Below the pieces are notes generated by a model. It did not search any database, had not been told where the DNA came from, and was given only the letters and a program-made list of their open reading frames with translations. From positions 1 to 37,391 of the forward strand of contig JAKAWS010000011.1 in NCBI GenBank assembly GCA_021816885.1: a stretch of DNA of 37,391 nucleotides. The letters are read 5' to 3'. Every line of letters begins with the position of its first letter. Position 1 is the stretch's first letter. This DNA comes from Microcaldota archaeon. GTDB lineage: Archaea > Micrarchaeota > Micrarchaeia > Micrarchaeales > Micrarchaeaceae. Below, one piece after another: positions 1 to 37,391 of this stretch. The translations under genes and the position numbers were made by a program.

Positions 1-304
1 ATGTCTTTTCAGCAGCATCTGTGATGTCAGCAAGAGCTTTTTTCATTGTTGTGCTCATTCCAGACCTATACCAATACTTCCTGTAAAGAACATCATGGTC
101 AAATGTATGTTTTAATTGCAGTAAGCCACAACCCCTATTTTCAGGATCGCATAACACAAGATCAAGGGGTGCTTTGTTTACATCTGCTGATGTATTATCA
201 ACAAAGTTTGTTACACATTGTTCGCCTAGAGACAGTATGTTTGCTAATTTGCTCGCGCCGCACACCCTGCAAACAATATTCTCGCTTATTAATTTGCTTC
301 CCAT
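1..304 (-). CDS. SAM-dependent methyltransferase with N-terminal zinc-binding domain (3' part outside window)
   Basis: Reading leftward from the ATG at 302-304, an uninterrupted frame runs off the left edge, so about 101 N-terminal residues are visible. They begin MGSKLISENIVCRVCG. Two Cys pairs are seen: CRVC near residue 12, and a later C-x-n-C around LCDPENRGCG. These are followed by LYRKYWYRSGMSTTMKKAL. The order Cys-pair, 'LSLGEQ..TNF', Cys-pair, 'YWYRSG' is the pattern I know from the zinc-binding N-terminal domain of sugar C-methyltransferases (Methyltransf_13 followed by a class I methyltransferase domain). The catalytic SAM fold would lie outside the window. Its likely job is methylating an NDP-sugar for the surface glycan made by the adjacent genes, which run the same way. 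The 164-nt gap upstream makes it a possible separate transcript. Confidence 0.8.
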   Translation of the reverse strand, partial: MGSKLISENIVCRVCGASKLANILSLGEQCVTNFVDNTSADVNKAPLDLVLCDPENRGCGLLQLKHTFDHDVLYRKYWYRSGMSTTMKKALADITDAAEKT

Positions 305-468
305 CGAAGCACCCCACAAACATAACTGATTAACAGTAACAGCCCAAGAATCTTACGGCTTCGAGACAAGATTTTCGCACGTTTTGCGGTTTTCTGATGC
401 TTGTCGCCGAATGGCACATTTTGCCACAACAATCTTACTCTTACGATTAACAATCTCTATTTATATAT

Positions 469-1218
469 TTATCGTCTTATTATTCCAATCATTATGGCGT
501 TGGCAGCCTCAAAAGGTTCTCCATATTTAGTATTTTTTACTTCATTCCACGTGGTTTCGATCCACCTATTGTTGGTGCTTATTCTTTTTAGGAAATATGC
601 CTCCGACAATTTTATTTTGTTTTCATTCAGAAGAGCATCAAGATATTTGTTGTATCCTAACGGCACAGTAAAAAGAAGTATTCCGTTCTTTGTCAAAAGA
701 GACTTGAGGTTATCAAGTGCCTTTAGTATCTTTGTTTTTTCTCTTTTTGGTTCATCCCAACCAACATGTTCAAGAGTTGAAATACTAACTATAAGATCAT
801 ACTTCTTACCGTTATTAAACTTAACAACATCCTTGTTTATAACATTTGAGGCAATTTCATATTTGTCAAGTACATCATGCTTTAGGTCGTAGTACCCACC
901 CAACACATTTCCTACCTCAAGAGTATCTTCTGCATTATGTTTCAAGACAAATGAAAGGGCATACGGTATTTCTATTATTCTCTCATTATCGATATACGTA
1001 TGCCGTTTAAGTAGGTAATTATATTCATTGTTTCCTACCAAAAATGAATTGCCAAACAGAGTATGGTTAAATTTTATTAAATAGTACTTTATATAAGGCA
1101 CAAAAATATCTTGCTTTACGAAAGAAATAATAGATTTTACAAATCTCTTTTGTTTAATTGCATTCTTAAATCTCGTTTTAAAAGATACCTTTTCATTATA
1201 TCCTTTGTAATATACCAT
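469..1218 (-). CDS. Class I SAM-dependent methyltransferase-like protein
   Basis: A 249-aa protein, the last member of the leftward glycan operon, starting 10 nt after the preceding glycosyltransferase gene ends. The SAM-binding strand appears as DTLEVGNVLGGYYD around residues 93-107. A post-II segment YDLIVSISTLEHVGWDEP (about 140-157) contains the 'STLEHV' helix start, and LTKNGILLFTVPLGYN (about 175-190) is the usual strand 5 region. These are class I methyltransferase features. The glycine motif is atypical (E-V-G-N-V-L-G-G instead of D-x-G-x-G), so SAM binding is inferred. In this context it probably modifies a sugar or a lipid-linked glycan intermediate. Its length is normal for a single-domain enzyme. 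Confidence 0.75.
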   Translation of the reverse strand: MVYYKGYNEKVSFKTRFKNAIKQKRFVKSIISFVKQDIFVPYIKYYLIKFNHTLFGNSFLVGNNEYNYLLKRHTYIDNERIIEIPYALSFVLKHNAEDTLEVGNVLGGYYDLKHDVLDKYEIASNVINKDVVKFNNGKKYDLIVSISTLEHVGWDEPKREKTKILKALDNLKSLLTKNGILLFTVPLGYNKYLDALLNENKIKLSEAYFLKRISTNNRWIETTWNEVKNTKYGEPFEAANAIMIGIIRR

Positions 1219-1228
1219 CGGAAGTCAC

Positions 1229-2329
1229 TTATAAAGTTAAAATTTTCTGATAAGCTCTAATTGTTTCTTTTGCAGTCTTTTCCCATGTAAAACTTCTTGC
1301 ATATTCTGTTGCTTTTTTCTTCTTTTTTTCATTGTATCCATTTTCTTTAATGTTTTCGATTATTTGGGTCATATGCTCTTCATCTTCCGCTTCTATGCAA
1401 TATTTTCTTACCTCTTTTGTAATTTTACCGTCTTTATATATTATTACAGGTAAACCTCTAGATTGCGCTTCTAAAATCGGTAATCCAAACCCTTCATACA
1501 AACTCGGGAATACAAATATATTAAATGAATCATATATTTGCACTAAATCTCTCTCAGCTGCAAAGCCTTTGAATAAAATAGAACTATCGGACTTATAGTG
1601 CTCAAACATTATATTTGATTCTACAGTTCTATTTCCCCAAATTTCTAATTCCATATTATGCTTATTATTTAGTAATTTCCAGGCTTTTAGAACTAACTGT
1701 ATGTTCTTTCTATAATTTAGTCCACCTATATAACCAACTTTAAATTTATTGCGATTTTGCTGTGTTAATTCTGACATAAACCTCGCATCTAAACCTAAAT
1801 TTATGGTGTAGATTCTTTTTTTATAACCTAGTTCGCGAGCTTCGTTCTTGGTCTGAGAAGAATTTGCAATCAATCCACTAGAAATCCGTAAGGCATTATA
1901 CATCCCGAGTGCAGTCATGTAATTATTTAAATCAAGGTTTAATTTCAGTAACAAAGCCTTAACTTTATTCGCGTTATTCTCAAAAGTACCGACCTCTTTT
2001 TTTATATTTAAAATAGGGATAAAATCGTGTACCGTAGTTACAAGTGAAACATTCCTAACATTATAATTAAAAATCATATTACTAGGATCTAGATTGTGTA
2101 TTAAATCATATCCAGCAAAATTTGTAAACATGGTGAGTAGCATAAATGAGAAATTGTTTGTAAATGGAAAATGTTTACTGACATACGGCATAGAAAAATA
2201 CGCACGTTTTTCTATGCTTTTCGGCTTAATTTTTTTAATATTTGTATATAGCTCAGCCATATATCTCGGTATGCCTGATCCCGTAGCTTTATTGAATTCA
2301 CTGGCACGTCCCACAATCAGTACTTTCAT
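1229..2329 (-). CDS. GT4-type (GT-B) glycosyltransferase
   Basis: A 366-aa GT-B glycosyltransferase. The N-terminal Rossmann half starts MKVLIVGRASEFNKATGSGIPRYMAEL, with the usual glycine-containing acceptor-side loop. The C-terminal donor-binding half has KVGYIGGLNYRKNIQLVLKA (about 196-215) and the E-x7-E signature in FPSLYEGFGLPILEAQSRG (about 273-291). These are GT4 family hallmarks. It likely transfers a hexose from an NDP-sugar to a lipid-linked oligosaccharide on the cytoplasmic face. Its start overlaps the upstream glycosyltransferase by 4 nt, so the two are translationally coupled. Its last ~94 residues match the product at 3567-4643 at 77 of 94 positions, whereas the N-terminal halves are much more diverged. 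The two are therefore paralogs with different acceptor specificities. Donor and acceptor cannot be read from the sequence. Confidence 0.88.
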   Translation of the reverse strand: MKVLIVGRASEFNKATGSGIPRYMAELYTNIKKIKPKSIEKRAYFSMPYVSKHFPFTNNFSFMLLTMFTNFAGYDLIHNLDPSNMIFNYNVRNVSLVTTVHDFIPILNIKKEVGTFENNANKVKALLLKLNLDLNNYMTALGMYNALRISSGLIANSSQTKNEARELGYKKRIYTINLGLDARFMSELTQQNRNKFKVGYIGGLNYRKNIQLVLKAWKLLNNKHNMELEIWGNRTVESNIMFEHYKSDSSILFKGFAAERDLVQIYDSFNIFVFPSLYEGFGLPILEAQSRGLPVIIYKDGKITKEVRKYCIEAEDEEHMTQIIENIKENGYNEKKKKKATEYARSFTWEKTAKETIRAYQKILTL

Positions 2330-3570
2330 TTTTTCACTAACTTTATAATACTTATATATGTTTCTGATATTTTTATCAATTTAGATGCAATTCTTTCTGA
2401 ATTTGTATATTCCACTATTGTCCTCATGTTCTTTTGTATCTTTGCAATAAGTCTGGGGTTTCTATTTAATTCCTTGAAACACATATACAGTTTTTCGGGA
2501 TTGTCTTCAATCATAACATTAATTTTGTTTTTTACTGGATAGCCATAAAAAGCTTCTGCTGTACCGACTATTGGTTTGCCCGAAAGGAAATACTCCAACA
2601 TTTTTGTTTTTATTGTAGTATGCTGTATCATTGGAGCTATGCATGCATCACAGCTTTCTATCAGTTTGTCTAATTTATCAAGGCTGTACTCTCCAACATA
2701 ATCGATATTTTCCTCCTTGTTTTTGGGGCAGCCTTTTCCTTGTATAATAAATTCCATTTCTGGAAGCTTTGGTGCAATGTACTGTCTTATTACGTCTATG
2801 GCCTCCCTGTTTGGCCCGTAGTTGTACGCCCCAAGGAAAAGCACTCTCTTTATTTTCTTCACAACCGGAACCTTTCTAGCTCCGTTCTTTGTCTCTCTTC
2901 GGTTTAACCAAACAAGAGGGAGAACAACAATCTTTTTTGAGTAAGCCCTGAATCTCCCCTCAATCTCCTTTTTATCTCCTACGCTCGGCACCATTATGGT
3001 ATTGCAGAGCATTAGCATTTTTTGAAATTGACCGATATGGTAATTGAAATATGCCTTCTTTATGAATTTCTTTGCGTGTTTCTCGAATTGTACTGCAATA
3101 GCGGAGCTTCTGTATGGCTGGTTTATAAAACTGAAACTGTTTTCTATTATCGAAAATGAATCAGAATGCGTTATAATCCTTACATTTTTATGCATCTTTT
3201 TATATTTTTCAAGAAGATCGATGAGTGTTGATTCTCCAATGAATATTAAATCGGGTCCGAAATCTTCAAGTACTGAAAGTAGCGTCTTGTTCCGGTTAAG
3301 CTTCTTGACACTAGGCCTATAGCCAAATCCTCTCAGTACAAGAAACTCATAGATTCTTCTTGCGCCTAAGCCAGATTCCGCCATCCTCGAGCTTTTTATT
3401 ATTCTCTCTTTGTAAGTCCCTTGCATAATCATTTTGTTTTCTCTACCTAGGCTGAACACCTTCACATCATGTTTCCTGTTTAGGAAAATTTTTGCAACGG
3501 AAGCCAGCAAAATCTCATATCCACTAGCGTTTGTGTATATTGGTGTATGGCTGACCACTGCAATCTTCAT
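2326..3570 (-). CDS. Glycosyltransferase, GT-B fold (GT4/GT1-like)
   Basis: A 414-aa protein with N-terminal MKIAVVSHTPIYTNASGYEILLASVAKIF, the first beta strand and glycine loop of a GT-B enzyme. The donor domain has KRVLFLGAYNYGPNREAID (about 242-260), FIIQGKGCP, and LDKLIESCDACIAPM followed by TTIKTKMLEYFLSGKPIVGT (about 318-337), where the Glu of 'KMLEYF' occupies the nucleotide-sugar ribose-binding position. It overlaps both neighbours by 4 nt in the leftward operon. It lacks the EGFGLP motif of its neighbours and resembles the 'glycosyltransferase family 4, TT(I/x)K..EY...GKP' subtype common in polysaccharide loci. It probably adds one sugar of the surface or N-linked glycan. Confidence 0.85.
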   Translation of the reverse strand: MKIAVVSHTPIYTNASGYEILLASVAKIFLNRKHDVKVFSLGRENKMIMQGTYKERIIKSSRMAESGLGARRIYEFLVLRGFGYRPSVKKLNRNKTLLSVLEDFGPDLIFIGESTLIDLLEKYKKMHKNVRIITHSDSFSIIENSFSFINQPYRSSAIAVQFEKHAKKFIKKAYFNYHIGQFQKMLMLCNTIMVPSVGDKKEIEGRFRAYSKKIVVLPLVWLNRRETKNGARKVPVVKKIKRVLFLGAYNYGPNREAIDVIRQYIAPKLPEMEFIIQGKGCPKNKEENIDYVGEYSLDKLDKLIESCDACIAPMIQHTTIKTKMLEYFLSGKPIVGTAEAFYGYPVKNKINVMIEDNPEKLYMCFKELNRNPRLIAKIQKNMRTIVEYTNSERIASKLIKISETYISIIKLVKK

Positions 3571-4643
3571 GCAAACAATCCTTCATGAACTTTTTTATAC
3601 AATTTTAAGGTTTCTTTTGCAGTTTTTTCCCATGTGAAACTTCTAGCATATTCTGTCGCTTTCTTCCTTAGCTTCTCATTATAGCCGTTTTCCTTTAAGC
3701 CTTCTATTATCTGCGCCATGTGCTCCGAGCTTTCCGCTTCAAGGCAGTACTTTCTCACTTCTTTTGGAATCTTCCCATATTTATAGATTATTACCGGGAG
3801 TCCGCGCGCTTGGGCTTCGAGAATTGGAAGACCAAATCCTTCATACAAGCTAGGAAATACGAAAACATCAAACGAATCGTATATTTTTACTAAATTATTT
3901 TCTGGTGCAAAACCGTTAAATATTACTTGTGAATTAAACTCTGACAACGATTTCAGATAGGCATAATCATATGTTTTTGCACCCCAGACATTAAATCTAA
4001 TCCCTGTATTCTTATCGACTGACTTCATTGATCTAATAGCAAACCCAACATTTTTATTGGTAGCAAAGGATCCTATATAACCTACTGTATAAATCTTGTG
4101 GTTTGACACATCCATATCGCCTGTTGCGAATCTCTTATCGATCCCGAGATTTACTACTTTCACATATTTTCTATCTTTCCCCAAACTCAATACCTCATCT
4201 TTGGTTTGTGTGGAGTCTACTATCACTAAGTTCGCAAGTTTGGTGTTATGAATCATATTCCTTTGAAATGCAACTAATCTCCAAATTCTGTCTTTTATTA
4301 GGTAGCGCACATTATTAGTTTTAACAGATATCGGTTTGACATCGTGTATTGTCACAATATATTTTTTATCTTCTGGGATGCGGTGCGCTCTGAAAAACCC
4401 GTTTGGCAAGTGAATTATGTCAAAGTTTTCCCAGTTCTTTCTATTTATTATCGTATCAAGTTCAAATGAAAGTGCATCTCCGAGTATTTTATAATACTTA
4501 TCGGGGTAAAGTTTCTCCATATGCACCCCGTATCCAGCTCCGATTTTTTTGGCATTATTATATAATTCATTAATGTACTTTGGTATACCCTGTCCCCTAA
4601 TTTCTAGCTTCCTCATGCTTAATAGCGCTACGTTTATGCTCAT
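3567..4643 (-). CDS. GT4-type glycosyltransferase, paralog of the 1229-2329 product
   Basis: A 358-aa GT-B enzyme. The N-terminus MSINVALLSMRKLEIRGQGIPKYINEL has the GIP(K/R)Y loop also found in the paralog. The donor domain carries VGYIGSFATNKNVGFAIRS (about 192-210) and FPSLYEGFGLPILEAQARG (about 274-292) with both conserved Glu residues. The C-terminal ~94 residues are about 82% identical (77/94, ungapped) to those of the product at 1229-2329. It overlaps the genes on both sides by 4 nt (ATGA-type junctions), so the four glycosyltransferases form one tightly coupled operon. Cytoplasmic assembly of a lipid-linked oligosaccharide is the likely role. Sugar specificity is unknown. Confidence 0.88.
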   Translation of the reverse strand: MSINVALLSMRKLEIRGQGIPKYINELYNNAKKIGAGYGVHMEKLYPDKYYKILGDALSFELDTIINRKNWENFDIIHLPNGFFRAHRIPEDKKYIVTIHDVKPISVKTNNVRYLIKDRIWRLVAFQRNMIHNTKLANLVIVDSTQTKDEVLSLGKDRKYVKVVNLGIDKRFATGDMDVSNHKIYTVGYIGSFATNKNVGFAIRSMKSVDKNTGIRFNVWGAKTYDYAYLKSLSEFNSQVIFNGFAPENNLVKIYDSFDVFVFPSLYEGFGLPILEAQARGLPVIIYKYGKIPKEVRKYCLEAESSEHMAQIIEGLKENGYNEKLRKKATEYARSFTWEKTAKETLKLYKKVHEGLFA

Positions 4644-5680
4644 AATTTTAACGCCTTATAAAAGTTTTTGTGAAATTCCAATACGTAGTCTTTTTTATTA
4701 AACTCGATTGTTGCCTTTCTAACTTTATTGGATATATTTCTTTTTCTTGCTCCACTAAGATTAAAATACCACGATATTTTTTCTGCTAAAATTTCTGAAT
4801 CTAACGGAATTATCATATTTTTATTAACGCTGGAAACTATTTTCTTTGTACCAGTAAACTGAGAAACGATTGTTGGTAATCCGATAGACATTGCTTCTAT
4901 AGTGCTTACCGGAAATGTGTCTCCTCTTCCCATATGTACGCAAAGCGCATAATTTCCCATGTAGTTTAGCAAATTATCTACATGACCTTTACATATAATA
5001 CCGTCAGTGTTTTTATTTATGTACGTTCCGATATCCGACATTTTGCCCACAATATCAAGAGTGGCCTCCGGGTGCTCCTTCCTAACTATTTTGAATGCTT
5101 CAAGTGCCAAATCTACGCCTTTGTAATAAGCACTACGTGTCCCGACAACCAAGATTTTTTTAGATTGGAGTGCAGATTTTGTTACGATTTTCCCGAGTTT
5201 CTTAAATTTCTCTTTGTCGATGTTTGGATAAGAAATAATGCTTTTGGCACAAGGCATACTTTCTTTGAGTAGGTAATCTTCCATATCGCCTATCGATACG
5301 AATAAATCAATGTTTTTTAATAAGTATACTGCAAATTCTTTTCTTAGTCCCTTTATTAGTCCAGTTTTAATGTAATATAAGAGTGGACTAGCAAGTATAT
5401 TTACTATCTTGGCATTTTTATTTATCAATCTCAATTTTTTGGCAATCGCAGGTATTAAGTAAGTTCCCTCACACAAATAAATATCAAAGTTTTTGGGTAG
5501 CTTCATAACGGCATTGATTATTGATATTCCACCAGTAAACATGTTGCTACTCTCCGATTTAAGTTTTGGTGCTGCATAAAATATAGCACCTACGGATTTG
5601 GCCATTTTTGCATGGAAAGGATGCGGGTCGTAGTATAAAAATAGTACTCTCTGGGGTACCTTGTTTTTTTTCATAAACAT
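4640..5680 (-). CDS. GT4-type glycosyltransferase, first gene of the leftward operon
   Basis: A 346-aa GT-B glycosyltransferase. N-terminal segment VPQRVLFLYYDPHPFHAKMAKSVG gives the first strand. The donor domain shows KKILVVGTRSAYYKGVDLALE (about 174-194), LDIVGKMSD, and HMGRGDTFPVSTIEAMSIGLP (about 259-279), where the Glu of 'TIEAMS' is the conserved donor-binding residue. It is the promoter-proximal gene of the operon that runs to 469. On the minus strand a TATAAA lies at 5715-5720, 35-40 nt before the ATG. A second in-frame ATG two codons downstream (5674) is an alternative start. A cytoplasmic glycan-assembly role is inferred from family and neighbours. Confidence 0.85.
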   Translation of the reverse strand: MFMKKNKVPQRVLFLYYDPHPFHAKMAKSVGAIFYAAPKLKSESSNMFTGGISIINAVMKLPKNFDIYLCEGTYLIPAIAKKLRLINKNAKIVNILASPLLYYIKTGLIKGLRKEFAVYLLKNIDLFVSIGDMEDYLLKESMPCAKSIISYPNIDKEKFKKLGKIVTKSALQSKKILVVGTRSAYYKGVDLALEAFKIVRKEHPEATLDIVGKMSDIGTYINKNTDGIICKGHVDNLLNYMGNYALCVHMGRGDTFPVSTIEAMSIGLPTIVSQFTGTKKIVSSVNKNMIIPLDSEILAEKISWYFNLSGARKRNISNKVRKATIEFNKKDYVLEFHKNFYKALKL

Positions 5681-5767
5681 ACCTATGCCATATCTAAATC
5701 TGTAATCAATAATGTTTATATTTATTATATCTTACACAATAAATTACATACATTTGTAGGGTTTAGC
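5681..5767. promoter_or_regulatory. Divergent promoter region between glycosyltransferase operon and membrane protein
   Basis: An 87-nt AT-rich spacer separates two divergently transcribed units. On the minus strand TATAAA at 5715-5720 would place a start a short distance before the ATG at 5680. On the plus strand AT-rich candidates (around 5718-5731 and 5737-5745) precede the ATG at 5768. Both elements are read from sequence; the transcription starts are inferred. Confidence 0.5.
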
Positions 5768-8038
5768 ATGGAATACGAAAGCTGGAATATGAAAGCAATA
5801 GTCGGCATCTTTCTAATAGTCGCCATAATATTAAATTTCTCGTTATATCTACATTTTGGTTATGCATTTCACGGCGACCAAATCCTTAACAAACCGAATC
5901 TCCTAAGCTTTTTCGATTCATTATTCACTTGGCAGCTAAATAACTATTCAGGACTTATGACTCCAACAACCGGGCCGTTAGGTTTTATACTAGGTCTGCT
6001 TGATCTGTCTTACATTCTAGGCCTTAAATATGGATATATACTGTCGACATCGTTATATTATTGGATCGGAGCATTTGGAATATTCTTGCTTGTGTCGGAA
6101 TTTAAAACAAAGAACGGCAAGAATGCATTCTATGGCGGCCTTATAGCAGCCATAATTGCTTCTTTTGCCTTTTTTTCCTATTTGAAGATTATATCTGCTC
6201 CAATTATTTTTCTGCCATACGTTGTGATATTTATGCTCCTGCTTCTTAGGCAGTTTAATATGGAGACTGGTAAATTACCCAATAAAAACAAACTTGCTCT
6301 TTATAGTGCATGTCTTAGCGTATTTATCGGACTAATGATATACATCGATATTGGCGACATAGTTCAAAATACCGCATTTTTGGTGATATTCGCAGTCATT
6401 ACAGTTTTAATCAGTAGAAGTAACAGAATACAGATTGCTAAGTATATTGCAATTGCTATCCTACTCGGTTTTCTTATTAACTTAAACCTCCTGGCAACCA
6501 CATACCTCTTTGTACACTCAGTAGTGGGGAGTCAATTCTTCAGTACTGGCTCACAAACCACACTACAAGCTAACGCAATCCCTTTTCAAGATTCTATTAC
6601 GGCCTTCGGAACATGGTTTGGATCTAACCCTAACCCAGTTCAATACCTGCTCCAAATTCTGCTTGTAATAATAGGTATCTCCGGTGTAATATTCTACATA
6701 GTTTCTAATAAAAAAACATCAGAAGCAAACATTTCTTTATCATTAATCACTTTGTATCTATTCTTTCTCGGGCTTTCAACTACAATATACAAACCATTCG
6801 GAATGCTGTTTAACTATATGCTGTCGAAAATTCCCTACCTGTTAACATTAAGATACCCTTATTTCGCATTACACTACATATTTCTCTTCCTTATAGCTTC
6901 ATTTGCCGGCATAAGCTTCATATCCTTAATGGACTATGCAGCTCTGCACAAAAACCCGCTAAAAAGAAGATTATATACAATTACAATAATCGTCCTGTTC
7001 GCTGCTGTTCTTTTTGCATATGTCTATATGTTCGATATTATCCCGATATCGACCAATGTTTATCAGGGCATACCTTCACATGTTTTTGAGATTTCAAATT
7101 ATATAAACTCGCAAAATGGATACTTCTCAGTTGGTGTTTTGCCGCCATCCATAGCTTGGCAGCTTGATAATTGGTACTTTGGCACTAATATATATTCTAC
7201 TTTGATAAAATACCCTATATATACTGGAGGTTATACAAACCACAATGAAATATTCTTCCCGGTAACAAAACAACAATACTTTAATGCGACGCAAGTAGTT
7301 GGTAGTGGGAACCTAAGCAAGATAGATTTCTCCAACGAACTCGGGATATTCGGAATTCATTACTTAATAGTGCAAGGGGATACCTTAAATAAGTCACCAT
7401 GTGAATATTGTTATGTAACAAGTTTCTCGAAGAGTGATATACTTAATAATCTCGGCGCTTCTAACGATATAAGATTAGTCAGCGAATATGGAAATTCAAG
7501 CATTTACGTAAATACTAATTATGTTCCGCTTGTATACGCGTCCAATGTCAAGGTTTTGCCTGCGAATACCGTAAATCAGACTGACTACTACATAGCCAAC
7601 AGCAGCTTTTCAATACAGAACTACTCTGTTTATGATCCTGCAGCGTTAGGTAGTTTTAATCCTGTTGGAAAGATTGGCGCTTATACCGTCCAATCATTCT
7701 CCAAGCCCAGTATAAGCTTCTCATATCCAGATCCGGCGAAAGCAATCGTCCATGTACATAATGCCACAACTCCTTTTTACCTTATCTTCCGCGAAACCTA
7801 TGATCCTTTCTGGGGTGCCTATTACTCAAACGGCACAGCTGTAAGCAGCAACAACCACATACTTGTCAACGGGTTTGCGAATGCGTGGTACATGAACAAG
7901 ACAGGAAACTATACCGTTACGCTGTACTACACGCTACAAACCGATGCATGGCTTACATGGGCCGTGAGCTTCGCAGCGCTGTTTGCAACTATCGGGATTG
8001 GAGTGTACGGGTGGAGGAGAGACCGCGCCCACGCCTGA
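5768..8038 (+). CDS. Large polytopic membrane protein with C-terminal ectodomain, possible GT-C glycosyltransferase (YfhO-like)
   Basis: A 756-aa protein. About 11 hydrophobic segments lie in residues ~10-425, then a ~300-aa mainly extracytoplasmic region rich in N-x-S/T sequons, then a final membrane segment (AWAVSFAALFATIGIGVYGW near 735-752) and a short basic tail. The first outside loop contains FHGDQ (near 36-40), an acidic position where GT-C enzymes carry their catalytic Asp. RYPYFALHYIFLFL (about 363-376) and the C-terminal FRETYDPFWGAYY recall YfhO and arabinofuranosyltransferase-like membrane glycosyltransferases, where 'DPFW.A' lies in the ectodomain. It diverges from the glycosyltransferase operon and lies downstream-facing to the oligosaccharyltransferase, so a role in extracytoplasmic glycan decoration is plausible. 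Membrane topology is well supported; enzymatic function is tentative. Confidence 0.75.
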   Translation: MEYESWNMKAIVGIFLIVAIILNFSLYLHFGYAFHGDQILNKPNLLSFFDSLFTWQLNNYSGLMTPTTGPLGFILGLLDLSYILGLKYGYILSTSLYYWIGAFGIFLLVSEFKTKNGKNAFYGGLIAAIIASFAFFSYLKIISAPIIFLPYVVIFMLLLLRQFNMETGKLPNKNKLALYSACLSVFIGLMIYIDIGDIVQNTAFLVIFAVITVLISRSNRIQIAKYIAIAILLGFLINLNLLATTYLFVHSVVGSQFFSTGSQTTLQANAIPFQDSITAFGTWFGSNPNPVQYLLQILLVIIGISGVIFYIVSNKKTSEANISLSLITLYLFFLGLSTTIYKPFGMLFNYMLSKIPYLLTLRYPYFALHYIFLFLIASFAGISFISLMDYAALHKNPLKRRLYTITIIVLFAAVLFAYVYMFDIIPISTNVYQGIPSHVFEISNYINSQNGYFSVGVLPPSIAWQLDNWYFGTNIYSTLIKYPIYTGGYTNHNEIFFPVTKQQYFNATQVVGSGNLSKIDFSNELGIFGIHYLIVQGDTLNKSPCEYCYVTSFSKSDILNNLGASNDIRLVSEYGNSSIYVNTNYVPLVYASNVKVLPANTVNQTDYYIANSSFSIQNYSVYDPAALGSFNPVGKIGAYTVQSFSKPSISFSYPDPAKAIVHVHNATTPFYLIFRETYDPFWGAYYSNGTAVSSNNHILVNGFANAWYMNKTGNYTVTLYYTLQTDAWLTWAVSFAALFATIGIGVYGWRRDRAHA

Positions 8039-8071
8039 AACAGCCAGAAGCATTGCGGCACTGCTTGCCAA

Positions 8072-8148
8072 TAGGGGCTCTTCTCTCTGCCTCAAAACAG
8101 TTGTGAGACTTTCAAGAGCTTTGCTCTAAAATGTGCCCCTAATCTCAC
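8072..8148 (+). other. Candidate pseudoknot-forming RNA segment downstream of the membrane-protein gene
   Basis: TAGGGGC (8072-8078) can pair with GCCCCTA (8135-8141), and GTGAGA (8103-8108) with TCTCAC (8143-8148). The two helices interleave, which is the geometry of an H-type pseudoknot. An inner hairpin AGAGC-TTT-GCTCT (8115-8127) sits inside. All pairings are exact. Chance occurrence is possible in a 397-nt spacer, and no known RNA family is recognised. Confidence 0.25.
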
Positions 8149-8216
8149 TTTAGGAACAAATACAAGACTTTAGAAGCAAATATATTAGATATTTATGTCC
8201 AAAACAAAAAATAGGA

Positions 8217-8357
8217 ATGGTATGCCTACTTGGTACCGGCAAATTTGGCGAACTGAACAACGATTCTGGATATCTGCTGACAATGAATGCCGACGTGCTG
8301 AAAGAAGGCAATAAGGTGAAAATGCCTATTTCTATATTCTTGTACCTGCTAGGATAA
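8217..8357 (+). CDS. Possible 46-aa small protein
   Basis: A short frame starting ATG at 8217 encodes MVCLLGTGKFGELNNDSG and ends IFLYLLG before TAA at 8355-8357. The frame is open further upstream to about 8155. An AT-rich TATA-like run (about 8180-8196) lies 20-35 nt before the ATG, which fits a leaderless transcript. There is no recognisable domain. It may be a decayed gene remnant instead of an active gene. Confidence 0.22.
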   Translation: MVCLLGTGKFGELNNDSGYLLTMNADVLKEGNKVKMPISIFLYLLG

Positions 8358-8435
8358 TCTTTTCGTGAAGCTCCGGCTTTGCGACAGCTGTATTCTGCTA
8401 TGCTGACTCTCGACCTTGTCTTCTTCTATAGGCGT

Positions 8436-10907
8436 TCAGCTGTAGTTGAGCTTGAATATGCGCGTGTCGGTATTCTGGTATATGAGCTTTGCTCTTACAG
8501 AGCTGTTCCCGTAAGTGCAACTGGACGCGCCGCACAGGAAGAGGAACTTCACCATGTTGCTGTTCGCAAGCGCCTGTCCCATCATGTACGCCTGAGTTAT
8601 CGTGCTATGTCCTTGCTGGTCGATGTAGAACGAGACGAAGAGCGTGCCGTTATAAGTCTTATTTCCGGTGGAGTTGAACTCCTGATAAGTCGAGGCATTT
8701 TCGTTGTAGAGGATGGTGTGCGCTACCGGTGCGCCGGTAGTGCTGTTGTGTATGGAGGAATTCACGCTTATTATGCCGTTCGAGCTGGTTATGTCCATTG
8801 TGGCATTGTCATTGCCGTTTCCTACGAAGTAGTAGCTTATGCTGTTCTGCGTGGATGAGGGCAGAACGCTTGCCCCCAGGAACTGGTATATGGCGTAATC
8901 GGAGGTGTTTCTTATCCCTGGGGTGTTATTTATCCCTGATTCGAGGAGGATGCCTCCGTACTCGCTGAGCCAGTAGTATCTGGCCACAAGATATTGGGGC
9001 ATATGCGTGGTATTGGTGAGATACTGCGTGTCGGGAGTGTCGTTAAACACAAAGCTGGCGAATCCTTTTATTAGGGCGGAGTTCTGCCCGTTGACGCTGT
9101 CTGTCGAGCTCTGCCTGTGCGCCCATCCCTCAATAACAGAACCGTCGGGCCAGATTGCAAGGACGGTAGCATTGGCTGGAGTGTTGTTTCCAAGCCAGCT
9201 CATCGCGGAGAGGAAGGAGGGGTTTATCCCATCAGCCTGCCCTGCAGTAACCATCTGCACATACGCAAATACGGCAGAGTAGGAGAGTATGAGCGCAACA
9301 ATCCCTATGTAAAGGCAGACAATGAGTTTTCCCCTGCCGAACCTCCAAGAGGCGATCAGCGCGAATATGGCGGCGATGATAAGCGCAGGTATCATGTTGA
9401 AGTATATGCCGAAACCAAGCTTTCCGAAAAGTATCGCGATTATGCTGCCGAACATATAGATTGAGACAGGCAGCGCGACGAGCGCGACTCCAGTTTTCGG
9501 GATGCTTCCGTATCTCTTCTCGAAAATCTTCAAAAGCGCGTATACGGCGTAAGCTGCGAACATGGCGATTGGCACGGCCACTATGGAGTTGAAGCGGATG
9601 GCGTTTGCCTGGAGGTATCCTGTGAGGAGGATATAACTGAGAAGCACAAGGAAGGAGACGCTCATGCCGATAGATATTTTTCCTGACCTTAAGACGTTTT
9701 TTACGGGAAGTATGCCGTCCTTTAGCGCTTCGATTAAATGGCTCTCCTTTCTTGTCCTTAAGATGCTCTCTACGGAAAGTACGTTTTCAGAGGCGAAAAG
9801 GAAGAGAAGGATGCCAAGGACAGCAAGAGGAAGCTGGAACCCGAAACTGCCCCAGATGAAGTTGAGACTGGGCGGCTGGAGTTCCTGTATGGACTTAGTG
9901 AGCGAGTTCCCTGCGATGACAAGGCCGCCGCCGCTCGCGATGTTGCCGATGTAGCTGCCTCCTAAGACAAAGACAAGGACGAACCCTATGATAAGTATGG
10001 AAAGGACTGTCTCTGCCCTTCTTAAGCTGTTCATAGTGAAGCCAGGCAGCCGGTCCCTGTGCTGCACTATAAAGAAGGCAAGCCAGCTGCCAGCAACAAG
10101 CGGCAGATAGAAAAGGAAGAAGTGAAGGCTGGAAAGCGCCTCGCTGCCTCTTATTCCGCCTATGTACATCCAGAAATGCTGTATCAGATACTCGAGAAGT
10201 ATTACGGCAGAGAGAACAAAACCTTTTCCAAGAAGCAATGTGTCTGCTGTTATGAAGGCGTAGATGACCACAAGCAGTACAGCAATCATGTACACAAACA
10301 CCATGAATGGGGCGCCGCCCCATACAACCGTTCCTATGCCTATGACAGCGGAGCTCGCAAGGCCGAAAAGGGCTGTGCCTCTAAGGTTTTTCTCCCTGAA
10401 TGCCTTTATGAGAAGGATAAGGGACACTATCATGAATATTGTTATGAATCCGTCCCCCCTGTAAACGGTAGCGCCTGTCCTAGCAATGTCTCCGCTGGAG
10501 ACAGCAACCATGAACATCGCGATAAGTCCGAGGAGCCTGTCCCTGAAAAGGTACATCACAAGGAAGAATGCCCCTATGGCATCAAGGACTCCGAAGAGAA
10601 TGGGGATGAGGCGCATTATCTGAAGCACGCCAATGCTCTTTCCGAGAAGGAGATAAGGCACTATTGTCATATAATAGAGACCGAGAGGCTCTGTTACTAG
10701 GTTATGGGAAGGAAAACCGGAGAAAGCAGAGAACTTAGGAACGGCAAGGCCGTTCGCGAGTGTCTGTTCTATTATACTATAATGGAAGAAGCCGTCAGGC
10801 TCGAAAAGTCCCTGGAACCTGAGAAGGCCCGTCCTAAGATACACGCCCAATACTAGGACAGCGACCACAGCAATCAGGAAAAGGACCTGGCTTCTTTTTA
10901 TCTCCAT
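8436..10907 (-). CDS. aglB: Oligosaccharyltransferase, STT3/AglB family
   Basis: I place the start at ATG 10907, giving 823 aa; an in-frame ATG at 11012 would add 35 weakly plausible residues and run through the promoter. A hydrophobic first helix is followed by LFEPDGFFHYSIIEQTLANGL, the STT3 first-loop motif in which the Asp binds the metal and the His-Tyr follow. About a dozen membrane segments come next, then a soluble C-terminal domain with many N-x-S/T sequons. At the usual WWDYG position the sequence reads NATVLAIWPDGSVIEGWAHRQ, followed by SSTDSVNGQ. WWDYG is thus replaced by a W-P-D-G-S variant. STT3 enzymes transfer a lipid-linked glycan to Asn in N-x-S/T on the outer face. The S-layer gene diverging from it is an obvious substrate, and the nearby glycosyltransferases are the likely glycan builders. 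Confidence 0.85.
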   Translation of the reverse strand: MEIKRSQVLFLIAVVAVLVLGVYLRTGLLRFQGLFEPDGFFHYSIIEQTLANGLAVPKFSAFSGFPSHNLVTEPLGLYYMTIVPYLLLGKSIGVLQIMRLIPILFGVLDAIGAFFLVMYLFRDRLLGLIAMFMVAVSSGDIARTGATVYRGDGFITIFMIVSLILLIKAFREKNLRGTALFGLASSAVIGIGTVVWGGAPFMVFVYMIAVLLVVIYAFITADTLLLGKGFVLSAVILLEYLIQHFWMYIGGIRGSEALSSLHFFLFYLPLVAGSWLAFFIVQHRDRLPGFTMNSLRRAETVLSILIIGFVLVFVLGGSYIGNIASGGGLVIAGNSLTKSIQELQPPSLNFIWGSFGFQLPLAVLGILLFLFASENVLSVESILRTRKESHLIEALKDGILPVKNVLRSGKISIGMSVSFLVLLSYILLTGYLQANAIRFNSIVAVPIAMFAAYAVYALLKIFEKRYGSIPKTGVALVALPVSIYMFGSIIAILFGKLGFGIYFNMIPALIIAAIFALIASWRFGRGKLIVCLYIGIVALILSYSAVFAYVQMVTAGQADGINPSFLSAMSWLGNNTPANATVLAIWPDGSVIEGWAHRQSSTDSVNGQNSALIKGFASFVFNDTPDTQYLTNTTHMPQYLVARYYWLSEYGGILLESGINNTPGIRNTSDYAIYQFLGASVLPSSTQNSISYYFVGNGNDNATMDITSSNGIISVNSSIHNSTTGAPVAHTILYNENASTYQEFNSTGNKTYNGTLFVSFYIDQQGHSTITQAYMMGQALANSNMVKFLFLCGASSCTYGNSSVRAKLIYQNTDTRIFKLNYS

Positions 10908-11116
10908 CAGAACCAACAGGTAATAAACGGAAAAGTTAATAAAAGGTTGGGGATATGCGCTGGATTCAACGAAGAAAACAAAAGCAAGCGGCAACAGGCA
11001 AAACTTCGTCAATCATAGAACTAGACTATCGCAATAGCAATACACATATAAAATCTATTTTATTCGAGTAAGAAAGGTTTAAATACTTATCTTTTTATTT
11101 CATTGTAATTTAACAA
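10908..11116. promoter_or_regulatory. Divergent promoter region, oligosaccharyltransferase / S-layer protein
   Basis: On the plus strand a BRE/TATA-like element (purine-rich AGAAAGG then TTTAAATA at 11078-11085) lies ~35 nt before ATG 11117. A second TATA-like string (ACATATAAAA, 11044-11053) lies further upstream. On the minus strand a TATTAA-type box around 10936-10943 precedes ATG 10907 by ~30 nt. Two plus-strand boxes could mean dual promoters for a highly expressed surface protein. Confidence 0.5.
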
Positions 11117-14086
11117 ATGAACGTTAAATGCAAAGATGGTAGTATGAATAGACTAAAAGCGAAGAGAATAGCGGCTGTCGCAGGAGGCGCAGCATTGTTA
11201 GGTCTTGGGATCGCGTTCGCGGGTCCTGTAACATTCCAGAACGTACCGATAATCAACAACGCAGGCGCACCTGTAGTGCAGGTGGTCCTTGGTCACGGAG
11301 CTCAGCCGAGCGACGGTGTCGCAGCAGCAAGCATTGCAGCTGCAATAGGAAACCTTGCGTATGTATCAACACCAGTGACGGCAAGCGTCAACGCAACACA
11401 GGCAGCAAAGGTGCTTGGAGCGACAGTGCCTTCGGCATCAGTGACTCTGTCAAACCAACAGGTCTGGCTGAATGAGAGCTCATCCGCATCGTTTGGAACC
11501 AACTCATACGGTTTCACAGCGCTGATAGGATCGGTCTTCAACAAGGCTATACAGCTCGGTTCTCCAATCAACACAAAGCAGCAGACCGGCCAACAGATAT
11601 CACAGAGTACATCATATACATACAACTCTGTATCGAATGACATAAATCCGTTGCCTAGCCCGTATGTAGCATATGGAGCTCCATCAGTGAGCAGCGTAAC
11701 AGCATCATACAACGGAGGCGGAATGACATACAGCACATTCTCCAACTCTACGAATAATGTTGACGACCTACTGCAGGTAAGCTCAACACAGCTTCCATCT
11801 TTGCTAAACAACTATGGAGTAAACGGAGAGACTGAATATCTGTGGCTGACCGGATTCCCAGTATTCAACCAGAACACAAAGACGTTCAACCTCGCAAGCG
11901 CATCAGGAGCATACCAGGTAGCCTTCAACAACCCAATAACAATGAAGACTAGCTCGAACGGCATCAACAATGCTGACATATCGCTGCTAGGCCAGAATTG
12001 GACAATCTTGTCATACCTTGCCCCAGACGGCAACGCAACGTCAGGCACGGTGCCTTCTTCTACAACAGTCAGTGGAGGAAAGATACAGTTGGCAGAGGCA
12101 TTGACTCCGGTACAGACACTATATGTTGGAAAGAGCTTCCAGTTCGGCAACTTCACAGTACAGCTTGCTGACCTCGGAAGGGCAAACTCCCAAGGCAAAA
12201 GCCCTGCGATACTGAACATATATTATAATGGAGGGAACACCCCGACAAACACAACATCAATATACGCGCCGAACCTGACAAAGTTCAACGTCTCAGGGCA
12301 TATGCTGTTCCTGAAGGTAAAGAACGTGACGAACGGTTACACGATACAGTACGCAAAAGTACAGGCATACTCTAACGTGTACAACATAACAAGTTCGCAG
12401 GTCCTGAACCAGACAAACGATCCAGGATGGACTGCAGAGCTTCTATGGACAAACAGTTCCTCAACAGGACATCCGAACGCTTTGCAGAGCATAGTCTTGG
12501 TAAACAGCACGCCAGAGACACTGACACCTGGACAGAGCTTCAGCTTTGTGCAGAGTCCGTCTGCGTACAAGCTGACGTTCTTGGGACAGACACTCGGAGC
12601 GTCATCGTTCGACCCAGTGACAGTGCAGAGCGAGCATCTCGGCAGCGTAACATACGCTAACAAGGGAACTGCTGCACAATTGACAGGGGCCAACGCGATA
12701 AGCAACGTGACAGAGCCGGCAGAGGAACTCGTAGTGACAAGCTCCATACCAGGAGCATTCACAGCAGGTTCAGCTCCACAGAGCTCGACCCTAACATACG
12801 ACCTTACGCCGTTCCAGCTCAACTCGACGTCAATGACTGCATCTACGGCAAATGTTGTGGTACGAGACTCCCTCTCCACCGCCGCTGGTCTTGTGAACGC
12901 TAACAGCCTATTAACAGTGACTGTAAACGGTTACGACGGTCTGACCCATCTGAACCCATCGTTCACGATAAACGCACTAACTACGAGCAATGTGGTAGTT
13001 GGTAACGTTCCAGGCGGATTTACCAATGTGACATCGATAAAGGTGTCTAGGGCGATTCCAGGATTGAGTGTGGGGGTGGTCCAGAGTAGCAATGTCCTCA
13101 ATGTACTCGCATCGTTGAATTTTAATTCAACCCCGCAAATCCTGTACGCACCTGCATCAGGTAAGGTGTACGATCAGGTAACACCTGGAAGCACAGCGAC
13201 GTACAACCAGCACAATGGTCAGCCAACCACACCGTTTACATTGGCAACGGCATCTAGTGTGACGTTCGGCTCAGGACACTCCAATGAGTACTTCACGTAC
13301 ACGATGAACGAGTTGGCGGTTCCAAGCCAGGTTGGTGAACAAGATTCAGTTTCATTCGGTCTGTTCAACAATACAGGCGGAGTAACAACTGAGCCTCTGT
13401 TCATACTGAACGGAACAGTGAGCGGCACGAAGAACAACGTGACGTACACACCGACAGTCGGCGCCGCAATCAACGCGAACCAGAGCTTCGTAACTGAGCG
13501 TGGAAGCAAGATTGCCTCGATTGGCCCACAGCAGATAACGTTCGACATTGCAAAGAGCGTAGACCAGCTACAATTCGTTGTGGCTCCGTCCAGCGCATCA
13601 AGTTCGAACGCAGTATCATACTCACTGCAGGGACCATACGGCGTAGGACAGGCTACAAACATAGCGAACGTTTCCATAGGGAAGGTGACAGCCAACGTAT
13701 CAGTCACTCCAGGAGCACACTTCACAGTGACTGGAATCAGCAACCTGACAGCAACACCGTCAGTGAGCAGTGCAGACACACCTGTGTTATTGAAGAACCT
13801 GAGCGCAGGATCTCCAACAAACCTGGTAGTGCTTGACTCACAGGCAAACGCTGGAAGCACGCTGGTACTGGTAGGAAGCGGATACGTGAACTCTCTCAGC
13901 GCACAGCTGGAAAGCGCACTCGGCATATCAATAACCCCGACAAGCTCACCGGTATTGCAGGCATACGCTGCAAACACCACAAGAGGAGCAAGAGTATTGG
14001 TAGCAGGGTACACTGCAAACCAGACGACTGCAGAGGCAAACGCCTTCATCCAGGACCTGTACAGCTCGGCAGCAAGCAGCGTTTAA
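11117..14086 (+). CDS. S-layer protein (methanococcal-type)
   Basis: A 989-aa secreted protein. After a short basic start comes a hydrophobic signal segment AAVAGGAALLGLGIAFAG (residues ~19-36), then mature sequence with VVQVVLGHGAQPSDGVAAA (about 54-72). The 'V.VVxGxxA.psDgvAAAnIAa.iG.LAY' pattern is characteristic of archaeal S-layer proteins of the Methanococcus type (TIGR01564-like). The body is Ser/Thr/Asn-rich with numerous N-x-S/T sequons, consistent with N-glycosylation by the divergent AglB. A second in-frame ATG at residue 10 (11144), preceded by GGTAG, is the alternative start; methanococcal relatives begin close to the signal helix, which favours it slightly. There are almost no Cys residues in the mature chain. 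The gene ends inside a palindrome followed by T-rich DNA. It is probably the main envelope lattice protein. Confidence 0.87.
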   Translation: MNVKCKDGSMNRLKAKRIAAVAGGAALLGLGIAFAGPVTFQNVPIINNAGAPVVQVVLGHGAQPSDGVAAASIAAAIGNLAYVSTPVTASVNATQAAKVLGATVPSASVTLSNQQVWLNESSSASFGTNSYGFTALIGSVFNKAIQLGSPINTKQQTGQQISQSTSYTYNSVSNDINPLPSPYVAYGAPSVSSVTASYNGGGMTYSTFSNSTNNVDDLLQVSSTQLPSLLNNYGVNGETEYLWLTGFPVFNQNTKTFNLASASGAYQVAFNNPITMKTSSNGINNADISLLGQNWTILSYLAPDGNATSGTVPSSTTVSGGKIQLAEALTPVQTLYVGKSFQFGNFTVQLADLGRANSQGKSPAILNIYYNGGNTPTNTTSIYAPNLTKFNVSGHMLFLKVKNVTNGYTIQYAKVQAYSNVYNITSSQVLNQTNDPGWTAELLWTNSSSTGHPNALQSIVLVNSTPETLTPGQSFSFVQSPSAYKLTFLGQTLGASSFDPVTVQSEHLGSVTYANKGTAAQLTGANAISNVTEPAEELVVTSSIPGAFTAGSAPQSSTLTYDLTPFQLNSTSMTASTANVVVRDSLSTAAGLVNANSLLTVTVNGYDGLTHLNPSFTINALTTSNVVVGNVPGGFTNVTSIKVSRAIPGLSVGVVQSSNVLNVLASLNFNSTPQILYAPASGKVYDQVTPGSTATYNQHNGQPTTPFTLATASSVTFGSGHSNEYFTYTMNELAVPSQVGEQDSVSFGLFNNTGGVTTEPLFILNGTVSGTKNNVTYTPTVGAAINANQSFVTERGSKIASIGPQQITFDIAKSVDQLQFVVAPSSASSSNAVSYSLQGPYGVGQATNIANVSIGKVTANVSVTPGAHFTVTGISNLTATPSVSSADTPVLLKNLSAGSPTNLVVLDSQANAGSTLVLVGSGYVNSLSAQLESALGISITPTSSPVLQAYAANTTRGARVLVAGYTANQTTAEANAFIQDLYSSAASSV

Positions 14087-14134
14087 ACGCTGCTTAGCTC
14101 TTTCTTTTTCTTCTCTTTTCCTTTTTTCTTTTAT
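14074..14134 (+). terminator. Palindrome plus T-rich tract terminating the S-layer transcript
   Basis: A perfect 22-bp palindrome (14074-14095, core GCAGCGTTTAAACGCTGC) contains the S-layer stop codon TAA. A pyrimidine/T-rich tract follows to about 14134. T-tracts terminate archaeal transcription, and the hairpin could protect the mRNA 3' end. Confidence 0.65.
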
Positions 14135-14185
14135 TTCATCTCAGCTGTGCCGCACAACCGGGAATCTCTTTATGGGAAGAATGGA

Positions 14186-14197
14186 CAATATAATTAC
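14186..14197 (+). promoter_or_regulatory. TATA box of hicBA
   Basis: The AT-rich string AATATAAT at 14188-14195 lies about 24 nt before the hicB ATG at 14215, the spacing expected for a leaderless archaeal transcript. Confidence 0.5.
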
Positions 14198-14214
14198 AGC
14201 CACAGGTAAGATTT

Positions 14215-14415
14215 ATGCGATTTAGAATATTGATAGAAAGAGATGAGGATGGAGTTTACGTGGGCAAGGTTCCCGACCTTCCAGGCTGCGCTACCGAAGG
14301 CATGACGAAGAAAGAATTGATGAAGAATATGAAGGAGGCTATACAGGCGTACATGGAGTCTTTGAAAAAGCATGGTGATCCTATTCCTGTAGAATCGGTG
14401 CAGATAAGTGTCTAG
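14215..14415 (+). CDS. hicB: HicB-family antitoxin
   Basis: A 66-aa protein: MRFRILIERDEDGVYVGKVPDLPGC then ATEGMTKKELMKNMKEAIQAYMESL. This is the compact HicB fold (partial RNase H-like): the 'YVxxVPDLPGCxTeGxTxxEAxxNxxEAI' signature is intact. No C-terminal DNA-binding domain is present. HicB binds and inhibits HicA. It lies first in the operon and overlaps hicA by 8 nt (14408-14415). Antitoxin-first (hicBA) order is the reverse of the more common hicAB order. Length is normal for minimal HicB. Confidence 0.9.
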   Translation: MRFRILIERDEDGVYVGKVPDLPGCATEGMTKKELMKNMKEAIQAYMESLKKHGDPIPVESVQISV

Positions 14416-14659
14416 GCTGATACCTCTTAATTACGACAAAGTGATAAAGGCTCTTTCTAAAATGGGGTATGTGTTAAATCACCAGAAAGGCAGCCATATC
14501 GTAATGCACCTTGACAGGAAGGATAGATACATAGCACAATTTGGAGATAGGAAACCGGAGTACATGATTGTAGTACCTGCGCATAGACCTATCGGGAAGG
14601 GTATGCTAAAAACGATAATGAACGAGTCGACCTATCCATTGACGAGTTCAATAGCCTGA
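14408..14659 (+). CDS. hicA: HicA-family mRNA interferase toxin
   Basis: An 83-aa protein starting at GTG 14408 inside the end of hicB. The segment VIKALSKMGYVLNHQKGSHIVMH (about 12-34) contains the GSH motif with the catalytic His (residue 30). It is followed by IVVPAHRPIGKGMLKTIM, the HicA 'vPxHxxlxxGtLxxIl' motif. HicA is a dsRBD-like RNase that cleaves mRNA and is neutralised by HicB. All key residues are present, so the toxin looks active. The C-terminal ~10 residues extend slightly past the usual end. Confidence 0.9.
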   Translation: MSRLIPLNYDKVIKALSKMGYVLNHQKGSHIVMHLDRKDRYIAQFGDRKPEYMIVVPAHRPIGKGMLKTIMNESTYPLTSSIA

Positions 14660-14793
14660 TGTAATGCTCTTTTTAAGGCGTTCAGCCGCCCCTAAGGATA
14701 AGGTCTAGGCGAATTTGAGAGCGAGCGAAAGATATTTGATTCAGATGCGACATATATATTGACTGATATGAAAAGAAAACCGAAACTGTTTTA

Positions 14794-15051
14794 TTGCAGC
14801 TGCAAAGAGAGTTCAAGGACATGCAGCAGGAGATTAAGATGTTGAAGAAAAGGCTAAGTAGGTCTATTGTAGAGCCTATAATTATTGAAAGGTTGGAAGA
14901 AAAGGATTTGACACCTACACAAAAAAAGCACCTGCGTGTAGTTGACGCAGATGTAAAGGCAGGCGAGACAAACAGATTCGTTCTGCTCGAAGAATTTGGA
15001 AGGGAAATCGCAAGACGTAAGGCTCGCCGTTTGGAGTATATCGGATATTAA
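14794..15051 (+). CDS. Small charged coiled-coil protein, orphan antitoxin-like
   Basis: The frame begins TTG 14794; ATG 14821 (MQQEIKMLKKRL) is an internal alternative giving 76 aa. The N-terminus is a heptad-rich charged helix (residues 1-25). The rest reads IIERLEEKDLTPTQKKHLRVVDADVKAGETNRFVLLEEFGREIARRK. The 'dxkaGex..xvlLEEf' tail resembles C-terminal toxin-wrapping parts of small archaeal RelB/VapB-like antitoxins, a resemblance only. No toxin gene follows directly; the next gene (15293) starts a different two-gene module. A TATA-like CATATATATT at 14750-14759 fits transcription of this gene. It may be an antitoxin that lost its partner. Confidence 0.5.
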   Translation: MQLQREFKDMQQEIKMLKKRLSRSIVEPIIIERLEEKDLTPTQKKHLRVVDADVKAGETNRFVLLEEFGREIARRKARRLEYIGY

Positions 15052-15178
15052 CATTTGTGCTCCGAGTACGTAGAAGCGTCCGCATCGTTTTTTTTGAGAG
15101 AGTAGGCCTAATCTTTGAAGATATGTTGCGGATTGCAGAAATATAGGTTTGCTCATTCCTCCTGTGTAGAAGCCATAC

Positions 15179-15235
15179 GCAATACCTTGCCAATCCGTTC
15201 CTGGATTATCCTAGCTGTGACAACCCAAGCTCTTA
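15179..15235. repeat. 57-bp imperfect direct repeat, left copy
   Basis: This segment matches 16084-16140 ungapped at 45 of 57 positions. Both copies are in the same orientation and flank the winged-helix/RelE operon. Read on the minus strand, both give related peptides (WVVTARIIQERIGKVL here; QVVAAGII-stop-EQIGGVLL in the other), so they may be remnants of a former coding sequence. Confidence 0.6.
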
Positions 15236-15255
15236 ATTTTTAACAGAAAGGTATT

Positions 15256-15292
15256 TATATTTATCAATCGATAAATATATCAGTTGATATAT
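15256..15292 (+). promoter_or_regulatory. Two dyad operators and promoter of the winged-helix/RelE operon
   Basis: Two 12-bp dyads share the form TATCA-N3-GATA: 15262-15273 (TATCAATCGATA) and 15278-15289 (TATCAGTTGATA), centre-to-centre 16 bp. The first extends to 10-bp perfect arms (15256-15265 and 15270-15279); the second to 8-bp arms (15275-15282 and 15285-15292). The second abuts ATG 15293, and the first overlaps the TATA-like TTTATATTTA. Binding here would block transcription initiation, as expected for antitoxin autoregulation. Confidence 0.6.
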
Positions 15293-15583
15293 ATGTACGC
15301 AAATGCTGTACTAAAGTTCAAACAGAGGCGCATAGATAGGTCGCCAAGATTAGACACAATACTCATGATAGAGGCGGAACTATACAAACAAAAGAGCGAC
15401 AAAACTATTACGCAGATATGGAAAGCGTTGCCAAAGAAGGTAATGTGGACCACGTTCACGGCAGTATTGAGGTACCTAGAGTACTCTGGGAAGATAATAG
15501 TCGAGAAAGATAAGACGGTTACCTGGATATGGAATCCGAATCTCATTGAACGTCTGAAGAAACAGAACCTAGTGATAAAATGA
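15293..15583 (+). CDS. Winged-helix protein, probable antitoxin/autorepressor paired with RelE-like toxin
   Basis: I prefer ATG 15293 (96 aa) over the in-frame TTG at 15284, because the operator dyad ends right at that ATG. The sequence SPRLDTILMIEAELYKQKSD then TITQIWKALPKKVMWTTFTAVLRYLEYSGKIIVEKDKTVTWIWN shows a helix, a helix-turn-helix and a beta-wing (hydrophobic strand pair IIVEKDKTVTWIW), i.e. a winged HTH. It overlaps the RelE-like gene by 4 nt (ATGA, 15580-15583), the coupling typical of toxin-antitoxin pairs. It is likely to neutralise the toxin and repress the operon through the two upstream dyads. RelE partners are usually RHH, HTH_3 or Phd-type, so a stand-alone winged helix is less usual. 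Confidence 0.7.
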   Translation: MYANAVLKFKQRRIDRSPRLDTILMIEAELYKQKSDKTITQIWKALPKKVMWTTFTAVLRYLEYSGKIIVEKDKTVTWIWNPNLIERLKKQNLVIK

Positions 15584-15930
15584 GCGACAACAGGGTAAAA
15601 AAAGTCGCATTTGTTGACAATAAACTTAGCAGAGCATTTGAAGAATTGAAATCCGGGAAGTTCCAGGACAAGCAACTTGCTGCCGAAATAGATAATGCAA
15701 TCAATCAGCTCAAGGGAAACCCGCTCTGTGGCATTAAGATTGAGAAACGTTTATGGCCAAAAGAGTACATCACAAGATACGCCATAGATAACCTCAGAAA
15801 ATATGATCTTAGGAATGGTTGGCGGTTATTGTATACGTTAGCTGGAAATCAAATTGAAATAGTGGCAATATTGCTTGAGTGGTTCGACCACAAAAACTAT
15901 GAAAGAAGATTCGGTTACAAAAGTAGATGA
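15580..15930 (+). CDS. RelE/ParE-superfamily toxin
   Basis: A 116-aa protein with helix-rich N-terminus (NKLSRAFEELKSGKFQDKQLAAEIDNAINQLKGNP) and the RelE core: ITRYAIDNLRKYDLRNGWRLLYTL then IEIVAILLEWFDHKNYERRFGY. The 'NL.kydLrnGWRllYt' strand and 'ilewfdHknYerrf' end are typical of archaeal RelE-type mRNA interferases acting in the ribosomal A site. Basic residues on the core strand (Arg in GWRLLY; C-terminal Lys, Tyr, Arg) are intact, so it may be active. It is the second gene of a pair with the winged-helix protein; separate promoters are not evident. Target and activity are inferred from the family. Confidence 0.82.
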   Translation: MSDNRVKKVAFVDNKLSRAFEELKSGKFQDKQLAAEIDNAINQLKGNPLCGIKIEKRLWPKEYITRYAIDNLRKYDLRNGWRLLYTLAGNQIEIVAILLEWFDHKNYERRFGYKSR

Positions 15931-16083
15931 TGCTCGACGATAAACAATGCCGTGGGGGGTATTAACGCCCCTTGTGATAAAAATAAAGATATCATAACAT
16001 AGCAGATACATAGAGAACATGGAAAGTTATGCGATGCAGGCATCAATGCTTATAGCCTTAAAACAAAAAACTGAAGCTATCAG

Positions 16084-16140
16084 CAATACCCCGCCAATCT
16101 GTTCCTAGATTATCCCCGCGGCAACAACCTGAACTCTTAC
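16084..16140. repeat. 57-bp imperfect direct repeat, right copy
   Basis: Partner of 15179-15235 (45/57 identical, no gaps). It lies 154 nt past the RelE gene and just before the promoter of the next gene. An in-frame TAG interrupts the minus-strand peptide shared with the left copy, which suggests decay. Confidence 0.6.
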
Positions 16141-16193
16141 TGGCATCTCGCAACCTATTTAAAACTTGATTTTCATATATTGGCGGTGCGACA

Positions 16194-18491
16194 ATGAACC
16201 GTTTATTCCTCTTGGCCATACTTATCATATCCATTCCGGTTGCTGCTTCTGCTGCATTTGCATCTCCGGCTCCTTCGCCATCCCTCTCTGCGTTGTATGC
16301 CTTTTATGGAATACAGAATGTGAATCACGTATCCAACATAACATACAACAACAGCACATACGTACTCGTGCACCTTGACAATTCCAGCACATTCCTAGTC
16401 AACAGCACAGGCTCTAAATACTCCCTTGCGACATCTCCATCATCAATCGCCACGGTAATCTCCGCATATCTCGAACATTCCTATTATCCCAGCAACTCAT
16501 CCTTCTCGAACCTCTCTGCAGAGATGCAGGCATATAGGTCAACCACCTCGGAACAGCTCAACCTCTGCCTCTCTTTTACCGGCCTGCGTTACACTTCAAG
16601 CACGGTGCAGAACGGGTACCGCTCATGCTACGACACAAACTACTGCACACAGGAAATAGCCGGATTCGGCGCGCAGTTTGGCGCAGGCATAGTGAACTTT
16701 TCCGAAACATACGGAGCATTCAACCAGAGCTACAACGCATTCCTGAACATCACCGCGCACATAAACCAGTCGAACTACGGCAGCAAGATAAACGCCCTCT
16801 ATGCCGCAGCCCTCAATGTCAGCGCATCCTCCGCAAAGATACCTGAGTCAGACATATTTCCTGTTCAGAACGTCTCGCAGTCTTTGCTCAGCTCATGCCC
16901 GTACTCATTTACCTCTACTCCCTGGTACTGCGGGAGCAGGTTCATAGGGGGATTCTGCCCGTCTGTCTGGTTCAACTACACAAACATGTCGAAGATAACC
17001 AATCAGGTCAGCGCGCTCCGTTCCCTTCCAGTCTACAACTCCACCATATACTCCTATGCATCGTCCGCTTCAGGAACCGCAACCGGCCTAATCAGCGCGT
17101 ACAACGAGCGCACGAACACGACCCTCTTTAATTCGATGCTGGAGTACATAAGCCCGCTCTACAACTCTACTGTGAAGAACGCCAGCTTCGTAAACTCGAG
17201 GTTTGACTATGCGCCTCTCTCGAATACGCTGGCAGCTCTCGAGTTAAAGTTCTCAGCTGTGAAGTCCCTTGCATACAATCAGAATGTCAGCGCGGCGAAC
17301 GCCATCCTTGTCTCAATGATAAAGAACCTTAGCGTTACATATAAGGCTGCGGCAGCAACATATCTTCCGGTATACAACACATCCACGCAGAACAACAAGG
17401 AATTAAGCATCATAAAGCTGGATTACGCGCCAGGCTCTGTGCCCCAGAGCCTTACCTCGCTGGAGAGCGCACAGAACTCCATAAACTCAGAGCTTTCTGG
17501 AAAGGTAAACCAGACCGCACTAGGCGCGATAAGCGCCAACGCTTTGTCAGTCGGTTCACAGCTTGCCTCCTTGGGCAGTCCTTTCTCAATGGCTGCTTTT
17601 GTAAAAGGGACAGATTACTGGTTCGTCAGCTCTCTGTTCAACGGCTCACCAAACCCTTCCAGCGCCTCATACGCATACGCCGCAGCGCTGCTCTCCCTTA
17701 TAATAGGGCTCATCATCCTTGCCGCCGCGTTCTTTGCTACAAGGCCCAAATCCGGCCATCCCAAAAGCATGCACCATAACAGGAAGGCGGGCAAACGGAC
17801 AATCGCCCTTGCCCTACTATTTATAATGCTCGTGCTCGTATATCCAGCAGCGACATACTACTATGCAGCATCAGCCAACAGCTTCATCCCAGCAAGCTAC
17901 TTCCTGTCAAAGCTCTCCTCGTCCAACACAATCGCTGTTTATACTGGCAGCATAGCCTCCCAATCGTGCATCTCTTCCATAAGCTCAAACCTCTCCAAAT
18001 CCGGCAAGTCGCTTGTTTCTATAGGCAACGCATCCTCATCAACTGCCTACACGGCATTCGAGAGCACGCTCAGCGGAAAGGGCTCAGACACCTTCTCCCC
18101 GCAGAACGGCACTACCTCTCTTACCATATCATACTCCGCTAACACCACAACAGGCAGCATCTCAGTATACAACAACGCTAGCAAACAGGTATTGGATTTC
18201 ATACTCAACGGCGGCGCATCGGAATCAGGCAGCCAGAGTGTAAGCGGCGCCGCATCCGGCACATGGAGCGTCAAGTATAACCTTTCCTCCTCCGCGCTTC
18301 TCAAGATAAGCGGCACGTCATCGACGCGCCAATCGGCAAACAGCATCACAATCTCGAACGCCATATCAAGATCTATTCCAGTGCTGTACGCCTCCAACAC
18401 TACGGCCTATAAAGGGATGCTTGGTTATGTGATGTACATGAATGCATCAATGCTCGGACCGGGATGCACAGCATCAAAGCTCATAGGATGA
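16194..18491 (+). CDS. Secreted, heavily sequon-bearing membrane-anchored protein of unknown function
   Basis: A 765-aa protein. It begins with a signal peptide (MNRLFLLAILIISIPVAASA) and a large extracytoplasmic domain (about 25-490) with very many N-x-S/T sequons and clustered Cys (near 143-152 and 233-254, e.g. CYDTNYC). Two membrane segments follow (ALLSLIIGLIILAAAFFA ~500-517; IALALLFIMLVLVYPAATYYYA ~535-556), separated by a basic His/Lys loop. A second external Ser/Thr/Asn-rich domain (about 560-765) contains SYFLSKLSSSNTIAVYTG and a Cys near the end. I do not recognise the family. The following gene, 10 nt downstream, encodes a protein whose outer domain looks related to this C-terminal domain, so the pair probably acts together at the cell surface. 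Glycosylation by the nearby AglB is likely. Confidence 0.8.
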   Translation: MNRLFLLAILIISIPVAASAAFASPAPSPSLSALYAFYGIQNVNHVSNITYNNSTYVLVHLDNSSTFLVNSTGSKYSLATSPSSIATVISAYLEHSYYPSNSSFSNLSAEMQAYRSTTSEQLNLCLSFTGLRYTSSTVQNGYRSCYDTNYCTQEIAGFGAQFGAGIVNFSETYGAFNQSYNAFLNITAHINQSNYGSKINALYAAALNVSASSAKIPESDIFPVQNVSQSLLSSCPYSFTSTPWYCGSRFIGGFCPSVWFNYTNMSKITNQVSALRSLPVYNSTIYSYASSASGTATGLISAYNERTNTTLFNSMLEYISPLYNSTVKNASFVNSRFDYAPLSNTLAALELKFSAVKSLAYNQNVSAANAILVSMIKNLSVTYKAAAATYLPVYNTSTQNNKELSIIKLDYAPGSVPQSLTSLESAQNSINSELSGKVNQTALGAISANALSVGSQLASLGSPFSMAAFVKGTDYWFVSSLFNGSPNPSSASYAYAAALLSLIIGLIILAAAFFATRPKSGHPKSMHHNRKAGKRTIALALLFIMLVLVYPAATYYYAASANSFIPASYFLSKLSSSNTIAVYTGSIASQSCISSISSNLSKSGKSLVSIGNASSSTAYTAFESTLSGKGSDTFSPQNGTTSLTISYSANTTTGSISVYNNASKQVLDFILNGGASESGSQSVSGAASGTWSVKYNLSSSALLKISGTSSTRQSANSITISNAISRSIPVLYASNTTAYKGMLGYVMYMNASMLGPGCTASKLIG

Positions 18492-18500
18492 GGCGTACAC

Positions 18501-19091
18501 ATGGCGAAAAAGGAAAACCCGAAGGATAAGAAGACATCGCGCAGAAACCCGCCCGAGAGCGAAGAGCGCGGATCGCCCCGGTCCAAGAAAAGGGCGCTGG
18601 CTGCTGTAGTGGTAGCGATAGTTTTGGTCGGGATAATAATTACTGCATTCGTATTTTCGCTGAACAGGGTGCCCATAGGCAGCGCGACAAGCGGCTCCTT
18701 CCAGTCGTTCATAAGTGGGCTTAACACCTCGAATACGGTCAGGATATTCGTCAGCGACCCGAACAGCACGGTCTACGTCAATACCACATACTGCGGAACC
18801 AGCTTCATATACCAGATAGAGAAGGCGCACAACATACACAAAGCGCCATCGTCCATTGATTTCTTCGTGCTCTCCCCTAACAATAGCTGCACATATGCTG
18901 TCGGTCTTCAGAACGCCTCTAACTACTCAACAACCACTACCTCAAAATGCCTCTCCATATCTTCGCAGAGCCCAAGCATCTTCATAAACTACAGCGCAAC
19001 GAACTTTACAAAAGTCTACGGGAATTCCCTTTACATAAGCGGCACCAACCGTTACCTCTTTGAATGCGCTGGCGCAGCAGAGCTTACCTGA
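18501..19091 (+). CDS. Type II membrane-anchored surface protein of unknown function
   Basis: A 196-aa protein. The cytoplasmic N-terminus of ~30 residues is strongly charged (KKENPKDKKTSRRNPPESEE). One membrane helix follows (LAAVVVAIVLVGIIITAFVF, 34-53), then a ~140-residue outer domain with about 10 sequons and Cys near 98, 131, 150 and 189. The segment FQSFISGLNTSNTVRIFV parallels SYFLSKLSSSNTIAVYTG in the C-terminal domain of the preceding product, suggesting homologous outer domains. The gene begins 9 nt after the upstream stop and is presumably cotranscribed. No known family is recognised. Confidence 0.75.
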   Translation: MAKKENPKDKKTSRRNPPESEERGSPRSKKRALAAVVVAIVLVGIIITAFVFSLNRVPIGSATSGSFQSFISGLNTSNTVRIFVSDPNSTVYVNTTYCGTSFIYQIEKAHNIHKAPSSIDFFVLSPNNSCTYAVGLQNASNYSTTTTSKCLSISSQSPSIFINYSATNFTKVYGNSLYISGTNRYLFECAGAAELT

Positions 19092-19219
19092 TTCAGTTCC
19101 CGCCAAATTGTCCTATTTGCCCCCAGCGGCATGCGCCAGCTCTTCCAAAACTTCCTGCCAAAGCAACCTTGCAGCAATCCCGCTCATACTGCGCAATCAA
19201 CACACTAGAACGGATATGG

Positions 19220-20419
19220 CTACCTGAGCAGAGCGGCTATCCCTCCAAAGCCCAATAGCAGTTCCTTTCCGTATTCCCCTTCAGAGCTTATGAAATGTAT
19301 TCCGACTCCTCCCTTATCTGCCATTTCCACCAGCTCCTCTACCACATCAACCGACTCCACGATCTGCAGGTACCCGCCGCAGTCATGCTTTTCTTCTATC
19401 GGATCTCCCTGGATTATCCTCTCTATCTCCTTTCCGCATGTGTTGCATTTGTACTTTACTTTGTATATCTCAGCATCTTCGCTTATTATGAGCGTTTCCA
19501 CTTTCCCATTTTCTAGCGCGCTCTTCACGTGCTGGTAGCCGGTCGCAGCATTCCCGTTCCTTGCGATTTCGCTCTTGAGCCTTCCAATAAGCTTCTGTTC
19601 CTTTATTATGCTCTGTTCGGAAAGCAGTTCCTTCGCGTGCTCCAGCAGCTCCCTCATGCCAACATTCTCATCCGTGTATCCCGTATCGAATACTCCCAGC
19701 ACTTTTATCTGGTAATTGAGGTTCTTCGATTTGACGAAGTTCTCCTTTGTGGGCCCCGGTCCTCCCACTATCAGCCCGCTTATCTTGAAGCTGTTCTTCT
19801 CAAACATCTCGTTGACTGCGCCGCCGATGCTTTGATAGTAATGCTCTATGCTGTCCACCCTTATCCTCTCGAACCGGGCCTGCGACTGCCCTCCCTTATT
19901 TACTTTCTGATGCGCGAAAGAGTGCACTTTCTTTTCCATGAAGAACTGCGTCCCTCTCAGCATCCCTATTATCGCGTCTCTCCCATCCATTATAAGTATG
20001 CCATACAGCTCCGTTGTCTCGAAAAGCGCCTCTATCGGGGACAACAGGAAGTTTGAGTCGCACCTGTATATATTGGCCTTTATCTGCACCGGCGGCTCTA
20101 TGCTGAATAGCCGTATGTCTGGCTTGTCCTGCATCTTCGATATGTTTCCGCAGAATACCGCAATCCCGTTCTTCGGGGGCCTGTTGTAGAGTTTTAGGTA
20201 CTGGACTATCTTCTCTATCGCGTTCTGGACGTTCTGCCTGGTCGTCTTGGACTTTATGTTGGAAGACTGGTTCTTCTCCTCCCTGAGTTTGTTTACCTCG
20301 TCCGATATCTGGAAGTCGGGCGGCACATATATGCTTATCAACTCCGTTCCATATCCCCTTATCGACCTTAGCTTTTTCAGGCTTTTCTTCATCTCATACT
20401 CTTTAGTGGTATCTGACAT
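19220..20419 (-). CDS. prf1: Archaeal peptide chain release factor 1 (aRF1)
   Basis: A 399-aa class I release factor that recognises all three stop codons and triggers peptidyl-tRNA hydrolysis. The N domain carries SSNIKSKTTR (NIKS at 54-57) and YRCDSNF (118-124, the YxCxxxF motif), both used in stop-codon decoding. The M domain has KVNKGGQSQARFE (GGQ at 176-178), the catalytic tripeptide. The C domain contains a small Cys cluster, YKCNTCGKEI and HDCGGY. It lacks the N-terminal extension and acidic tail of eukaryotic eRF1. It lies 10 nt downstream of serS in the same operon. Length and motifs are complete. Confidence 0.97.
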   Translation of the reverse strand: MSDTTKEYEMKKSLKKLRSIRGYGTELISIYVPPDFQISDEVNKLREEKNQSSNIKSKTTRQNVQNAIEKIVQYLKLYNRPPKNGIAVFCGNISKMQDKPDIRLFSIEPPVQIKANIYRCDSNFLLSPIEALFETTELYGILIMDGRDAIIGMLRGTQFFMEKKVHSFAHQKVNKGGQSQARFERIRVDSIEHYYQSIGGAVNEMFEKNSFKISGLIVGGPGPTKENFVKSKNLNYQIKVLGVFDTGYTDENVGMRELLEHAKELLSEQSIIKEQKLIGRLKSEIARNGNAATGYQHVKSALENGKVETLIISEDAEIYKVKYKCNTCGKEIERIIQGDPIEEKHDCGGYLQIVESVDVVEELVEMADKGGVGIHFISSEGEYGKELLLGFGGIAALLR

Positions 20420-20429
20420 AGGACATCCC

Positions 20430-21728
20430 TCAGAGTTTTGTTATCCTATCTTTACCCACATATCTTTTCAGCGCATCGGGAACGTCTATGCTGCCGTCAG
20501 GATTAGAGTAGTTCTCCACTATCGCGACGAGCATCCTTTCCACAGAGACGCCTGTCGCGTTGAGCGTGTGCACATACCTTCTCTCGCCTCCGGCATCGTA
20601 CTTTATGTCTAACCTCATGCTCTGCCAGTCCGTGCAATTAGAACAGGAGAACAGCTCCCTGTATTTCTGCTGGCTCGGCATATACCCCTCTATGTCGAAT
20701 GACCTTGCATCCTTCTTGCTGAGGTCGCCAGTGCAAATCTCTATTACTCTGTAAGGTATGCCAAGCTTCCCTATTATCTCCTCTGAGTTGGCAAGGAGCT
20801 CTTCTTGGTACTTGTCCGAATCCTCCCCGGATATTATGAACTGCTCAACCTTATTGAACTGATGCACCCGGAATATGCCTTTTGTATCCCTGCCATGCGA
20901 ACCAGCTTCCCTTCTGAAACTCGGGCTGATTCCGACATATCTGAGGGGAAGCTCGTCGGCATTGAAAACCCGGCCGGCATGCATCGCAGCAAGCGGGTGC
21001 TCTGCTGTAGCTATCATGAAAAGCTCGTCTTCCATCTTCTCGTAGTCCTCCCTGCCCCTGCTTTCTACTGGCTCTGCTGTCGCATAGAGCATCTCCTCGA
21101 AGTTTTCGAGAGGCACTGCGCCCCTGTAATATCTCTTCCTTAGCATATACGGCGGTATGACTGGCATATACCCCTTCTTTGCGATCTCGTCAATGGCGAA
21201 TCTTCCCAGGGACTGTTCCAAAAGCACCAAATCCCCCTTGAGGTAATAAAAGCGGGAGCCTGCGACCTTGGCGGCGCTCTCTATGTCAATGAGTCCAAGG
21301 CGCTCAAGTATCAGCTCATGCGACTCAGAACTCTTTTTCCTTATCTCCCCGATCCTCCTTATCTCAGGATTGTCCTCGTCGCTCTTGCCTTTGGGCACAT
21401 CCTTGTGCATTATGTTCGGCAGCGTCTGCAGCAGGGAGTCTATCTTTTGGTCATATCCAGGGAGCCTTTGCTCTATCTCGCTTATCCTGTTTTTCAGTTT
21501 ATCCATTCCCTCCAAAAGGCCTGATGCTTCCTTCCCGGACTTCTTCGCCTCGGATATCTCAAGCCCCCTCTTGTTTCTTTCGCTTTGCAGGAGCTGGATG
21601 TCCGTGAGCAGGCCTCTCCTTTCGGAATCAAGCTGCAGAAGCGTGTCTATCTGAAAGGCGCTTTCCCTTCTGGATAGAGACTCCCGTATCCTTTCTATGT
21701 TGTCTCTGACATACTTAGTCGTTATCAT
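20430..21728 (-). CDS. serS: Seryl-tRNA synthetase
   Basis: I start at ATG 21728 (MITTKYVRDNIERIRESL), giving 432 aa; the open frame continues 50 codons upstream only because it runs through the promoter and insertion-element end. GGAG-like sequence sits 8-12 nt before this ATG. The N-terminal ~105 residues form the long antiparallel coiled-coil arm that binds the tRNA-Ser variable arm (heptads in LLQLDSERRGLLTDIQLLQSERNKRG). The class II core has motif 2, FRREAGSHGRDTKGIFRVHQF, and motif 3 around GVSVERMLVAIVENY. It is the common bacterial/eukaryotic-type SerRS, not the rare methanogen zinc type. It is first gene of the serS-prf1 operon. Confidence 0.96.
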   Translation of the reverse strand: MITTKYVRDNIERIRESLSRRESAFQIDTLLQLDSERRGLLTDIQLLQSERNKRGLEISEAKKSGKEASGLLEGMDKLKNRISEIEQRLPGYDQKIDSLLQTLPNIMHKDVPKGKSDEDNPEIRRIGEIRKKSSESHELILERLGLIDIESAAKVAGSRFYYLKGDLVLLEQSLGRFAIDEIAKKGYMPVIPPYMLRKRYYRGAVPLENFEEMLYATAEPVESRGREDYEKMEDELFMIATAEHPLAAMHAGRVFNADELPLRYVGISPSFRREAGSHGRDTKGIFRVHQFNKVEQFIISGEDSDKYQEELLANSEEIIGKLGIPYRVIEICTGDLSKKDARSFDIEGYMPSQQKYRELFSCSNCTDWQSMRLDIKYDAGGERRYVHTLNATGVSVERMLVAIVENYSNPDGSIDVPDALKRYVGKDRITKL

Positions 21729-21739
21729 AACTAACTCCT

Positions 21740-21766
21740 CTCGCAAAACCATATAAATATATACCG
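21740..21766 (-). promoter_or_regulatory. serS promoter adjoining the insertion-element right end
   Basis: On the minus strand the AT-rich TATATATTTATATGG (about 21751-21765) is a TATA box 25-35 nt before serS ATG 21728. It starts only about 6 nt beyond the GTCAC end of the insertion element, so the element is inserted immediately upstream of an essential promoter. Confidence 0.55.
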
Positions 21767-21781
21767 CAAGAGTGACCTCCT

Positions 21782-21801
21782 CCCCTACCTGAAGGTAGGG
21801 G
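21782..21801 (-). other. Right-end hairpin, probable 3' part of TnpB guide (omega/re) RNA
   Basis: Perfect 9-bp stem CCCCTACCT / AGGTAGGGG with a 2-nt loop; the tnpB stop codon (21785-21787) lies inside it. In characterised TnpB systems the guide RNA spans the tnpB 3' end and right end, with the guide drawn from the flanking DNA. Here the flank is the serS promoter. The RNA itself is inferred. Confidence 0.55.
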
Positions 21802-23047
21802 CTTCCTCCGCAGGTACTGTGGAGTATGTTCTCAGTTCCTCGACACTGCTTGCCCTTCCTGTTGAAGGGTAGAGGCAAATATCTCCCTGAGCGTTAGTTC
21901 GGGCAAGCCCTGCCCTACCTCTTTTGAGTATGTTCATCGATGCGTTTACATCCCTGTCCATCGTAAGACCGCATGTGCTGCAGTTGTAGATGCGGTCTTC
22001 GAGTGTGAGTTTATCTTTATCTTTCTTCACGCTGCCGCATCTGTTGCACTCCTGTGTAGTATTCTTTGCCAGCACTGTTACGAATCCCATACCGGCACTT
22101 TCAGCCTTGTATGAGAGCATGCTTATGAATCTGTTCCATGAAGCGTTCTGGATTGACTGCGCGAGCCTGTGGCTCTTCTCCATGTTCTGTATGTTCAGCG
22201 ATTCTGCCGCAAACGAGGTGTAACCTTCATTGACCAATTTGTCAGACAGTTTGTGCATGAAGTCGTTTGACTGGTTTGTCACTGTGTTCCACTCCTTTTG
22301 GAGTTGCTCCTTTGCTGTCTGCCTTCTCTTCGAGCCTTTTTTCCTTCTTGCGACTATTCTCTGCCATCTTGCAATCCTTTTCTCTTTCTGTTTGAAGAAC
22401 TTTGGTTTCTGAATTGTCTTTCCGTCTGACAATGCAACGAAGTTGTTGAGTCCCATGTCGATGCCGATGGGGTTTATGTCGTTTACTCCTGTTGGGTTAT
22501 TCCCGTTTGTTGCGGTAAAGATTGCGTAGTAGTTCTTTCCTTCTTTCTTTATCGTCAGCGTCTTTATCTTTCCGTCCATATTTCTATGTAGTTTTATCTT
22601 CATTCTACCTATTCGTGAAACTCTGAGCATGTCAGTCTTTCGTTCCTTCTCTATTGAGAATGAACCGTTGTCCTGCGGATAGACTATACTGTAATACCTG
22701 TCAATCGATTTGAAGCGCGGAAAACCTACCTTGATATTCTTTCCTTGTTTCTTCTCCTTTACCCTCCTGAAGAAGTTCGCGTATGCTTTTATGAGCCTCA
22801 TGAATACTTCCTGACGTGTCTGTGAGTACAGTTTCAGGAAATCTGTGTCCTCGTTTATGGACTCTTGCATGTACTTATTGAGCGTTGCCATATTCACTTT
22901 TGACTTTCCGCCTTTTCCGTATTCCTCCTTTACTCTCCCCAGAATCTTATTGTAAAGTCGCTGCGCGAGTATTATACGTAAGTTTATCTCTTTCTGTCTC
23001 TTTGCATCGGGATAAATCCTGAACCTATAAGCCCTGAGAGAATCCAT
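21785..23047 (-). CDS. tnpB: TnpB RNA-guided endonuclease
   Basis: A 420-aa TnpB. It begins MDSLRAYRFRIYPDAKRQ (the usual 'YRFRIYP' start) and continues with the helical recognition part. The split RuvC domain has PIGIDMGLNNFVALSDG (Asp197), TSFAAESLNIQNM (Glu282) and MDRDVNAS (Asp366). A zinc ribbon inserts before the third motif (CNRCG 334-338; CSTCG 356-360). All catalytic and zinc residues are present, so it looks like an active RNA-guided nuclease that maintains the element at donor sites. Its paralog at 30159-31406 shares most of the core. A ~40-residue tail after the third RuvC motif overlaps the right-end RNA region, as is normal. Confidence 0.95.
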   Translation of the reverse strand: MDSLRAYRFRIYPDAKRQKEINLRIILAQRLYNKILGRVKEEYGKGGKSKVNMATLNKYMQESINEDTDFLKLYSQTRQEVFMRLIKAYANFFRRVKEKKQGKNIKVGFPRFKSIDRYYSIVYPQDNGSFSIEKERKTDMLRVSRIGRMKIKLHRNMDGKIKTLTIKKEGKNYYAIFTATNGNNPTGVNDINPIGIDMGLNNFVALSDGKTIQKPKFFKQKEKRIARWQRIVARRKKGSKRRQTAKEQLQKEWNTVTNQSNDFMHKLSDKLVNEGYTSFAAESLNIQNMEKSHRLAQSIQNASWNRFISMLSYKAESAGMGFVTVLAKNTTQECNRCGSVKKDKDKLTLEDRIYNCSTCGLTMDRDVNASMNILKRGRAGLARTNAQGDICLYPSTGRASSVEELRTYSTVPAEEAPTFR

Positions 23048-23102
23048 ATAGGAGCAGGGGATTGTATGTTTTTATACTTTACTACAATATACATCTAGTG
23101 CA

Positions 23103-23135
23103 ATTCATCCACGACTTAAAAGTTGTGGTTTTCTT
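23103..23135 (-). other. Left-end hairpin of the insertion element
   Basis: Imperfect 9-bp stem (23109-23128) with one G/T pair and an AA loop. On the minus strand it reads GAAAACC-hairpin-GGATGAA, the layout of subterminal hairpins recognised by IS200/IS605 TnpA. Confidence 0.6.
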
Positions 23136-23188
23136 GCATTAACACATATAAAATGCTTTGTATGTAGACGAGAAAACGAGAAAAACAG

Positions 23189-23274
23189 GCAGGGGTAGCA
23201 AAGCTTGGCCAAATGCGATGGGCTTAGGACCCATTCCCTTAGCGGGTTCGAGAGTTCGAATCTCTCCCCCTGCA
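23189..23274 (+). tRNA. tRNA-Leu (UAG anticodon)
   Basis: An 86-nt class II tRNA. Acceptor GCAGGGG pairs with CCCCTGC (23267-23273) and the discriminator is A23274. The D arm is GCA...TGC. The anticodon stem ATGGG/CCCAT closes the loop CTTAGGA with anticodon TAG. The long variable arm contains a CCC-TTAGC-GGG stem. The T arm is GAGAG-TTCGAAT-CTCTC. No intron and no encoded CCA. A TATA-like CATATAAAAT lies ~40 nt upstream (about 23145-23154). Its 3' part is duplicated at 24841-24871. Confidence 0.95.
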
Positions 23275-23281
23275 TCATTCT
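23245..23281 (+). repeat. att-like repeat 1: 3' end of tRNA-Leu
   Basis: This ~37-nt segment starts in the variable arm and runs through the T arm, the acceptor and a few bases past the gene. It recurs at 24841-24877 with only single-base insertions or deletions (an extra C, a missing T). Duplication of a tRNA 3' end around a foreign module is the signature of site-specific integration. Confidence 0.7.
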
Positions 23282-23310
23282 GACAGTCAGTACCCTTTTT
23301 CTTACAAAAG

Positions 23311-23334
23311 CTTTAAATAAACATATTGTTTATT
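23311..23334 (+). promoter_or_regulatory. Promoter and dyad operator of the AbiE operon
   Basis: TATA box TTTAAATA at 23312-23319 lies ~27 nt before ATG 23343, consistent with a leaderless mRNA. It overlaps a perfect 8-bp inverted repeat AATAAACA-TAT-TGTTTATT (23316-23334). AbiEi proteins are known to bind inverted repeats in their own promoter; this is the candidate site. Confidence 0.6.
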
Positions 23335-23342
23335 ATTGATAT

Positions 23343-23957
23343 ATGGATAAGCTGGTAGAGAAACTTGTAAGTGCAGTTCAAAACTCTCCTGGGGGCATCG
23401 CTATGCTAGAGACGCTCGAAAGCCTGAAACTATGCGATGGGTTCACTCTGAAAACTACGCTGAGCAGGTTAAGCAAGTCCGGCAAGCTAATTCGTCTAAA
23501 GCGCGGAGTCTATTCTGCGAACCCTATAAGAGATGCGTTTGCGGCTGCGCAGCGCACGTACAATGGATACATCGGGTTTTCCAGCGCCTTGTATGTCCAT
23601 GGGCTTATCACAGAGCTACCGTTTACGGTCACCGTAGTAACCGTCAATAAATCAGCATCAAAGGCGTTCGGAATGTACGAATTCAGGTCTGTCGCACTGA
23701 AAGAAAAGGCCATAGGGTTTGAAGATATAAATGGCTTAACTGTTTCAACCAAGGCAAAGACCTTATTTGATTGCATTTATCTGGAAAAGTATTCAGTTGA
23801 GAGGAACAAGCTAATTAATGCATATAAAGCATCACAGCTCAACAAAGAAGAATTAAAGGAGTTTGAGTCGTATGTAAACTGTTTTATCAAAACTAAAAGG
23901 CGTAGCATATTCGACAAAATAAAGAAGACGATAATCAGTAAAGGTGGAATTTCATGA
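23343..23957 (+). CDS. AbiEi-family antitoxin / transcriptional repressor (type IV TA)
   Basis: A 204-aa protein. The N-terminal winged HTH (GGIAMLETLESLKLCDGFTLKTTLSRLSKSGKLIRLKRGVYSA, about 18-60) has the 'L..L.k.G.l.rl.rGvY' wing typical of AbiEi_4 proteins. A C-terminal antitoxin domain follows, with YIGFSSALYVHGLI and STKAKTLFDCIYLEKY. AbiEi represses the operon and counteracts the AbiEii nucleotidyltransferase without stable protein contact (type IV logic), known from bacterial phage-abortive systems. It overlaps abiEii by 4 nt (ATGA, 23954-23957). It lies 68 nt after tRNA-Leu inside a tRNA-bounded island. Confidence 0.85.
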   Translation: MDKLVEKLVSAVQNSPGGIAMLETLESLKLCDGFTLKTTLSRLSKSGKLIRLKRGVYSANPIRDAFAAAQRTYNGYIGFSSALYVHGLITELPFTVTVVTVNKSASKAFGMYEFRSVALKEKAIGFEDINGLTVSTKAKTLFDCIYLEKYSVERNKLINAYKASQLNKEELKEFESYVNCFIKTKRRSIFDKIKKTIISKGGIS

Positions 23958-24751
23958 AACTTGATTTAGAAGTATGCAGGGCAATTGCAATCCGTTATGG
24001 ACTCCCTCTTCAGTTTGTATTCAAAGAATTTCATCTTATGGACGTGATATCCCAAATAGTTGCACTTACGGTTTTGGAACCAAACTCGTTGGTATTCAAA
24101 GGAGGTACGGCGCTTAGTAAAGCATACATGCAAAAAACGCAGAGGTTTTCAGAGGACGCAGACTTTGATTTGGTAACCGAGAATGCGAGGAAAGATATGC
24201 CTGATTTCTGCAAGAAGCTTGCAGGCGGAATTAAGGGCTACAAGATAACGGAATTCCGCAGGATACGCTCCACGATGCAGTTTTACTGTGAATACGAGAC
24301 GCCTTTTGGCGGCATCGATCATGTCAGAGTCGATGTCGCGCCAAAGAAGCTTCTAATAGCGAAGCCTTTAGAAAGTCGCCAGATAGTTTCCGAGTTTACA
24401 CAATCCTCCATAAGCGGAATGCGCATATATTCGATAGAGGATTTAACCGCGCGCAAGATGAATGCTCTTGCAACACGTGCAGAGGGCAAAGACCTATACG
24501 ATGTTCATGCCGCGTTGCAGATGTGCTCTAAAAAAGTGCTCAAAACCGCAATCGAGCTAATGTTAGAATCAGAAGACACTGGCGACACCGCTGAAGTGTT
24601 CCTGCAGAAAACTATTCTCCGCCTTAAAAAGAGCGACTCAAAGAAGATACGAAATATCACGAACCCATTTATCCCTGCAGCAAACCGGCCGAAAAGCTGG
24701 GAGGAACTGAAAAACGACCTGCTGTCGAAGTTCGAAGATCTGCAAAAGTAG
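23954..24751 (+). CDS. AbiEii-family nucleotidyltransferase toxin
   Basis: A 265-aa protein of the DNA polymerase beta-like nucleotidyltransferase fold. LVFKGGTALSKAYM (about 46-59) and RFSEDADFDLV (64-74) form the GGTAL(S)K and D-x-D active-site motifs that bind nucleotide and metal. RIYSIEDLTARKMNALATRAEGKDLYDV (about 155-182) gives the third conserved block with K...R...KD..D. Relatives transfer nucleotides to tRNA acceptor ends or similar targets and cause growth arrest. All motif residues are intact. It is translationally coupled to the AbiEi gene. It may defend against viruses or stabilise the island. Confidence 0.87.
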   Translation: MKLDLEVCRAIAIRYGLPLQFVFKEFHLMDVISQIVALTVLEPNSLVFKGGTALSKAYMQKTQRFSEDADFDLVTENARKDMPDFCKKLAGGIKGYKITEFRRIRSTMQFYCEYETPFGGIDHVRVDVAPKKLLIAKPLESRQIVSEFTQSSISGMRIYSIEDLTARKMNALATRAEGKDLYDVHAALQMCSKKVLKTAIELMLESEDTGDTAEVFLQKTILRLKKSDSKKIRNITNPFIPAANRPKSWEELKNDLLSKFEDLQK

Positions 24752-24796
24752 CTCTTCCGTGCCCCTGAGCCTACTTTTTCTAGTGAATTTGCCGAT

Positions 24797-24871
24797 GGTG
24801 GAGCATGGCCAAACCTAAGTTCGGGGCATAGTCCTTTAGTGGTTCGAGAGTTCGAATCTCTCCCCCCTGCA
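24797..24871 (+). pseudogene. Decayed tRNA-Leu-like sequence
   Basis: The 3' 31 nt repeat the tRNA-Leu tail almost exactly (T arm GAGAG-TTCGAAT-CTCTC included). Further upstream, weaker matches keep the order of tRNA-Leu blocks (GGTGGAGCA, TGGCCAAA, CCTTTAGTGG). No GCAGGGG acceptor strand and no convincing anticodon arm remain, so it cannot be a working tRNA. It is either a decayed tRNA-Leu duplicate or the distal attachment site of an integrated element. Confidence 0.55.
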
Positions 24872-24877
24872 CATTCT
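24841..24877 (+). repeat. att-like repeat 2: duplicated tRNA-Leu 3' end
   Basis: Direct repeat of 23245-23281 (26 identical bases, then one extra C, then TGCA, then one missing T and CATTCT). Together the two copies bracket the AbiE module of about 1.6 kb. No integrase gene is present between them. Confidence 0.7.
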
Positions 24878-24887
24878 TTCACATTCT

Positions 24888-24966
24888 TATGACCACACAT
24901 TACTTAATTATGTGGTTTGTAGTCATTATGACCACAATATTTAAATATCTGTATATTGTAGTCATA
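24888..24966 (+). promoter_or_regulatory. Tandem 39-bp dyad operators over the Fic promoter
   Basis: Two head-to-tail copies of TATGACCACA-N20-TGTAGTCAT occur with a 39-bp period: half-sites at 24888-24897 and 24918-24926, then 24927-24936 and 24957-24966. The inner arms of copy 2 extend to 14 bp with one mismatch. Its centre is the TATA box (TTAAATAT, 24941-24948), 25 nt before ATG 24969. A repressor bound here would block transcription of the fic gene. Confidence 0.65.
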
Positions 24967-24968
24967 CT

Positions 24969-25883
24969 ATGGCATTCATAGAAAAGCAAAACCATGGCGG
25001 GCATTTGTACTATTATCTAGCAAAGAGCATACGAACTAAGGAGGGCAAGACCAAAAAATTTAGGATTCTTCTCGGCAGGGCACTTCCATCTAAAGCCGAA
25101 CTTCAAAAAGTGCTTGCACGACTTGATAAGATAGCGGCAAAGGAGCAGAGAATCGGTTGGCTATCTGACGAGACCATAGAGCGACTAGAGGATTTAAGGT
25201 CGTCGATATTGATATTTAAGAAAACCCCCGAAGATATTCTACCGAAGGACTTTTTGGTGCGCTTCACCTATAATACTAATGCAATAGAAGGCAATCGCCT
25301 CACCTTAAGGCAGACGGCTCTATTGCTCGCAGATAAAATCGCGCCAGAGGGAGCAAGCTCCAATGATGTAATCGAAGCATTAAACTCTGAAGATGCATGG
25401 GAGTTCATTAAGTCCTATAAAGGTCAATTCAACAATACGTTTCTGCTCAGGGTCCAATACCTGATAACGAAGAGCACATCATGCAGAATGCAAGGAAAAT
25501 ACAGAGATAACGAGGTAAGAATACTAGGGTCAGATTGGACTCCACCGCTACATTCTAAAGTGCCGGTCATGATGAATAAAATTTTCAGTGACTGCTCTAA
25601 ACAAAAGAGGGCTATGCATCCTGTAGAACTTGCCTCTTGGGCACACTGTAATATCGTCCAGGTACACCCGTTTACCGATGGTAACGGGAGGACTGCTAGG
25701 CTTATCATGAACTGGATGCTAATCAAGAATCACTTTCCGCCTGTTATCATAGAGGTCAAAAACAAAGAGCGCTATTACAATGCGATAGAAGAAGCCGATA
25801 AGGGCAAAACCGTCAATTTCGCCCATTTCGTCGCGCAGCAACTTCTTGAGCAGTATGTCACTAGCAGATCAGATACAAATTAG
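24969..25883 (+). CDS. fic: Fic-domain protein (AMPylator, class II-type inhibitory helix)
   Basis: A 304-aa protein. An N-terminal segment (GGHLYYYLAKSIRTKEGKTKKFRILLG) common in archaeal Fic proteins is followed by a helical region. The inhibitory motif TNAIEGN (about 102-108, S/T-xxx-E-G/N) precedes the Fic core with HPFTDGNGRTAR (about 236-247), the catalytic HxFx(D/E)GNGRxxR loop. His, Asp, Gly, Asn and Arg are all present, so AMP transfer from ATP to a protein hydroxyl is expected, with autoinhibition by the Glu finger. No separate antitoxin gene is adjacent, which fits the built-in inhibitor. The promoter has two tandem dyads, but the protein shows no clear C-terminal HTH, so its repressor is unknown. 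Confidence 0.9.
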   Translation: MAFIEKQNHGGHLYYYLAKSIRTKEGKTKKFRILLGRALPSKAELQKVLARLDKIAAKEQRIGWLSDETIERLEDLRSSILIFKKTPEDILPKDFLVRFTYNTNAIEGNRLTLRQTALLLADKIAPEGASSNDVIEALNSEDAWEFIKSYKGQFNNTFLLRVQYLITKSTSCRMQGKYRDNEVRILGSDWTPPLHSKVPVMMNKIFSDCSKQKRAMHPVELASWAHCNIVQVHPFTDGNGRTARLIMNWMLIKNHFPPVIIEVKNKERYYNAIEEADKGKTVNFAHFVAQQLLEQYVTSRSDTN

Positions 25884-25913
25884 CCGAGTTCAAATCTCTT
25901 TCCTACGCCTGCA
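25884..25913 (+). repeat. Third, decayed tRNA 3'-end-like segment
   Basis: Directly after the fic stop codon comes CCGAGTTCAAATCTCTTTCC then TACGCCTGCA, resembling the tRNA-Leu tail (GAGAGTTCGAATCTCTCCCC-TGCA), with the T-loop box GTTCAAATC and the TGCA end retained. Identity is clearly lower than between the first two copies, so this is a suggestion of an older island boundary. Confidence 0.35.
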
Positions 25914-25945
25914 AGACCCAATCCGCCAGGTTTTTCATCCACGGA

Positions 25946-25973
25946 CCGTATATTATCCGTATAATATATACGG
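25946..25973. promoter_or_regulatory. Orphan dyad/direct-repeat element
   Basis: CCGTATATTAT is followed at once by CCGTATAATAT and then ATACGG, giving both a direct repeat and an inverted repeat. A TATA-like GTTTAAATTA follows at about 25977, yet no plus-strand gene starts downstream. It looks like the operator of a lost gene, or a regulatory end for the minus-strand rhodanese gene. Confidence 0.35.
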
Positions 25974-26019
25974 ACTGTTTAAATTATCTAAATCAAAGAA
26001 GCGTATCTACAGACTAAAA

Positions 26020-26382
26020 TCAAAGATTCTTTCCAGAGAGCTTTGTTATTCCCCCTTCGAGATGGTATGTGTTTATCTTATGCGCCTTTTGCAGGAAGTC
26101 GGATATAAAATGGGATGTCCTTCCGTGATAGCACAACAGGACATGGTCTTTCAAATCTGCGAGCTCCGTCGCTTCCTTGTAAAGCAAATCTTCCGGATCT
26201 AGCCTCATTATCATCTTTCTTTCCACATTAAGTATCTTGCTTATCTTATAAATCGGTTCGACGCCAAGCCATACAAAACGCGAATTCTTTCTGTCAGCAA
26301 TCATAACAGCTTCCTCGAGTCCAATAGATCTTTTCTTGCCGGTCGCTTCATCTCTCATGTAATCCATCCCATTCAAATCCAT
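26020..26382 (-). CDS. Rhodanese-like protein
   Basis: A 120-aa single rhodanese domain. Near the C-terminus, DHVLLCYHGRTSHFISDFL holds the active-site loop C-x-x-G-R-(T)S with Cys84, and YHLEGGITKL is the conserved 'v..L.GGi..l' end. The N-terminal third (residues 1-40) deviates from typical rhodaneses. Such proteins transfer sulfane sulfur to cyanide, thioredoxin or sulfur carriers, or act as regulatory phosphatase-like domains; the partner is unknown here. On the minus strand a TATA-like TTTTATATC (26399-26409) lies ~20-25 nt before ATG 26382. It is divergent from the OB-fold gene. Confidence 0.75.
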   Translation of the reverse strand: MDLNGMDYMRDEATGKKRSIGLEEAVMIADRKNSRFVWLGVEPIYKISKILNVERKMIMRLDPEDLLYKEATELADLKDHVLLCYHGRTSHFISDFLQKAHKINTYHLEGGITKLSGKNL

Positions 26383-26480
26383 TACTGAGAGTATGCCAGA
26401 TATAAAAGGTTTTCTGTAAAGAAAGTTTCTTCAGATATGGGAGCGTCTTTCTGCCATATATTTATAAATATCAGCCCCTA

Positions 26481-27206
26481 ATGCCGATTATGGAAGGCGC
26501 GGGGTGGGTTGACAGCATGTCAGGCATGATAACCCGGACTCAGGCATCCCGCCTTGCAGATCGCAATATCGGCACGGTGCCTGCCAAAACGTTAAACGCC
26601 AAAGACCTGATTGCCATGTCAGCAGCTGAGCTAGGGCAGATTTATGGGGTATCGGCAGAGGACAAAATATACCGTGTATTCAACCAAACAGTAAGCATTG
26701 GAGCAAAACGCCTTCAGAAACACAGGGTGATAGTTATAGGGGAGGAAGGCGACACAGTAAAGCTAAATCTTAACGGGCGTGCATCTGAGCAGGCGGACAC
26801 ACTTCCCCTTGTAGTCGGTGATCGAATAAGGATAGACGACCTCATATTTGATAGCTCACACCAGACTTTGTATAGCACCGTGGCGTCCAATATGCAGTTA
26901 ATAGAACTTAATGCTGACAGCACTTCGGGGCCGTCCCGCTTCAACGGAGTGGTCGACAGCGTAGAGCCAAGCAGCATCAGTCCGAAAGAGGAGTTGGTTA
27001 TCAGGGCGCACGACGATTCTGGCAGCGTGATTGTGGCGGTATCCGACCATCAGGCAGTCTCTGACATGAAAAAAGGGGATGCAATCCTAATAGAGTTCTG
27101 CAGCATCCGAGAAAAAGGGGGGTGGCGCGAAATCTTCGCAAACAGGGATTCACGCATACTCAATCTGGCCTCTTGTACCTCTTCCCGAATTCGGCATACT
27201 CCTTGA
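26481..27206 (+). CDS. Tandem OB-fold protein, RPA/SSB-like
   Basis: A 241-aa protein. Following a helical N-terminus (~70 aa), two beta-rich modules appear: HRVIVIGEEGDTVKLNLNG...LVVGDRIRIDDLIF (about 80-130) and RFNGVVDSVEPSS...LVIRAHDDSGSVIVAVSD...MKKGDAILIEFCSIRE (about 153-212). Both show the OB-fold order of strands and the 'GD.i.i' turn found in archaeal RPA-like single-stranded DNA binders. No zinc finger is seen. ATG 26490 or ATG 26517 are possible alternative starts, since the TATA box at 26459-26468 puts the transcription start near 26487. The 3' end overlaps the convergent AAA+ gene by 47 nt. Nucleic-acid binding is inferred from fold pattern only. Confidence 0.6.
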   Translation: MPIMEGAGWVDSMSGMITRTQASRLADRNIGTVPAKTLNAKDLIAMSAAELGQIYGVSAEDKIYRVFNQTVSIGAKRLQKHRVIVIGEEGDTVKLNLNGRASEQADTLPLVVGDRIRIDDLIFDSSHQTLYSTVASNMQLIELNADSTSGPSRFNGVVDSVEPSSISPKEELVIRAHDDSGSVIVAVSDHQAVSDMKKGDAILIEFCSIREKGGWREIFANRDSRILNLASCTSSRIRHTP

Positions 27207-29898
27207 TGTCTTCTGCGCTTATTGAAGGCGTCACGGCATTTATCGATTCTTTTACCATATCCTGCGTTACCATGGAGTTTGGACCGCCCTGCATTACCTT
27301 GCGCATTGCCTTTCTCTTTGCGGAATTGCATATGGCAGCTATGTCGGCACCGCTATAATTAACCGTCATCTTGGCGAGCATGTCGAAATCGATGTTGCCA
27401 AGCGGTGCGCCTCTCAAGAACCTGACAAACATGAGCTTTCTCGTATTGAGTTTCGGCGGTCCCACATAGACGAGCTTGTCAAACCTGCCCGGTCTGAGCA
27501 AAGCAGGGTCAATGAAGCTTGGCTTGTTAGTGGTAGCTACGACCATCATTCCAGCGGAGCCTCTCATTCCATCCATCTGCTTTAAGAATTCTGATATTAT
27601 TTCATTAGCCATCTCTGCGTCAGCTCCGCGAGTGCTGACAAATCCGTCTATCTCATCTATGAAGAGTATCGAAGGCTTGTTCTCCTGCGCTCTGTAAAAA
27701 TACTCCTTTATGACAGCCGGGGCGTTTGCTGCCCCCGCTCTAATCACCTCGGAACTGTCCAGCTCTATCATGCTTATACCATCCACGCTCTTGCTGATAG
27801 TCTTCATCATCATCGTCTTGCCGGTGCCGGGCGGTCCATATATCAGTATGCCATTCGTATTCCTGACATCGTAGCTCTTCGCCAGCTCGGGGTGTGTCAG
27901 GACATCCATCGACTCCACTATCGTCTTCTTGAAGCTGTCATATCCCACTACTGCGTCCATGCTGATGTTCGGTGCAGACTCCTCCGCCACGATGTTGTGT
28001 ACACGTTCGAAGTCCTTCTTGAATTTTTCATACTCTTCTATCTGGACAAGCCTCGTCGAGGGCTTTGTGCTCTTTATAGCGCGCTCCAGGTCGCCGTTAG
28101 TGATCTTCAGCATCTTATGCATTTCTACAGCATCCCTGGCGACCTTTTGTGACGTCGCTTCGCACAGGTTTTTTATGTCGGCGCCGCTTAGCCTTTCCGA
28201 CATGTTTGCAAGGCGCTTCAAGTCAATGTCTTTCGAGACCGGAAGTTTGGAGAGGTACATGCCGAATATCTTCTCCCTTCCGTCCTCGTCCGGCAACGGT
28301 ATGTATATCGACCTGTCAAACCTTCCGGATCTTAGCAAAGCCGGATCTATGAAATTGGGCTTGTTTGTGGCACCTACGACTATGACTTTATCGAGTTTTT
28401 GAAAGCCGTCCAGTTCCTCAAGGAGTTGAGAAAGCACATGCTTGTGCGCCTCGTCGCCTTCCACATCCCTGCTCGTGCCCACTGCGTCTATCTCGTCTAC
28501 GAAGAGCACGCACGGGGAGTTCTTCTTTGCGATTGTGAATATCTGCGAGAGTTTCTTCTCGGATTCGCCAGAGTACGCAGAGATAAGGCTTGGTGCAGCA
28601 ATCCTGTAAAACCCGAAATGTATCTCGTTTGCAAGCGCCCTCATCAGCATCGTCTTTCCATTTCCAGGAGGCCCGAAAAGCAGCACTCCCTTTACAGGCT
28701 TTATCCCGTACTTTCTGGAAACTCCTCTTTGCTCTATCGGCCCGATTATGGATCGCATCATCTCCTTCTTCACCTCGGTGTAGTCTGCTATATCATCGAA
28801 AGTCTCGTTTGTGCCCTCGCTCTGTAGGTCCTCGAACGACTCTCCAAATTTCATCCTGATGTCGCGTTTTCTCACTTCAAGCGCTTTGAATACGTCAAAG
28901 TTGTAGAGCTCGAGTAGATATACGCCTAATGGGCATATGAAGAAGCTGAATATCGCAAATTCCCCTATTCCGTTTGTCAGGCTGGCAGGAGAGAGCGCTA
29001 TGAATACTACGGGATAGATAATCCCTAGGATGCTTGCCTTGACTGCACGGTATTTAGAGCGCTCCGATATCCCAAGGCGCTCTATGGCGAAGAACATGCC
29101 TATTGTGACCGCTAGCTGCACTAGGTACAAAGGCTGCCGGAAAAGCAGTGCGATGAGCAGCACGAATATATTAGATATGTCTGCCAGTACCTTCTGGCTC
29201 AGGAAGACGCCAAGCCCGGAGCCTGTCTTAGCTACAAAATCAGAGAGCACAAGCCTTCCCTTCGAGGCAATAGTGAAACTTAGGGAACTGCCAAGCGCGC
29301 CGCTTCCTATTGAACCTATGCTCTTTGTGGTGTTGTATACTATGTAAGCGTTGTTCTGTATGCCCATGCTCGCAGAGAAAGCTATTATTCCGATAAAGAT
29401 CAGCACAGCCACAATCGCCCCTCTCTTGAAGCCGACCAGCAACGGAGTAAGGATAAGGAAAGGTATGAAGAATATCCTGCCTATGAAAGAAAAGCTCAGT
29501 GTGAGGAGGGTAAAAGCAAGGATTATGCTCCTATAATGCATATAACCGAGTATCATGGTCGCTGTAAAGAAGAATAAGTATATCCATCCGAGAGCGGGCG
29601 CTTGATACATCACTGCCGGGAAGACAAGCACAGCAAGTATAACCAGGCCAAGGAATGGGTGCTGCATCGCGGCGGCGAACAGCACTATTGCCAAAACGGC
29701 GGCGATTGCTACAGGGTAATACGGCACCCCCCATGCGACAGATAGGAAAGCAGCGAATATGATGGCAGCATCTATAAAACGCCAGTCTGCGACGATACTC
29801 TGGATTGTGTCCTTCATATTGTAGATAAAGATGGGCAGTCCTACTGCTTTCTGACTATGCACAGCTCCGACGGCGCCATCTTTTCCCATGCAAACCAC
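27160..29898 (-). CDS. Membrane-anchored tandem AAA+ ATPase (CDC48/p97-like D1-D2 with polytopic N-terminal domain)
   Basis: A 912-aa protein from GTG 29898 (ATG 29889 or ATG 29817 are alternatives). Residues ~41-335 hold roughly 8-10 hydrophobic helices. A linker leads to D1 with Walker A GPPGNGKT (409-416), Walker B VLFVDEID (464-471), sensor region VVGATNKPNFIDPALL and arginine finger RSGRFDR. D2 follows with GPPGTGKT (688-695), ILFIDEID (744-751) and RPGRFDK. Both modules look competent for ATP hydrolysis. The CDC48 N-domain is missing and replaced by the membrane domain; no HExxH protease motif (as in FtsH) and no Lon-type Ser/Lys protease domain are present. I infer a membrane-protein extraction or unfolding machine that may feed a separate protease or the proteasome. 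Most archaeal CDC48 homologs are soluble. Confidence 0.88.
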   Translation of the reverse strand: MVCMGKDGAVGAVHSQKAVGLPIFIYNMKDTIQSIVADWRFIDAAIIFAAFLSVAWGVPYYPVAIAAVLAIVLFAAAMQHPFLGLVILAVLVFPAVMYQAPALGWIYLFFFTATMILGYMHYRSIILAFTLLTLSFSFIGRIFFIPFLILTPLLVGFKRGAIVAVLIFIGIIAFSASMGIQNNAYIVYNTTKSIGSIGSGALGSSLSFTIASKGRLVLSDFVAKTGSGLGVFLSQKVLADISNIFVLLIALLFRQPLYLVQLAVTIGMFFAIERLGISERSKYRAVKASILGIIYPVVFIALSPASLTNGIGEFAIFSFFICPLGVYLLELYNFDVFKALEVRKRDIRMKFGESFEDLQSEGTNETFDDIADYTEVKKEMMRSIIGPIEQRGVSRKYGIKPVKGVLLFGPPGNGKTMLMRALANEIHFGFYRIAAPSLISAYSGESEKKLSQIFTIAKKNSPCVLFVDEIDAVGTSRDVEGDEAHKHVLSQLLEELDGFQKLDKVIVVGATNKPNFIDPALLRSGRFDRSIYIPLPDEDGREKIFGMYLSKLPVSKDIDLKRLANMSERLSGADIKNLCEATSQKVARDAVEMHKMLKITNGDLERAIKSTKPSTRLVQIEEYEKFKKDFERVHNIVAEESAPNISMDAVVGYDSFKKTIVESMDVLTHPELAKSYDVRNTNGILIYGPPGTGKTMMMKTISKSVDGISMIELDSSEVIRAGAANAPAVIKEYFYRAQENKPSILFIDEIDGFVSTRGADAEMANEIISEFLKQMDGMRGSAGMMVVATTNKPSFIDPALLRPGRFDKLVYVGPPKLNTRKLMFVRFLRGAPLGNIDFDMLAKMTVNYSGADIAAICNSAKRKAMRKVMQGGPNSMVTQDMVKESINAVTPSISAEDIKEYAEFGKRYKRPD

Positions 29899-29987
29899 TA
29901 TTAATATTATGTCGCCACAACCTATAAATGTAAATGCAGCAATCTAAAAGGGAATGGAAAATATAAATCCATGCCTGATACATATTG

Positions 29988-30081
29988 CCCCTTGTAGCTC
30001 AATGGTAGAGCGACCGGCTGTAGCCTGATGTTCCGTAAGGAAGAAACCGGTAGGTTGGGTGTTCAAATCACTCCAAGGGGA
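29988..30081 (+). tRNA. tRNA-Tyr (GUA anticodon) with 22-nt intron
   Basis: Acceptor CCCCTTG pairs with CAAGGGG (30074-30080), discriminator A. C1-G72 is the archaeal tRNA-Tyr identity pair. The D arm is GCTC-AATGGTA-GAGC. Anticodon stem ACCGG (30013-30017) pairs with CCGGT (30047-30051), around loop CTGTAG plus A, anticodon GTA. The intron lies after position 37, about 30024-30045. The T arm is GGGTG-TTCAAAT-CACTC. A TATA box ATATAAAT is at 29961-29968. No CCA encoded. Confidence 0.94.
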
Positions 30082-30097
30082 AAGTTTAACAAAGTGA

Positions 30098-31448
30098 GCG
30101 GGAAATCCTACACTCTTTAGGGGCGGGATGAAAGCGAACCGCAGAAAGGCGTATAAACATGAATGATGAAACAAAAGACATGGATTCTGCAAGAGCCTAC
30201 AAGTTCCGAATCTATCCTGATGCAAAACGTCAATCAGGGATAGATTTACAATTACTCCTCTCAAAAGAGTTCTACAATCTGCTTCTCGAAAAGTCAATAA
30301 AATCTTATAAAGGGGGAAACAAAAAACTTTCAATAGCAACCCTAAACAGATTCGCAAAAGAGATAGAAAAGGATAAGAAATACCTGCAAATATACTCACA
30401 GACTAGGTGCGAAATAAAATACCGCATGTTGAAGGCATACCAAAACTTCTTCAGGAGATGCGATGAAAAGAAGAGAGGAAAGAAAGTAAAGGTAGGATTT
30501 CCGCGCTTCAAATCAAGGGACAGATATTGTAGCATAGTCTATCCACAGGATAACGGTTCGTTTTCAAGGAGGAAGGACAGATTGAGAGTCTCAAGAATAG
30601 GAACAATGAGAATAGATATGCACAGGAGCGTAGAAGGGGCGATAAAGACCCTCACCATAAAGAAAGATGCGGAAAACTACTACGCAATCTTTACGACGAT
30701 AAAAAAGACAGAGCTTCCAATAATAAAAGACATAAATCCAGTCGGTATAGATTTGGGTCTAAACTCCTTCATTGCCTTGTCAGACGGAACAAAAATAGAG
30801 AAACCGAAGTTCGTGACGAAGTCCAAAAAACATATCGCAAAGTGTCAGAGGATAATTGCAAGGAGAAACAAAGGCTCAAAAAGGAGGGAGCAGTCAAAAC
30901 TCAAACTTCAAAAGAAATGGGAACATACCACAAACCAATCAAACGACTTCGCACATAAGTTATCAGATAAACTTATAAATTCAGGATACACCTCGTTCGC
31001 AGTAGAAAAACTCGACATACAGAACATGGTAAAGAACCACAATCTTGCGCAGGCAATACATAACGCTTCATGGAACAGATTTGTGCAGATGCTTTCATAC
31101 AAGGCTGAAAGTGCTGGTATGAAGGTAATAAAGGTAAATCCGCAATATACATCCATGACCTGTAGTAATTGTGGTTGTATAAAGGAGATAGGAGATGAAA
31201 GGACATACAACTGCGGCATATGCGGGATGCGGATGGACAGGGACGTAAACGCATCGATAAATATACTCAAAAGAGCTAGGGAGGGACATTCCCGAAGTCA
31301 CGCTCAGGGAGATATGACCTCTGCGGTTCAACAGGAATTGAAAAGTCGCATCGACGAACTGAGAACTGATAAAACACATCCTTTGCAGAATGCAGTGATT
31401 GCATGAACGCAGAGGAAGTCCAACCGTTTACGGGTGGAAGGATGTCAC
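30098..31448 (+). mobile_element. IS200/IS605-family element, tnpB-only, second copy
   Basis: The left end (30098-30135) reads GCGGGAAATCC, a weak hairpin, then GGGATGAA. The right end has a near-perfect 8-bp hairpin (31420-31437) between GAGGAAG and GGATGTCAC (ends about 31448). Both ends match the element at 21772-23140 in layout and partly in sequence. It carries tnpB only. It sits exactly between tRNA-Tyr and tRNA-Asp. Outer limits are estimates. Confidence 0.78.
30159..31406 (+). CDS. tnpB: TnpB RNA-guided endonuclease, second paralog
   Basis: 415 aa from ATG 30159; ATG 30180 (MDSARAYKFRIYP) aligns with the start of the other TnpB and is equally likely. RuvC motifs: PVGIDLGLNSFIALSDG (Asp198), TSFAVEKLDIQNM (Glu), MDRDVNAS (Asp). 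Zinc ribbon: CSNCG and CGICG. All key residues are intact. It is similar to the 21785-23047 product along its whole length (for example RAYxFRIYPDAKRQ, VGFPRFKS and SIVYPQDNGSF in both) but differs in the first 100 residues and in the tail, so it is a diverged copy and not a recent transposition. Element maintenance by guided cleavage is the expected role. Confidence 0.95.
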   Translation: MNDETKDMDSARAYKFRIYPDAKRQSGIDLQLLLSKEFYNLLLEKSIKSYKGGNKKLSIATLNRFAKEIEKDKKYLQIYSQTRCEIKYRMLKAYQNFFRRCDEKKRGKKVKVGFPRFKSRDRYCSIVYPQDNGSFSRRKDRLRVSRIGTMRIDMHRSVEGAIKTLTIKKDAENYYAIFTTIKKTELPIIKDINPVGIDLGLNSFIALSDGTKIEKPKFVTKSKKHIAKCQRIIARRNKGSKRREQSKLKLQKKWEHTTNQSNDFAHKLSDKLINSGYTSFAVEKLDIQNMVKNHNLAQAIHNASWNRFVQMLSYKAESAGMKVIKVNPQYTSMTCSNCGCIKEIGDERTYNCGICGMRMDRDVNASINILKRAREGHSRSHAQGDMTSAVQQELKSRIDELRTDKTHPLQNAVIA

Positions 31449-31473
31449 AGCACAAGATGTGAAAGAAGAATAT

Positions 31474-31545
31474 GCCTCGGTGGTGTAACGGCTAGCATAC
31501 AAGCCTGTCACGCTTGCGATTCGGGTCCGATTCCCGGCCGAGGCG
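31474..31545 (+). tRNA. tRNA-Asp (GUC anticodon)
   Basis: A 72-nt tRNA: acceptor GCCTCGG pairs with CCGAGGC (31538-31544), discriminator G. Anticodon loop CTGTCAC gives GTC. T stem TCGGG/CCCGG closes TCCGATT. No intron and no encoded CCA. It begins 25 nt after the insertion-element right end, and no good TATA box is seen in the usual position, so its own promoter may have been displaced. Confidence 0.95.
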
Positions 31546-31870
31546 TCTTCCATTCTTTTCTTACGCATCTCCCAAAGGCATAAAAGCAACCTCCGAAACA
31601 GCATTCTTACGCAAGGAGAGTCGAAGTCCGGTAATACTCACGCTCTTGCAAACCAGAATCGCGCGCCGCATGAGCACAGAGCAAATTACCTTGCATACTA
31701 TGTTGCATATTTTTCGCGCGCGTGATGGGACGAAAACAAAAGGCATAAATTTGTCGTCGCTCAAAATGCAATGCCGCTTTCCTAAAGAAACAATGTGATA
31801 ACTTCCTATACACTTTTCGTTTAGTATAGCTTTAAATACCGTAGTCATTGTTGGTTATTAAGGCGATTTC
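31546..31870. other. 325-nt region without a supported gene
   Basis: Open frames exist on both strands, but they overlap each other (one also runs into tRNA-Asp) and show no recognisable domain or start signal. The only supported signal is the TATA-like TTTAAATA at 31832-31839, 30-39 nt before the next gene's ATG (31871). Confidence 0.5.
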
Positions 31871-32440
31871 ATGACAGTAACTTCTGTACTGCAAACCAGG
31901 GAAATATCAACAGCCTCTCTTAGCGAGAAGGCAACAACTTATGAAGGAGTATCAACAGTAATAGGGGAGGGCAAGGCCATAGCGCCAGTTGTTCCTACGG
32001 TAACAGATAGAAAGTTCATAGAACAAAACAAGGGCATGTGGATGTTTCTAGATTTCCATAATGCCGTCGATTCAAAAGGAAATCCTCTTGATGCCGATAG
32101 CTGGTACAGAGTAAACAGGGAAAACAGGAGCTTAGAAAAGATAAGCAAGCACAAGGCGGCAGACCTTGAATGGCATGAAATATTATATATCGATCCGAGT
32201 GCACTTAAGGCAGTACACGAAAAACGGCCTCTAGCCATGTACATAGGCGATTCCTACTCATATGGCAACTGCTACCGGGATAGGTTGGAGCTCCTCGGCA
32301 ACTATGGACACGGTACAACCCGCGTTGTACAACTTGAAATGAAGCAGGACTCAGTCGCAGAGCAGAAAACTCTGCTTCGCAGAGAGAAATCCAAAGTGAA
32401 AGCCCTAGAATGGTTTGTTCCAAAATGGATTAGGGAGTAA
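31871..32440 (+). CDS. Protein of unknown function, tandem-duplicate copy A
   Basis: A 189-aa soluble-looking protein with no signal peptide, no membrane segment and no recognised motif. It is clearly homologous to the next product: EISTxSLSEKATTYEGVS near the start, MWMF then FHxAVDSKGNPLDADSWYRV in the middle, and VHEKRPLA and RVVQLE later. Copy A has an extra C-terminal tail (KVKALEWFVPKWIRE). Aromatic residues are dense in the second half (YIGDSYSYGNCYRDR). A TATA box lies at 31832-31839, and GGCGATTTC precedes the ATG. The family is unknown to me; the domain is probably compact and alpha/beta. Confidence 0.75.
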   Translation: MTVTSVLQTREISTASLSEKATTYEGVSTVIGEGKAIAPVVPTVTDRKFIEQNKGMWMFLDFHNAVDSKGNPLDADSWYRVNRENRSLEKISKHKAADLEWHEILYIDPSALKAVHEKRPLAMYIGDSYSYGNCYRDRLELLGNYGHGTTRVVQLEMKQDSVAEQKTLLRREKSKVKALEWFVPKWIRE

Positions 32441-32537
32441 AGAAAGGTGGCGGGACGGGCGGCCGAGGTCGCACATGGCGGAATTCCGCCCAAGATTAAG
32501 TTTAAATATCATTTGGTATGACTATTACCGTGATTTG

Positions 32538-33074
32538 ATGGCAACAATTTCAATACCGCAAACAAAGGAAATTTCGACAGTTTCTCTTAGCGAGAAGGCT
32601 ACAACTTACGAAGGAGTATCAGCAGTAATAGAGCCGAACAAGGCGATAGCACCGGTTGTTTCCACAGTAACGGACAGGGAGTTTATGGAACAAAACAAAG
32701 GCATGTGGATGTTCGTGGGCTTCCATGATGCCGTAGATTCAAAAGGAAATCCTCTTGATGCCGATAGCTGGTACAGAGTAAACAGGGAAAACAGCAGCTT
32801 AGAAAAGATAAATAAACATGAGGCTGAAACGCTCCAATGGCATGAAAGATTATACATTGATCAGAGCGCCCCATCGGCAGTGCACGAAAAACGGCCTCTG
32901 GCCCTATCCGTCGGCGACTTCTATTTCTGTGGTTACCGCCATCGGAACAGGTTGGTTCTCAACGGCTACTACGGCTACGGCAGGCACGGGGTCGCCCGGG
33001 TTGTACAACTTGAAACGAAGCAGGACTCAATCGCAGAGCCGAAGACCATGCTTCGCAGGTTTGAAGAAAACTAG
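32538..33074 (+). CDS. Protein of unknown function, tandem-duplicate copy B
   Basis: 178 aa from ATG 32538 (MATISIPQTKEISTVSLSEK), chosen because it aligns with the copy A start and lies 36 nt after a TATA-like TTTAAATA (about 32502-32509) preceded by a purine-rich stretch; the frame is open further upstream without support. It shares most N-terminal and central residues with copy A, including a 59-nt DNA block identical between genes. The second half diverges (YFCGYRHRNRLVLNGYYGYG) and the tail ends early at LRRFEEN. It has its own promoter, so the two may be regulated differently. Function unknown. Confidence 0.75.
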   Translation: MATISIPQTKEISTVSLSEKATTYEGVSAVIEPNKAIAPVVSTVTDREFMEQNKGMWMFVGFHDAVDSKGNPLDADSWYRVNRENSSLEKINKHEAETLQWHERLYIDQSAPSAVHEKRPLALSVGDFYFCGYRHRNRLVLNGYYGYGRHGVARVVQLETKQDSIAEPKTMLRRFEEN

Positions 33075-33218
33075 AAGGTGACTGAAGGGAGAACTGTAAT
33101 TGCAGACTCCTCACAGTTTACCCGGGAAGCCAAACCAGCGATTTCGCTAAAGAGATAGCTTACAGGTCGGTTACCTTGGAGAGCTACGCGGAAAGTTTTT
33201 AATTCTCACCGGAATAAA

Positions 33219-34163
33219 ATGTATGGTGATTTGATTAAGCGAAGGCCAAAGGTGTGCCTGTTCGGCGACCTTATAATTGACAACTACGTGTACGGGATAG
33301 TGGACAGGATATCTCCAGAAGCGCCGGTGCCGGTCCTGGAAAAGGGAAGCGAGGATATATTCATCGGCGGAGCAGGGCTTGTCGGTTCTGCAATGCGCGC
33401 TTTGGGTTCTGAAGTGATCCTGTTCTCCGTAGTGGGAAACGACAAAGAGAGCCAGATAGCGAAACGGATGCTAAGTGCTGCCGGCATAAAATCAGAGGTG
33501 CAAAAGGAAGAGGGACGAAGCACCACAATAAAGACCAGGTACATAGCTACGCATCCGTATTTCCAGACCATAGTAAGAGTAGATACAGAGTCAAGGCACA
33601 AGGTAAATAGGGATACCGAGTCAAAAATAATAGAAGCCTTCAAAAGGCACTCCAAGTCATCCGATATGGTTGTCATCTCCGATTATGACAAGGGATTCAT
33701 GACCAGAAACATAATCAAGTCCGTAATTGAAGATTCAAAGGCGGCAGGCGTGCCATTGATAGTCGATACGAAGCAGAGCTATGACCTGTACATCGGCTCA
33801 GACTATATGGCTCCCAATTCCAAAGAGCTGTGCTTAATGTTCTCTACGAAGAACACCAACGAGGATTCCACGATAAACGAGTTAGGAAAAAGGCTCCTGG
33901 CGCACACCGGTTCAAAGATAATAGTGAAGAGATCGGAGAAGGGATGTACTGTGTTCGACGGAAATAAAGTACAGAACTTCCACACAGTTGCACGGGAGAT
34001 AGTCAATGTGACCGGAGCCGGAGACGTATTTGTCGCGACAGTCTCTGTCGCGCTTGCTTCAGGAAAGGGCATATCTGAAGCGGTAAGGCTTGCGAACAAG
34101 GCGAGTGCGATTGCCATATCGAAGAGGCACCCCTGCCTCTCCCGCGGAGAGATAAAGGTATAA
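33219..34163 (+). CDS. PfkB-family sugar kinase, HldE/RfaE kinase-domain type
   Basis: A 314-aa ribokinase-fold kinase. KVCLFGDLIIDNYVYGIVDRI followed by SPEAPVPVLEKGSE (about 11-44) is the distinctive start of the heptose-7-phosphate kinase domain of HldE/RfaE. FIGGAGLVGSAMRALG (about 48-63) is the PfkB glycine motif. VVISDYDKGFMT matches the HldE 'isDYxKG' strand. NVTGAGDVFVATVSVALASG (about 262-281) is PfkB signature 2 with the catalytic Asp. The cytidylyl/adenylyltransferase domain of bifunctional HldE is absent. It may make a phosphorylated heptose or related sugar for surface glycans, in line with the glycan genes at the window start. Exact substrate unknown. Confidence 0.87.
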   Translation: MYGDLIKRRPKVCLFGDLIIDNYVYGIVDRISPEAPVPVLEKGSEDIFIGGAGLVGSAMRALGSEVILFSVVGNDKESQIAKRMLSAAGIKSEVQKEEGRSTTIKTRYIATHPYFQTIVRVDTESRHKVNRDTESKIIEAFKRHSKSSDMVVISDYDKGFMTRNIIKSVIEDSKAAGVPLIVDTKQSYDLYIGSDYMAPNSKELCLMFSTKNTNEDSTINELGKRLLAHTGSKIIVKRSEKGCTVFDGNKVQNFHTVAREIVNVTGAGDVFVATVSVALASGKGISEAVRLANKASAIAISKRHPCLSRGEIKV

Positions 34164-34191
34164 GCGCCAACATATGCCATCTGGACATACC

Positions 34192-34209
34192 CGCCTGTTT
34201 CCGCAGGCG
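34192..34209 (+). terminator. Hairpin downstream of the sugar kinase
   Basis: CGCCTG (34192-34197) and CAGGCG (34204-34209) form a 6-bp GC-rich stem with a 6-nt loop, 29 nt after the kinase stop. It is a possible transcript end; the next promoter (TTTATAAT, about 34220-34227) follows directly. Confidence 0.4.
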
Positions 34210-34249
34210 CATCGCATCGCTTTTATAATTTATCAGCTAATCATTTACC

Positions 34250-36640
34250 ATGGCTGGGGGTGGGAAATCCGCGCGCGATTTAGAGAAAGCGTTTGCTGAC
34301 TTGAAGTCAAGTAAGGCAGGCCTCACAAGTGAAGAGTCGCAAGCCCGTCTGCTCAAATACGGAGCAAACACCATAGCCGTAAAAAAGAAGAACTACTATC
34401 TGATGCTCCTAAAGAAGCTTTATGGCCCAGTCCCTATACTGCTCTGGATAGTTGTTATCCTGTCATATATGTTGAACCATATGGCGGATTTTTACATAAT
34501 CCTGGCATTACTGATTTTCAACGCCATGGTCGGCTTTATCGAAGAATACAAGGCAGACAACACCCTTGCAGAACTGCAGAAGCGGCTTGCGGTCTACTCC
34601 AGGGTATTGAGAGACGGGAAATGGACAAAAGTCGAGGCTTCAACTGTGGTTCCCGGGGATATAATAAGGCTGCGCTCCGGAGACATCATTCCGGCTGACG
34701 GCTTGATAATCGAGAGCGAGTCATTATACACAGATGAGGCAGCGCTCACCGGAGAGTCACTTCCGAAGGCAAAAACTGTCGGTGACGTTATTTACAGCAG
34801 CACTATCGCAAAGTCCGGAGAAGCAACATGCATAGTGACAAAAGTTGGGATGGAGACGCAGTACGGCCAAACTGCAAACCTTGTAGATTCTAGATCTCTT
34901 CCCTCGCACCTCGAGCAGGTGGTAAACAATATAGTGAAGTATCTGGTTGGCGCAGACATAATCGCAATATTGATAATGCTGGTATACGGGACTGAGGTGC
35001 TCCATCTCTCGCTATATGTGACGCTCCCATTTCTGCTCGTAATGTTCATCGCTTCCGTGCCGGTGGCTCTCTCGGCCGCGTTTACTGTGTCTATGGCGCT
35101 TGGAAGCAACAGGTTAGCCAAACGCTCCATACTGGTGACGAAGCTTGGTTCTATAGAGTCTGCCGCGACCATGAATGTGCTATGTTTTGATAAGACCGGC
35201 ACGCTCACGCAAAATAAGATAAAAGTAAAGGAGGTGGTATCGTTCGTCAGGGGCAAGGATGACGTGATGAGGTATGCGGCAGAGGCATCACGAAGAGACG
35301 ATTCTGATCCGATGGACGACGCAATAATGGATTATGCGGAAGCGATGCACATCAAGTTGGGAAAGCAGACAAGTTTCATTCCCTTCGATTCATCGAGAAA
35401 GAGGACCTCGGCAGTAATAGGGAACGGAGCGTACGAATCCACAAAGGGAGCAGTCGAGGTAATAATACAGCTCAGCTCGCCAGGCCGCCTTCTATCGCTT
35501 AAGATGCGAAACGCAACGAAGAGGTTCGCTTTGAGAGGGTTTAGGACGATAGCAGTGGCGATAAAGAAGAAGAACGCAAGATGGAAAGTGATAGGCCTGA
35601 TCGCGCTTTACGACGCTCCAAGGCCTGATGCGGATAAGCTGATAAAAGAGCTCCGGGGTCTTGATGTTTCTATAAGGATGCTTACCGGAGACAACATAGC
35701 GGTCGCGCAGGAGATATCAGGAGAGCTAGGCATCGGGAATAACATCATCGACCTATCCGCGCCAGGCGCGCGGAAAATCGAGAGCCTGACAAATGCCGCA
35801 CTGAAGTCGGATGGATTTGCAAATGTCTACCCCGAAGATAAATACTCGATAGTAAAGGCATTCCAATCCAAGGGCTTCGTGGTGGGCATGACCGGCGACG
35901 GGGTCAACGATGCTCCTGCGTTGAAAAGGGCGGAGGTAGGGATTGCGGTCTCGACAGCGACCGATGTAGCTAAGAGCGCAGCAGACATGGTGCTTACAAC
36001 CGACGGCATAGAGGTATTAATCGATGCAATAAAAGAAAGCAGGAAGATATTCGAGCGAATGGCGAAGTATACTATATTGAAGGTGACCAGGGTCGTCCAA
36101 ATCGTCGGATTCGTGCTCATCGCATTCTTGGCACTCCGCACCATACCAATAACTCCTCTCCTTCTCATAATGCTCATATTCACCAATGATATCGTGAACA
36201 TATCAATATCGACAGACCATACTCTGTTCTCGAAGCACCCCGACACGTGGAATGTAAGGTCCCTGGTATTCGCGTCTTGGTCGATAGGGATTCCGCTCAT
36301 GTTTGAGACATTGCTCCTGATACCGATATTCATCTACTATTTGCATATACCGATAGCCTCGTTCCAGACAGCAGTGTTCCTGATGTTCAACCTCTCACAG
36401 AACCTTTCAGTATTCGCGATAAGGGAGAAGCGCCACTTCTGGAGCTCGCGGCCCAGTATGCCGTTGTTAGCCACTACGTCGTTAGGGATGCTGGCAGGAG
36501 TGTTGATTGCGTACTTCGGTATATATGTTCAGAAGCTTAGCCCTGTAGTGATAGCGATAGTGTTAGGGCTTGCTGTTCTTACCCTGCTCTTCAACGATGC
36601 GATAAAAGTAAGGGCGTTTAAGAGGTTTGGTCTAGAGTAG
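34250..36640 (+). CDS. P-type H+-ATPase (P3A, plasma-membrane type)
   Basis: A 796-aa P-type ATPase. The actuator domain has TDEAALTGESLPK (TGES 167-170). The M4 kink is PVAL (271-274). The phosphorylation site is CFDKTGTLTQNK (Asp314). The hinge reads MTGDGVNDAPALKRAEVGIAVSTATDVAKSAADMVL. The M5-M6 region (LLLIMLIFTNDIVNIS) holds an Asn-Asp pair typical of P3A pumps. There are about ten membrane segments. It lacks heavy-metal CxxC domains, and its overall form resembles fungal/plant H+-ATPases and their archaeal relatives. It exports protons at the expense of ATP. In an acidophile this would protect cytoplasmic pH; that habitat is a guess. The promoter TATA box is 20-30 nt before the ATG. 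Confidence 0.92.
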   Translation: MAGGGKSARDLEKAFADLKSSKAGLTSEESQARLLKYGANTIAVKKKNYYLMLLKKLYGPVPILLWIVVILSYMLNHMADFYIILALLIFNAMVGFIEEYKADNTLAELQKRLAVYSRVLRDGKWTKVEASTVVPGDIIRLRSGDIIPADGLIIESESLYTDEAALTGESLPKAKTVGDVIYSSTIAKSGEATCIVTKVGMETQYGQTANLVDSRSLPSHLEQVVNNIVKYLVGADIIAILIMLVYGTEVLHLSLYVTLPFLLVMFIASVPVALSAAFTVSMALGSNRLAKRSILVTKLGSIESAATMNVLCFDKTGTLTQNKIKVKEVVSFVRGKDDVMRYAAEASRRDDSDPMDDAIMDYAEAMHIKLGKQTSFIPFDSSRKRTSAVIGNGAYESTKGAVEVIIQLSSPGRLLSLKMRNATKRFALRGFRTIAVAIKKKNARWKVIGLIALYDAPRPDADKLIKELRGLDVSIRMLTGDNIAVAQEISGELGIGNNIIDLSAPGARKIESLTNAALKSDGFANVYPEDKYSIVKAFQSKGFVVGMTGDGVNDAPALKRAEVGIAVSTATDVAKSAADMVLTTDGIEVLIDAIKESRKIFERMAKYTILKVTRVVQIVGFVLIAFLALRTIPITPLLLIMLIFTNDIVNISISTDHTLFSKHPDTWNVRSLVFASWSIGIPLMFETLLLIPIFIYYLHIPIASFQTAVFLMFNLSQNLSVFAIREKRHFWSSRPSMPLLATTSLGMLAGVLIAYFGIYVQKLSPVVIAIVLGLAVLTLLFNDAIKVRAFKRFGLE

Positions 36641-36659
36641 ATAGGTCCGTACTTGTGCC

Positions 36660-36682
36660 AAGGCAGGATTGGTCCTGCCTTT
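36660..36682 (+). terminator. Hairpin terminator-like element after the P-type ATPase
   Basis: AAGGCAGGA (36660-36668) and TCCTGCCTT (36673-36681) form a perfect 9-bp stem with a TTGG loop, followed by T. It lies 20 nt past the ATPase stop, in the convergent spacer. Confidence 0.5.
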
Positions 36683-36782
36683 CATCTGCTGCTCTCTTCA
36701 ATCTTGGTGCGGATTTCACGCACCATCCTTACGCAAATCCCACGCTGTTCATGGGTGGATAGTCTACTTAACGGTCAGCTCG

Positions 36783-37391
36783 TCAGACCCCGAATATTTT
36801 CCATGGCTTACGCCCATTGTAGTGTCCCGAGCAGGCCGGTTCGTCAATGCCCCTAGTTCGAATGGTCCATTTTGATTCTTTGCCTGGCAGTTCATCCGCG
36901 CCCAATCGAAGGTGCGATTCCTCCTCATTCGCTTTGTCATATAATGCCCTCTTCGATCTGAGCGTCTCTGTAGCTTCCTTTACCAGCTCGTCAAACCCGC
37001 GATGTTCTCCATAGATTATTATATGCTCCAAAGTGACATCCAGAGCAGACGGGTTCACTGCAGCCCCGGCCAGCAGTTCAAATGATGCATTACGATCCCT
37101 TACTAACTCATCAAGCTTCATCGGGTCTATGTTCTGGTTTGCCGCAGCCTGCGCCGCAATGGCAGTGCCTCTCAGGTCGCTTCTCGATAATACGATTTCA
37201 AGCGTCTCGCTTTTTGTTGTTAATCGGGCCACAGATGCCAGTACGCTTTTATCAGTTGATATCTCGGCGTGCCCCATAAGCACCTCTTCAACCGTTTCAA
37301 CTATCTTCTTTGTCTGCCTATCGTCGGATCTTAGTGTAACTCCTATTCCGATCAATCTCTTTTCGGTCGATCTCTTTTTTGTAAATGCTGT
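36783..37391 (-). CDS. Unknown helical-repeat-like protein (5' part outside window)
   Basis: The frame continues upstream of the first usable start (TTG 37355) to the window edge without a stop (TAFTKKRSTEKRL precedes it), so the gene probably begins outside. About 202 residues are visible. Segments such as SVARLTTKSETLEIVLSRSD, IDPMKLDELVRDRNASFELL and AAVNPSALDVTLEHIIIYGE look like related ~30-residue helical units, recalling leucine-rich-variant or HEAT-like repeats; that is pattern resemblance only. There is no signal peptide, membrane segment or catalytic motif. It converges on the P-type ATPase gene. Confidence 0.55.
   Translation of the reverse strand, partial: TAFTKKRSTEKRLIGIGVTLRSDDRQTKKIVETVEEVLMGHAEISTDKSVLASVARLTTKSETLEIVLSRSDLRGTAIAAQAAANQNIDPMKLDELVRDRNASFELLAGAAVNPSALDVTLEHIIIYGEHRGFDELVKEATETLRSKRALYDKANEEESHLRLGADELPGKESKWTIRTRGIDEPACSGHYNGRKPWKIFGV

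Follow-up and report, generated by a model that had tools for sequence, protein, structure and literature searches.

Msp1 is built from one transmembrane segment (TM) and one AAA module. In FtsH an aromatic-X-Gly motif is needed for threading (PMC5511170). Eukaryotic Cdc48 carries the aromatic residue of the pore loop in D2 only, while archaeal VAT has it in D1 too (PMC5511170). In archaeal LonB, which has an S16 peptidase, the TM segment sits within the AAA+ module (PMC9263693). The HbYX motif docks AAA rings on the archaeal 20S proteasome (PMC4192671), and in archaea that lack PAN it is Cdc48 that works together with the 20S core (PMC4192671, PMC6017811).

The protein discussed here, called the membrane AAA, appears by its sequence to belong among the membrane AAA+ machines. 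Its gene lies in the window (the whole stretch of 37,391 nucleotides that was analysed), which is part of a micrarchaeotal genome of 795 kb. With CDC48/p97/VAT the protein shares tandem AAA modules with AAA lids, the top sequence match and a similar C-terminal helix. About ten TM, however, replace the N-domain, both modules are D2-type, HbYX is missing, and the pore-loop aromatic is found in D1 only, unlike in eukaryotic Cdc48 or VAT. Like FtsH, it has an N-terminal membrane part, a short linker and, as predicted, a membrane-adjacent AAA ring with aromatic-X-Gly; it differs by its roughly ten TM, where FtsH usually has two, by a second AAA module and by the absence of an M41 peptidase. Msp1/ATAD1 resembles it as a membrane-anchored AAA unfoldase without protease and a proposed extractor, yet the membrane AAA has about ten TM and two modules (Msp1 being compared by description only). 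LonB is likewise a membrane-anchored archaeal AAA+ machine; the S16 peptidase, however, is absent here, and a separate Lon occurs in the same genomes. The ERAD retrotranslocon with its Cdc48 (Hrd1/Derlin-p97) offers a functional analogy, i.e., a membrane passage and a double-ring AAA puller, but these are separate proteins, in contrast to the one polypeptide here, and a sequence relation was not found. PAN is similar in its AAA module, yet it is soluble, forms a single ring, has an HbYX tail and is absent from the Micrarchaeota searched (see below).

Architecture of the membrane AAA

The reading frame comprises 912 aa with zero internal stops. A relative of the same genus (68% identity) begins at the position matching M4, and the ATG at 29889 is therefore the likely start, which yields 909 aa. 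Ten hydrophobic segments are seen between residues 40 and 330, and the peak 19-residue hydropathy amounts to 2.62 in the N part versus 0.79 in the AAA part. The original prediction had claimed some 8-10 N-terminal membrane helices and proposed a topology prediction for residues 35-335; the latter has now been run and bears the claim out. Over 37 homologues the inside loops contain on average 0.243 K+R per residue, the outside loops 0.040. This excess fits a ten-TM model with both termini inside. One predicted outside loop (180-256) spans about 75 residues. AF2 models of two sequences, the window protein and L035, are of low confidence (mean pLDDT 39.6 and 45.0) and were, in consequence, used for helix positions only; these positions agree with the hydropathy segments.

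The membrane domain belongs to no Pfam family, residues 1-355 being without a match even at E 10, and it has no match in the PDB. Its assignment to a known family was thus rejected. The CDC48 N-domain is missing, as had been stated, and so are the protease domains of FtsH and Lon: matches to M41 and Lon peptidase are absent from the contig, and D2 is the last domain of the protein.

Pfam recognizes two AAA modules, one near residues 405-535 and the other near 680-870, together with AAA lids. In D1 and D2 alike Walker A, Walker B, the sensor-1 Asn and two arginine fingers are conserved over 37 homologues, and both modules are, as foreseen, probably active. The pore loops differ. D1, the membrane-proximal module, keeps the aromatic residue, as WYG in distant families and, within the window's order, as Y/F-x-G; from D2 it has been lost in all 37 homologues. 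Since aromatic-X-Gly is common in D1 and occurs in no member in D2 (counts in Table 1), D1 is likely the gripping ring.

Inteins with splicing and LAGLIDADG domains split D1 exactly at pore loop 1 in three members (L079, L082, L085), and L079 has a second intein just ahead of Walker B. Several further genomes contain membrane-AAA frames of about 1400 aa.

Table 1. Positions of the features in the window and, where applicable, in the 912-aa protein
Feature	Residues	Position in window	Strand	Remark
Membrane-AAA gene		27160..29898	-	912 aa as listed; likely start ATG 29889, 909 aa
Polytopic membrane domain	40-330	28909..29781	-	about 10 TM, N-in/C-in; hydropathy, positive-inside, 37 homologues
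Predicted outside loop	180-256	29131..29361	-	variable; TM7-TM8
Short conserved linker, last TM to D1	331-361	28816..28908	-	31 residues
AAA+ module D1	362-636	27991..28815	-	
D1 Walker A	409-416	28651..28674	-	GPPGNGKT
D1 pore loop 1	442-444	28567..28575	-	YSG; aromatic-X-Gly in 33/37 members
D1 Walker B	464-471	28486..28509	-	VLFVDEID
D1 arginine fingers	R523/R526	28321..28332	-	
AAA+ module D2	645-911	27166..27966	-	
D2 Walker A	688-695	27814..27837	-	GPPGTGKT
D2 pore-loop-1 position	718-725	27724..27747	-	VIRAGAAN; aromatic-X-Gly in 0/37 members
D2 Walker B	744-751	27646..27669	-	ILFIDEID
D2 arginine fingers	R802/R805	27484..27495	-	
C-terminal tail		27163..27234	-	family ...YGxR; HbYX absent
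Major S-layer-like protein gene (PF05124)		11117..14086	+	13 kb from membrane-AAA gene

Distribution and gene neighbourhood

Micrarchaeota are very small archaea and mostly uncultured. About 140 of the 148 genomes of the window's order contain the membrane AAA or its fragments at contig ends, which rules out a frameshift or an assembly chimera; over the phylum, too, the fusion mostly stands in one open frame. The search for the same fusion, as suggested earlier, was run within Micrarchaeota. A broader membrane-domain profile found it in 206 of 240 genomes, a profile of the membrane domain only gave matches in 195 of 245, and the homologues are mostly single uninterrupted frames of 900-980 aa. 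This is a genuine fusion, conserved over most of Micrarchaeota and not confined to one genome; the observation is more general than one made on a single genome. The original prediction had asked whether the family might be common and already characterized. Common in the phylum it is, yet the open-licence papers searched do not describe the protein. Nor did the viral contigs searched hold any relative. In four families (f10, f13, f15 and f17) all genomes listed lack the gene and have soluble CDC48 only; it was either lost there or never present. One genome of the order (G006, contig C5) has two copies, about 28 kb apart.

The search for conserved neighbours, also proposed earlier, covered 20 loci from other families and revealed an S-layer gene (PF05124) within 3 kb of the membrane-AAA gene at 11 of them. 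At nine of the 11 it lies immediately downstream on the same strand, with a gap of 257-564 bp. Further cases of adjacency are seen by coordinates, with gene ends estimated (e.g., G148, G151, G165, G190, G195). The two genes are 13 kb apart in the window and 8 kb apart in the sister genome. Across most of the window's order a long distance separates them, and families without membrane AAA retain the S-layer gene. For these two reasons the tie hints at envelope clients and is not a proof; the frequent adjacency suggests that envelope proteins are among the clients.

In the window the stretch 1229-14086 is an envelope/glycosylation island with four glycosyltransferases (1229-5680), the S-layer gene (11117-14086) and two large proteins (5768-8038 and 8436-11012) for which Pfam gave no match. 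The product of 16194-18491 (765 aa) has no convincing match. Around the membrane-AAA gene (21785-26202 and 30159-31406) there are mobile and defence-type genes: two IS605 OrfB/TnpB-like genes, an AbiEi/AbiEii toxin-antitoxin pair and a Fic protein. An anti-phage role of the membrane AAA was rejected, the PADLOC matches being due to generic AAA similarity. A convergent gene (26481-27206, plus strand) overlaps the 3' end of the membrane-AAA gene by 47 bp; it has no match in Pfam, and its homologues are found 7-17 bp from the membrane-AAA stop in four other genera.

Relation to CDC48 and the proteolytic context

The AAA part had been described as a CDC48-like tandem. As to similarity, this stands: CDC48/p97/VAT gives the best matches among profiles and in the PDB. 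As to descent, the data do not support it in that form. The membrane AAA scores 410 bits against the CDC48 family (cut-off 802.65), whereas the soluble CDC48 of the same genome reaches 1015.7; PAN is the second-best NCBIfam match with 366-390 bits, below its cut-off of 500. D1 and D2 of the membrane AAA (MemD1 and MemD2) both align best to CDC48 D2. In IQ-TREE analyses each of them forms a clade, and the two are paired with supports of 96/92, 99/91 and 87/90 in three samplings; in the last, one long-branch actinobacterial AAA, whose placement is unsure, joins the pair. The proposed test of how the modules group gave a divided answer. Holding MemD2 with CDC48 D2 was rejected in both samplings tested (p 0.019 and 0.0004), while holding MemD1 with CDC48 D1 was rejected in one (p 0.0014) and not in the other (p 0.146). 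In the 99/91 sampling, a sister position of FtsH to the MemD1+MemD2 pair was not rejected (p 0.073). With two modules of D2 type that tend to join one another in the trees, an independent duplication of a D2-type module is probable and the simplest reading of the tandem. Our confidence in it is moderate, since the samplings left out PAN, Vps4, Msp1 and others.

A true CDC48 orthologue that has swapped its N-domain for a membrane domain would account for the top matches in profiles and PDB, and also for the C-terminal helix PSxxxxxLxxYxxF, which resembles that of archaeal CDC48. The modules, however, do not match D1 and D2 of CDC48 respectively, they group together (99/91, or 87/90 with the one unsure branch), and a canonical CDC48 with N-domain coexists. 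With MemD2 separated from CDC48 D2 twice, and MemD1 from CDC48 D1 in one sampling only, we regard orthology as very improbable.

Other AAA proteins were encountered as well. L131 and L132, from two genomes, are double-AAA proteins of about 606 aa with a degenerate first module, distinct from both CDC48 and the membrane AAA. L004 (G000, contig C6), a frame of 507 aa, combines TPR repeats with a single divergent AAA module; frames of similar length occur in most relatives.

The FtsH peptidase M41 is absent in all 25 relatives searched, the bacterial control genomes being positive in 10 of 10, and it has no match anywhere in the window's genome. The 20S proteasome and Lon are both present in 25 of 25, and soluble CDC48 exceeds the cut-off in 24. 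In the window's genome Lon_C is located on contigs C13 and C18, outside the membrane-AAA gene. PAN is above cut-off in none of 116 Micrarchaeota genomes (archaeal controls 4/4 positive). The soluble CDC48 tails from 23 genomes all end in -YR, more precisely MYR in all but one (TYR), and are of the HbYX type. Taken together with the absence of PAN, this means that CDC48 probably serves Micrarchaeota as the chief ATPase of their proteasome. The C-termini of the membrane AAA read ...YGxR(K) in most members and show no HbYX. Soluble CDC48 is thus the likely proteasome partner, a direct HbYX coupling of the membrane AAA to 20S is not supported, and any hand-over to the proteasome would be indirect. 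The hand-over of substrates to a separate protease, as originally proposed, has accordingly found no direct support. In five of 25 genomes (G010, G016, G113, G011, G015) a 20S subunit gene lies 5-9 kb from the membrane-AAA gene; these belong to few genera, and the proximity was judged not compelling.

Proposed function and its alternatives

The membrane AAA may be a protease-free membrane unfoldase-dislocase of the FtsH/Msp1 kind that perhaps serves the envelope; we assign this reading a probability of roughly 0.5. It is supported by the aromatic D1 pore loop and by genomes that lack FtsH and possess 20S, Lon and CDC48. The membrane-protein dislocase of the original prediction would fit these data. 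Six copies would assemble into a double ring, with some 60 TM helices arranged as a ring above it. The membrane domain would collect membrane or envelope proteins and feed a cytoplasmic end of them to the pore of D1; this ring would thread the clients and pull them out of the membrane as FtsH and Msp1 do, while D2 would serve ring assembly or ATP coupling and not gripping. Once extracted, the chain might refold, or else soluble CDC48 with the 20S proteasome, or Lon, might degrade it. Hexamerisation, substrate, pulling direction and hand-over are what we infer. Against a dislocase it may be argued that membrane proteolysis could be the task of Lon already, which every relative searched has and which is membrane-anchored in LonB, its characterised archaeal form. 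Also, the four families without the gene imply that its function is not indispensable in the phylum.

The frequent S-layer adjacency, and in the window an S-layer gene 13 kb off and beside four glycosyltransferases, would equally suit an envelope-biogenesis motor that exports, inserts or assembles S-layer or surface proteins instead of removing damaged ones. We consider it rather unlikely: the S-layer gene is usually distant in the window's order and survives where the membrane AAA is missing, the gaps downstream suggest separate transcription, and an inward-pulling D1 pore suits removal better than export. As the membrane domain lacks a recognized homologue, a transporter or an export channel is conceivable. 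The ten-TM domain, in the inside loops of which polar and charged residues are conserved, might be a transporter or lipid-handling protein, the activity or assembly of which is regulated by the attached AAA rings; with no transporter family match in Pfam or PDB, and with rings that retain the threading pore loop and all catalytic motifs, this is improbable. A polytopic membrane domain without known fold near the rings, and a D2 aromatic pore loop missing in all 37 members, recall a Bcs1-like translocase, in which the oligomeric membrane domain would be a large pore and AAA cycles would pass a folded substrate without threading. Such a mechanism is quite improbable, for D1 keeps the aromatic pore loop that is absent from Bcs1-type rings (PMC5511170), and no Bcs1 sequence match was obtained in Pfam or PDB.

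The dislocase reading can be carried further. The ten TM might themselves provide the passage of an all-in-one retrotranslocon, through which an AAA tandem of its own duplication pulls via the membrane-proximal ring in envelope quality control; this is tentative and rather doubtful. Equally speculative is the proposal that, in archaea which have neither FtsH nor PAN, its clients would be membrane proteins and those of the S-layer.

Of the earlier reading, CDC48 descent and direct hand-over to a protease are the weak parts. To our knowledge, the removal or remodelling of membrane proteins in archaea without FtsH is poorly understood. The membrane AAA is a conserved, phylum-wide candidate machine for which a clear prediction can be made: D1 pulls and D2 does not grip. 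It would be a membrane-embedded double-ring AAA in one polypeptide, the tandem of which was probably formed independently of CDC48. The S-layer is the surface through which these archaea touch their hosts, and the membrane AAA may be tied to it.
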